Positions 1 to 64,000 of a stretch of DNA of 64,000 nt are shown here, one piece after another. The position numbers were made by a program, and so were the translations under genes. The stretch is from Hygrophila difformis. Its lineage: Eukaryota > Streptophyta > Magnoliopsida > Lamiales > Acanthaceae. Every line of letters begins with the position of its first letter. Positions within the stretch are counted from its first letter, which is position 1. Under the pieces are notes generated by a model. The model worked only from the letters and a program-made list of their open reading frames with translations. It was not told the DNA's origin and made no database searches. The stretch is from contig JAOANR010000002.1 in the NCBI GenBank assembly GCA_030278955.1, positions 18,586,057-18,650,056 of the forward strand, given 5' to 3'.

Positions 1-1066
1 CAATGGCATAAAAAGTTTGATCAAACCCTGCTTGCACACAATTTTTGTGCTATTAGCTTGGACAAATGTGTGTATACGAAGCAAATCAATGAAGATAGTG
101 TCATAATCTGTTTATATGTTGATGACATGTTCATATTGGGAACTTCACTTGACATAGTGGAAAATAAAAAACAATTCTTAGCTTCTAAATTCAATATGAA
201 AAATATGGGAGAAGCTAGTGTCATTTTATGCATGGAGATCATTAGGAACAATCATGGAATCACAGTGATACAAAAACATTATGTTGAGAAACTTCTTAGG
301 AAGTTTAGTCACTATAAGGTGAATCCAGTAAGTACTCCTTATGATCCCAATACGAGACTGACAAAAAATAGAGGAGAACCTGTCTCTCGGTTGAAATATG
401 CTCAAATTATTGGGAGTATGTTGAATTTAATGAACTTTACGAGACCTGATATAGCTTATGTTGTGGGTAGACTAAGCAGGTATACTCATAATCCAAGTAA
501 TGACCATTGGAATGCTCTAGCAAGACTAATGAAATACTTGAGAGGTACCATGAATTATGGCATCTACTATAGTGGATTTCCTATTGTCTTAGAAGGGTAC
601 AGTGATGCAAATTGGATCTCTGACTCTTACGAGGTGAAATCCACTAGTGGTTATGTATTTTACATTAGGTGGCGGTGCAATTGCTTGGAAATCAACTAAA
701 CAAACAATTATTGCCAGGTCTACGATGGAGTCTGAGTTCATCGCTATGGAATTAACTGGCAACGAGGCTGAGTGGTTGAAAAATTTCTTAGTGGAAATAC
801 CTCTAGACACAGAACCAATTCCTCCTGTGTCAATACATTGTGATAACCAATCAGCAATAGTTGTAGCTAAAAATAAATCATATTATAATGGGAAAAACAG
901 ACAGATACGTCTGCGTCATGACGTCGTAAAGCAATTGCTAAAGGATGGAATAATATCCATAAATTATGTGAGGTCAGAATTGAATCTAGCAGATCCCTTG
1001 ACTAAGCCCTTGGGTAGAGGGAAAATACTTGAAACATCGAGGGGAATAGGACTAAAGCCATTTTGA
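1..1066 (+). pseudogene. Ty1/copia pol 3' part (RT end + RNase H), frameshifted
   Basis: Reading is open from base 1, so the element continues to the left of the window. The first frame (to about 660) has the reverse transcriptase core with LYVDDM (YVDD catalytic motif) and the end of RT. RNase H follows: YSDANW supplies the first Asp and ESEF the Glu. The reading then moves to another frame from about 661, where WKSTKQTII, the Asp of HCDNQSA and LADPLTKPL lie. One extra T in the T-run near 657-661 explains the break. The C-terminus SRGIGLKPF and the following leader are typical of Tork-like copia elements (family knowledge). No function is expected from the broken copy. Confidence 0.88.
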
Positions 1067-1424
1067 ATGATCATTGATGATGGAAACCCAACTTATGTGA
1101 TTGGAGATCCCATAAAGTAAGTTTATTTGGGTAGTAACAAGTCATCATGATTATATGGAGTACTATCTACCCAAGTCCTTTTCTTATGATGTGTGTTATG
1201 CTCATTATTGCAAATTTAAATGAGGGTTGAGCTATGCTCTTAATAATTTCATAGCCCTTATAGGCTGGTGTATTATATATAGGATACATTTTATGAAATT
1301 ACCTATATGAGTGTGGTGTGGGCCGCTCCTATGAGAATGTGGCTAATTCTCTAGAGCACTCACGAATAATCAGGCATGCGCATGGCCTAGTGGCGCAAAA
1401 CGGTGTTGAACAGTGAAATGTGGG
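1067..1424 (+). mobile_element. Copia 3' untranslated internal region ending in a polypurine tract
   Basis: Non-coding stretch after the copia RNase H stop. Its order of motifs (GGAGATCCCAT, then GTGGGCCGC, then GGCATGCGCATGGCC) is what is usually seen between RNase H and the 3' LTR of this copia group. A polypurine-like AATGTGGGGG ends at 1424. The expected LTR start (TGTTG) does not follow, so the 3' LTR was probably lost or replaced at this point. Confidence 0.5.
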
Positions 1425-2100
1425 GGTACAATATGGTTACTGCCATGGATCGGGATTGGATACGATTTACAAACAAGAACAACAAGGAAAAACAAAATAA
1501 AAGGATAGGGAGATTTCCACTTCGGATACTCAATCTTGGAATCGATTGCACGGTGGTACCGCCTATTCCCTCAATCGATATCCTAATGGTGTCAATACGA
1601 TTAAGCACACCTCAAATGCTCAAAAGGAATTCAACCTATGTGGAAGAATTCAAATGACCTTTCAAACAACACATGTAACACTCTCCAAGTGTATTCAACA
1701 TATATTCATTTCAAAGGTGAGTAACAAAGTGTTGGGGATGACCTATTTATAGGCATCCCAAATTACAAGCAATTAAACAATTAGGAATAATAATTAAACA
1801 ACCCTAGATACATAAAACAAGTTTTGGACATAAAAATATTACCTCGTGGGACTACAAGACTCGGACGACGCTAGACGGAAAAGGACCGTGTCGTAGTATC
1901 ATTTTGAAATGGCATTTCGGAGTCTAGCGTAGAGAGGGGCGGGACTCCAGCTCCCGGGAGGTAGGCAATTAATTAATATAGGCTGATGAACCTTAAGTCC
2001 CAGACTTCCCCAATAGATTGGTGCACATCAATTTGAAGGCACCGGTTATACACACAAAATAATAATGGGGGCACTCATTTGCTATTTAAAATACCCTCAA
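1425..2100 (-). repeat. LTR-like segment, probably minus-oriented
   Basis: Contains the near-palindromic CCTATTTATAGG (about 1744-1755), which on the minus strand reads CCTATAAATAGG, a good TATA box, followed on that strand by leader-like T-rich DNA. It starts exactly where the copia polypurine tract ends. I cannot define termini or target duplications, so calling it an LTR is inference. Confidence 0.3.
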
Positions 2101-2585
2101 TACCCTTATGACCTAATAAAATTATGTTAGGGGCACCATATGACTTGTTAGAGCCACACAATACTTTTGTAATGTTATGGGCACCATTACCTTAATAAAA
2201 GTAACGTAGAGGCACCAGAATTATCGTCTTCTCCTTCTCCACTGCTAAACCCAAACCCTACCTCCATGACACATCTTCCTCTGCATTGAATTCTTGAATA
2301 GAATTTGCATACACTGAGTTTTTATGGCACAAATTGCGTGGTGAAGAAAACCATAGTCAAATACCACCTCTTCTTTCCCTTGTAAATTTCTATATGCTTC
2401 TGTACTTTTCCCATTATCCTCGTTGAACTTATTAATTGTCTTCTCCAATTTTAGGTGAATATGACAATACTCTAGTTGAAAGACTTTTTGTAAAGCCCCA
2501 CTAATATGATTTTAGTTCAGACATGTCTGCCTCCCCTGCCATTCCATATCGTAGCCTTTCCTATTTTTTATTTGGCCCTCCACCA
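2101..2585. other. Intergenic, no gene seen
   Basis: Moderately AT-rich sequence with several GGGGCACC-type words (about 2065, 2130 and 2178) but no ORF with recognisable homology and no clear splice structure. Possibly LTR or untranslated transposon sequence. Confidence 0.4.
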
Positions 2586-2840
2586 ACAGCCAATGCTTGC
2601 CGTTTGCTGAACATATCAAAAAAAAACAAACTAAACGGCCATCAATGGCCGTTCACTCTCTCCACCAAACGGCCACCGATGGCCGATCACTTTCCTATGC
2701 AAACAGTCATGGATGGCCGTTTGTTGTTGCATCCAAGAAAAAGAAAAAGACCGGCCATCTATGGCCGATCATTTCCTACCCCAAACGTCCACTACTTGCC
2801 GATGCCCTATATGTACAAACGGCCGTCCATGGCTGGTGGC
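2586..2840 (+). repeat. Degenerate 34-bp-period array of a palindrome-like motif
   Basis: Seven diverged copies of a unit of the form AAACGGCCATNNATGGCCG, beginning near 2586, 2634, 2667, 2701, 2749, 2783 and 2817. Spacing is mostly 33-34 bp, with two intervals of about 47-48. The core GGCCAT..ATGGCC is an inverted repeat in the better copies. The open frame across it (2523-2984) is arginine/proline-rich and looks like a by-product of the array. Confidence 0.6.
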
Positions 2841-3256
2841 CCTAAAAAAAAAAATCGAGACAGTGACCAAAGCTACCCAATCTCAATCTTAAAAGAAGTG
2901 GGAAGAAGGACTCCTGTAGTGCCGCCGCCGCGTGTCCTCACGGTGGACATCTTTCACAGGCTCGGTGGTGGTGGCTTGGTGTAGATCTCTTTTCTCTCGG
3001 TCTCGATGGTGGTGGCTCTTGTCTCTGGTTTTCTGTGTGTGTGTTGTATGGTGTATTGTGTGTTGTGTGCCCCTCATAATACAATGTGTAAATGTTTTTT
3101 TTTCTTTTAACCTTTTTAAGGGTAAAATTGGTAAATATAATCTGAGTGCTCCTCACAATATTTATTTTTATTATTTTATGTCTTGTGTGCCCCTAACAAT
3201 GAGTTTTCAAAGTAAATCTCTGAGTGTATATAACCGTTGCCCAATTTGAATTTGTT
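2841..3256. other. Non-coding T/G-rich spacer
   Basis: Contains TGTGTGCCCCT-like words at about 3065 and 3183 and long T-runs. No convincing coding potential. It links two repeat arrays and may belong to one LTR-like unit. Confidence 0.35.
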
Positions 3257-3480
3257 ATCATCGGACGACGCGGAAGATGCGGATGACGCTAAACAGTCCT
3301 TGACGACGCTATGCTCCTGGAGGGATGACGCGAGGCAGAAGCATGGAGGCTGGCAGACGACGTACGACGCGAAGCAAGGGGACGACGCTATAATCACACA
3401 GATGACGCGGAGCTTGGCGTCGTAGACGACGCGAGACCCCTGGCATCGTACCGAAGGAGGCTTGACATCGTAGCAACCGT
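3257..3480 (+). repeat. Clustered GAYGACGC motif array
   Basis: About eight to ten copies of GACGACGC or GATGACGC spaced roughly 17-25 bp apart (3264, 3281, 3302, 3324, 3356-3370, 3381, 3401 and near 3424). The same word occurs once near 1863 in the LTR-like segment, which suggests both belong to one transposon family. No protein is suggested. Confidence 0.5.
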
Positions 3481-4220
3481 TCGATGATGATGATGGCAGC
3501 AGCGAGCCTCTCCGGAGATGGAGCCTGGAGGTTCTGTCCAGGAGCATTAACGGAAAGCGGCGACTCGGGATTTTCCTCTTCGTCGTAGTTGCGGCTTTCG
3601 GGGTGATCGGAATGAGTTATGGAGCCCGGATGCTTCTTGGTGATGGCCGGAGGGATGACGCAAAGGCTTCCTGGAGATGTGGAAGTTCGCCGGAGGATAA
3701 AAAGAGGGTTTCTTCGTCGGAGATGATGAACGGAGCGGAGCCGGTGTTCTGCCGAAGACGACGAGGATGCTGTTGAAGATGGTGGTGATACACCGGGGAT
3801 GGTAAGGGTGCTGCTGACGCCGGGCTGAGCTTGTCGCCGGAAACCATGGGGTTGGGAGGCCGGTGTTGGTGACGGAAAAGATGCAGCTTGTCGGAGATGA
3901 AAAGGATGAACTCGGGAGGCGACTGCCGGAGATGGAGATGTCGGACAGGTGGCTGAAGCGACCTCCGAAGTCGGCGGTCGGCAAGGGCTGCCACTGTCCC
4001 AATAGCTCTAGCTCTTTTATCCTTTGGCCCACCAAGGGCTGCCACTGTCCCGAGCTGACTGGCAAAATTCCGGCGATGGTCCGGCAAAACTCCGGTGGGA
4101 TTCCGGCGATCTTCCTTCTCGTCCATAATTAGCTCCAACTCTTCCACTTTCTTCATAATAAATTCTTCCGGATAATTCAAATTATTATTTCTCAAGTTCC
4201 ACATATCCGGATCGGGTCGT
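3481..4220. other. GC-rich block without recognised gene
   Basis: GC content is much higher than the flanks, with many CCGGCGATGG/CCGGAGATGG-like words and a 219-codon minus ORF (3617-4276) of low-complexity Arg/Pro/Ser composition. CAAGGGCTGCCACTGTCCC occurs twice (about 3981 and 4035), a 54-bp-spaced duplication. I see no domain. It is probably transposon-associated. Confidence 0.4.
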
Positions 4221-4438
4221 ATGTCAGTCGGGCCGGGTTGGTTGATCCTGGCTACCATGCCAGTTACAGAGATCAATGTTACACAATTAAAACTTTTGGT
4301 TCATAAAAGCTTTAAGCTTTACCATTCGTTTTGTGCATCAAATCACTTCAATCAACGACTGGTTCATAGTGCAATGCACACCAGTTTGATATGTTGTACT
4401 TCATTGGAAATTTGGAGTATTTACAATATGTGGGGGAT
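4221..4438 (+). mobile_element. Remnant of copia internal 3' end with polypurine tract
   Basis: Non-coding stretch ending in TATGTGGGGGAT (about 4427-4438), the polypurine tract form seen next to copia 3' LTRs, immediately before a TGTTGAA LTR start. The upstream boundary is not visible. Confidence 0.45.
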
Positions 4439-4908
4439 TGTTGAACAAATCGTTGTTCTATAATTAGTATATTGTAAATACCGAATCTGGAGGTAGGGGT
4501 TGCAACGGGTCTTGACTTTTGAGCACTTTGAATCTGGAAATAGCCGGATCTTGTGCATCTGTTGGGTAGGTTGCGATTCTTCCTGAGTGGTGGAGATCGA
4601 GGAGGAACGGGTCTCCTTTCTACATCTACAAAAGGGGATTACTTCCAGATAAGTGGGCAGTTCTATTCATTCTCTTTTGATGCTTCTGCTCTCTTATCTT
4701 CTGTATCATCCCTTCTCCAACCCAATCGTCCAGACCAAAATTTTCTTCTTTTGAAATCACTGATTCTTGTTGTAGTCTCTTCTCTTGGCTACAGACCTTG
4801 TTGTATCCTGGAGAATAATCGGGCTAGCCGGACAGTGCTCCTCAGCACGCGTCGGGTCCTTTGTTCTAACCTTGTTTGAGGAAGATCAATTACTCCATAA
4901 TTTCAACA
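4439..4908 (+). mobile_element. Copia-type LTR, 470 bp
   Basis: Starts TGTTGAACA right after a polypurine tract and ends TTTCAACA, giving the TG...CA ends and a 7-bp terminal inverted repeat (TGTTGAA/TTCAACA). It lies at the 3' side of a truncated element. No second LTR copy is seen in the window, so a target duplication cannot be tested. There is no coding capacity. Confidence 0.6.
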
Positions 4909-5892
4909 AATTGTAATTGCTGAATCTCCTCCAACTTGAGAGGGATTCCTCTGATCCCATAACTTGTCACAGGTAAATATGAATGCGAAGAAGTTTCTAT
5001 TGAATCTCAACTCCATTTCGCAAGATGTCCTCTCATGCTGCCTACATCAAAATTTCATTGTCATGAACTTCTCTCTGTACCCTTGTTACAATATGGTGAA
5101 TGGTTTGGAAGCAGAGTTTTGGGAGATAGAGCCCTTTGTTCCAGCTTCACGATGGTGATATTATTAGATCAGGCAATCGTTGTTCGTTACCTTCATATTT
5201 TTTTTCAATCATGCTTTTATTTTTAGACATGCCAATATTTTTGCAGATCCCACTCGTGCTATTGCAATGACATTACTACTTTTTAACGAAATACTTATAA
5301 ATTATCGATATTTGACAAACTTCGTAAAAGAGCTCATAAGACACTTGGAAATCTCTGAAGTCTTATCAGACTTCTCAAATGAGGATATGATGAAATTAAC
5401 ATTTTCGTCCAAGACATGGGATTGCAGTTAAATCTGTAAATTACTTCATACAAGAATATATATATATGTACTGTCAAATAACAAGGAAATTAACATAAGG
5501 AAGAAGCTCTGATCAATTCAACATATTTCATATACAAAATGATGATTCAGAGTGGATTTTTCAGCGGTGGATGGATGGATGGATAAATAGAGCAAAGACC
5601 GAACCAATACCTCCCTCCTACTGCAATCAAAAAGTGTCAATTTTTGCAAGGACAGTGACAAACCTTAGCTGATGGGATAGAGAGCGAGCTACAGGGAAGA
5701 AACTCAGAATGCGACCGCGAATGCAACCATTGAATCGAGGCAGATTGCTCATCAGCTCTAATGATTTTGATCGCCTTTTTTGTTTTTCAGAAAGAATGAA
5801 TAAATAAAGACGGATATAAATTAGAGTCGAGAGGCTGAGCTTTTCCCTGTATTTTTGTTCCACAACGCAACGATGGCAGATTGCAGGCCCCT
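4909..5892. other. Intergenic downstream of the receptor-kinase gene
   Basis: Small open frames only. A 5180-5431 plus-strand frame has an acceptor-like TTTTTAG before its better half, but I recognise no domain. Next to the LTR the minus strand has a short LRR-like reading (4985 to 4870, with LKLEEIQQL), possibly the tail of an old NBS-LRR fragment; this is weak. The 3' UTR of the kinase gene must lie just below 5893. Confidence 0.3.
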
Positions 5893-8800
5893 TCAGTCAG
5901 AGTTCAAGTCGTAGAGGGCGCCGGAGTTTGAGTCGTAGAAATCGCTGGGGCATGGAGTTGTAACCTCAGATTCGAGTATTTGGACCACCTTGTGCATGGT
6001 GGGGCGATCCTCAGGAACTGAGGAGACGCACTGGATGGCGATTGATAGAAGGGCATCTAGGCTTTCCGTCTGGACTCGTTGACAGTGCAAATCCACTATT
6101 TCCCGTTGTCTGTTTTCTGACACTAAATAATTTAGCTGCAACGAGGACGGTAAGAAGACATGTACCCAATTAAACAGCAGAACAGGATAAGAGACGTATA
6201 TTTTTTTATTTTTTTTTTCCTTTTTTTTTAAAAAAAAAAAAGAAAAGAACAGAAAGAATTGTACCCATCCAACAATGTTGAGGCCCTTCTCAATGAAGGA
6301 TGAATCAGTAGGCCGCTTTCCACTCACAATTTCAAGCACCAAAACCCCAAAGCTATAAACATCTGTCTTTTCTGTAGCTCTTCCACTCTGCATATACTCT
6401 GGCCAATATAAGAATTCAGAGAATTTAGAGTTGGATATTATCGGTAAATCTCTGTTGCACAAAGGTAGCACCGTAGCAGAGAAGAAGCTATAGAGACATT
6501 ACAGTACTAATTAATCAATGGATATGTGAAATGTTCAATCAACTAATCAAGGAATAAAGCATTTAAAGGGCTAAACATCAATTTGCACACAAAAGATCAG
6601 CAATGCCATGAGAATTTCCAATGCCTTTTCCTCATTTGTTATAATTGTTCTATTTACTTCGCATTCAAGCACACAACAAGCTGCATTACGTACCAGGAGC
6701 TAGATACCCAAATGTCCCAGCAACAATTGTCGTTATATGAGATTCCTCGTCTTCCAACAACTTAGCCAATCCAAAGTCAGAAACTCGGGCATCGAGACTT
6801 CCATCAAGTAAAATGTTGCTTGACTTTATGTCCCGGTGAATTATTCGAGGGGAACAATCATGATGCAGATAGGCTACGCCTTTTGCTGCTCCCATGATAA
6901 TCTTTAACCGTGCCTCCCAATCTAGTTGGTCACCTCTCTCTGCATTGAATGTGGACAACTAAATGTGACACTTCTATCACAGAAATGAATTACTTATTCC
7001 AGAATGAATCCCATGGATGAGCACAAAAGCACATAATAAAACTAGTTTCACAAAGAAGCAATGAGAAGAGAATTAGAATAGTGACTCAAACATTGACAAA
7101 GCAATAGATACTCTGGACTGCCAAGCCTGACATGACTGAATAACTCAAGCAGCACACTGCACACGGCCTATTCTCCTATCTTAATATTCTCGCCACAAAT
7201 TACTGCAAAGTATTGTGACTAAAATTAGGCAGATATTAATATCAAATTTATATGCCAGTAAAATCAAGAATTTCAGCCAAGAGTGAAGGATTGGGATAAA
7301 TGTCCTGACTAATCATTCTTGATATTTAACAATTTACAATGCAAAAATGTAAGAGAAAGGGGGTAGCCTAACAGATGGCATTGCATGAAAAGCATGCATT
7401 ATAGCCAGTTCATGAGAAGTGCATATAACTAAATACAATAAAATAGAGTCCATACCATGAAGAGCTTCATCCAGGCTGCCTCCTGATAGGAAATCATATA
7501 TTAACAATTTGGACGTTGTAGAATTGCAATATCCTCTGAGGTTCACCAAGTGTCGGTGTTTAATGCTTCCAAGAATCCCGAGTTCCCTCTCAAAAAAGCG
7601 ATCAAAGCCCTCATTCACCTTCACAATTCTTTTCAATGCAAATATATTGCCATCATCCATTACAAGCTTGTACACTGTCCCAAAGCCACCCACCCCAATT
7701 ATGTGCTCTTCATTTAAATTCTCAAGCTTTTTTATGATATCCTTCGATGAGTAGGGCAGGTCTCCATGAAACATTACAATCGACGCTCCTTAAGAAAGAA
7801 AAACACATAAAATCAGGTATCTGTTTCTCTCCCAAAAAACAAAAGAAGGAAAAAAAATTAAAAAGAATATATTTCACACAGAGAAGTCAGATCGTTACCT
7901 CCGCTGACATCTACAGCAAGACCTCCACTGTCTTGTTTGCCATACCTTTTGTGCATGTAACAGCCCCAGTAGCACATAAGCGCAATCAAAAGCAATGCAC
8001 CAACAGTAGCTACTGAACTCACAACCACCCTTCCTGAGTTTGTGTCGCCTTTATTTTTGTCTGCAGACATGATATAGAACCCGGGTCAAATTATGGTAAA
8101 TAGACAATTAGAATGGTAAAACATTAGTGTTAGGGTCAATTTGAAGGATTTAGTAGTCAAATAACTTCCAGACAATTATGTTGCACAATCCGCATAACTT
8201 CTAGCAATATAAAAGTTAACATCCTATGATCATAACTTAAACGGGAACCTTGCAGGATGAGATATAAAGGAGAGGAAAGAAGGGCCAAGCAGTCACCTGA
8301 ACTCCATCAAAGGATACAAAAAGTCTGACCCAAGGAAATAAAGATATTAGTTGATCTCTCTAGTCTCTTATCTAAGAACTCTATGATCATAACATTTAGA
8401 TGAGATATATTCACTTATTCTGGTTAAGTTCAAGTAAGTAGTGGCCTATTCTTTTATTTGATCATGCTAGAGAAGCATAAATTTCCTTTTGACATAAATT
8501 GAAGTCAGCTTGACTTCAGCCTACTTGTGCATCTAATAATTTCCCCCATTCACTAATCAATTTCACAACAGCTTGGCAGTGGGGCAATATCTCAAAGTCT
8601 TTCACTAGAAAATATTCCCAGCTGCAGACTAGGAGAGTAAGTTGCATCATAACAGTTTATAACGAGGCTAATTTATTTGTTTTCACTCTATGGAAAAACC
8701 AGAAATTGCAAACTGAGAAAATCTGCAATTCAAAACATCTTACCTGTGCCATTATACTGAGAAGAGTTCGATGGACCACTACCATTGTTCTTGCAAATCT

Positions 8801-11800
8801 GGAGTTGTTTGCCACATAACTCACGGTTACCAACAAAGCTGCAAAGGTAAGCACCATGTTAGAAATGCAAAGTGACACTTTTAGTAAAACAAAATTACTA
8901 AAAAAATTTGAAAAGAATAAACAGGCAGAACCATACATGATGTCAAGTTTTCAATCAGCACTGCCACCAGGGAAAAACCCAAGTGTCAGGGTAGCAAAGT
9001 TGTGAATTAAATGAAATTTCAGTTTATTCCATGGTCTGCAGATACCACCTCCACTATCTTACAGTTAAACTTGCTTTTAAACAGCATAATATTCATCAAA
9101 AAATGATAATGAAAAATCTCTTTTCATCTATGTGGCTTGCAATGAAAGCTCAAAGTAGTGGGCTTCTCATGTCAAAAATAATCATATTCCTACTTTTCAT
9201 TATTACATTATACTTGATGGATTTTTCCACTTTTCTATCATTCACCTTCAAAAAAGGTAAGATGACAATAGTTGATTAAAATACACAGTCTGTCCATGTG
9301 TGCTAACCAAGCAGGAAAGCAAATGGTACGTAAAACCTCAAAATCACTCACAGAAACAATATATAAAGTTAAAAACACTAAAAAACCAGAGTTGCAGAAA
9401 ACTTACGAATCATTTTGAAATTTCGCAAGAACACCATCCGAGGGTATAGGCCCCACCAGAAAATTTGTTGACACATTGCTTCAAAAAATGACACAAAAGA
9501 TAATTGGTCAGAACTCAGAACGTACAAAAAATACATATTATGCAACCTTACAAATTAGGAATCACTTACAAACTCGAGAGCTTGCTTAACTTCCCAAGTG
9601 ATGCAGGGATACTACCACTGAGAGAATTGCTAGAAAGATCCCTGGCAAGAAACAAGCACCATTCAAGAGAAGTTCAGTGCCCAATTAAATGTGAATAATA
9701 CTTAGAATCAACTATCAAGAGCACACTTGAACAATGAACCTACCTTCCATGAACAGAGAATCAAATGAACAAAAAAAACATATTTCAGAATCATAACAGC
9801 ATACTAAGAAGCAACAGATTCTTGACCAAATACATCAAACTTCACTATGAAATGGATACTTTTATTGGATTCCAACAACCTATGAAGCTCATTAAGTAGA
9901 TTATCAATAATTCCATTATTCTAGCCTATCATCAAATCTTTTCATTAGCTAGAGGAATATGGAGTGTTTGATGGGACACATACAAACTATCAATCCTTCA
10001 TTCTCCACACTTTTGAAAGTGTTAATTATACTAATTTAGAGAACTCTGTGCTTCAGCTTTGAGTTTAGAACATTTGCCCCACCAAGAATTCAATGAAATC
10101 ATGATTCAGGATTCAGAAAATAGAGATGGGATATCTAAAATTAAAGCATAAATTATAAGTAAATCAGAAATTTGAGCTTTACACTCACAAATTTTCCAGC
10201 TGAGAAAGTTTTTCCAGTTCACTTGGGATTGATCCACTTAAGTAATTACCCTGCAGATATCTGTATAATATGGAAAGTCAAAAATTAAAACTCAGCACAA
10301 GATCCCAATAGACCCATTAAGAACATAATGAAGTCGAAAAGGGAATGCAACATGCTGTTTAGCATTTTCTGTCATATACACAGATCACTTACTACTTACA
10401 GAATAGAAAATCATGTAAGGTGTGTGTAGTGTCTACAAAATTACAAAAATCAAACAGTTGTCTTTTGTCTCAAAACTTTAAAAATTGTTTGCCACCAGGG
10501 TACATACTCCGTTGAGATTCGCATACAATTCACAAATGCATGATTGAATTTTTATATTCACACACCCCAAATCAAAGAAAGAAAAGTTGACCATGAAAAC
10601 ACCCAGAGTTTAGTTGTAAGGCATTATCGAAACAAGTACATAAGCACAGATTGGCTGTAGAATTTATTTGACTGCAAGGAAGGTAAAATAAGTCAATAAA
10701 TAAGACTGTAATAGTATGCTAATTTTGATGTTCCTCCTTTTTTTCTCACTTCACCAGAAATACTTATACAGTAATATTTTTGTCAAAATTATCCATATAT
10801 ATACGCATGAAAGAAAGTTGGATAGAATCTTTTCAATAGGATGATAATGATCCAATTTGCAATCAAATACTGTATTAAGATTGAAATGATGTAACCCTTT
10901 TTAAAGAGCACCATCCACTTACAATGATTGCAACTGCGTACAATTCCCCAGATCTGGAGGTATTGGCCCGTACAAATTATTATCATGAAGAGCTCTGAAA
11001 ACAAGTTATTCATCAGCCTCAGCAAGATATGCAGCAACATTTGACAAAATAATAATTGGAATATGCATACACAAACTGCAGGTTATCTAGCTTTGCAATA
11101 TCTGGTGATATGGGTCCACTCAACTTGTGGTTGGGGAGGCTCCTGCATCATAGAAGCACAACAATCACAATAGAAGAACTTATGCAAAACACCAATTTCA
11201 TTGGTTGCATTATATAGTTTAACATGAGTTAAATATGAAGTTTGCCGTTAAGACTAATAGAAAAAGGGAAACCTCAATGGAGGATATGTACAAAAATAAA
11301 TTTGGAGTCATGGTCTAGCTCATACACATGTAATATATTTCAAAAAAAGAAGTTCCCAAACTTTGGACAGAGAAACGTAGTTATTACTAGTAACTCATAA
11401 GGAGAAAACATATTTAGAAAAGGAACTTACAAGGCTATAACTCTTTTTGACTTAAAGTCACATGTTACTCCTTTCCATCCACATGGATCCCGATCTTCTG
11501 GTCTCCACTGAAGCAATACACCATCTGGACTGGCTACGGCTGCCCTAAAGTTGACAAGAGCTTGACCTGCAAACCGAAAGTAAGGAACAGGTTCGAGTTT
11601 GAATGATAATGTTTGCAGGAGGCACCATCAACAAACTTGGCTACTGGAATTTTATTTCCTACTGCCAAATGTATACAACCTAATGCATATAATGAAAGTC
11701 AATGTAATTGTAGCTAAATAAATGCATTGAGTAGTAATCAAATTAGTATAAAACTTAGTCAAAGCTAAAACACTAGCATATGAAAATCACAATTTTCAAC

Positions 11801-12064
11801 AGAATATTTTCACAATGAAATCTGATGACAATAAAAAATTTAACAACATATCATCAGGACTGAGAGCTCCAGTTTTGTTTCCTAAACTATAACACTAGCA
11901 TATGAAAACCACAATTTTCAACAGAATATTAACCCAATGAAATCTGATGACAATAAAAAATTTAACATACCATCAGGACTGAGAGCTCCCGTTTTGTTTC
12001 CTAAACTGTAAAGTAATATGACAAACAGAAGCCAATGCAGAGAGTTCAGAGAGACACAGCCCAT
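5893..12064 (-). CDS. FEI1: LRR receptor-like kinase, FEI1/FEI2 type (13 coding exons, 600 aa)
   Basis: Exons in transcript order: 12064-11971, 11566-11431, 11142-11071, 10994-10923, 10260-10189, 9641-9570, 9478-9407, 8838-8744, 8060-7899, 7788-7456, 6939-6694, 6398-6265, 6135-5893. All introns are GT-AG, phases agree, and the total is 1803 nt. Layout: signal peptide (about 1-26, start MGCVSLNSL); N-cap with [14 protein letters not shown]; five LRRs, each a 72-bp exon; linker; membrane helix about 240-262; kinase with glycine loop G314-G319, Lys335, HRD 428-430, DFG 448-450 and APE 473-475. Every catalytic element is present. Length and sequence match the Arabidopsis FEI proteins (about 590 aa), plasma-membrane kinases that promote cellulose synthesis and anisotropic growth in roots (family knowledge). 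FEI1 versus FEI2 cannot be decided here. Confidence 0.93.
11769..12009 (-). repeat. 122-bp tandem duplication covering the 3' end of exon 1 and its donor
   Basis: Two direct copies with a 122-bp period (cactagcat at 11771 and 11893). Each holds an intron 1 segment plus the last part of exon 1 of the FEI-like gene. The transcript-proximal copy keeps the donor GATG|GTATG. The second copy reads GATG|ATATG, so its GT is lost and splicing should use the first. Confidence 0.85.
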
Positions 12065-12980
12065 GGCAGCTCCGAGCAAACATAATCAAGGTTGACACAA
12101 ATCATCAGATGCCCTAAACATTACAAGCATCCCAAGACACATGCAGTAACTAAACTGAGCACGCTTTAGAATGGCCACTTCATCAATCATAAGAAATAAT
12201 CTCCTGCAAAACAAGTTCAGGTAGCTATTTCACAATGATAACAAACACAAATAAAACCCTTAAAACTAGCCATTGTAATCTCATCACCGCACAATACTGA
12301 CCCTAATTTCTTCCCATCCTCAATAAATTAACCACATTACAACCCGAATCCTCAAAGCAATGAACAATTACTTAGAAAATCGATAAAATTGAATTTTTTC
12401 ATACATCGATGGAGAGAAATATGCGACCAAAAACAGAAACTTTTAACTGCTCAATCTGGGTCAGTCATGCATACCCATAACTGCAGACCACCTTTACAAA
12501 AAAATTACCCACATATTGACCACATAAAAGCACAACATATGAATACGCGTAAGGTACAAGCAGACCACACATTGTGAATGCCGCCATCAAACCACGGCAA
12601 ACTTACATTATCACGAAAAATATCAAAAATTTGGGGGCATTTCAAAGCCAGAAAACCATCGGCTTCGTTTAATTCCAGAATGCGAGTTTTAAAAAAACAA
12701 AAAACATAAAATCCCTTCTTTTTAACTTCAAAAAAAATTTTGATTTTCACAAAACAAAAAACAACAATATTATTCTCAATTGCTCATACCTCGATGAAGC
12801 AGAAGCAGGAACAGGAGCAGATTCGATCTGCGCAAAATTTCAGCTCAATCAAGAGAGAGAAGACAGGAAGGATAAAAGATAGACAGGGAAATTGTGAGTT
12901 GAGCTGTAAAGTAATGTAATGGCAACAAAAATCAAAGACCCCCCAAGTCCATCCCACCCACCCCCACTTTCTCTCTCTAA
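12065..12980 (-). other. 5' UTR of the FEI-like gene with an intron
   Basis: On the minus strand a leader exon ends CATCGAG|GTATGAG at 12790. An acceptor TTTTGCAG|GAG at 12204 opens the second leader piece (12203-12065) that carries the start codon. The inferred 5'-UTR intron is 12789-12204 (586 bp). An intron in the leader is common in plant receptor kinases. Confidence 0.6.
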
Positions 12981-12981
12981 A

Positions 12982-13244
12982 ATTATATACCGTATATGCG
13001 AAAATCTACTTGCTGTACACAGATATACATACGAAGTATATACGCACAATAATACGTCCAGAAGAAAGGGAATGGAAAGGAATGGGGTACAGCAGAGTAA
13101 GAGATTTGAGGGAGGGAGGGATGGTGATGGCGATGATGGCGATGGCGATGGTGGTGGAATTGCCAGTGCAATGTGGACTAAGGGAGAAGGGCGAGCCAAT
13201 GAGAGAGGAGGATCGGCACGTGGGAGGGCGACACGACGCACGTG
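12982..13244 (-). promoter_or_regulatory. Core promoter of the FEI-like gene
   Basis: Minus-strand TATATAAT (12982-12989) is followed by a CT-rich start region. Upstream are a CCAAT on the plus strand (about 13197-13201) and two G-box cores CACGTG (13217-13222 and 13239-13244). The G-boxes suggest possible bZIP/bHLH control; this is inference from motifs only. Confidence 0.5.
13110..13160. repeat. GATGGC/GATGGT low-complexity stretch
   Basis: Short imperfect hexamer repeat (GATGGTGATGGCGATGATGGC and on) between the TATA box and the G-boxes. It generates spurious His-rich ORFs on both strands. Confidence 0.7.
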
Positions 13245-13261
13245 CGACCGACGTAGAGGAT

Positions 13262-13928
13262 AGATTTTTCAATTTTGGGCTGACTGTGTGTGTTGTGTAT
13301 GAGTGTGCGTTTTCAGTGAATTGACGAAATTGGGCCTCATCGTTCGTAAATTGCCGTTTCCCCTTTTTCCGGCCTTGACTCGTTGACCGTATGTCCGTAT
13401 CCGTATCAAATGTATGTGTATGATTTATGATGTCTTCTGTATTGCAAGTTGCAACGGTCATATTATGGTGCTGCTCAACTGGATGGTATTCCTTCCTTCA
13501 TCCTTTTTTTCATTTTTTATCTTCTATTTTTTAGGTTAATACGGAGTATTCCATGTCTCAATGACCCTAATATTAATTTATCGGGTGGGCATTGAATGAC
13601 CAGTCTATCTCAAAATAAAATTCTACATATATAAAGATTGAAACCTAAGACATTTATTTAAGATGTAAGAGTCTCATACCACTAACACCTACTACATTTT
13701 GTTACAGTAAATTTCTTTTATTATTTGGGAGTTAACGATTTCCCTGTATAATTATGTAAAACAATCATATTAATGGTGCATTTTATTGTTTCATGTCACT
13801 CTACATATATTCCACAATTAAGTTTCCCTACATTTAATAAATACAGTATAAAATAGCATTTTACAAATTTTAAGATTTTTTTACTATTTTTTATAATAGT
13901 TACTATTGCACTTATTTGCTACCTTTTA
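13262..13928. other. Intergenic, AT-rich
   Basis: Sequence upstream of the FEI-like promoter. No coding potential. A possible Stowaway scrap (AATACGGAGTATT, about 13538-13550) is the only repeat-like feature seen. Confidence 0.5.
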
Positions 13929-14388
13929 GGGCTCGTTTGGATTGGCTTTTAAAAAAAGTAGAAGCCAAAAGCAGAAGTAGAAGTGAAAGCCAAAAGCAGA
14001 AGCAGGTAACTTTTGTGTTTGGATGGAATGTTTGAAAAGCAGCTTTTTTCAAAAGTGTGTTTGGATATGTAAAAGTGAAAAGTGCTTTTGAAATGTGTAA
14101 ATTACCAAAAATGATATGCTATTTATATATAATAGTATATATTTATAGTGTAATTAAAATAGATTAATAGGGGCATTTATGACTCTGCACACATTACTAG
14201 GTGCTTTTGGGTTCTGCTTTTCGGAGAAGCACCCTGGGCTGCTTCTCCCAGAAGCACTTTTGCAGCTTTTCGAGGTGCTTTTACTTTTTCTAGAAAGCCA
14301 AAACAAACACTATTTTTTTCTTCAAAAGTGCTTTTGGCAGAAGTAAAAGCCAAAAGCACTTGAAAAAAAGCCATTCCAAAACATGCTC
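13929..14388. mobile_element. Foldback MITE, hAT/Harbinger-like, about 460 bp
   Basis: The left end GGGCTCGTTTGGATTGGCTTTT is mirrored by the right end, whose complement begins GAGCATGTTTTGGAATGGC. Subterminal regions carry many inverted copies of AAAAGCAGAAGC / GCTTCTGCTTTT-type words, so the element folds over its whole length. It has no ORF. No clean target duplication is visible, so the superfamily is unsettled. Confidence 0.65.
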
Positions 14389-14425
14389 TTCTATTAAACA
14401 CCACTTTAACATTTGATAGATAGTA

Positions 14426-14689
14426 CTCCCTCCGTTTTTTTTTTTTTGGTTAGCTACTGTTGACTAATGGGTACTGTTCACTTATATACTTTGACTTAAA
14501 GTTTTCTCATGGTTTACAAGTTGAAATATGGTCAAGTGTGATCTTGTTAGATTCGTCTCGTCTTGTAGATTTTAAATATCGAACTTTTAGAATTTTTACA
14601 TGTACCAAATTTGAATTATTAATTGTTTAAAATGTGCATTGGACTGCGTGCTGAGTGGGTCCGTAACTATCTTTAAAAAACGGAGGAAG
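14426..14689. mobile_element. Stowaway-type MITE, 264 bp
   Basis: Terminal inverted repeats CTCCCTCCGTTTTTT and its near-complement at the right end (AAAAAACGGAGGAAG), flanked by TA on both sides. No coding capacity. This is the non-autonomous Tc1/mariner type common in plants. Confidence 0.88.
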
Positions 14690-14826
14690 TAGTAATTATG
14701 TACTTCTATTAATTTGAATGAAAATTTTTAAAAAAATTTATGAATGGATGAAGTAAAAAAGTGTGTTTGTACTCATATTTAATGAAATACTAGTAAGTAA
14801 CCATTTTAATATTAAAATATTTACTA

Positions 14827-15066
14827 CTCCCTCCGTTCCAATTGTAATGTCACATTTTGACTTTTGACATTGTTCATTGATCAACTTTGACCTAATGTTA
14901 TCACAATTACATAAATAAAAAATATATTCAAGTTTGGTCTTGTTTGATTCGTCTAATTGGTGTAGTTTTAAAATATAGGAGTATATTTTTTTTATAATTT
15001 TTAATTCTCTATATTTTAAGATATGAATGGTTAAAGTTTTGGACATTTCAAATGGGACAGAGGGAG
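14827..15066. mobile_element. Stowaway-type MITE, 240 bp
   Basis: Ends CTCCCTCCGTTCCAATTG and (complement of the right end) CTCCCTCTGTCCCATTTG, flanked by TA. It holds the subterminal TTGATTCGTCTAATTGGTGT region typical of this family. Confidence 0.88.
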
Positions 15067-15516
15067 TATTTTTTAAGTGAAGACATGAAGTCATATATAT
15101 TGTGGGAACAAGTCCATAAATTAAAGCTGTGAATGATGTTGAAGTTTATGTCCTGAATGCATGAATTTTCCAATGAAGCTCTGCAGGTTGAGCGAGTCTT
15201 CACTAATCCTTAATTACTTTTGTTTGTTTGTTTTTTCTTCTTGCTTTTGCTTATGGTTTGACCCTCTCTTTCCGTTTGCTTTTTGTGTGTTGGGGTGCTT
15301 TTGTCTTTGTTTTGTTTTTAATTTTTATCAGTGCTTATTACTTATTAGTTATTTTGTTGCCATTTTGTGGGCTACCCCTTTGATTCTCATGTTGCTTGCT
15401 GGCTTTTTTTTTTTTCAATAGAGACATTTCTTTTACATTTTAATATCATCATTTATTTATTTGAATACATTCTAAAATAAAAAAGGCCTTTTAAAACAGA
15501 AACCAAAATATGAGTG
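15067..15516. other. Intergenic between MITE and LINE
   Basis: T-rich non-coding DNA. The plus ORF at 15161-15421 is hydrophobic low complexity from T-runs and is not supported as a gene. Confidence 0.5.
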
Positions 15517-15652
15517 AACTTACGTAGTTGTAGGAGACTGGCGTGATCCAACCTCATCCCAAATTCCCAATCCAAGTTAAATTGAGTTCCCTCAAATTTC
15601 TTTCGACACGTCTATCGCTCTCTAGTTTTTCTGTGATTGGCAACCAGCGAGG

Positions 15653-17068
15653 ATGGAGCTTCCAGTAAGCTCTACTCCCTCAACCCCGACCTCTCCCACC
15701 CCCCCGGCTTCCCCATCGCCCTTTGTGTTTGCAAGTGGTGGAACCGTGTCCTTCCGTGACAAAGTGATTGAAGGGCAAGCTGCAGTCCCACGCCACCTGA
15801 GTGAGGATCCGGCAAATGAAAGCATGATAACCTTGGACTACATAGATGGGGATCGACTCAAACCCCGCATCACCATTGACCAAGGATCAAGGAGCGGCTT
15901 TACAAGCCATATGAAGATGGAATCATTATATCCGTGCTAGGCAAAAGGGTTGGTTATATGGCATTACTGGATAGGATCTCCTCCTTATGGAAGATGCATA
16001 ATCGTTTCGAAATGGTGGACATGGGGGCCGGATTTTTTATGGTGAAGTTCGACAAACTGGCTGACCGACTGAAAGTCTTGAACGACGGCCCATGGGTAGT
16101 TTTTGATAGCTACTTGTCGGTGTACCCGTGGCGACCCAACTTCGTTGCGGAGGAGGAGACCCCGAAGAAGACGATAGTCTGGGCAAGGTTTCCAGGGCTA
16201 AGCTTTGAGTTCTATGATGACTTAATGCTCAAAAGAATGGCTGCAGCGCTGGGAAAGGTGGTGCGCATTGATGCAGTAACTAAGGGGGGAAAATAGAGGT
16301 AAATTTGCTAGAGTATGTGTAGAAATTGATTTAAACCTACCAGTAGTCTCCAGTGTTTTGGTGGGGGAAAGGTGGCAAAAAGTTGCCTACGAGGGGCTTC
16401 ACTTACTTTGTACTAAATGTCACCGATACGGACATGGAAGCCAGGCTTGCACATACTCGCCGGAAGTGGACAAAGTTGAGACTCCGGTGGAGAGAAGGGC
16501 TAATCTGGCTCCGCCTGTTGGTCAAGGGAAAGACAAAAAGGTTGCAGCAGAGGGACAGAAGGGAATTACTATTTGTGGGGAGAAAGACAAACTGACAATC
16601 TCCTCAGGAGAAGGAAGCAGGGAAAATAACACCAAAAAGGAAACTCTAGGAAATGAGGCGCAATGTCAACCCTCTGCAAATGGCTCAGTCTATGTAAAAG
16701 GTGATCACGAGACGGCATCCGGGGCGGCAGAACCAATGGATGTTACAAACTCGGGAACACACACCCCTACTCAACCCATGGGAGGGGACTGGATCAAAGT
16801 GGAAAAAAAGAAGAAAAAAGGGTCACCTGGGCCGAAAAAGGGATTTGGGATGGATCCAAAAGCTAATGGGCTGAAAGGGAAAGTGTTGGTCCATAAATCT
16901 GTCCCAGTAAAAACAAAGCCCATAACTCCGAAAGGGGCTGTGAGGCCACTCCATACGATCACCAACCTATTGGGAAAGAGAGAGGGGAAAAAGGCAGCGG
17001 GCAGGGGCCCAATCATTAATGGGCTGGCCTTTAAAGAGGGAGCATCGAGTGGATCAGGAGAAACATAA
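15653..17068 (+). pseudogene. LINE ORF1 (DUF4283-like, zinc knuckle), two frameshifts
   Basis: Starts at the ATG at 15653 with a Pro/Ser/Thr-rich N-terminus. The conserved globular part (GKRVGYMALLDRI, then FDKLADRLKVLNDGPWVVF) lies in another frame from about 15885-15905. A second break in the GGGGGGAAAA run near 16283-16295 returns to the original frame. A CCHC knuckle (CTKCHRYGHGSQAC) sits near 16397-16440. A Lys-rich tail leads to the stop at 17068. The product binds element RNA in related LINEs. This copy cannot give one full product. Confidence 0.82.
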
Positions 17069-17275
17069 TTAAACGTAAAGAGGCAACGTCCGCTTCCAGT
17101 GGAGATCGGTGACGGGGAAAGGAAGGGGAAGAACTCCGACTTAGGCAAAAATGATGAAGGAGCCAAGGGGGGAGGCAAAAAGCGAGCTGATGGAGAAGAT
17201 CTTGAAATGGAGGAGGGCGTGGACGGTGTCACTCCGGGTCCGACGGGATCTCCATAAAGGTATGTCAGCCGAAAG

Positions 17276-20200
17276 GTGCCCCTTTCCATCATGTTTATGG
17301 ATTTTGCTGTTTTCAAAAATTCCAAAACATTAGCGTGGAACGTGGGAGGCCTTATTGGCGATCCCACTAGAAGGGTGTTGCGGGAATTGTTAAGGGTTAA
17401 CAACCCGGATATTGTTTTATCTTTGAACCTCAATCCTCCTTTGAGAGATCTCGGAATTTGTTCCTAGCTGCCGGGTATGTGGAAGTGTGTATCCATGAAG
17501 CTCATAGTAAGGCTGGGGAAGTGTGGACTCTAAGCCGCCATGGATTTAGACCCCAGACCCAAGTTATCGATGAAAATGAGAGGATGATCACTTTAGGTTT
17601 GTCCTCTGGATCCTCCTCATGGATCATTACTGGACTTTATGCACCGCCGAAATACTCCGAAAGGCGAATCTGTTGGGATCAATTACTCCAATTATCGTGG
17701 TGAATTGATGAACCGTGGGTAGTTATCGGAGATTTCAACCAAATTCTATCCTCTTCCGAAGTCAGAGGAGGGCTCTATAATCTGGCTAGGGCAGAGGAAT
17801 TGGGGAACCTATTAGATGACTGTGGCCTATCGACAATTAACACCCACGGAGGCTACTTCACGTGGTCTCGGCCAATGGAGGAGTGCCAACAGATTCACAA
17901 AAGGCTGGACAGATGTGTTATCAACAAGGATTGGTTGGACACCTTTCCGGAAGGATTTGCCAAGATCATACCGGGGGTTGGATCCGATCATTGTCCGCTC
18001 CTCCTCTCTTGTGGTTCCATCCCCCAGAAAAGATATGGAATCCCATTCCGGTGGGAAACAGCATGGGCCGAACACAAGGAATACTCTGAGGTGGTGGAAA
18101 AAGTCTGGAACTTTAATGAACCCTTGATTTCAGAAAACCTGAAGGACGTTGGGAAGGCCTCGGTGGAGTTTCAAAGGTCCAAAATGGGTAATCTCAAGTG
18201 GAGGAAATTTAAAATCCTCAAGAGACTTGAAGGAATAGCCCGCACCCTGGAGAAAGTCGACTCGATCCGGCTTATTCTTTTGGAATCTGAATTAAGAAAA
18301 GAGTATGAATCCATCTTGGCTCAAGAAGAGGTATACTGGTATCAGCGATCCAAGGATAAGTGGGTCCGGTTGGGGGATAGAAACACGGCATATTTTCATG
18401 CTCGTGCTAAAATGAAAGGCCATCGGAAGCGTATTCATGGGCTCACTCTATCCAGTGGTGAATGGTGTGAGGATAAGGACCTTCTTCGGTCTCATGCTTA
18501 TGATTTTTTCAACAATTTATATGCGGGTCAACAACAGTCTCTGGAAGATAGAATGGCCAGCTTGGATGATCGTTACTATCTGCCCCACTTTCCTGCCATC
18601 TTAGAGGAAGAGGGTAATGCACTTAAAAATAATGTGACTAGGGAGGAAGTCAATATGGTGGTTAACGGGATCAACGGCTTGTCGGCTCCGGGACCGGACG
18701 GATTCCCCGGATTTTTCTTCAAGCAATTTTGGCCTACGGTTGGAAACTCTGTTGTCACATTTGTGGAGAAAGCATTCAGAGAGTGCAGCATACCAGATGC
18801 TATGGGCAAAGCATTTATTTGCCTGATACCAAAAAATGCTGCTCCAACCTCCTTAAAAGAGTTTAGGCCCATCACCTTGTGCAATGTTCTTTACAAAATC
18901 TTGACCAAGATTCTTGTAAACCGAATCAGACCACTCCTCTTGAATCGAATATCCCAACACCAAGCTGCATTCCTTCCCGGAAGAGGACCGGTGGATAATG
19001 TCATCATCCTGCAAGAACTGGTATCCAACTTGACTGGCTCGCAGGCTCGGACTCAGGCCATTATACTCAAAATCGACATAGCGAAAGCATACGATAACGT
19101 GCTATGGGACTTCCTTGATCAATGCTTAAGTGAAATGAACTTGCCTGCCACAGTCAGGAAGTTGATCATGGCCTGTGTTCGTTCGCCCTCTTATTCGGTG
19201 CTTTGGGATGGGGAAGCATTGGAGGAATTCCAACCGGGGAAAGGCCTTCGGCAAGGGGATCCTATATCCCCATACCTCTTTTTGATCATCATGGAGAAAC
19301 TCTCCCTACAAATTCAGAAATTGGTCGACCAAGGGATTTGGAAACCGATCCGACTGACACAAGGGGGAACTGGCATATCCCACTTGGTGTTCGCGGACGA
19401 CCTCATCCTTTGCTCCATGGCGCATAGAGAAAGCATCGAGAGCATTTCAGCATCACTCAAGGCCTTCTCCACAATGTCTGGACTGAAATTAAACCTCCAA
19501 AAATCAGCTCTCTACATTTCCAGGGCGGTCCCTCAGGCGGAAAGGAACTGGATCTCTGAGACAATGGATATTACGGTGGTGGAGTCCCTTGGGACCTACC
19601 TCGGTTTTCCCATGATTATGGGCAGACGACGTTGCAGTGATTTCACCTTCATTTTGGACAAGATTGAGGCGAAAATGAAAGGATGGGCATGCAAGCTACT
19701 TAATAAAGCTGGGAGGATAACCTTGTGTCGCGCGGTGTTGGCGGCAATCCCTACATACTTTATGCAGCTACATTTGTTACCTGCCTCTATCTGCCTGGCC
19801 ATCGACAGCAAAATCAATCGTTTCATATGGAAAGATAGAGCCGGGAAAGGCCTTCACTTAATTAAGTGGGAGACTTGCACTCTTCCAAAAAAAGAGGGTG
19901 GTTTGGGTATCCGTAAGGCTCGGAACATGAACTTAGCCCTGTTGGGGAAGCTTGTATGGAGTTATCTTCACTGCCCTGAAAAGATATGGGTTAAGCTCTT
20001 GAAAGAAGTCACCCCTGGTAAGGGAGAATTCATGATCTTAGGCCACTCCCACAAATCGAATCTATTCACCTTGCTCCAAAAATTGATGCAGATATTCAAA
20101 GGGGGGTTTAGATTTCGGATTGGCAAGGGTGCTGCCTCCTTGTGGTTCTCGGAGTGGTGGGACAGTGTTCAGATTGGAGCCCTCGTACCGTTTGTGGAAA

Positions 20201-21402
20201 ACCAGGATCTGGAATTAAGAGTGAGGGATGTAGTTAACCAAGGCGTGTGGAGGTGGGATGTTGTCAAGACACTAATCCCAGGGCATATTATCCAGGAGAT
20301 CTCTGCTGCCCCCCCCCCCCCCCCACCAGTCATGCATGAGATGGTGCCAGATATATGGTTGTGGAAGGGGACCAAATCGGGGATCTTCTCAGTTAAAACA
20401 ACCTACCAGTTTTTGAATTGGAGAGCAGAGAGATCAGAGGGCTGGAGCTGGATCTGGAAGGCAAGCACCCCGGAGAAAATAGGAGTCCTCCTTTGGTTAA
20501 CTTGCCATGATTCTTTGTCGGTCAACTACACTCGATACAAGAGGAACTTAACTTCATCTCCCTTGTGTGTGTTGTGTGGAGTCTCGGAAGAAGATTGGAG
20601 CCACTGCATATTCGCATGCCCCCGGACACATCCTATATGGAAGCAGCTTAATATTCCAGTCCCCATGGATTGCAAGGAAATGAATAAAGAGAAGATAAGA
20701 GAGCTCCTTGAAATCTTGATCCGAACCTTTGGTCACCGGCTAGTGGCAGCCATATGGACCATATGGTTGGAACGGAATGCCCGGATATTCAGAGGAGTCC
20801 AAAGATCTACATGGACTCTCCATCGAGAGATCATCAGGCTTTCCCTTACTCTGGAACAGGCGGGTTTGAAGCAGAAAAACCAGACGGGCAGGCCTAGTAG
20901 GATTCATTGGAATCCTGAGGGAGGTGATGAAAGTATTTTCTATGTGGATGGTAGTGTTTTCCAGGACACTGGACATTCCGGATTTGGTTTTTTGGTTCGG
21001 GACAGCGAGGGACGACGGCGTGGAGGCGGGAGTGGCTTCCTTGGACACACTTCCATTCTCCAGACCGAACTGGCGGGGCTTGCAACAGGCCTTGATTTCA
21101 TTCTTCTGAAAGGGATTAAAAAGGTTTGCTGCTATACTGACTCTCTTGATGTTATCAAGCTGCTGGATGTTGAGACTCCGAGCCACTCCTTGGCTCCACT
21201 CATATATCGGATTAGGGAAAAGAAGAGGAAATTTGATGGTTGCCGTATCCTATTTTTGAGGCGGGAAGGGAACAAAGTGGCGGACATTTTGGCGAAACAC
21301 GGGGCCTCGTCAGAAGACTTCTATACCACATGGGCCTTCCCACTGGACTTCATCTCTGGGGAGTTGGAGGCGGACAGAGCTGAGGACGTGCCTCCTCCTT
21401 GA
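17276..21402 (+). pseudogene. LINE ORF2 (endonuclease-RT-zf-RNase H); endonuclease broken, RT part open
   Basis: The AP-like endonuclease begins near WNVGGLIGD (about 17335). It has a frameshift near 17418-17430 and an in-frame TGA at 17701-17703. From 17704 the frame is open to 21402, with 1,200 codons counted from the ATG at 17800. It has the end of the endonuclease (SDHCPLL), RT with APGPDGF, RQGDPISPYLF and catalytic FADD (about 19393), a zf-RVT zinc region (CVLCGVSEEDWSHC, about 20565) and a C-terminal RNase H (YVDGS, ETELAG-like QTELAG, YTDS). A 16-C run near 20311-20326 encodes a proline stretch. Target-primed reverse transcription is the family's role. The endonuclease breaks make this copy non-autonomous. 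Confidence 0.88.
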
Positions 21403-21520
21403 GCGTGTTCTGTTTCTATTTCTCATTTACATGTTTTGTTGTTTTCCCCTTTAACTTTTTCCTTTTATCCTTGTCTGGTCTTTTGGCTCATCCAAAAAAA
21501 AAAAAACTTACGCAGTTGTA

Positions 21521-22050
21521 GTTTGTATGGTTTGAACTCCCACACATATTTATCTGAGTGCCAATGTTTATAAAAAATAAAATAAAGACAGAAACCAAAA
21601 TATGTTAAAAACAATAAACAAATAAAAAATACAAAGCAAAATTCTGCATACATAAATATTTGAATCTGAGACATTTATGACAAAGCCTCATACCACTCAG
21701 GCCAACTACATTTGATTACTTATTAGGCATAGAAGATGAGATAAAGGAATACAATAGAACAGTATAAATACGAAAAATCCGACATAATGCTACCTGAATT
21801 ATTTGCACATTTAATGAAAATCAGGAACTGATGCGAATCAGCAGCTCATTGAAAAATCACATTATCTTGATGGTAAAATCATCAATAGAGACATACCTAT
21901 CCTAAAAGCTATTACAGGCCCAAACCCAATACCCCATGGCCCAATTCAGCAGCCCAAACCATAACGCACTAACCCGAGATATTAAAAACCGGACGTTGTT
22001 TCGGACCCGATTCTCCATTCTGTCTTCTGTTGATATTATAGTGAGTAGTA
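21521..22050. other. Intergenic
   Basis: AT-rich, no gene. ACAGAAACCAAAATATG recurs here (about 21589) and just left of the LINE (about 15496). This may be chance or an old duplication of flanking DNA. Confidence 0.4.
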
Positions 22051-22490
22051 CTCCCGCCGTCCCGCGAAGTTTGACACATTTCTTTTGGGCACGATAATTT
22101 AGGTGGTAATGTTTAGTAGTTAAATGGTGTCAGTATTTGTATTTAAAATTCTAATAAATTTTGATACTGTTTATTATTTAACTTTGACTTAATGTTAACA
22201 TAATGATGTAATTAGATAAAAATAATCAAGTGTGGTCTTGTTAGGATCGTCTAATCGTGTAGTTTTAGAATAGTATATTTTATACAATTTTTATCTGTAC
22301 CAATTTTAAAATATTAAAAATTAAAGAAATACAAGGGACTTTGTGTAGAAAAATAAAATTGTATTGGAATTTGTGAAAAATAGTAAAAATGATTACTTTT
22401 AATGAAATTTGATAATAATTCAAATTCTAATCAAATTTATATTAATTTAATTTATCTAAAAATAGAAAAGTGTTGGAAACCAAAAAAAAA

Positions 22491-22524
<34 letters not shown>

Positions 22525-22557
22525 GGTGTCAAACTTCCTTGCTAATTGGGACGGGAG
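22051..22557. mobile_element. Stowaway-type MITE, about 507 bp
   Basis: Left end CTCCCGCCGTCCCGCGAAG and right end whose complement is CTCCCGTCCCAATTAGC, flanked by TA (22049-22050 and 22558-22559). Internally it holds an (AAT)n run (about 22490-22524), which explains its greater length than the other copies. Confidence 0.85.
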
Positions 22558-23335
22558 TACTATCTTTTTTTTTTTTTATGTTTTCTTCCAATCTTCCCTT
22601 AACCGCCTTCAGCAGCCATTCCTAATTTCCTATTGATTATCCTCTCCTCCCAGATTAGGGTTTGCTCCAGTTCCCCCTGTAGAATCCTCCTCCTCGCCTA
22701 CCCGACCGCAGGTGTACATAATATACACATATGCAGCCGCCGATCGGAGTCGAATACTTGATCATTTTCGATTAATTTCGTTTTTCGTTGGGTGTATTTT
22801 TTTCGTATTCATTTGATTCAGGGCTTGGCCGATCATTATGATAATTTTGCCAAAATTTCGGTTTGCGGCATCTTTGAATGTAAAGGTCATGAACAATCTT
22901 AGAGCTTTTGGTCCTGGTTTGAATCCTTTTGCTCCCTATAACCTTGCCAATCACTCCTCTCGCTAAATTTGATGTTTCTTGTTTCGTTTCTTTGAATATC
23001 ATGCAAAATATTTAGTCCTAAGGAATAAGATCTGATATAAGAACAGTGCTTAGGGGATATATCAATTCTTGATTTGAGGATTTGAACGTATCTTCGGTTT
23101 TTCCTTCACATTGAGGGCTGTTTTTCTGCCTTGGAAAGCTGGGATCTCTGGGATTGGGGTGTTCTGTGCTCAAGATTTTGGGATTGTTTCTTGGGTTATC
23201 TGAGAAATTTGGTTTTGTGGTGTGACAAATAAAGTTTGGTCATCATAGCAGCCAGGTGTTAGGAATTCAAGCCTCGGTTCAATAAGTTTGATTCTTGGAA
23301 TTAACAAGAACAGAGAAGTTAATACTTAACACACA
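22558..23335 (+). other. Promoter and 5' UTR region of the ankyrin gene
   Basis: CT-rich leader-like sequence (about 22580-22710) ends in CCGCAG|GTGTAC, a possible 5'-UTR donor, followed by T-rich intron-like sequence. The exact leader structure cannot be fixed. TTAGGGTTT near 22656 resembles a telo-box, common in plant housekeeping promoters. Confidence 0.4.
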
Positions 23336-24543
23336 ATGCCAAACCTTGAAGGGGCTTCTGTTCCGCGGAAGCGAAAGTTGCTCGCATTGGGAGGCGATAG
23401 GGATGATCGTGGCTGGACCATGCTCCACATCTATGCTAGGAAAGGCGACCTGAAAGAGGTATGTTTCTTACCCTTTTGTTCTGTCATTTGCAAATTTCTT
23501 GCAAATACAATGCATGAGGATGTTGTTTCCCACTTTTGTTGATGAGAGAGATCCCCTCTCTACATATGTAAGGGTTTCATGAATATGGATTGTGGAGTGA
23601 ATGCCGTGATGCATACAAAATAATAACGTGCTTTTCCTCTAAATCGCAATCTGAAGTTTTTATTGGGGCATATCAATAAAGTGGGCTGGAATATGGGTTT
23701 CAGAAATGACTTAGCTATAACACAATTTGCTTGTCCTCCTACAATAGTACCTCTGTAGTTTGTAGTACTTTCTTCATACTTGCCCATCTGAGGTAAGCAG
23801 TGAAGGCGGGACTGGGATTCTAAATCACATACCTGACTGGTTCATCTTGCATAACACCTTTATATTGAGAAGCACTACCGGATTCGCATATCTAGATAGG
23901 AATGAAATTGGTGATTTAGATTTCTTCTTAATGATGTTAAGTTCACCATGTGGATTTTCCTAACTCCTATACTCTGGAAGTAACTCAACTAAGGATTAAT
24001 TTACTCACATGCAGTATTGCCTCTCTACTTACCATACATGATGCATTTTCATTATTTTGCAGGTGAAACGATTACTTGATGATGGAATGGATGCTAATGT
24101 TGCTGCTTGGGGCCCGAAATCGCATGGTGTGACTCCTCTCCATCTTGCTGCTAAAGGAGGTCATCTTAAAGTAATGGATGTATTGCTAGAGCATGGTGCT
24201 GACATTGATGCACGGACTAAGGGCGTCTGTGGCTGTATGTATATTTTCTACAGATCTGAAACTCATGCATGTAGATGAACCTCGTAATATGTTTGCTTTG
24301 GTATCTAACTTTTTTGTTTTGTTGTATCCAGGGACCCCGCTGCACCATGCTGCCAAAGAGAAGAAGAAGAAAGCAATCAAGTTCCTGATTAGGAATGGGG
24401 CATTTTTGCCCGATGACATCAATGATACGAGATTCAATCCTCCTGTCCACTACTGCCCTGCACTTGAATGGGTTTATGAAGAACTGAAGCGTCTGCAGCT
24501 GGACAGTTTATCTAGTGAATCATCTTCTGTCTCCGATGACTGA
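23336..24543 (+). CDS. PIA2: Ankyrin-repeat protein, phytochrome-interacting (PIA) type, 168 aa
   Basis: Exons 23336-23458, 24063-24234 and 24332-24543, with GT-AG introns and phases that agree (507 nt). The start has an A-rich leader and MPNLEGA. A basic N-terminus is followed by three ankyrin repeats, roughly residues 25-57 (GWTMLHIYARKGDLKEV), 64-96 (TPLHLAAKGGHLKVM) and 99-131 (TPLHHAAK), then FNPPVHYCPALEWVYEEL and an acidic Ser-rich tail. Order, length and the FNPPVHYC block match the Arabidopsis phytochrome-interacting ankyrin-repeat proteins, which bind phytochromes and modulate light-induced anthocyanin (family knowledge). Paralogue choice (PIA1 or PIA2) is not certain. Confidence 0.88.
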
Positions 24544-25460
24544 GGTCTGCCCTCAGCTATTTTCCTACTGAGTTCTATCTTGAGAAAGAAATGGACTCCC
24601 TGCCATTACTTTTGCATGCTAATCAGTCAAACTGAGTTCAATTGTCCTGTCTGAATGGGTTGGTTATCCTTTATATGTCCATCTCTCTTGTTTTGCAGCA
24701 TCTCTTGGAGTCTATATGTCCATGTGTCGTCTTGGTGCTTGAAAATGTTGTGCTACTGTTGATGTTATCACTTATCATACTATGTTGGGCATTCTGCTTG
24801 CACAAAAATGGCGTGTCTTTCTCTGTCTGGTACTTTGCTATGAAGAAATTGGTATGTGGTGCACTGTTTTGGCTGGATATTCTGCTGTTTGAGAATATAA
24901 TCGCCTTGTGAGTTTTTAAAAGCGTGTCGTTGGAATTATGATGGTTTCAACATGCGATTTTCAGTACCATGCACTGAGCCGAATGTTGAATTTCTACTAC
25001 ACAATTATTAAAATGTATTAACTTGTTTGAACTTATATTCAAGTTATATTAATCATTTGCAGTTTTAACAAACAATTACAAATTGTTATAGTAATTAGGA
25101 ATTCAGCACGATGTCCAGAAAATGCATTATTGAATTGTAGGAGACTGGCAGGAAGGTAGAGCTGATAAATAAACTAGTCGAGCTGAATCGGGAAGCTAGG
25201 TTCAGTTAGGCTCATTTACGATTAATAAGTTGAACTTCATCTTGAGCTTGATTTAGAAAAAAGTTACGAACACCAAGAAAATTGCAACCAAGAAATACAA
25301 TTAGTTTCAAGTAACTTATGGCTTTTGCTATTACAAAAAACTTTTTTGGAATTTAAAAGTGTTTGAATCGACTTTTGGTAAAAAGACAAGTTGGTACAAT
25401 AGCGTACTCCACCTGAGGGAAAATTGTCTTAAAATTTAAGAACTTTAAAATATATATACA
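24544..25460 (+). other. 3' UTR of the ankyrin gene, then intergenic
   Basis: T-rich transcript-like sequence to roughly 24940. After this it is AT-rich with no coding signal. The 89-codon ORF at 24642-24911 is hydrophobic and lies in the presumed 3' UTR, so I do not call it. Confidence 0.4.
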
Positions 25461-25476
25461 TATATATATATAAATA
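25461..25476 (+). promoter_or_regulatory. TATA box candidate
   Basis: TATATATATAAATAGG stands about 80-95 bp before the ATGs of the small ORF at 25554. The sequence is a strong TATA form, but it sits in a TA-repeat and could be chance. Confidence 0.35.
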
Positions 25477-25553
25477 GGCGTTATAAGCAGTGGAGGGAAA
25501 ATCTTTCCACCTGAGGAAGAAGAATAATCGCGTACTCCAAAACCAGGGCATCG

Positions 25554-26213
25554 ATGAGAATGGAAGAGAACCAAAAGGCAGGCGTTTCAGAAGAGGGAGG
25601 CAAGAGATTGGCCAAAGATACAACCAGCGACTTCAGAGAAGCCATCGATCGGTTCTTTGAAACAAGTGTTTTCATCTTGCATTTGATTGCACTTTGACAA
25701 CAACAACACGGATTTCTGATAAATTGATGTCCATTTTGGGGTATTCGCTGAAGCTCGATCTGGCGGCACAAGGTACCAGAACCAGACCTATATACTATCA
25801 ATGTAATAGTTGGGGTTTCTTCATGCTAAGGGCTTGGTTTAACGTGTTTGCAATAAATGCAGCAAAGAAAGCTTCAACTCCATCTGACATTTTAAATAAA
25901 CAATTCAAGATCTGGGAGTTTCATCATCTGTTGAAACAATTAACTTTGCCAAAGAAATTTTTGCAAGAGAATCAACCTCATTAGATTAATTATTTACAAG
26001 AATTGCATGTGTTCCACTTGGGGCTGATTCAACTTATATTTTGTTAGGTATATCAACAAGAAAGAAAAGAGGCAAATGCTTTGCACGTAAACAAAGGACC
26101 TACAAGATTTTGGAGGCAGATGATGCATGTTTCTGTTGCTCCATTGCCTAAAAACCGAGAAACCCGCAACAAGTTCAGGAAAACAACTGAAACTGGGGCT
26201 GAATCCAACTGAG
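25554..26213 (+). other. Possible small spliced gene, unrecognised
   Basis: An ATG at 25554 (second ATG at 25560) opens 45-47 codons of charged sequence (EENQKAGVSEEGGKRLAKD...). A second block from about 26047 follows an acceptor-like TTTTGTTAG and reads open (VYQQERKEANALHV, then RFWRQMMHVSVAPLPKN) to a stop near 26213. Composition of both blocks looks coding. I could not find a strong donor that joins them in phase; ACAA|GTGTTT is weak. I do not recognise the product. One plant small-protein gene or two unrelated ORFs are both possible. Confidence 0.28.
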
Positions 26214-26930
26214 ATACCTTCAATGGTGGTATGTTTAATATCTGCAGCAATTAGCATGATCCTTGCAAGTTTTAGGTCATGGTGATTGCTGAGGACAAGC
26301 TGAACAAACAACTATGATTAATGAATCTGGCAAGTGTTTCCAGTTTGACACGGCCACACATCAATGTAGAAGGGCTTGTTTTCTCAATCTTCATCATCAA
26401 CCTCGCAGACGACTCTGGTGGCAACATGATTGAAAAAATAAATTCAAGTCCATAAGTAGAATGCACCAGAAAAGAGAATTGAGTAGAAAGCAAAGAATGA
26501 TGCACACCTACAAGATCCAGCAATCTACCAAGCAACCTTGATTTAAAAAAAAAAAAAAAAAATACAAATCAAATCGCAATCTTGATAAAAGTGATGCGTT
26601 TTGTGATAATCATGTAAAAAGTAGAGCGAGCATTTTGTGATAATCATGCAATCTTGATGCATTTTGCGATAATCATGTGAAATTTTGGGAGCGAGCATTA
26701 TTTCAAGAATAGTGGTTTGAATCTTAAAAGGGCTAATTATTAAATACCAGGAATAAGTGTTGGAACTAGTTAAACAGCTAAAACTGTTAGAAAAGATAAA
26801 AAAAACTACTAGTACTACCGAACACACCCAAAAGCCATCCTAAAGCTCTTAATAACACAAAGGATGTGTTCTGTACACAGCTTTCGAGAGCTTTTGGAAG
26901 CTGTGAAGAGCTTTAGATTTTTTATCTAAA
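26214..26930. other. Intergenic with a short internal repeat
   Basis: Contains a poly(A)/T run (about 26544-26562) and two to three diverged copies of TTTTGYGATAATCATG (about 26594, 26632 and 26662), with GAGCGAGCATT repeated at 26616 and 26690. No gene. Confidence 0.45.
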
Positions 26931-26984
26931 CTAGACATACCACCCGCGGTACCCGCGGGATTTTATAATAATTTTGTAATTTAT

Positions 26985-27697
26985 TTATATGCTAATATAA
27001 AAAATAATAGTTGATTAATATTATTATTTGGTCCTGTAGTTAAGATTATTATTTATATGTTAGCCTAATAAATATATTTCCAGTTTTCAATAAATTTTCA
27101 TTTTGTTTATGAATAAATACAAATCGTAATTATATACACAAAATTTTTATTCAAATAGAAATAAAACAAAAATTATAATCGTGTAGTGACAGGACAATTA
27201 GATTGATAATAGAAATTTAATTTAAATTTTTTAAATAAAACATGCATTTATTTTAATCAGAAGTATTTAATAAGTGAAAATAATAATTCGGCTATATTTT
27301 ATTAAGAATTATTTTTTCATTATTACATATAAAGGAAGAATATATCAATAAATAGCAATGTAACACAATATTTGTATCTAATATTCGTTATTGCATTTCT
27401 GGTCCTGTAAATTGATAATTAATAAAAATTGGAAGTTTAATTTAGCTTATTCGTTTCAGAACGATTGATCCTAAATATTTATAACAATTAGATTAAGCAA
27501 TATAAGAATAGTATTTTCTACGGTAGGTTGACAGTTGGATACACAATATGAAAGCGTGTTACAATATTTGAAACTGATATTTAGTGCAAAATTAATATTA
27601 CTATAAGCTTAAGGAAAACGAATACAATACTAAAAACCAAGTACAAACATATTCATCCATGTACGATACATATACTAAAACATAAAACTATCAGTAA
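26985..27697. other. AT-rich Helitron interior, no gene
   Basis: Very AT-rich sequence between the hairpin terminus and the stop of the F-box-like gene. It would be the 3' UTR or non-coding part of the Helitron. Confidence 0.5.
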
Positions 27698-28552
27698 TCA
27701 ATTCCAAAATAAAGTTAGCCTACTGCAACCATGGAGGATTACACATAATGTAACATTCCTTTGTTGCAATAACATGTGGCATTTCAGGTCATTCAGTATG
27801 TAGTCCATATCCATATCCATCGAATTCCGTACTGGAAAAGCATGATCCTGTTTGTTACAAAAATTCACATTCGTTGATCGAAACAATGAATTGTCCATCT
27901 GAACACGCTCCAAAGTGAGTAGAACTTTCTCCCTACTATCAATCAAGAGATCCTTGTCCGAAATATATGGGATCATCGCATCCAAACCGAATTTAATAAG
28001 TTCGGGATCATTGGAAGTCAACTGCAGAATACATTGAAAATATCTTGATGGATCATGACAACCTTGGACCGGCCATTCAAGCTTTACAATAGACCATTGC
28101 CGATTTTTCGATAATACAAAGTCCATCTGTAAACAGACATATTATATTTTAAATATGTTACAATGTAACAACATGAATGATAATTAACTTATTTACATAT
28201 AAAACAATTCACACTTACGATGGAGAGACGGAATATTATGTTATAATTGCATGCTAACAGGCAAGAATTATAAAAATCCAGCTTGCTCCCTATCAAATCA
28301 TTACAAATTATATCCACAAATGAATCCATTGAACATCGTAAGAAAACAACATTGGACTGTGCAGCCCTGAATAGAGTTTTGCAGCTGCATTTCAGAATGA
28401 GATAAAGTATCAAGACAATAATCTACTAAATTAATTTCTCTCATAGTAAAATAGTAGAAAAAGGACCTAAAAGCCATGTTGAACAAATCCTCCAGTGAAT
28501 GCTCGGAAATTTTGGCCGCAATTTCATTCAGAATCTCAGACGGCATGTGCAT
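27698..28552 (-). CDS. F-box-like protein, three exons, 226 aa
   Basis: Exons 28552-28467, 28384-28219 and 28126-27698. Splice sites are TTTAG|GTCC/GCAG|C and CCATC|GTAAGT/TTTACAG|A. Phases agree and the total is 681 nt, open from ATG to stop. The N-terminus MPSEILNEIAAKISEHSLED resembles the F-box start of At2g35280-like plant proteins, and SCKTLFRAAQSN continues the F-box helix pattern. The C-terminal exon (VQGCHDPSRYFQCILQLTS...) has no domain I recognise. F-box proteins recruit substrates to SCF ubiquitin ligases; whether this one binds SKP1 is not shown. It lies between Helitron helicase sequence and a Helitron terminus in the same orientation, so capture is likely. Confidence 0.58.
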
Positions 28553-28734
28553 CAAAGTAGTGACGCCGGAAACTGTACTCTCACAAACAATGTTATCCTA
28601 CAACGTCAACGAAAGTGTCAAAAATAGAACTATCCAGATATATATTATAAATGAGAAAAATAAATACAACTAACCAAATTCATTCGAGTGAGTGCATAAC
28701 TACTAATTTCTAATGAAATGTGAACTCACGATTT

Positions 28735-29075
28735 CTGTATGATACATCATCAGACATATAATGCCAGGATTTCGTCCAGAGATCACCGGGAGATGTTAGA
28801 GAACTTGAGAGCAGTATGGAAACAAAAAGATTTCTTAGGCTAGCTGCAGATGCCCAATTACTGGCCTATTTCATTGCATCAATATATTCACCATCATCCT
28901 CTAGCAGTCCTAGCGAATAGCAAGCATCTTTGTATGTACTGTATTGGACGCCATCAATATTCCGCAACTCTTCGAAACTCCTGGGGCCCTTTACAACATT
29001 GAGCAAACATCTCATGTAGTACAATTCACCCGCTCGAGGATGAATGTAGCTCATCATTCCCACTGAAAATCCTTT
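28735..29075 (-). pseudogene. Helitron helicase (Pif1-like) fragment
   Basis: Minus strand, from about 29075 down. Reads YIHPRAGELYYMRCLLNVV, then a block ending GLLEDDGEYIDAMK, a conserved segment of plant Helitron helicases. A stop (TAG) follows at 28866-28868. Conserved sequence resumes after it (ASNWAS..., then LWTKSWHYMSDDV) with a small gap or frame change, ending near 28735 at AAATC|GTGAGT, a donor-like site. The Rep domain and helicase motifs I-VI are absent here. The block is a decayed piece. Confidence 0.75.
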
Positions 29076-29079
29076 TTGT

Positions 29080-29140
29080 CTAGGTACCCGCGGGATGTAA
29101 ATTTTAAAAACATATAATATAAATTTATATATAAATATAA

Positions 29141-29206
<66 letters not shown>

Positions 29207-29275
29207 TACTACTACTACGTCATGTAAATTTAAAATAATTACCAATTTTGTGCTAACACACTCGTCTGCGCGATT
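29080..29275 (-). mobile_element. Second Helitron-like 3' terminus and AT microsatellite
   Basis: Minus-strand CCCGCGGGTACCTAG at about 29080-29094 is like the 26931 terminus but lacks half of the hairpin and spacer. It directly abuts helicase coding sequence. A further CG-rich hairpin-like word (GCGCGATTCGCGTGTG, 29268-29283) sits upstream on the minus strand and marks a related terminus. Confidence 0.4.
29139..29218. repeat. (ATT)n microsatellite
   Basis: About 22 ATT units followed by a few ACT units. This is the source of the poly-isoleucine ORF on the minus strand. Confidence 0.95.
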
Positions 29276-29460
29276 CGCGTGTGTAAAGTTTAAAAAATAT
29301 ATATATAAAATAGACAATAAAAAATATTATTCTCTTCACTGCTTCGAAGTTAAAGATAAAAGAAATAAGCACAAAATTGTATGTTATTAAAAATAAAACA
29401 ACTAAAAGATTATATTACATGAACTTCAATTTGTTATTCTTATTTTTGAGGCATTTACTA
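29262..29460 (-). mobile_element. Helitron-family 3' subterminal region, copy 1
   Basis: Starts with the CG-rich hairpin and runs into AT-rich DNA. It is homologous to 45872-46045 over about 170 bp (shared TAAAGTT, ATTATTCTC-type and ACTAAAAGATTATATTACAT words). Shared termini define one family. Confidence 0.55.
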
Positions 29461-29649
29461 TAAAATTTTAACATTATATGCAGGACTAAATCTAAAAACT
29501 GGATCTTCAGGAAAACTTCAACATGCTTTAGATATTGACCTTTGACTCTTGTTGATAGTCATAGCATAACAAATAATTAGTGAAAACTGATGTTGAAAAT
29601 TTAAGCGGCATTCTATGATCAGATGAGGTCAAACTCATTCGTGGAATAA

Positions 29650-29990
29650 GCACTCTTTGTCCACTACTTTCTCAAGTCAATACTTCACCCCGATGGACAT
29701 TTTTTGTGATTATTGTCGGAACCAATGTACCGCCTGTCAATACTTCACCTCAAGGACATGTTTTCTCATTCTTGTCAGAAGCAACGCAATGCCAGTCAAT
29801 ACTTCAACCTACATGATATTTTCTCACACTATTGTCGGAACCAATGTACTGTCAGTCAATATTTCACCCCTCAAGACATTTATTTCCATTTTTTGCAAGT
29901 CAATCATTCACCCTCCAATACTCTATCATTAGTTATGTACTACCAACACTTTTCCAAAGATCACCAGGATAAGTTATGAAACATGACTGC
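29650..29990. repeat. 60-bp minisatellite, block 1
   Basis: Four to five diverged units of about 60 bp around GTCGGAACCAATGTACTG and AGTCAATACTTCACC with ACATTTTTTCC-type spacers. Some units are partial. Confidence 0.75.
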
Positions 29991-30284
29991 TGAACAGAAA
30001 TAAAGGAATTTCTCAAAATAGGTGTAGAGGGCCAATGATATCTCATATAACACAATTCACCCTATACCCTAATATCTTATTACACGTGATGCAACAATAT
30101 ATATCTGACTGTGTCTAAAAATGGATCATTTATAAACACTTCAGCATGCTTTAGAGATTAACCTTGGCTCTTGTTGATAGTCATTGTATAATAAACAATT
30201 AGTGGAAACTGACGTCTTGAAAATTTAAGCGGTATTCTATGATCAGATGAGGTCAAACTCATTCATGGAATAATCACTCAATCT

Positions 30285-30520
30285 CCACTACTTTCGCGAG
30301 TCAATTCTTCACCCGAGGACATTTTTTCCAATTCTTGTCGGAGCCAATGTACTGACAGTTAATACTTCACCATCCATGACATTTATCCTCACTCTTGTCG
30401 GAACCAATGTACTGCCAGACAATGCTTTACCCTCTATGATATTTTTTTTCCATTTTTTCGCGAGCCAATACTTCACCCTCTAGTACTCTATCATTAGACA
30501 TCTACTGCTAACACTTTGCC
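30285..30520. repeat. 60-bp minisatellite, block 2
   Basis: Three to four diverged units of the same minisatellite between the second and third helicase fragments, in the same orientation as block 1. Confidence 0.72.
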
Positions 30521-30633
30521 ACAGATCATCAGGAAAAATTATGAAACACGACAACATAACAGAAACAAAGGGATTTCTCAAAATAGGTGCAGAGATCCAA
30601 TAATATCTCATATAACAAAATCCACCCTTTACC

Positions 30634-30843
30634 TCAACGCCTTATTATACGTGATGCGGTAATATATAACTTTCCTTTTCTAAAAATTGGATCCTTCAGG
30701 AACACTCCAACATGCTTTAGAGATTGCCATTGGCTCTTGTTGATAGTCATAGCATAGCAAACAATTAGTGGAAACTGACGTCTTAAAAATTTAAACGATA
30801 TTCTATGATCAGATGAGGTCAAACTCATTCGTGGAAGAAACAC
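30634..30843 (-). pseudogene. Helitron helicase C-terminal fragment
   Basis: Reads PRMSLTSSDHRISFKF, then RRQFPLIV, AMTINKSQ and KLYITASRI. This is the conserved last part of the Pif1-like helicase of plant Helitrons (the MTINKSQGQ..YVA.SR region of family members). The normal Gly after KSQ is Trp here. The frame ends at a stop soon after ASRI. A fragment only. Confidence 0.85.
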
Positions 30844-30861
30844 TCTATCTCCACTGTTTTC

Positions 30862-30866
30862 GTGAG
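30862..30866. other. Left target-site duplication of the Tat element (GTGAG)
   Basis: GTGAG immediately precedes the left LTR and recurs at 43412-43416 immediately after the right LTR. Removing the element rejoins a continuous minisatellite unit. Confidence 0.93.
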
Positions 30867-31560
30867 TGTTTTCCCCTCGGCGTTATTGTCGCCGGGAAAG
30901 GACCTTTTTCTCCTCAAGGGAGGCTACCGGATAAAGGATCAAACCGGTTACGGGTCCGGATTAATGATAATGCGCCCAAACTTGATCAATTACGCCCAAA
31001 CTTGACTGAAGGTTCCTTGATATTCAAATGGCAACAAAATACAACGGAGAATCTACCTGTTGTTAAGAAACAACGGCGAATTCACCGGAAAACTAGAACC
31101 AAACTACCGGTTGTTGAGGAACAACGGTGGACTTGGAAGTAACTGCTATGAGCTAAACTAGAATCTAGGGAAAAACTGTAAAGGAAAGCATTAAAGGAAA
31201 GCAGTAAAGATACAAAGAAGTAAATTTGATAAAGGGATTTTGGGGGTTGGATTGATCTCTCCCATTTTGTGCATGGCATCCCCTATTTATAGCCGGAGCT
31301 GAAATAACCGCTCTCCGGCCGATTCCCTTAAGCCGATTCCACTGCTCACTTCGATCGGCTGAATTGATGTTATTTCGGCCGAAATCCTTCCATTCGGAGC
31401 TTTCTTCCTTTCGGGATCCTTCTGCTGCTCTGGATCACTCCCTTTTGATTCTTCGGCCCAATGGATCTCTAACTCGATCTTCTTCGAAAGTCTCTCTTCG
31501 GCCCATCTTTTATGGCCCGATTCTTCTCCCCATGGCCCCCTATCCTTTGTGGCCCCAACA
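30867..31560 (-). repeat. 3' LTR of the Tat element
   Basis: TGTTTTCC...CCCAACA, 694 bp. Contains CTATTTATAG at 31283-31292, near-palindromic, so it can act as a TATA box on either strand. It stands about 450 bp before the antisense PMD start. A 13-bp direct duplication (about 31190) is absent from the other LTR. Confidence 0.94.
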
Positions 31561-31739
31561 GATGCCCTCCTTACTTGGGCGGTTTTTCGTCTCGAAAAGA
31601 GCTCAAGTAACTCCTCTCTTTTCCTTTGGCGGTTATCTTTCCCCTCAAGGGCTCTTCATTATCATCACTCTATTTACATATTCCATTTTGTCTTCATAAT
31701 AAACCACCCTTTCAACTTCCCTTTTGTCTGTCCTCCTCG

Positions 31740-34700
31740 ATGGATTTGTCTTCTTCGATGGATCTTCCTCCCGTCACTGCTCTTTCCTCAGATCTTCTCA
31801 AGATCGAGAACACGTATGCTTCTACCTCCGCTATGCGTCTCCTTCCTGAAGGATACTACTCCCTCGGTCCATTAGGGATTCTCGAAGAGATTGACGAGTG
31901 TACCGCTCGTATCTTCGAAAATCGCTCCATACCATTATACTCTTCTTGTTTTTCTTCCAAGCTTTTCTCTCCGTCATTTGCTAATTGGCCTTTGGATTCC
32001 TCTGATTACGTAAAATGGTACCATCACCTTGAACCTCACTGCCGTGAGTCCTGGTCGAAATCTTGTATTCGTCACATGATTCTTCTCAGTACCATACCTT
32101 TTCCGTCTGACATTCGTCCCATTCAGGCTCTCCTCTGTTTCTGGAATCCTTCCGTAAACTGTTTTTGTTTCCCTTGGGGTATGATGACACCCACTATCCA
32201 AGATGTAAAGCTCCTTTTAGGCCTTTCTGTTCGTGGAGAGAACCTCTGTGTTATGTCCATTCCCAAGGAGAAAAATGTCAGCTTCTCTTCTGGTGATTCT
32301 TTCAAGAATTGGATTATCACTCATCAGAGCGATCCTACTTCTCCTGCTCCACATCCCTCGGAGCCCCTAGCTTTCATGATGTATTTCCTTTCGAGGTTCT
32401 TTTGGTGTACTTCTTCGAAAGGAGTTCTCCTCGAGGTTCAACCTCTGGCTTCGGCGATTCTCAACCTTGTTGCTATGCCTTTAGCCGATTTCTTCCTCGC
32501 CCATCTGTACGCAGGCATAACGGCTACTGTGTCGGGCTGGGAGAAGGGTTTCCCTGATAAAGCCCGTGGTCCATTATGGTTTCTTTATCTATGGTTGGTG
32601 TGGCATTTCCGCGATATCTCCAAGTTCCCTGCTCAAGATATCTCCCCTAGCTATTTCGCCGCTCCTGATCTCCTAAGGTCATCCCTTCCTGGCCTCTCGA
32701 TCCCGCATTGGGTCAATTATTTCTTTGGCCGAACTGTCGATCAGTCTTTTTCCCAGTACCATTATAGGAGGACCGAATTCGACTGGGTGAGGGAGATCGC
32801 CACTTCCCCTTTCGGGACTGTCCTTCACGTATCTCTTGCTCAGATGTGGAATAGATGCATACTTCCCCGCCCCATTTTCAACGGTTCTTCATTTTTGTCT
32901 ACCAAGATGGCTATCCCTTCCGAGGTTTATAATCCCCATTTGGTTAGCCGTCAATTCGGCTTCGGTCAAGACTTGGTAGTAGCTCTCCGGGCCGATAAGC
33001 GCCTTTCTGCTTCTGCTAGCCGTGCACAATGTTCTTTGTACCATAAGCGTTTACTTGAATTTAAGGTGGTGAAATTTGCTGTTCGTCCTGGACTTGCTAC
33101 TTCTCGTTTTCGGGCTTGGTGGGACGGCGTTGCTCGTACCTTTTTCGGCGCTGACCTCTATTCGCTTTTACGGCGTGGTGGATTCTCTCCTATTCTGGCT
33201 TTTCCCTTACACCTTTTATCTTCGCCGAGTTCTACTCCCCGGCGCACTCTTGGTTTGTCTTCTTCCTCTCATCTGGGTAAATCTCTCTTTTCCCCTCTCC
33301 CTTTTTTTTTTTTGGAGTGTTCTTTCTCATTCTTACATTTTTCTTTCTCTTTTTTTTTTTTTTTTTTTTGTTGTTAGATGCTCCTCGCTCTTCTACCTCG
33401 GATCCTGGTCGAAGGAGACCCGCTTCGTCTTTAGACCCTCTTGTCGGCTCTCTCCCTCCAACTCAGACTAGAAGGCGTTCATCTCGCTCACCTTTCGGCA
33501 ACGTACCTTCTGCCTTACCAGTATCGAGTACCTTCCCAATTTTGACTATTGCTCCGAGTGCTCTTTCAACCGAACCACACAAGTCACCAGATGGTAATAA
33601 TTCGGTTGTCCGTGCTGGTTCTTCTTCAGCCATTTCTACAGATTTGGCCCAAGAACCTATTTCGACCGATCCTGTTATTTCTCCCTCGGTCAATCCTCCC
33701 CATCCTGCCGGAGATTCTGTTGTGTCTTCACCCTTGGCTGCCTTGGAACCCCTCAATCTTTCTCTTGCTGGCACAGTTACTGGTGATGTCTCCGCCGATC
33801 AGGTTCCCTCATCTCCACTGCCTGATCGGCATATTCTGGATGACTTTTTTTCTCCTATTCCTCCGTCTCCTCTTCCATTGGACCCCTCGACTCATCTTGG
33901 CGAGTGTTTGGCCCAGTTATGTAATCTGATCACCAGGCAATCCAATGTGGAATTTGTCAACCCAAAACCGATTCTCCTCCTTTTGTCTCATCTTGAACAG
34001 CATTTCCATGAGGAGATGGTCTCCTTAAACCTGAGTAGTTCTCTTCAGATGATTATGAAGTCTGTCCTCTCTATGGACCAAGAGCTAGTAGCTCATTTGG
34101 TGATGCGGAACAAACTTGCTGCCGAACGTGAGGCCGCGGCCTCTTCTCAAGCTATCTTTGATAACAACTCAGCGGAATATCAGACCACCATGCATGCTCT
34201 TTCTGAAACGGAGTCTCTGGAACATAAACATTCTGAAGATCTTTCTTTAGTTCGCTCACAGATAACCGCACTTCAACAACGAGAGCGAGAGTTGGAATCA
34301 GCTTTGGACAAGACTAGACGAAAATCGGCCAATTTAAAGCAATCGATAAAAGTTCTTCGTCAATCGGCCGAAGCCCCTAAAGCCATCATCTTGGACTTTC
34401 GACGGGATGCTGCCTATCTCGCCATGCGGTCTAGTTTTAATGACTATATACTCGGCACTTTCCAAGAAAAATGGGCCGAAACTCAATCCTTAGTCGGCCC
34501 GCTCGATTCGGCTATTAAAAGCCTTGGTGGGAAAAGTGTTGCTTATGTTCTTTCTCCCCCAACTTTATTTCCTTTGGACCCGTCGGATATGGAATCTTCC
34601 CCGTCAGATGATGCCCCTTCATCTTCCAAGGCTCTTGCAGGTACTTTATCTTTTTCCCTTTTGTTGTTTGCTTACTCTTTACTTTTTACTTCATCGTCCC

Positions 34701-34894
34701 TTTTTCTCCTACTTATCTCAGGGAAATCTGCTGTCGGTGTTAACTTGGCCACCGATCGTCCTTCTTCGAGCAACGTTCCTGGCCCTTCCTTGGCAACGGA
34801 TTCGGGTTTGATTACGTCTACCCTCAACCCTTCTATCGACGCTCTCCAAGGATTGGACGATGATATCCATTTTGACGACAGTGCTGATCACTAG
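31740..34894 (+). CDS. Antisense captured gene in Tat element: plant mobile domain + coiled coil, 990 aa
   Basis: Three exons: 31740-33276, 33378-34640 and 34722-34894. Introns are CTGG|GTAAAT ... T-tract ..GTTAG (101 bp) and GCAG|GTACTT ...CTCAG (81 bp), with matching phases; 2973 nt are open to the stop. Residues about 1-512 form a plant mobile domain (aminotransferase-like PMD), with hallmark FPWGMMTPTIQDVKLLLGL from F144. The middle is Ser/Pro-rich. A coiled coil spans about 756-841, followed by an acidic Ser-rich end. An in-frame ATG at 31626 would add 38 residues. PMD occurs in MAIN/MAIL1 (gene silencing, genome stability) and in transposons (family knowledge). Its role here is unknown. 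It is antisense to gag-pol, which is on the other strand. Confidence 0.82.
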
Positions 34895-35966
34895 TTTTTT
34901 TCTGACTATGTCTTATGGGCCGAAATTTCGCCCTGTTTTGCTTTTGCATATAAATCTTTACTTGTTTCTATCGACTGTCGTCGGCCCCCCCCCCCCCTTT
35001 TTTTGTAAATTGTATTGGCCGACGGAATGTACTTGGATTCGTATATTTTTATTTCTGCTATGTGATTCGTATCTGATTCGTTCCGCGATTTCTTCGGTCT
35101 TCTTTACTACTGGTTCCTGGATGTTAGCAGCTTTTTCCGGGAATCAGCTGTAACATTTTTCCATAAATAACATTTAATATTGACCATTTCTCCTTCCAAG
35201 TATTTATCCTTCTTCTATAAATACTTGGCTTTTATCCGTGTTTATCCATCATCTGCTCAACTCAATATGGCTCCCCTTTTTCCTTTATTCAATCCCCTAT
35301 CTCCAATGCCTCCATGGTTTCTGACTTATGTATTTTCAAGGATTTCCAGACGTGATACGAAAACTTTCCGCCCATGCGGCACGAGTTCAGCTAACACTCC
35401 TCTCATCATGCTAGTATGGGCGAGGATCTTTATTTATCATTCCAAATGAAGGTCCCGACGGTCATGCGGGCATTTCTCTTTTCTACTTTGCGGTTGCATA
35501 TCCTGTCGGACCTTTTCTAACGGGGAACCCACTTCTTTTTGTGGTTTCCCCATTCTCTTTTCCCTTCTACCACCTTTGGTGACTTCCTCGCTGCACTTCT
35601 CATCTTCTCGTCTGAGATAGTGCGGAGGTTGTTCCTGCATTTGACTTCTTCCTCTGGGCCGTTGTATTATTCGTCATAGCATCCCCAGAGGCTGAGGTTA
35701 GGTGGCTGAGTTAATCGGCGGTGCTGTTGTTATGAAATCAGTGATCTCGTCTTCGCCGATATATCTAGGCGGCATTTGTATAAGGCTGGGAGTCCTTCAA
35801 CTTCCTTTAGTTAGGACCTTTCCCTTGTATATGCCTGCTTAGCATAGGACGTTTCCCTTGTATATTGTAATTTCGGACTATCAACGCCGTCTTCGGCCGA
35901 AGTAGTGCCGTTTATGTAATGCTCATTTTCGCAATAAACTCTTTATTTTTTTTCGCCTTTTAATGT
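34895..35966. other. Spacer between antisense gene end and integrase end
   Basis: Convergent 3' ends of the antisense gene and of pol lie here. Includes a 14-C plus T run (34985-35006). No supported ORF; the 89-codon frame at 35180 has no recognisable features. Confidence 0.6.
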
Positions 35967-37001
35967 TTAATCCCACGCTGATGGATAATATTTCTTCATA
36001 TATCTTGCATTCACTAGATTTGACATCTGTTCGCCATTTTCATCCACCAACATGTACGCTTCATTCGGTAATTTCGTCTGAACAATAAACGGTCCCTCCC
36101 AATTGGGGCTCCACTTACCTAATCGGCCATCCTTCTGTTTAGGTGGCCATATAACTTTCCAAACTAAATCGCCGACTTCAAATCGTTTCACGCGAATTCG
36201 CTTATTATACCAATCGGCCACAATATCTTTATTTTTCTTCAAATTCTCATAGGCTTGCACCCGATCAGAATTAACTTCTAATAATTCATTCTTCATCGCA
36301 CAATCATATTGTTCGGCCGTCATTAAATCTGCTTGGCTTGTTCTTAAGGTCGGCACTGTTATTTCGGCTGGAAGTACTGCATCCATTCCATAAGTCAGCC
36401 GAAATGGCGTAAATCCAGTGGCTGAAGTCTTGGCATTTCGATAAGCCCATAACGCTTCCGATAACTTCTCATGCCACTTTCTTGGTTGATCTTCTATCAT
36501 TTTCTTTATAGTTCCTATCAATTGCTTATTTGTGGCCTCTGCCTGCCCATTCCCTTGCGGATAATAAGGCGACGAATGCACAATTTTTATCCCGTATTCT
36601 TTCGCAAAGGCCTTGACTTTTTCTCCCACAAATACAGTTCCTCTATCTGTTAGAATCGTCTGTGGAATTCCAAATCTATATATCAAATGTCTTTTAATGA
36701 ATTCGATCACTTCCTCTTGCGAAATGCTGACATAAGCCTGAGCTTCGGCCCATTTTGTAAAATAGTCCGTTGCCACTAGCACAAACTCATGCCTTTTTGA
36801 TGAAGAAGGATGAATCTTTCCAATTATATCCATAGCCCATCCCCGAAATGGCCATGGCTTAATCATTATGTGCATCTCTTCAGCCGGTAACTTCTGAATC
36901 GGCCCATGTTTTTGACATTCGCGGCAACCTTTGGCATATTTCTCACAATCAATACCCATATTCGGCCAATAATATCCCAGCCGAATAATACCCCATTTCA
37001 T
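35967..37001 (-). pseudogene. Tat pol, integrase part (344 codons after an in-frame stop)
   Basis: Continues the RT frame after a TGA at 37008-37010. Contains the CxxC of the HHCC zinc finger (CRECQKHG; its His pair lies before the stop), the catalytic core with the Asp of MDIIGK, the second Asp of TDRGTVF and the Glu of QAEATNKQL, then a C-terminal VKRFEVGDLVWKV domain. Integrates the element cDNA in functional relatives. Here it could be made only by stop read-through or from another copy. Confidence 0.88.
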
Positions 37002-37007
37002 CGATTT

Positions 37008-39334
37008 TCACGCACGATGCGCGCCGCATATTCCTTCATGGACTTCTCCCATTACTCTTCTAGCATCTTCTTCTCCGACACATCTGAGTAATACCCCATC
37101 AATGGCTCGCTTAAAGAGTAACCCTCCTATCACTATATAATCCATCACTTTCTGCTTCTCGGTTGGACTTGCTTCGGATGGATTCTCCAAGGTCTGCGCT
37201 ATCTTTTTTATCCATTCGGCCTTTTCAGTTTCGGCCAAATATATTTCCAAATTTTCCGCTATCGGCATCAGCCGATACCTAGCTGCATGCTGAGCCAGTT
37301 CGTTAGCTAATTCATTTTTCTCCCTTGGAATATATTCGATGTATACCTCATCGAATTCTTCTAACAAACCGATTGCTTCTTCGTACAATCCAATTAATTG
37401 GGAACTTTTAACCAAAAAATCTCCTAACAGCTGCTGAATAACCACTTGTGAATCTCCTCTGATTACGATAGCCCTTATTCCTTCTTCTATAAGTTTTCGT
37501 AATCCCGAAATTAACGCCTTATATTCAGCCTGGTTATTCGTATAAGACTTCGGTAATTGTACGAAATACTTGTATACCTTGCCCTCCGGTGTATGTAGAG
37601 TAAACCCTGCTCCAACCCCTGAAGCGGCTTTTGAACCATCGAACATCATTATCCATGGTTGCAGATATACAATTCCCTCTTCATTTATCTCTTTCGGCCT
37701 AACTTGATCCCCGACGTCCTCGGATACCGGGAGCATTACATGGTCGGCCAAAAAATCGGCTACGATTTGTCCTTTCATAGCCCTGAGTGGCTGATACTTC
37801 AGGTCGTATGCATTTAACTTCATGGCCCACTTGGCCATTCTTCGGCTACTGATGGGATCGTTCATCATAATTTTTACTATATCAACCGAAGCTACCACTA
37901 TCACTTGCCGTGGTTGAATATAATATTCCAACTTCTGACATGCGTGATAAAGACTTAAACACAATTTATGAATCGGCGAGTACCTTAATTCGGCATCCCT
38001 GAGGATTCGACTTAGATAATAAATCGCCCGATCTCTTCCTTCATCGTCCTCTTGAGCCAACAACGCTCCAATAGACTCTTCGGCTGCTGCTATGTACAAT
38101 TTGAGCGGTCGACCCAAAACTGGAGGGACCAACACTGGTGGATTCACCAGGGCTTGCTTCAATTGCTCAAATGCTCTTTGTTGATCGTCTCCCCATATGA
38201 ATTCCTCCTCTTTCTTTAACCTTAGTAAATCGGTTAATGGTTTCGACTTTCCGGCTGCATTTGCCAAAAATCGCCTCAAGAAACCGATCTTTCCAAGGAA
38301 TTTCTGCAGACTCTTCTTATCGTGTGGAGGCCTGGCTTCTTGGATTGCTCTGGTTTTATTCGCATCGACTTCTATTCCCTTATTGTGTACCAAGAACCCA
38401 AGAAAATTTTCTGCTTGCACTCCAAAAGCACACTTAGCTGGATTCATCTTTACTCCATGTAATCTCATTCTTGCGAACACCCTCCGCAAATCGTCCAAGT
38501 GGCTTTCCATATCTCTAGATCTGACCATGACATCATCGATATAGACTTCAACGCATTCGCCTATTAGATCATGAAACACGTAATTCATGGCCCTTTGATA
38601 AGTAGCTCCTGCATTCTTCAAACCAAATGGCATTACTACCCATTCGTATATTCCTATGGCTCCTGGGCATCGAAATGCAGTTTTATGAACGTCTTCTTCG
38701 GCCATAAAGATTTGGTTGTATCCTGAATATCCATCCATGAATGACAACATCCCCTGTTTTGCGGCCGAATCAATCAACAAATCAACAATAGGCATCATAT
38801 ACTCATCTTTAGGAGTGACTATATTAAGATTTCTGAAATCGATGCAAACTCTCAACTTTCCATTCTTTTTTATTACAGGAACAATATTCGACAACCACTC
38901 TACATATTTAGCTGGCCTCACAAACCCGGCCGCTAACAATTTTTCTATTTCCTCTTTTATTCTAGGAACTATTTCGGGCGCTGCCCTCCTGGTCGGCTGT
39001 TTATGCGGCCTGAACCCTTCTTTGATTGGCAATCTGTGCTCCACAATCGATCGCTCCAATCCTGGCATCTCTGTATAGTCCCATGCGAAACAATCCTTGA
39101 ACTCGATTAGGACCTCCTTGAATCGGCTTGTCATTTGCTGATCTAAATTTGCACTCACTGGGATCTCCCTCGGGCGCTCGTCTGTGTGACCATTTTCAAG
39201 GGGTCTTGAGCTTTGAAATCTGGTGTTCGTTTTGGAATTGCATCCATTAAGTCACTCCATCCTGCTTTGTCATCTGAAACTTCGAGTTCGGCCGATTCGA
39301 ACTCGATCGCTTGATTCGGTTGTGCATTCATCAT
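37008..39334 (-). pseudogene. Tat pol, RT-RNase H-aRNH part, frameshifted at its start
   Basis: Pol begins with an ATG (39334) that overlaps the gag stop as ATGA. One base is missing in the C-run at about 39200-39203, so the first roughly 44 codons are in a different frame from RT. From there the frame is open to the TGA at 37008-37010. Domains: RT with VYIDDVMV (YIDD), LTR-type RNase H (LYIAAAEESIGALL, then YSPIHKL), and the extra archaeal RNase H with D (FDGSKA), E (NQAEYKAL), D (RGDSQVV). The catalytic residues are intact. The breaks suggest no full Pol from this copy. Confidence 0.9.
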
Positions 39335-42300
39335 TTACTTTCTTTTTCGACTGGCCGTTCATCGGCCTGATATCTGACCTCAAATCCCAAATCTGTCCAA
39401 TCACACTCGACAACCTGCGGGTACCGATCCCGTACCACTGCTAGGAATGGTTGTATGGGTTCTTCGTATAGCACCGCATCAATTCGGCCGGCTGAGCTGA
39501 CTGGGAACGGAGGTTGGTCTTCTTCCACTTCTTCGACTGTGCCATCCTTTTTCCAGAACCATACTTTCTGGTGCAGTGTTGACGGCAAACAACGAGATGT
39601 ATGTATCCAGCATCGGCCTAAAAGGGCCGCATACGGAACTTCAGCATCTACAACAAAGAACATGGTCGGAATTGATATCGTTCCGACCGTCACATCTACC
39701 AAAATACACCCTTCGGCCGCAGTTTGGGCTCCCACAAAACTCAATACTTTCATTCGTGTAGGGAGTAAATCTTCCTTTGACCGGCTTATCTTTGTCAATG
39801 TGGTTAACGACATGATATTGACGGTCGCTCCTCCGTCGATAAACATTCTTCTGAGCGGTCTCCCATTGACCCAACCCTTCATATACAAAGGTCTCACATG
39901 TTGAGACATCTTTGCAGTCGGTGGTAAAATCGTGCTTGGTTGAGCTTCCGGGACGAACGCCTCATAGCCTTCTTCAGCTACTTTCTCATTTTCGGCCTCA
40001 GGCCGAAATGCCTCAAGTTTGGCGAAACAGAAGTCCACAATGGGCTCTTCATCACCGAAATATTCTCCCTCTTTCTGGCAAAAAACCACAGCTGGTTCAG
40101 AATCAGACCAGTACTCCTCCTCTGCTGTTGTTGTTATCCCTACCATATTTGCACTAGACCCGAAGCCAAACTTGAACTGTCCGATTGAAGGTGTATCACT
40201 ATTCGGAACAATACTTGTTTTTGGCTTCCATTCCCTTGTCCGAATTGGCCTAGGCTTCCATTCTTCTTTTGATTCCGACTGCTCATTTTCAATTTTCGGC
40301 TGTAATACTTTCGGCCGAAATTCAGTTTTGTTTTTGAGCCGATCCTGTCCTTCTTTCGGCTTCCCCTCTACTTTTCCTTCAGACTTCAGACGAGCCGAAA
40401 ATACTCTATTGAGTATTCTTCCTTCCGAGAACGAACAGTCATTTGGGAAGTCCTCTTCCATATACATCATATCGTATTCCTCTTGCTCAGAAACAGCAGC
40501 TGCTTTAAGCCGTTGCATTCTTCGTTTAAAAGTACGATATGATCCCTTTCCTTTCGGAGCTTTTTTCTCCTCTGCCCTCCAGTCTGAATGGTCAAACCGG
40601 CGCTGGCCGAAATGCCTTCTTTCTGGAGAATTTTGGACCCATCGGCCTACCTGAGTATTTGCTGGTGGCCTTCTGAGCTTCTTCATTTCGGGACTGACAG
40701 CTTCCTCAGGAACTGTGATCTGAATCACAGTTTTTTCATTCTGCTTGTCAGCTGTTAACTTCATCTCTGAATCCCATCCGTTAGTTATGATTTTCAACGT
40801 TGGCCTCTCGCTCTTGCATCTGATCTCGTTCTCATGATGTTTGTCCGATTGCTTGATCCACTCCTTTACCTCATAATTCCCCAATCGGTCGAAAACATCT
40901 GTAACTTTCTCCTTTCCCTTCGGAGATCCTAATCTTTTCCATACTCCTGACTTCTGAGCCGATGGCCGATCTCCAAGCCGATCGTGCACAGAACTCCTGC
41001 TTGATGATGTTTGTTCCCCCAATCGATCATGCACAGATCTATTCTGATCAGGATGCACCATCACCATGTTGGCAACAGGGAACGGATTCTTATCGATCGC
41101 CATAAGCCTATCTGGAAACTTCAGCTTCCCATCATCGACATGTTTCTGAATCAGCTTCCTAAAATGTCCACATACCGCCGTTGATTGAGTAGCCGATCCA
41201 TGGAATCTGCACCAACCGGCTTCCAACTGATTCTTAGTGGGCTGTGGATGGTTTCCTTTAAACTCTAACAATCCATTCTTCTGGCAATAATCAAATATTT
41301 CGTCCATTTGTGACAAGTCGAAAGAGTAAAACCTTTGAGATTCATCTCCTCCTTCTTTCTCCTTGCCTCTGGCTGGCCGAAGTGCTGGACAACTCATAGG
41401 TTTCTTTATAATCAATTCTGCCCTTGCAACTTCGGCTAATGCGGGAACGTCATCCGTGTTGTACTCTTCCTGGACTTCACATCTATCCAGAGACTCAGCA
41501 AATGAGGCAGCTGACTGGATAGGTTGTGATCTTCCACTTTGACTTCGGCTTGATTTGAAAGCCGCTTGTTCTGCCAAATAAGTCTCCATCCTTATAGCTT
41601 CGGCCGTTAATTCGGCCACAGTCCTTGGTCTTGTTACCATCAATCTGTCCTTGATGGCAAACTTCAAATTCTGCTTCAAGATTTGAATATATTCATGCTC
41701 AGGCAGCATTGTTTTCATCTGAGCCTTTACTGCATAAAATCTTTCAATAAATTCGGTCACTGATTCAGACGCCTTTTGCTTGGTTGACGTCAGATCTACT
41801 ACCGAAACTTCAGGACTGGTATTATAGAATCGGTCATGGAATAACCGCTCCATCTCGGGCCATGTATTGACCGATCCCGCTGGCAAATTGATGTACCACT
41901 CAAATGCTGGGCCAGTTTGCGACAAGCTAAACAATATCAACTTGTGAAAATCATTTTGCGCAATTCTGGTGCATTGAGCTGTAAATCGGCCAATATGCTC
42001 AATTGTAGAGCGGCCGAATTCTCCAGAAAAAGTGTTAAAATCTGGAACCTTTACCCCTCTAGGCAGTGGATACTGTTCCTCAATATAATCTGGATAAGGT
42101 TTCCGATACATCGGCCTATTCTCCTGGCCGACGATATTTCCAAACTGAGCACGAATAATCTCAGCAATTAACTCTCTGTCAACCAGTTGTGGTGGATTCT
42201 GCTGTTGTGGTGCGTATTGTTGGACCACTGGAGCACGCGGTTGAACAGCTGGTTGAGGCGGTTGATTCTGTTGCTGATCGTACCTTTGCTGTGGAGGGAC

Positions 42301-42705
42301 AAAAGGCCGAGCTCCGTGCCCTCCTTGCGGCCGAAAGGCCTGCTGCTGAAAGTTATGAGGATTTTGCATTGCAGGTGGTGGATTTTGCGCGACTGGAGCT
42401 TGCTGCATCCCCATCGGGTACATATTCCTCGCTATTTCGGCTCTAAACATTGCTGGCATCGCTGCCAGGATATTTCCTTCAATTTGGCGAACCGAATTGG
42501 TAACCGCCGCCTCCACCATGAATTGAACCTGATCTCGGAATCGCGGGGTTAAATCATCGTTTGAAAACTCCTGGCTGAGGAAGTGCGATGGTCCGGGAAA
42601 ACCTGGGGGGAATTCTCCGGCTTCTGCAGCACGTTCTTCCTGGATTGGCGGCAAATCAGTCCTCGCCACCGTGTTTTCCGGTGGAGTTGCTTGTTCGAAT
42701 GCCAT
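39331..42705 (-). CDS. Tat Gag-protease, 1124 aa, open
   Basis: I choose the ATG at 42705 (MAFEQATPP), just inside the primer-binding site; the longer frame from 42780 starts inside the LTR. A Gln/Pro-rich stretch about residues 100-170 is followed by a retrotransposon gag domain (FSGEFGRSTIEHIGRF, then MERLFHDRFYNTSPE, then TEFIERFYAVKAQM), a C/H pattern (WCRFHGSATQSTAVCGHF) where Tat Gags have a zinc-like motif, a long charged linker, and a retropepsin-like domain with FIDGGATVNIM (active-site Asp; DGGA in place of DTGA) and ALLGRCWI. Gag forms the particle and the protease processes it. Fully open, unlike pol. Confidence 0.88.
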   Translation of the reverse strand: MAFEQATPPENTVARTDLPPIQEERAAEAGEFPPGFPGPSHFLSQEFSNDDLTPRFRDQVQFMVEAAVTNSVRQIEGNILAAMPAMFRAEIARNMYPMGMQQAPVAQNPPPAMQNPHNFQQQAFRPQGGHGARPFVPPQQRYDQQQNQPPQPAVQPRAPVVQQYAPQQQNPPQLVDRELIAEIIRAQFGNIVGQENRPMYRKPYPDYIEEQYPLPRGVKVPDFNTFSGEFGRSTIEHIGRFTAQCTRIAQNDFHKLILFSLSQTGPAFEWYINLPAGSVNTWPEMERLFHDRFYNTSPEVSVVDLTSTKQKASESVTEFIERFYAVKAQMKTMLPEHEYIQILKQNLKFAIKDRLMVTRPRTVAELTAEAIRMETYLAEQAAFKSSRSQSGRSQPIQSAASFAESLDRCEVQEEYNTDDVPALAEVARAELIIKKPMSCPALRPARGKEKEGGDESQRFYSFDLSQMDEIFDYCQKNGLLEFKGNHPQPTKNQLEAGWCRFHGSATQSTAVCGHFRKLIQKHVDDGKLKFPDRLMAIDKNPFPVANMVMVHPDQNRSVHDRLGEQTSSSRSSVHDRLGDRPSAQKSGVWKRLGSPKGKEKVTDVFDRLGNYEVKEWIKQSDKHHENEIRCKSERPTLKIITNGWDSEMKLTADKQNEKTVIQITVPEEAVSPEMKKLRRPPANTQVGRWVQNSPERRHFGQRRFDHSDWRAEEKKAPKGKGSYRTFKRRMQRLKAAAVSEQEEYDMMYMEEDFPNDCSFSEGRILNRVFSARLKSEGKVEGKPKEGQDRLKNKTEFRPKVLQPKIENEQSESKEEWKPRPIRTREWKPKTSIVPNSDTPSIGQFKFGFGSSANMVGITTTAEEEYWSDSEPAVVFCQKEGEYFGDEEPIVDFCFAKLEAFRPEAENEKVAEEGYEAFVPEAQPSTILPPTAKMSQHVRPLYMKGWVNGRPLRRMFIDGGATVNIMSLTTLTKISRSKEDLLPTRMKVLSFVGAQTAAEGCILVDVTVGTISIPTMFFVVDAEVPYAALLGRCWIHTSRCLPSTLHQKVWFWKKDGTVEEVEEDQPPFPVSSAGRIDAVLYEEPIQPFLAVVRDRYPQVVECDWTDLGFEVRYQADERPVEKESK

Positions 42706-42710
42706 TTTGT

Positions 42711-42729
42711 GTCCCACTGGGCGTGCCAC
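42711..42729 (-). promoter_or_regulatory. Primer-binding site of the Tat element
   Basis: Minus-strand GTGGCACGCCCAGTGGGAC directly follows the 5' LTR end (ACA). This TGGCACGCCC form is used by Tat-like elements. I do not assign the tRNA. Confidence 0.65.
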
Positions 42730-43411
42730 TGTTTTCCCATCGGCGTTATTGTCGCCGGGAAAGGACCTTTTTCTCCTCAAGGGAGGCTACCGGATAAAGG
42801 ATCAAACCGGTTACGGGTCCGGATTAATGATAATGCGCCCAAACTTGATCAATTACGCCCAAACTTGACTGAATGTTCCTTGATATTCAAATGGCAACAA
42901 AATACAACGGAGAATCTACCTGTTGTTAAGAAACAACGGCGAATTCACCGGAAAACTAGAACCAAACTACCGGTTGTTGAGGAACAACGGTGGACTTGGA
43001 AGTAACTGCTATGAGCTAAACTAGAATCTAGGGAAAAACTGTAAAGGAAAGCAGTAAAGATACAAAGAAGTAAATTTTGATAAAGGGATTTTGGGGGTTG
43101 GATTGATCTCTCCCATTTTGTGCATGGCATCCCCTATTTATAGCCGGAGCTGAAATAACCGCTCCCCGGCCGATTCCCTTAAGCCGATTCCACTGCTCAC
43201 TTCGATCGGCTGAATTGATGTTATTTCGGCCGAAATCCTTCCCTTCGGAGCTTTCTTCCTTTCGGGATCCTTCTGCTGCTATGGATCACTCCCTTTTGAT
43301 TCTTCGGCCCAATGGATCTCCAACTCGATCTTCTTCGAAAGTCTCTCTTCGGCCCATCTTTTATGGCCCAATTCTTCTCCCCATGGCCCCCTATCCTTTG
43401 TGGCCCCAACA
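42730..43411 (-). repeat. 5' LTR of the Tat element
   Basis: 682 bp, TGTTTTCC...CCCAACA. Minus-strand CTATAAATAG at 43143-43134 is the promoter TATA for gag-pol RNA. Directly repeated with 30867-31560. Confidence 0.94.
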
Positions 43412-43500
43412 GTGAGTCAATACTTCACCTCCAAGACATTTTTCCCATTCTTGTCGGAAGCAATATACTGTGAGTCAATACTTCACCCCCCCATGATAAA
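43412..43500. repeat. Minisatellite continuation right of the Tat element
   Basis: Begins with the GTGAG duplication, then TCAATACTTCACC and a second unit. It is the other half of the minisatellite unit cut by the retrotransposon. Confidence 0.8.
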
Positions 43501-45429
43501 GGGCTCTTTCTTCTTATCAGTTGAGTGTGCTTAATTTGCCTATGAATAAATTTATAATAAATCTATTTTTTAATATAAGGGTTATTAAAATAAAAATAAA
43601 TTTAATATAAAAAAATCACCACGCATAATATGGGAATAGATGAATATTTGTAGTAGAATTAGAAAAGATATTAAAGAAACTCAGCTAAAGAAAAAAAAAA
43701 TCATGCATCAAAATATTATAATCCCATACAAATATATTAAAGGAAAACGCTCCATATTATTCTTTTCATTATAATTTTAATAATACTATACTTTAATGAA
43801 AATATAACTTTATATCATTATCCTATATAATTTGCATCATTAAATCACAAAAATGTATAATTGATTAGTAGTAAACTATATTTTAGCACAATATTTGATC
43901 TATTATTTTGAAATGTATTAGAATTTGAATAAATATTTATATTTCTTTTGGTCTTAATATTTATAAAATTTAAAATAAACCCTAAAAGAGCCGAGTAAGA
44001 TAATTGAATTTCTTTTTGGATTTTAATATTGTATAAGTTAATAATATACGCTGGTGTTACATAAAACCATGCAAAATACATATTTGATTATTATAGTTAT
44101 TATCAATAATCCTCTAACATAACTTATACACCAGGATTATGGACCTACAAATGCATGGAAGATAATATAAAAAAGCTAAAAAAAAATAGAGGAATTGGGA
44201 GAAATTTAAATATATTTTTTGTGAATGAAGCATTACACATACACGATAATAAATAATACATAATGCGGAATTTCTTATATAAAATATTAAAAACCAAAAA
44301 GAAAATTTCCTTAGTCTGAATAGGCTGCGCAACAAAGAAAAAAAAAGAAAAGAAATTGAAATACTTAATCAAAAATGAATATATTTTAAAATTAATGGAG
44401 CAAACATTAAAATTAAAGACAAAATCCATTCACGTACATTTCTACATAATATTTTATTCCAATAATATTTTCATTAACATGGTTTCATAAAATATAATAT
44501 ATTACAATATAATTAACTATTAAAAAATAGTATTAATAAATTATCTAAACGGGAAGTCAGATTAAGTGAAATTGTTGATAATTTAATAAATAAGTAATTT
44601 TAATATATCCATGACAAAAAAATATTTAATTGGATGATCGAATTAATATTATAAAAACATATTTATTAATCATATATGCGATTTATTAATCAATTCATTG
44701 ATGATAATAGTGATAGAAGGAGAGATAGCTAATCATGAATTTGGAGTTCCTATATGAAATTTGTAGAGTATATTTTATTAAATGAAATTGTTGCCTAAGT
44801 TAAATCATTATTATTGGGAAATCTATAATTAATTTAAATCATGAATTCGATCATTATTTTATTATTAATTTATGATAAACAAATATTTATAGAAGAATGC
44901 GTGCAATATTTATAATAAATTAATAGTGCTCCATGTACATTGTATTTATTTATTTTATTAGAATTTAGTATGAGACATAAATAATTGAAATATTTTTTGA
45001 TGATTTAAGAATAGTTTTTTTGTTCACATACGTTAGTTTTTAATGTCATAGTGACATCGGAAAATGGTATACATCTAAATCAATTGTCAATATATCAAAT
45101 GCTTCCCAGGCCTTTAATGGACTGAAGTAACTAATAGTTAACTTAATGGATTGAATAAAATAGTGTTATGAATTTCTACCATTTTAACGAAGATGAGCAA
45201 TATAATGCAATAGATATATAAAAGAATTTCTCTTAGAACATTCCACATATAAAAAATATCTACTAAAAATAATAAGAATATTATAAAGCATAATAACTTA
45301 TATGTTAATTCAAAATATAAATTTAAACAGTTTACATAATGTTAGGCCACATTATACAAATAATTTAAATATTGCAGACTAATAAATGATAAAAAAAGTC
45401 AATAATGAAATTACAAAGACCAAGACCAA
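43501..45429. other. Very AT-rich, no gene
   Basis: About 1.9 kb of AT-rich DNA with long A and T runs. Minus ORFs at 43845-44429 are Phe/Ile/Tyr-rich low complexity. Likely Helitron interior or old non-coding DNA. Confidence 0.55.
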
Positions 45430-45862
45430 TGTCGGAACCAATCTACCGCCAGTCAATACTTTACCCCCAGTATATTTTTTCCCATTCGTATCGGAACTGA
45501 TGTAATGTCAGTCAATACTTCACTCTCCGAGACATTTTTCACACTATTGTCGGAACCAATGTACTGCCAGTCAATACTTCATCCCCCAAGACATTTTTCC
45601 CCATTCGTATCGGATCCAATGTAATGTCAGTCAATACTTCAACCTCGAAGATATTTTTTCCCACTATTGTCAGAACCAATGTTTTGCTAGTCAATACTTC
45701 ACCCCATGATATTTTTTCTCATTGTCGTCGTAACCAATGTACGGCCAGTCAATACTTCACCATCCAATACATTTTTTCCTACTCTCGTCAGAACCAATGT
45801 ACTGTCAGTCAATGCTTCACCCTCCAGGACATTTTTTTCCACTTTCGTCGGAACTAATGTAC
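45430..45862. repeat. 60-bp minisatellite, block 3 (about seven units)
   Basis: AGTCAATAC words recur at roughly 45451, 45511, 45571, 45631, 45690, 45748 and 45808, with a 58-60 bp period. It is the longest and most regular block and the same family as blocks 1 and 2. Confidence 0.88.
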
Positions 45863-46045
45863 CCGCCCGCGCGATCGTGTGGATTTAAAGTTTTAAAAAA
45901 AATTATAAAATAGAAAAAATAGTACTATTCTCCTTACTATTTCAAAGTTAAAAATAATTGAAAAGATAATCATAAAATTGTATGCTATTAAAAATAAAAC
46001 TATTAAAAGATTATATTACATAAATTTCAATTTCTTATTGGAATT
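45863..46045 (-). mobile_element. Helitron-family 3' subterminal region, copy 2
   Basis: CG-rich word CCCGCCCGCGCGATCGTG followed by about 160 bp homologous to 29277-29450. It abuts the minisatellite directly, in contrast to copy 1 where the minisatellite is on the other side. Confidence 0.5.
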
Positions 46046-46949
46046 TCAAACCCTCCTATTGATCTCGTTGGAATGTCAATTTCATTTAAGATGATTACCA
46101 CTTGAACACCCCATGATCTCATTATTATTTGCATTGATTAAAAATGAAATATCAAAGTATTTCCTTACATAAATGAATAGTACAGCAAAATAATATAACC
46201 AAATTAAAAAAAGAAATAAAAAATATATTTTTCATTTAACTAAATATCAGTTTATGTCGAGTTTTTTTTTTTTTTTTTAAATAAGGAATGCTTAATAAGT
46301 CAATATAGTCTATAAAATACATATACAAAAATGAAGAAATGAACGTGGTGAATTGAATGAAGAAATGAAACATTATACTTTTCATATATATCACTACACA
46401 AAATTATATTATGTTTTCATCTATGTAATAATAATATTTTCGGATGTTGAATTGTGAATGGGGACCTCAATGATAAAATTAAATCTAAATGGTTATTAAA
46501 TGATCCTATATAAGAGTATAAAGGGTGGTGAGGCAGTAATTAAGTAGAGTATATATTCCAAAAGAGTGTAAAGTGATCCGCCTGTGAAGAATGTGTTTGG
46601 TTTCGCTTTCATGACATATTCATTCGTTCAAATAAAATTCATGTATCGACAAATGTGTGTGAGAACCCAACATAAATTAGAAAGGGGATATAGTGATATT
46701 AGTTTTAATATGGAATCACATCATCAACAAATAATCATGGGAAAGCATATTATAAATTCATTGAAAAATATGTTATTATAGATATTTTTCCTCGTAGAGA
46801 ATATAATTTGCATCTATATATTTAATTATAATCAAGACTCTTCAAAAAAAAATATTATAATCAACATGTACCACTTTTCCATGCATATAAACTCTTCCAA
46901 TTTAAATACTATATGCATGCATTTGCAAAGCTTCTACCAAAAGCTACTA
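46046..46949. other. AT-rich intergenic
   Basis: No recognisable gene. The 65-codon ORF at 46584 has no domain and lacks support. Confidence 0.5.
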
Positions 46950-47186
46950 TTACCTCCGTCTCATTATATTTGTTACATTTGACTTTTTGACACTATTCAT
47001 TGTTTAACTTTGACTCGAAGTTTTATCATAGTTATGCAAGAAAAAACATAGTCATCTAATCTTGTAGTTTTTAATATCAACTTTTTATAATTTTCATTGT
47101 ACACAATTTAAGTTATTAACCGATAAAAATGTGTATCGGCATGCGTGTCGGAGAGTAATGTAACAAATATAGTGGGACGGAGAAAG
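46950..47186. mobile_element. Stowaway-type MITE, 237 bp
   Basis: Ends TTACCTCCGTCTCATTATA and, on the complement of the right end, CTTTCTCCGTCCCACTATA; both continue TTTG. Flanked by TA. Older copy judging by terminal mismatches. Confidence 0.8.
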
Positions 47187-47940
47187 TATAAAATAATGTG
47201 GACCCCGTTTTTAAATTACTACAGAACAATTAATTAAATTCATGCGTTTGCAATTAATGTCATTTTTTTTTGGAATCTGCACATTTCTTTTTTTCATTTT
47301 GAATATCTAATTAGATTTATCAAGTCAAACAAAAAAATTTTAGAAATCATATAGAAGTATAATAATGATGAGAAACTATACAATTTAAATTTTTATGATT
47401 TATAATAAATTTAAATTTTCGAATATAGATATTTTATTTTTATTTTTTTGAATAGCCATTTTTTAATTTTTTTAGGCTAGACTTATCCATCTCTCGAAAA
47501 ACATACTACATGAAAGAAATTTAAAAATCTCATAGGTATATAAAGTAATATAACACCGAATCATCAGTTGCTTTATCAAGAAGGAAGTTTTAAAAAATCA
47601 ATATTATATTATTGTATCATATCCATTGCACGATTGTCTAGATTGGTATCAATCACTGCTCCTATAAAATAAGTATATATAGCATATTGAAGAGGCAGAT
47701 ATAATTTTGCTAGATTTCCAAGTAAATTCAAAATTTTGGGGTTTCCAAAGCCGATCACCATTTTTTCAATATATATATTAATTATTAAACAATATTAAAC
47801 AATTGACCATGTAGTGCCAAGCCACTTAGAGAGACAATAATAGTCCCAATAACTGGTAATGGATCATAGATTGCATGAGAGAGAAAAGATTTATTAGCAC
47901 AATCATCCACCATATACTAATTAGAATAATATACAATCAA
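47187..47940. other. AT-rich intergenic
   Basis: No coding signal and no clear repeat ends. Confidence 0.5.
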
Positions 47941-48441
47941 GGTGCTTAGGGAACGAAATGTAATGGTGAATCAAATGGGCGCGGCATGGAGCTCAGGGAG
48001 GGGGTGCATTAGAGGAATGGTATTAGTGGGTGTAAGGTGCTGTTTGCTGCTGATTGCCGTAGCAGGAATGGAATGGTAAATTGGAAGTGATTTGATTTGT
48101 ACTGGTGTTAACATTGAGAGCAGGATGGATTTCAATTGCTATACCACCTATAAGTATTAAAGTATGCAGTGGACGTGGTAGTATTAATTTCTAAGACATG
48201 GTTGTGCAGCGGTGATTAGGATGGAGTGGTCTTTGCAGTATTAATTTTTCCTGGTATCTGTTGCTCAGTATTTGTGGCGGATTGTTTAGGCTTCCCCGTA
48301 GTTGTTGCCTGTGCAGTATTAATTTCCTTGGCCATGGAACTGTTGGCTAATGTAACTCTGAAGTGTGATTGTTAAGTGCTTTTAGAGTGCTTTTGCTAAT
48401 GAATGAAACTTTTCCCCTCAAAAAAATAAAATAAAAAAATG
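47941..48441 (+). mobile_element. 5'-truncated LINE 3' end (candidate)
   Basis: A block of higher GC than the flanks ending GAATGAAACTTTTCCCCTC then an A-rich tail (AAAAAAATAAAATAAAAAAA). This closely parallels the end of the LINE at 60 kb (AATGAAACAATCCTTTTCTC plus A-run). No ORF. Target duplication not found. Confidence 0.45.
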
Positions 48442-51400
48442 TAGAGTACTAAGCCAAAGTTTGCATTACTTTCAGCTAACATTAACTACAATTTCTTCCC
48501 CATTAACTGCAATCAGAGATGTGATGCAAAAAATCATGTTAAAAAATACAAAGTTCAAACAGATGATGCTTGGGCACTCATAGTCTTGAGATAGTCGACA
48601 GAATCTTGAAACACCACACTATTGGAAAACTCACTGGAAAATATGGCTATCAAGTGAATCTGACATTCACATAGCGGAAGTCAATACAAATAAGCTATGG
48701 GAAAAGTGTAACTATGCAACCATCTGCTTAAATATTTTGGCAAAAGAATAATAGAAAATGATAAAATATAGACCAAATGAATTTGTTAAACCATTGAGTA
48801 AAGTTACAAACCTCATTCTTTTGCAGGATGGCATTAATTTTTATGGGATTATCAATCTAATAATGCATCACTGAATCAAACTCGCAAACAAATCAACTAA
48901 GCCCATCACAAAGTAGTGATATCCATGGAAGCAGAACTTTAGTTATCATATGACTTGTCAATGAAATAAAGTATAGAATTGCAAAAGCCAAAAACAAACA
49001 AAAGAAGCAAAGAATCCAAACAAATCCAAAGGCTTCAATTAAATGACAATAATTTCATAGAAATACAACAATTAGTTTCTAAAGAATATTGAACTTAAAA
49101 TAATGTCTTACATGCCAGAAGAACTTTTGGATATCCTGTGTCGAGCTCTTTCCCTTTTCTTTCTAAAGAATTCAAATTAAGCAAAGAGCAACAACGAACA
49201 GAACCCAGCATTTCTATCCCATACTTATACAATTGTACTTTCCAGACGGATATACAGGATATGTTTCGGCTTATATTCCTAAAATGTACTAAATCAAATT
49301 GCAGAAAGGAGTCAATTAAACACCATAAATCAAATGCTCGTGGAAATAAATCAAATGCTCATGGAAACAATTTATATATTGGACAGCCTCTTCAAGAATT
49401 GTGAGCTGATTTTAACATGTCAGTACAAAAGAGAGGAATTTTTAGCTTCTTATTTATGCCCACTGGAGTACACCAATCTATATAAGCAACAACACACACA
49501 AGATTAAATAAAACATAGCATGCAAATATGCAAATATACCTCAAGCAGTCCCATGGCATAAGTTATATAGCTCTTTAGCAATCCTTGGCTCGTAAGCCTA
49601 ATCTAATTTTCTGCAACCATTATCAAAACTTGAGGACTATATTTTCCTTCCAATGTCCAAGCTAACCTGTCCAAGATAATTTAAGTGAAATAATTGCACA
49701 ACAGCTAAACCAATAAGCAAATCCAGAATACTGCACGACAACTAAGTTGACATCTAGAACCAAACTAAGATGATCGGAGAGTTAACTACAATGATGATTA
49801 GATCGCCTCCTTTTAGCCTCAGAGTTCCCCTTCCCCTGTTTCATCATACAGGTCTAGTCCTCCCAGGCCTAACATACACACCTTAAATCAAATGGAAACA
49901 AAACGTAAGTGAAGCATCCTTATCCAAAGAAAGCACTCACCTGAAATGTTACACAGAGTCAGAATAATGAGATATTGTAGAAATTTTGTTTCATCCTCAA
50001 GCTCAAGATAACTGGTTAGAAAACAGAAAAACAAAAAAACATTAACACCAGAGTGGCACTCCACATCAATAAAATAATCAGCTATAAGTCGTAATGGAAA
50101 AGATGAGCATTGAACAACTCACCTCCAAGAAGAGCATTGAACATACCTTTTCTACGTCAATAAGTTGTATTCAACCAAAAACTATTTTCAAAGTTAGGGC
50201 AAGGTTTTTTTTTTTTTTTTTTTTTTTTTTCTGGATATTCCTCCTTCATCCCTGACCTGCAAAGAAAACCAAGAAAAAATCTTTCAAATCGAAAACCAAG
50301 AAAAGAATCGTGCTTAAATATCATTAATCATCACATTAGAACAACTGAAGAAGTAGAATACATTATCCTTGAAAATAATGCCCACATTCATTCTAAGCAT
50401 TCACTTCCCCCAAATAATCTGAAAACATAAGAAAAAGGAGAACATGACGAATGTTAGAATTAAATAAAATACCAAAAAGATAACTACGGAAACAAAGATG
50501 AAGAAGAATCCATTACAGAAAAGGTGAGAGGAATCTATACATTGTAACATTGAATCCATTAAATCCAATAAAAATACCACATTTCAAAATAAATAATTCT
50601 GAGAAGGGTTGAAAGCATTGTGAAGAAAATGTCGTCTTTAACAGGATTAACTACCTTTGTTGTATAAGAAGGGTAGGATCTTCAGTCCATATAATGAAGG
50701 GAATATACGCATGAGACATTAGCGATTTATACAGAATATTTTAGATATCAAAAAGATAACAAAAACACCAAAGCTCTAAGATCACAAATGAGATTAAATA
50801 GATCATAGCAGCAGGTAGTCAAAACAACTAAAGTTATCAAAGAATATACGATCTTGCAGCATACCTCTGTCTGTTCATACTGATACATTGCAGTTCTATA
50901 TACGATGAACAACATCAGTACACAACCAATAGCCATAAACCCAACGAACACTTTTCTTCTGTAACCACAATGATAATGTGCAAGACAAAGTTCAAATGCA
51001 TCCCCTTAAATGATAAAATATACTTGAACATCAACAAATACGAAAAGCCAAAAAGTAGGCAGAAAGCCAAATAGCAGTGTAATAGATGGATCATAAATAG
51101 AAATACCATTGTTTAAACTACAAATTTCGCTTATCTAAGGCCTTCTCTAGCCTGCAAATCTCCATTGCCATGTCCTTCGCTTTGATTTCTGCTTCTTGTA
51201 ACTAAATTTCTAAAACCATTCACGAAAAGTGAAGAAAAATGAATATGTTAAGAGTAGAAAATGCTTATACTCCTATAATCAGGAACATTTTCGCCCAATC
51301 GCACCTCTGTGAAGTTTTACCCGCAATCGTCTGTATCAAAAAACGAATTTGAGCAAAAACAAAGAAGAAAAATCGAAAATCAAAAGATAAAGAAGTAAAT

Positions 51401-51560
51401 AAATTTTTTTTCGATTGGTCTGTTTAGGTTACCCAAATACCAGGTGAAAGGGGGCAACTGTCGGAGGATGAAGGCGGCAACTGTCGGAGGATGGAGGCAG
51501 CGGCGTGGACAACAGAAACGGAAGGGAAGAATCTCCAATTCTCTATACTCTATAGATCGA
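48442..51560 (-). other. Possible multi-exon transcript, coding status unclear
   Basis: Minus strand. A GC-rich start (about 51560-51430, with TCCTCCGACAGTTGCC twice) ends at ACCTG|GTATTT. Further exon-like pieces have good splice sites: 51328-51303, 51194-51107, 50958-50865 and small ones near 50670, 50420 and 50260. Piece 50958-50865 encodes a hydrophobic helix (KVFVGFMAIGCVLMLFIVY) but joins the previous piece out of frame with a stop. The rest is AT-rich with no domain. Either a non-coding RNA or a decayed membrane-protein gene; I do not recognise it. Confidence 0.28.
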
Positions 51561-51832
51561 GACTTCGAATGAGGGAGGCGGCTAGGGTTGATGGGCTGGG
51601 GAGCTGTAGAGATAGCGATTAAATTTATAGAGAGAAATGTTTTGGGAAGAGAAGTTTTGGGAAAATGGGTCGTAGACTTGCAGCAAGAAAGAGGAAGTAA
51701 TAAAGACGGAGGTGAATAGAAATTTTTTCGGATTTTATTTTATTTTGTAATGGCATTTTCGCAATTTTTTTGGTGTGTGAGAGAGAATGTAAAAGTTGTT
51801 TAATCGTGAGGGAAATCTGTTGAAGCGTATAC

Positions 51833-52058
51833 TCTGGGGTGGGTGCAGGGCGGACGATTTTAAAGCAGATTCCCCGTTCATTAGATAGAGAAGATCGCCA
51901 AGATTTCGCGATCCGCTGCCGGCAACCAGATGCTTCGACCGGCATTGAATGCCGGACCGCTCGTTGAAGATAAAAGTACATCGAACCCATATGAAGTTTT
52001 CCCATGAGCCGATTGGACACTTTTACCACTAAACTACACCCGCTACACTACGATTATT
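51833..52058 (-). mobile_element. tRNA-derived SINE-like unit (candidate)
   Basis: Minus strand begins GCGGGTGTAGTTTAGTGGTA, a good pol III A-box (52036-52025). GGGTTCGA (51988-51981) fits the B-box. The tRNA fold cannot be completed and a non-tRNA body with GC palindromes follows. GTATAC flanks both sides (51827-51832, 52059-52064), a possible short duplication. Confidence 0.4.
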
Positions 52059-52064
52059 GTATAC

Positions 52065-52869
52065 AATAGGGCCTTTTGTCGAATAAGATAATTGAATGAG
52101 AATTGGAGGGAAACTATGTGTGTGATAGGCTATTTTACTTTAATATATTACATGATAATAACTCCGTTCTGTACACTAACTTCTGGTGCTGTAGCTATGA
52201 TTGTAGCTATAATTTAAAGGTCTGCAAATTGAAGCTACCTTCAGTAGCGTTTAAAACTAGCAGCCCGATTATTCTCAACAAATTATAATTTTATGACAAA
52301 CTATTTTACCAAACACTTATGTAAAAACTGATAGCTATAGCTCATACAACTCCCAATAGCTCCAGCTCCCTAGTTCCAGTTCACTGCTATGTTGTGCATG
52401 CAGAACAGACACAAAGTTCTTTGCCAAACACCACCTTGATATGTGATAGCTCCGGTTTCTGTACTCAATTATACGCTAATTGTCTAAGGTGTGGCTATAA
52501 AGTTTGCCAATGGCAGACATAATAAAACTTTTAGGAGAGATTAAAAAGTATTGCAAAAAAACACATAGTGATGAAAGGCCAAGGAATGTGGCTGATTTGA
52601 TTCAAATAGCACAGCAAGAAGACCATAAACACATGCAAATTTGATTTTGCTAAATAATGCTCTATAAACTACCACGAGAATCACATTTCATAATAAAGTA
52701 TATAATGAAAATCTTACATGCAATGCAATGCAATGCAGCAGGGTATCTGGAGGATGAAATTCTGCAGAAAACATCTTCAACTGCATGTAAAATCTCACCA
52801 ATTAATCTATATATGCAATTCATCAAAAAGGGTATCAACGAACCCCCCTTTCTTTTCTTTTCTTTCTAG
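52065..52869. other. Intergenic
   Basis: Contains AGCTATAGCT/TAGCTCCAGCT-type words (about 52190-52380) that could be a decayed foldback element. The rest is AT-rich. No gene. Confidence 0.4.
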
Positions 52870-53483
52870 TCATCGCCAACCTCGTAAATCAAATCCTAAC
52901 CCTCCTCCTCTCCCTGCCTTCCTTGTAACCTCAAAGATTTTCACATCCTCCTTAGCAGCATTTTGCCCAATTCCTCGACCCTCTTTCCATCCATATCCAG
53001 AAAGCAATGCTGCACCGTACCCCTCCACGGGTATATCAGTGTATTCAACCATCCCTTGATCATCCAGAAGATTCTTCTTCAACTTCAAGCCTGAGATTGT
53101 TTCGCCTTGACCCAGAGAAGGCCGCCCCCCACTCGCGCCGGCAAGTGGTTTCGCGGCGACGATTGAGTCCATAAACCATGGAACTGTCAGATGATGCCTC
53201 CGGCTTGGAACCGTTATCCAGCACGAATTGGAGGGCCGCCGACTCATTTGATTCGAAAATCTGGGGGAGGTTTTTGAGTTTCTTATTGGTGAAGCAGCCG
53301 TTGGGAATCGGGGCAATTGGCTTGATTTTGGACTTTGGATCCGCCGGCGGAGAATTCCGTTATGTAGTGCCTGCTGCTGGATGAATCTGCAGGGACACCC
53401 GCATCGGAGATGAATGCCGTGGGCGGCGGCGTCTTGGGTCTATTCGATTTGGATTTCGACTTGATCGTAAAAGATAAATCCAT
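52870..53483 (-). pseudogene. MOS2-like (G-patch/KOW) truncated pseudogene
   Basis: The start MDLSFTIKSKSKSNRPK (ATG at 53483) and YITEFSAGG match the N-terminus of MOS2, a nuclear RNA-binding protein needed for plant innate immunity and miRNA processing. The reading then shifts to a second frame (KSKIKPIAPIPN..., with FVLDNGSKPE) and again to a third near 53150. The third carries GYGAALLSGYGWKEGRGIG and LGFD, the G-patch. It stops at 52870, so both KOW regions (more than half of the normal roughly 460 aa) are missing. No introns, as in the parent family. Confidence 0.78.
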
Positions 53484-53879
53484 CCTGCGCGAAAAAGACT
53501 GGAGAGAAACCCAAGAACAAAACCAGACTCGTTTTGAATCAGCAGCAACCAACGAAACCTAAATAGAGATTTGGAGAAGAAAAAGTTGCGATTTGGAGTA
53601 GCAATTAAATATTCGGATCTTTTTTTTTGGTGAACAAATATTCGGATCTTAATATTAGGAAAGGATTAAATGTTAGCTGTTTTACTTTTAGACCATAACA
53701 AGTTGTAATTATGAAAATAGGGCATAACAAACACATTTTTACAAAATTTAGGCCATAGGACCTATTTGAAATTAATAAATGACCCCAATAACTTTTCATT
53801 CTTTAATTTCAACCCCAAGAAAGTTTTACTTTATTTACTTTAATCATTTCTCAATATACTTAATTTTTTATTATATAAA
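53484..53879. other. Intergenic, AT-rich
   Basis: Contains a short duplication of TATTCGGATCTT (about 53611 and 53639). No gene seen. Confidence 0.5.
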
Positions 53880-55157
53880 TTAGTAATACCCACCCGTGCG
53901 ATGCACCGGGCAAGATATTTTCATCAATAAAATAAAGAAAATATTTAAAAAGAATTAATAAAAAATTGTATACATAAATATACTATAGTTTAAGAACATT
54001 ACATTACCGACTTTTCAGCTTCAAGAATCAACTGTTTTATACAAACTATTTCGGATACAACTGATCAATTGTTGATAAGAGCATGCATGCACATAAATGT
54101 GCAAGAAGTAGAGTAAAGTAAGAATATGGTAATTATTATATTTTTTTGCTGATTTTTACAAAACCCACAATCAAAGAGCAAAAAAAAATTACCAATGAAT
54201 AATATTGAAACAAAGATCTTCGAGAGGCGACAACCCCAAGTAATTGTAATTTACATATAGGTATACATATTAAAGAAAAATTATTTGATAGTACAACATA
54301 TCTTCCTTGCACGACCACTTAATTAAATTTGAAGTGCTTTGGTGCAGAAAACTAATTTCATAGTGAAAAATATAGATAGATTCAATAATTCATTAGCAAA
54401 AAATACCAAATGACAACTCAAATGTCAAATTAACCGGGAAAAGATTAAAGTAAAACCAAATAAATAAAGACAACTTATTACTATGCAAATTGATGACCAT
54501 TCCAATACTAACTCATGAAACATCTATTATCTGCATTCTAAGCCAAGATAAATGAATATGTAAAAAACCGCATGATCAGAAACCATAGTTTTGAAAGAAA
54601 CCTAACTATATATCATCAAATTAAATGAAGATATATATTCGCATAAGAATGAGATCACGGATCTTATATAAAACTCTTTAGAGCGAACAATTGATCATAA
54701 TACTCTATCTAAGTAATGAGATAGTAATAATTACATGCACTATCTATTTAATTGAATGTTTTAATGAATTTAAATTAGATCAATTTAAAGTTTTTTATTC
54801 AAATATATTATAAGTTATAGTGTAAAATTAGTATTTTATAATTTATTTAGAATTCAAAATAAATTTTTAATAGAAATTAAATACATTTTATCACTAATCA
54901 TTATCATTAATTATTCAAATAATAATAATAAAGAATATTTTTTTTTAAATTAATGTAAATTAAAATATTTTAATGAAATTCCCATCTTGAAACAATATTT
55001 TTTTCTATATATTTTTCAATTCAAGGGTTTTAATGATTGTGTAATAATGATATACTCAATCAAACCAATGAGATAATAATCATGACATGCACTACCTATT
55101 TAATTGAATATTTTTTAACAAATTTAAATTAGATTAATTTAAAATTGTATAATCAAA
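53880..55157 (-). mobile_element. Non-autonomous Helitron, 3' end defined, 5' end unknown
   Basis: Minus strand: hairpin-like CCCGGTGCATCGCACGGG, spacer TGGGTATTA, then CTAA (53880-53883) followed by T. This fits the Helitron 3' terminus. The interior is AT-rich with no ORF. A direct repeat of about 90 bp (GCACTATCTATTTAATTGAA near 54737 and again near 55089) lies 351 bp apart. The right limit is a guess. Confidence 0.5.
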
Positions 55158-55801
55158 TGTATAACACCCCATAAAATTATTAAATAGAAATTTAAATTTT
55201 AATAAATAGATATTCAAAATTTCTCATAAATAAAATTTTTGGAGGAGTAAAAAGAGATATTTTTGAAACGTGAATTTAATTAGGTCAATCCTAGTGGATT
55301 ACTTTTAAGAAATTGAAAACTTTTAAAGGACCATTAAATTAACTTATAAGTATCGAGTTATAATACGAGTTATTTAAATCCATAAAATTAGTTATGACTA
55401 TTTAGTCGGAATTTAAAATAATTAGTTACAGTTAAATATAGATCATCGGAAGCGAATTCGAAAAGTTATTTAACTACGAGTGAAACTTATTTAAGCCGAT
55501 GCGAATAATGAGCTGATGAATTTATAAGAAAATATCCGATTTTATGATTATAGGGGGGTAGCTTACTAAATCTTTAATATACCAACTTGAATTAACTTAG
55601 TCTAGACCCTAGCAAGTTGCAAAATATTTGATAAAAGGAGTTATTATAAGTTTGAAATAAAAAGTTTGGATTATTTTATTAAATATCTAAATCTAACAAA
55701 TTAAATTATAGATGTAAAATTATTAGAAACCATCAAGTCCACCAATTAGCCTATTAGACCGATTAAATCCATAACCTAAATTAATTGGTTAATTAAGTCT
55801 T
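55158..55801 (+). repeat. LTR-like segment, left part, split by LINE
   Basis: TGTATAACACCCCATAAAATT resembles the TGTAACACCC start of Tekay/Del LTRs. It is non-coding up to the LINE insertion. The other part may lie after 60621. Confidence 0.35.
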
Positions 55802-55837
55802 AAAGGTCTGAAGGCCATTGGTGAAAAAGACAACAGT

Positions 55838-56038
55838 ATGCCAGTAGATGAGGAGGGCGAGACGGAGTTTGCAAGATTACAATTTTCAACCATTAGAACA
55901 AGTAAGGGGACTAAGCTTGTTGATTACATGGAGGCAGAAGCTACTCTGGTTTTGGCGAAAGCTATGGGATTAAGATGCAAGGTTGGGATGGATAAGGCGG
56001 TCGTCAGGGTGGTTAAAGAAATTGGCAAGGGTAGATGA
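55838..56038 (+). pseudogene. LINE ORF1 C-terminal remnant
   Basis: 66 codons of charged sequence with no knuckle left, ending just before the endonuclease ORF. Identified by position only. Confidence 0.45.
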
Positions 56039-56073
56039 AGGTGGATTTCTGGTTGTTGCTGAGTTTATTTAAG

Positions 56074-59000
56074 ATGCGTATAATTTCATGTAATCTTAGG
56101 GGTCTCAACGGGGGGGGGGGGGGGGTGAGAAGAAGGGCATTGTTGAGGTTGTGTAAGAAATCAAAGCCAACTGTGTTATGCTGTCAAGAGACTAAGATGG
56201 TGGAAATTCAAGAAAGATTGATTTGGCGACTTCGGGGTTCAAAGGGATGTAAGTTTTGTTATCAACAGGCAGTAGGTAATGCTGGAGGGATTGCGATAGT
56301 ATAGGACTCTAATTGCAGCTCCTTTTGTGTGGTTGAGCAGTGTCACAACTATATTTGGATCAAAGGGAATATCATAGGGGTTGAGGGGACGGTTAAATAT
56401 ATTATCTGTTCATGCGCCGAATATTAGAGCGGAAAGAGCTGAATTTTGTGATCTCCTGAGGCAGAAGTGTGTAACTTCAAATGGGGAGCTCTGGTGTCTA
56501 AACGGGGATTTTAATGCGGTGGCTGAGGAAAGGGAGAGGATAGGAGAGAGTGTGGATGTAGGATCGATTCGTGAGTTCAGAGAAATGATAGACAATTTGG
56601 GGCTTGTTGATTTATCAATGGAGGGGGGTATGTTTACTTGGTTTGGGAGGGGTGGGCGGGCTTGTAGTAGGCTAGATAGGTTTCTTGTTTCGCCCGGATG
56701 GTTACTTATCAATGGAGAGATTATTCAGCGAAGAGGGGAGTCGGTGTTGTCGGATCACTATCCGGTGTGCCTGGAAATTGAGGAAAAATCATGGGGCCCA
56801 AACCGTTTAAGTTCTATAATTACTGGTTGTCCGAGAGGGGATTTCCTGATCTAGTTCGAGGTGCCTGGGGGGCTGAGGGGGTAGGCAGGGAGGCGTGTAG
56901 AGGTTTTAAGATATGTGGCCGACTTAGGGCGCTGAAAAAGAAAATTAGAGAGTGGGAAGGCTACGGAGCAGGGGAATTAGAGATGAAGGTTCAGGATCTG
57001 CTGGTCAGAGTGAGGGAGCTAGAAGAGAGTTTTCAGGGCGGGGCTGGTGTAGAAGAGGCTCGGGTCGAATGGGGGGTTAAAAAAGGGGAGCTCAGACGAT
57101 TGCTACTGAATGAAGAGAGACGTTGGGTTCAAAAATCTCGAGTCCGATGGTTGAAAGAAGGAGAGCTTAACACTCGTTATTTTCATGCAGTGACCGCTAA
57201 TCATAGGCGTAGAGGATTTATTGGAGCCATATGTAGTGAAGGGCAGGTGGTCGATGATCCTAGAAAAATAAAGGAGCTGGCATTTAATCACTTCAAATCA
57301 ATGTTTGTCAAACAAGAGGGTGAGATTTTTGATATTTAATCCATTGGCCTGGATAAAATTGGTGAGCGAGATAGGGAGTGGTTGGAGAGGGATTTCTCTG
57401 AGGAAGAGATAAGGATGGCGGTTTGGAGTTGTGATAGCAATAGGGCTCCGGGGCCGGATGGGTTCAATATGGGGTTCTTTAAACATTTCTGGGATTTAGT
57501 TAAAGGGGATGTCTTGGAGGCTTTTCAGAGTTTGAAGCGGACTGGAAAAATTCCCAGGGAAGTTGGGGGTTCTTTTATAACTCTCATTCCAAAGGTGGTT
57601 AATCCAATGAATTTTAGCCAATTCAGGCCAATATCCCTAATTGGATGTGTTTACAAAATAATAGCAAAAACATTGGCCAGAAGGCTACAATCGGTTATTG
57701 GTGGCATAGTTGGATCTACTCAGATGGCTTTTGTGGCGGGTAGACAGATTTTAGATGGTGCTTTAATCGCAGCTGAAGTTATTAATTCATCTCAAGCGAC
57801 TGGAAGATGTGGCTTTGCTATAAAGTTGGATTTTGCAAAAGCCTACGATAATGTGTCGTGGGAAGCGTTGTCTAGGGTGTTGAAGGTTACGGGTTTTGGA
57901 GAGAGATGGTCAAGGTGGATAATGGAGTGTGTTTCTTCAGCTTCTGCGGCTGTAATGATCAACGGATCGCCCACTGGTTTTTTTAAGTTGGAGAAGGGAC
58001 TAAGGCAAGGGGATCCGCTCTCTCCGTACTTGTTTGTATTGGTGGCGGAACTAGTAAATAAGTTGTTGACAAATGCTAAGAATCTGGGCCTGATTAAAGG
58101 GTTGAAGGCAGGTACAGGGGGTGTGGAAATTACCCATCTTCAATATTCCGACGACACGATTATATTTTGCGAAGGAGAGATTTCTCAAGTGTTGGCAATT
58201 AAAAGAATTTTAAGATGCCTTTCATTAGCCACGGGGCTACACATAAACTATCAGAAGTGCAGTTTATATAGTATTAATTGCCCTGCTCACATTGTGGCCG
58301 AGGCAACGGGTATTTTTGGATGTGAAATTGGGAGTTGGCCGATGACATATCTGGGGATTCCAATTGGAGGAAGGATTAATGGGTTATCGATTTGGAAACC
58401 GGTGTTGGATAAGGTGGAAAAAAGGTTGACCGGGTGGAAGGGACGGGACGACTCCTTTCGCAAGCTGGCAGAATTTGTTTGATCAAGTCTGCTTTGAACT
58501 CACTACCGGTGTGCTTCTTATCTATTTTTAAAGTTCCAAGTGAAGTGGCAGAAAGGTTAGAAAAATTCAAGAGAAAGTTCTTCTGGAATGAGGTGGATGG
58601 CGGGAGGAAGTTGCATACCATATGTTGGGACAGAATATGCCGTCATAAGGAGGAGGGAGGCCTGGGGGTGTGGGATACCAAGAGGTTCAACTCGGCTTTG
58701 TTGCTCAAATGGAAGTGGCGATTTGGAAACGAGCAGTCCCTGTGGAAGAGGGTAATCGACGCCAAATATTACGGAAATAGAGCTCCACTGGTTCCGGATG
58801 CTAAGGTATGTAGATCTTTTTGGGGAAACATTTGTAAGGCTTGGGGGGTGGTTGAAGAGGGGCTTCAGGGGGCGGGGTTTCGTATTCTGGTTGGGAATGG
58901 AGCGAATACTCGTTTTTGGGAGGATGTTTGGGTAGTGGAGGGTAGACCATTGAGGGTATTATTCCCTAGGATATATGCTTTGGCTACAAACAAAGGGGGG

Positions 59001-60241
59001 TTTATACAGGAATTTGGTAGCTGGTCGAGGAGTAATTGGAGCTGGAATATTCTTTTAAGAAGGAGGTTGTTCGATTGGGAAAGGGAGGTATGGGAAGATT
59101 TCTTAGATGCTTTGGGGAGATCTCGTTTAAATCGCTTTGTGAAGGATAGGGTGGTTTGGTTGGAGGTAGGGAGTGGGGAGTTCAATACTCGTTCATGCTG
59201 GGGGAGGGCGTCTGGGGTAGTAGAGGCGGCTAGGCAGCTTAGATGGAGTGTTTTCTGGAAAATTAGAGCTCCAATGAAAGTTAAGATGCTTGCCTGGAAG
59301 TTAATTCATCATAGACTTCTGGTAAGAGAGTCTCTTCTTCGGAGAGGGTGTATTTTGTCTGAAGGTGCTATTTGCCCCTGTTGTCAAAAGGAGGTGGAGT
59401 CGGAGGATCATCTTTTTTGTCGATGTGAATTTGCTAGTTTTATTTGGTACAAAGGGGTGGCTTTCTTTGGGGTTGAGTGGGCTGTGCCGGGTAGGTAGAG
59501 GGGTTAATGGATTGGTGGTTGTTTAACTGTCCAGTTAGGAGTAGATGGGAAGGATGGGTTCTAACCGGTTTGGCAATTATTTGGACAGTATGGAAAGCTC
59601 GTAATGCAGCTGTATTCCATGGAACATCTATAGACAAGTGGGCAGCCTTGGAAGAGATTAAATGGTATGTGTCTCTCTGGTGGGAAGCGGCTGGGATGAA
59701 CTCTGGCTATAACATTGGGGATATTGTGCGACAATTTCCAGGGGCGTTGGTTCAGAAAAATAGGGGGCATAATAAAGTGCCCCGAAGAGGTTTAGTGTGG
59801 CTTCGTCCCGAGAAAGGATGGTGGAAGATAAATACAGATGGATCCTCATTCGGCAACCCGGGTCCGGCGGGAATTGGTGGAGTCATCCGAGACGATGATG
59901 GTGAGGTAATTTATGTTTTATCAGATTGTATTGGTGTGGCAGATTCCACTGAGGCGGAAGTTGCGGCAATTAGTCGGGTATGTGTTGCTTTATTAAGGGA
60001 CCAAGGATTCCCACTCCCAAGACTTGTGTTTGAGTGCGATTCGAGCAACGTTGTAAGCTGGATTTCGGATTTGGATAGATTACCATGGCGTGTACACAAG
60101 TTGGTCGGACCGATAGCAACGGTTTTGGCATGCGCGGGAGAGGTTCGTTTCCAACATATATTAAGAGAAAGAAACTCGGAGGCGGATCATTGGGCTAAAT
60201 ACGGGGCAGCAGGGAGTGGTTTGATAGAAGATTGGTTTTGA
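56074..60241 (+). pseudogene. LINE ORF2, several breaks, RNase H intact
   Basis: Endonuclease start MRIISCNLRGLN, with a 16-G run (56110-56125) beside it. A stop at 56302-56304 and a frame change near 56390 follow. HAPN, NGDFNAV and SDHYPV of the endonuclease lie in the second frame. A frame change near 56790 and a TAA at 57337-57339 follow. RT is in 57382-58482 with APGPDGFN, RQGDPLSPYLF and YSDD (about 58147). Frame changes occur near 58445 and 59490. RNase H (INTDGSSFGNPG, EAEVAAI, ECDSSNV, NSEADHWAKYG) is open to 60241. Cannot make one protein. Confidence 0.86.
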
Positions 60242-60620
60242 TTGGCATCGGTTGGCTATCCTTCTCAGATCTTATGTAATTGGAGTGATGATAGGTTTGG
60301 TAGTGCTCCATATATTAAGCATGGAGTGTGTTGAAAAGGTTGTCATAAGGGTGTAGAGGTTGTTGGCTTCGGTAGTGATGCTTTTTTCTACTGCTGCTAT
60401 TTTCTTGGTGCAAGAGTCTGCCACTGCTAGTATTACAGATTATATACTGGGGAAGCTTCGGAGTGGGCATGTTAGAAAATTGTATGGTGAATTTGTTTTC
60501 TGTCGAAGGCTAGAATATTGTTTTCTATTTTGTTTTGAGATCCAAGCAGTTACCTGCTCTCGCTGTAAACTGATGCTCTTTCTTGTGTAATGAAACAATC
60601 CTTTTCTCAAAAAAAAAAAG

Positions 60621-61464
60621 TCTTTACTATTAACTTAAAATACTTGACCGGTTAATTATTGAGAATTATCCGACTTTTAACTAGGGATGGAGAAAGTAGA
60701 ATCTCGAATTACTCGACTAACGATACCGGATAATTAAAGTAAGTCCATAATTAAATCAAATACTATGTGTTTGTCTTTGTGCCAATTAATTATGTAGTCC
60801 ATTAAGCCAATAAGGGAAATAGAATTTGGATTGAGCCCAACAAACTTGGCCCAACACCCAATGGCATAACCCTAATCCTAACCCTAATGCACCGGCCGCC
60901 TTTCCGGCGCTGCTACCGCCGGCGGCGAACTTCTGGCGGCCGCCGGCCACCACTCCGACCCTCGTTTCGGACCTCCATCGCCACCATCTTTTCCCCAAGA
61001 TTTCAAATCTCATCCCCAAGCCACCACCTCCGCGGCCACAGGCGCCTCCACCCGCCACCAGATTCGTCACCAACACGCAGCCACCAGGCCACCACCATCC
61101 GCCGCACCACCCTCACCCCAAAAGGATTCCAAATCCGCCACCATCTCTCCTCCGTTTCCGCCCCATCTCCGCCATCAAGCCACCACTCCGCCACCGCCGC
61201 TCCCCTTTCCGACACCACCACCATCTTCCCCAAATCTTCAAATCGTCATGGCAACCGAGCCACCACCACCGCCCCCTTCCAAAATCGCAGCAACACCACC
61301 ACAACCCAGAAGAAATTCGGAACCGAACAGGACAAAGGGAAGAAACGTCCAAAAAAACTTTGACAAGCCAAAGTAAGAACAGCTGGATGTAAGAGAAAAA
61401 GAGGTGTCGGCAATACTCTATAATTGGAAGCCGACAAAGAAAGTCTAGAGTCGTTGGCAGTAAG
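60621..61464 (+). other. LINE right flank: LTR-like DNA and GC-rich block
   Basis: AT-rich DNA (60621-60860), then AACCCTAATCCTAACCCTAA (about 60867-60886), then a Pro/Ser/Arg-coding GC-rich block (60887-61363) full of CCACC and GCCGCC. No domain is recognisable and the ORF looks compositional. It may be the leader of the LTR element split by the LINE. Confidence 0.35.
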
Positions 61465-62036
61465 TGTAACACCCCGATTTTTGGTCACCCAGGTCGGGAT
61501 GTCACCGCCACACCTCCCTAGTAAGACACGGTTTCTCCGGCTTACTAAAGAGATGCAAGTCTAGGTATTTCAATATTTAAAACATTTGCAAACAGCCCAT
61601 ACAATATAAATTCGAAAATAATAATATCATAATGCAGCGGAAATAATATTTAAGTATAATATTGCAGCGGAAACGTAAATAAGACCGACATGGTCAAAAC
61701 ACGGGTTAAACAGGCCCGTTTATTCTATAGTCTAATGCAAGAATTTAAAATAAAGTTTTGCAAAATATAGTTCCCCCATGCATGAACGTGCTCATGTTTG
61801 TTCCACATACTCTGTAAGGAAAAGGTGTCGGGTACACATGTAACAATTTATTCATCTTTATTTAATTCTTTTTATTTAACTAAATTCCTTTAATTCCTTT
61901 TTAAGTTAAATTTCATTTCTCATTTCCTTATTTTAGTTATTTTATTTGCTGAATTTATTTATTTATTGTATATATTTTATTTATTGTTTATTTATTTAAT
62001 TATTTATTTTATGTTGCAAAATTCTCGGGTATTACA
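61465..62036 (-). repeat. 3' LTR of a Tekay/Del chromovirus, 572 bp
   Basis: On the minus strand it starts TGTAATACCCGAG at 62036, right after the polypurine tract AAGGAGGGTAGAC, and ends ...CGGGGTGTTACA at 61465. The ends are inverted repeats (TGTAAYACCC). The flank GTAAG (61460-61464) would be one half of the target duplication; the other is outside the window. Confidence 0.72.
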
Positions 62037-62267
62037 GTCTACCCTCCTTAAGAATCAACTTTGTCCTCGAAGTTGTGTTTCGGCTTTTCTCGTGCTAAAG
62101 TCTTTTGTTTGTTTTTATTATTTTGTGACTGAACTTAGAATTAAAACTTCTAAGCTGCCTACGTACCCTGTGAAGGATCAAATCATAACGTAGTTCAAAA
62201 CAATTTGAATTTGTTTGTTTGTTTACAAAAATGCACGAAAAATACATGGTATGACATCATCTCCCCC
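62037..62267 (-). mobile_element. Chromovirus 3' untranslated region and polypurine tract
   Basis: Between the chromodomain stop and the LTR. The tract TTAAGGAGGGTAGAC is next to the LTR, with TTCGAGGACAAAGTTGATTC just before it, a known Tekay signature. A second AAGGGGGAGATGATG lies near 62258-62272. Confidence 0.65.
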
Positions 62268-64000
62268 TTAAGATTGCAGTTGTGTCCCTATAACTGTGTC
62301 GGTGTCGGTTTGGAACAGTGTCGGATAGCGTTCTCTCATGTCGGATTCTACCTCCCAAGTTGCCGTCTCACTTTCGTCGTTCGACCAAAGAACCTTGATC
62401 ATTTTGACGGTTTTGTTCCTCGTTACTCGCTCCTTAGTGTCCAGAATTCGCACTGGGACTTCTTCATAAGTCAGGTCCTCATCGAGTTCGATTACTTCCG
62501 GTTGAAGTACATGTGTCGAGTCCGGCACATACTTCTTTAGTTGTGAGACATGGAAAACATTATGAACTCGATCTAGTTGTGGCGGTAAAGCCAGTCGGTA
62601 GGCCAAATTTCCGACTCGTTCTAGAATCTTGAGCGGCTCTAATTTCTCCTTGAATCACCTTGACTTGTTGAGCCATGTCTTCGATAAGTTGTGGTCCCAC
62701 TACCACAGACTTATCGTTTTCTTCCCAGCTCAACGGGCTTCGGCACCTTCGTCCATACAACGCCTCGAATGGTGCCATGCCAATGCTAGCATGGTAGCTA
62801 TTATTACAAGAAAATTCGATTAAGGGTAAATGGGATTCCCAATTTCCCTTAAATTCCAACACGCACGCTCTCAGCATATCTTCTAGTGTTTGGATTGTTC
62901 TCTCGGTTTGGCCATCCGTCATCGGGTGGAATGCGGTGCTCATTTTGATTTGAGTACCGAGAGCTTTTTGTAACTCCGTGCAAAAGTGAGAGACAAATCT
63001 ACTGTCTCTGTCGGAAATGATGTCATGTGGTACCCCATGTCGTCGTACCACATTATCAACGTAGGCTCAGGCCAATTGGTCCATAGTCCACGTGTCCTTC
63101 ATCGGGATAAATATGGCTGTCTTCGTTAGCCTATCCACAATCACCCAAATCTTATTCATGCCTTTAGGTGATCGGGGTAATCCCGAGACAAAATCCATTG
63201 AGATGCTATCCCACTTCCAACTTGGAATCTCTAGTGGTTGCATCAATCCTAAGGGTTTATGTCTCACTGCCTTAACCCTTTGGCAGGTGAGGCATTTCGC
63301 CAAGAAGTCTGCCACTTCCCTTTTCATTCCCGGCCGCCAATAGATCTTCTTTAGATCTTTGTAAAGCTTGTCGCCTCCGGGATGCACTGAGTATGGCGTG
63401 TTGTGCCCTTCCTCCATCAACCTTCGCTTCAATTCGGCTCATTTACGGGGCACACACCATCTCCCTTTGAAGCGAATGCTTCTATCCTTGTGGACAGCAA
63501 ATCCTATTGCCTTTCCCTTGGCAATATACCCCTTTATCTTTTTTAATTTCGCGTCGCCCGGTTGGACGAGCCTAATCTCGTCCAATATTGGAGTTTCTAC
63601 GACCATTGCGTTGATCGTTTCACTCACTGTGCCAGGATGCACAAGTTCCACGTCTAATCTCGCTAAATCCATGTACAATGCCGGCGGAATTACCAACGAG
63701 TTTGTTACGTGTTGGGTTTTCCGGCTTAGGGCATCGGCTACCACATTCGCCTTCCCCTCGTGGTAGGCTATCTCCAAATCGTAGTCCTTAATAAGTTCCA
63801 ACCACCTTCGCTGTCTCAAATTCAACTCCTTCTGAGTGAATATATACTTCAAGCTCTTGTGGTCGGTGAACATTCGACACTTCCGGCCATAAAGATAATG
63901 TCTCCATATCTTTAGAGCGAAAACGACCGCTGCCAACTCCAGGTCGTGTGTCGGATAATTCTCCTCGTGAGGTTTTAGCTGGCGTGATGCATATGCTACG
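62268..64000 (-). pseudogene. Tekay-type pol: RNase H, integrase, chromodomain; broken
   Basis: Minus strand, open at the window edge. RNase H ([24 protein letters not shown]) runs to a TGA at 63439-63441. Then integrase with H/H/C/C (HNTPYSVHPGGDKLY, KCLTCQRV) to a TGA at 63067-63069, and the core ([16 protein letters not shown]) to about 62640. An internal deletion joins the end of integrase ([11 protein letters not shown]) to the sequence before the chromodomain ([16 protein letters not shown]) in another frame. The chromodomain end (VLWSNDESETATWEVESDMRERYP) is intact to the stop at 62268. Chromodomains direct integration to heterochromatin in this clade. This copy cannot be active. Confidence 0.87.

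Follow-up and report, generated by a model that had tools for sequence, protein, structure and literature searches.

The window analyzed here, a stretch of 64,000 nucleotides of the Hygrophila difformis genome, carries a real and intact gene of three exons for a plant mobile domain (PMD) protein, placed antisense to the gag-pol genes of a young Ty3/gypsy retrotransposon. It is almost certainly a selected and functional accessory gene, and the dN/dS ratios of its copies show that, as the replicating lineages evolved, purifying selection acted on the PMD and on the C-terminal parts.

Antisense ORFs in Tat elements have already been published. Neumann et al. (2019, PMC6317226) reported a PMD for 57% of Ogre elements, a survey of plant LTR-retrotransposons encountered the PMD more often than any other non-canonical domain (PMC9289625), and Ikeda et al. 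(2017, PMC5418596) described two clades of the PMD-A group (A1/A2) that gypsy elements alone encode. The PMD gene of the window is a well-supported further case of this known cargo and no new captured system. What is added here is clear natural selection on an antisense PMD cargo across many copies.

The PMD gene and the element that carries it

The features of the gene and of the element are collected in Table 1. The initial annotation had described three exons that join at GT-AG sites and stay in phase for 2973 nt, with a product of 990 amino acids, and a check of the joined frame returned the same coordinates and the same product. The HMM search that it had proposed, with PF10536 against the exon-1 product, gave 104.9 bits (E 6.5e-30, cut-off 34.9) over profile positions 2–346 of 347. 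Its account of the protein was accurate in that FPWGMMTPTIQDV starts at residue 144, that serine and proline make up 33% of the linker (residues 462–670) and that the last 57 residues, the acidic tail, hold nine acidic residues against two basic ones. The charged stretch that had been called a coiled coil had no Pfam match.

Table 1. Positions of the PMD gene, of its exons and introns and of the parts of the surrounding retroelement, counted from the first letter of the window
Feature	Position	Strand	Remarks
Target-site duplication GTGAG, left	30862..30866	.	
3′ LTR	30867..31560	-	Aligned with the other LTR
TATA-like box in LTR (candidate)	31284..31291	.	Nearly palindromic; TATTTATA on +, TATAAATA on -
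18-bp tandem duplication across the start codon	31729..31771	+	TRF
PMD gene, exon 1	31740..33276	+	Starts at 31740 and 31758; PMD at residues 110–461; ends in phase 1
Intron 1	33277..33377	+	101 nt, GT-AG
Exon 2	33378..34640	+	Ser/Pro-rich linker, then charged C-terminal part
Intron 2	34641..34721	+	81 nt, GT-AG
Exon 3	34722..34894	+	Acidic tail, stop codon TAG
Candidate poly(A) signal of the PMD gene, AATAAA	35933..35938	+	Immediately precedes the integrase frame's 3′ end
Integrase frame, partial zinc-binding domain and core	35967..37007	-	rve 1.1e-13, Integrase_H2C2 6.4e-07
Reverse transcriptase, RNase H, second RNase H (RVT_3, aRH position)	37008..39251	-	Ends at in-frame stop
Gag and protease frame	39331..42786	-	Stop to stop; upstream end runs into 5′ LTR; Retrotrans_gag 2.6e-10
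Primer binding site	42711..42728	-	Matches, over 18 nt, the complement of the host tRNA-Arg(TCT) 3′ end plus CCA
5′ LTR	42730..43411	-	Aligned with the other LTR
Target-site duplication GTGAG, right	43412..43416	.	5-bp

The tandem duplication at the beginning of exon 1 creates two start codons. Because the one at 31758 is kept in all 25 aligned copies and the one at 31740 in only seven of them, we take 31758 as the conserved start, which gives the window copy a conserved product of 984 amino acids. The splice sites had first been picked by eye to hold the frame open, which is the point in favour of reading the gene as chance ORFs or as an artefact of this choice. Such an origin is practically discounted by the PF10536 match, by the conservation of the sites and the codon-specific selection described below, and by the length of the frames: on the PMD strand there are stop-to-stop frames of 588 and 537 amino acids, and in 1000 dinucleotide shuffles of positions 31562–35966 the longest ORF averaged 154 amino acids and had a maximum of 319, none of the 1000 reaching 537.

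Single-sequence AlphaFold2 did not predict a fold for exon 1 (mean pLDDT 35.9), and a PDB sequence search returned four matches, all at chance level (E 0.68–0.94). Rfam had no match in the window. The TATA-like box of the LTR fits a sense promoter at least as well as an antisense one.

The LTR element is complete (30867–43411, minus strand), and its anatomy agrees with the position that had been claimed for the gene, antisense between the integrase and the 3′ LTR. It has the two LTRs, the target-site duplication, the primer site and the gag-PR-RT-RH-INT order of Ty3/gypsy elements, with all aspartyl protease matches in the gag frame lying under the Pfam cut-offs. The LTRs align over 696 columns with 675 identities, 14 gap positions and seven mismatches (682 compared bases). 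In pol, RT_RNaseH occupies residues 381–482 and RVT_3 residues 538–656, followed by the integrase frame. In angiosperms, Tat elements are recognised by an additional RNase H (aRH) placed between RH and INT (PMC6317226), and Ogre has been described with a tRNA-Arg primer site (PMC9289625). Since the window element has both, its sequence points to a Tat element, as had been proposed, and to one of the Ogre type. The pattern of the tRNA-Arg 3′ end has 11 mismatch-free matches in the genome, two of which were examined with ARAGORN: one (L066) is a whole tRNA-Arg and the other (L065), at which ARAGORN found no tRNA, is the 3′ part only. In the window copy an in-frame stop (37008–37010) parts the RNase H from the integrase stretch; the PMD gene is intact.

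The Ogre clade (PMC6317226) resembles the window element in the position of its aRH, in keeping gag-protease apart from the RT frame and in an extra ORF with a PMD. In that clade an intron-like spacer parts gag-protease from RT-RH-INT, the two ORFs being on average 274 bp apart in the survey, whereas 79 nt lie between the gag-protease and RT frames of the window element, taken from stop to stop. The window PMD gene has two introns, and introns in the Ogre extra ORF are undescribed in the portion of PMC6317226 examined.

The gene also has the properties of an aORF-3R, that is, a long antisense ORF, placed in the interval from integrase to 3′ LTR and present in many copies, as in the antisense aORF-3R of Grande (gene23), RIRE2, Retand and PvRetro13 (PMC7264820, PMC11963269). 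These differ in content, since Retand carries a Transposase_28 domain and PvRetro13 an SMC domain, the PMD being unmentioned in the examined parts of these sources, whereas the window gene encodes a PMD. Neither paper uses the word intron in the text examined. More generally, our search, mostly of literature outside subscription papers, found no report of introns in such antisense ORFs, which is weak evidence of absence.

Introns and coding constraint across copies

Exon 1 had 84 scored matches in the genome, window copy included, among 3442 candidates. We aligned the window with 24 other copies taken from these matches. Judged from the alignment, the introns of the PMD gene behave as true introns, that is, their sites are kept and their sequence drifts. 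All 25 rows have GT and AG at the two ends of intron 1, whose length ranges from 74 to 105 nt. Intron 2 (74–88 nt) is unreadable in L035; all 24 readable rows have its GT and 22 have its AG, the exceptions being L029 and L043. Neither intron is held to multiples of three, some copies have stops inside the introns, and between the subfamilies A1 and A2 the introns differ at 45–46% of bases.

The spliced tail has 57 residues in 13 of the 14 readable rows from the window to L042, and 52 in the remaining one (L038). With intron 2 retained, six of 24 rows (the window, L030, L043, L044, L047 and L048) still read through to that tail, so that its removal would be dispensable in the window copy. The other 18 rows reach the conserved tail only with intron 2 removed, and therefore its removal is needed in most copies.

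The initial annotation had suggested computing dN/dS on the antisense frame in other copies, and the ratios obtained are far below 1 (0.06–0.15 for the PMD). Exon 1 as a whole gave 0.156 within A1 (153 pairs), 0.076 within A2 (21 pairs) and 0.097 between A1 and A2 (126 pairs); in the same order, the PMD alone gave 0.146, 0.064 and 0.085, and the C-terminal part of exon 2 gave 0.158, 0.104 and 0.116. Ratios were 0.49, 0.39 and 0.54 in the Ser/Pro linker and 0.34, 0.62 and 0.48 (range 0.31–0.62) in exon 3, which offers about 50 codons. Frame-shifted controls gave 1.34–2.83 for exon 1 and 0.99–1.28 for exon 2. The 24 copies came from the best-scoring, protein-ranked matches (84 scored among 3442 candidates), a choice that favours open frames and so lowers dN/dS somewhat.

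Most copies are decaying. Only four of the 18 A1 rows (the window, L031, L033 and L036) have all three exons without a stop or frameshift. Among the 84 scored exon-1 matches (of 3442 candidates), 54 have no stop, including all 27 of the group at 76–77%. In exon 2 of A2, a difference of 92–94 nt reads as in-frame or as frameshifted depending on the row, and was taken as alignment splitting.

That the antisense transcript matters as an RNA, pairing with the genomic RNA, giving siRNAs and limiting transposition, with the ORF being secondary, is quite improbable in view of these ratios. Antisense transcripts and possible dsRNA effects have been discussed for elements with aORF-3R (PMC7264820), but selection acts on the amino acids (exon 1 dN/dS 0.08–0.16) and the splice sites are kept. 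The RNA-only reading is disfavoured because codon positions should not differ in this way if the transcript served purely as RNA.

The constraint on the PMD can be set beside that on the replication proteins. In six A1 and six A2 elements, window included, RT-RNaseH gave dN/dS of 0.097 within A1, 0.085 within A2 and 0.053 between them, and the PMD in the same elements 0.154, 0.092 and 0.086, which is 1.1–1.6 times the RT ratio. Of 12 further copies examined for RT, 11 have it on the strand opposite the PMD and at a similar offset, and one (L056) had no match where RT was expected. Seven of the 11 RT pieces of other copies contain one or two stops.

A constraint not far from the RT value of these copies is what a core replication protein would show, and the PMD protein might serve replication directly, e.g., in nuclear import of the pre-integration complex, in particle assembly or in the targeting of integration. 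Roles in the pre-integration complex and accessory roles have been raised for antisense aORFs (PMC7264820). We consider a direct role of this kind rather unlikely, though deserving of attention: the gene lies on the opposite strand and has introns, unlike the genes of the gag-pol products, and the PMD relatives studied so far are involved in silencing and in gene expression (PMC5418596, PMC7156037).

Family B and the other PMD genes of the genome

Scanning the 915 Mb genome with PF10536 gave at least 146 matches, some of which are pieces of one gene. Among these, 33 full-length matches at 112–116 bits look like one other family, here family B, whose PMD is about 27% identical to that of the window (family A). 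We sampled 20 of the 33, all on the plus strand and all high-scoring open copies. All 20 loci have an RT segment downstream of the PMD and on the other strand, and at one locus (L009) RT, both RNases H and integrase follow downstream of the PMD.

Five introns interrupt the family B gene. All 20 copies share the same donor 1 and acceptor 1, and at the other eight splice sites GT or AG is kept in 19 or 20 of 20. Intron 1 is located 51 residues past the PMD match in A and 55 residues past it in B, in phase 1 in both, and we infer that it is one ancient intron. The PMD of family B has a dN/dS of 0.155 against 0.92 in the frame control, in a sample of high-scoring open copies that is biased to conservation. 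For the whole of exon 1 the ratio is 0.268, with four frameshift indels. The coiled-coil exon contains a stop in 13 of 20 copies, in the frame used.

In a tree, the PMDs of the A and B elements were split from six other PMDs of the genome with 100/99 support, four of these six being partial, with long branches flagged and no named reference sequences included. This split is in line with the gypsy-encoded PMD-A1 and PMD-A2 clades (PMC5418596), as distinct from the cellular PMD-B and PMD-C, and the element PMDs may belong to PMD-A.

The initial annotation had recommended the gene for study as a captured system. With 84 scored exon-1 matches in the genome, a second family with the same antisense layout, element PMDs that group apart from the six others and a PMD already published for Ogre, capture of a host system by the window copy is not supported. 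A recent capture of a host PMD gene, carried by the window element as a passenger, would draw on the presence of other PMD genes in the genome (L001 and L002, at 340 and 332 bits), whose layout of a PMD followed by a linker is broadly like that of the elements. Nevertheless, the frames of L001 and L002 stay open where the elements have intron 1, and families A and B, at 27% identity, agree in place, in strand and in the phase of an intron. Together with the copy number and the tree, these features make a recent event very improbable. An ancient capture, before A and B split, may have occurred.

Possible roles of the element PMD protein

We find the gene best explained as an antisense accessory gene (of the aORF-3R or eORF-3′R type) of an Ogre-type Tat element, encoding a probable nuclear regulator that would act in trans, most likely in anti-silencing; on balance we favour this explanation. 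As its introns lie on the opposite strand, they cannot be removed by splicing of the genomic RNA during retrotransposition. For the same reason of being antisense to the genomic RNA, the gene needs a separate antisense transcript for its protein to be made, and this transcript must begin in or near the 3′ LTR. In maize Grande, a separate promoter drives the antisense gene, whose product is located in the nucleus (PMC7264820).

According to this explanation, a spliced antisense transcript from in or near the 3′ LTR would give the PMD protein, which would act in trans in the nucleus and regulate the expression of the element itself. A nuclear regulatory role of this sort is fairly probable. The protein would most likely compete with, or divert, the host proteins MAIN/MAIL1 and PP7L, which repress transposable elements; anti-silencing as the mechanism proper is a more tentative proposal. 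MAIN and MAIL1 are PMD proteins of the host that act with PP7L in the silencing of TEs (PMC5418596, PMC7156037), and counter-silencing by a TE-made PMD has been suggested (PMC8616336). An influence on host silencing, as the initial annotation had put forward, is plausible and was already suggested in print. The Arabidopsis MAIN/MAIL1 genes (PMD-C) have the PMD in common with the window gene, but they are cellular genes of another clade, in no retroelement and with a function that has been shown (PMC7156037, PMC5418596), whereas that of the window PMD is predicted.

A more specific form of the anti-silencing proposal may be considered, although we regard it as unlikely. In this form the PMD protein would be a dedicated anti-silencing factor, its intron-bearing gene having been taken up as DNA before the A/B split, made only from the spliced antisense transcript and intercepting MAIN/MAIL1-PP7L.

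The antisense placement offers a simple reason for a retroelement keeping introns. Plant PMD proteins take part in transposon silencing, and related PMDs are found within transposons. Because the gene is found in many copies and in two families, with kept splice sites and a constraint not far from the RT value, the element PMD is worth testing for binding to host PMD proteins and PP7L. If a dedicated anti-silencing factor of this kind were true, Ogre-type elements and the PMD genes of their hosts would be two sides of one arms race.

Intron 1 and other plant mobile domain matches

If intron 1 (33277-33377) of the antisense plant mobile domain (PMD) gene is left unspliced in the window copy, the open reading frame ends at 33377, where the stop is exactly the TAG of the acceptor site.

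Among the PF10536 matches listed for the host genome, a further multicopy PMD group, comprising loci L006-L008 and similar ones, occupies 20 places with scores of 157-182 bits. Matches of this group are interrupted by several stops, which probably reflect introns within the PMD. The same scan of the genome (G000) revealed pairs of divergent PMD matches, spaced by less than 1 kb, in at least two places, which are listed below together with two LINE-type elements of the window.

Coordinates of divergent PMD match pairs and LINE-type elements
Feature	Position	Strand	Basis or content
Divergent PMD match pair	C8:61904700-61906965 of G000	divergent	PF10536 scan
Divergent PMD match pair	C8:62231647-62233952 of G000	divergent	PF10536 scan
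LINE-type element, long open frame	17704-21402	+	1232 aa; matches to RT, zf-RVT and RVT_3 (RNase H)
Second LINE-type element	57340-60241	+	RT, zf-RVT and RNase H spread across three frames

tRNA-Arg fragment and flanking repeats

At about position 1501 of L065, a genomic locus matching the tRNA-Arg end, the 3' part of tRNA-Arg(TCT) with CCA is followed by ATGTTGG, a motif similar to the LTR start of the retrotransposon. This arrangement may have been left behind by reverse transcription that ran on into the tRNA.

Diverged repeats with a unit of about 60 bp were found on either side of the element (29675-30446 and 43427-45862), with GTGAGTCAATACTTCACC among those of the right flank, and these repeats appear to be the site into which the element inserted.
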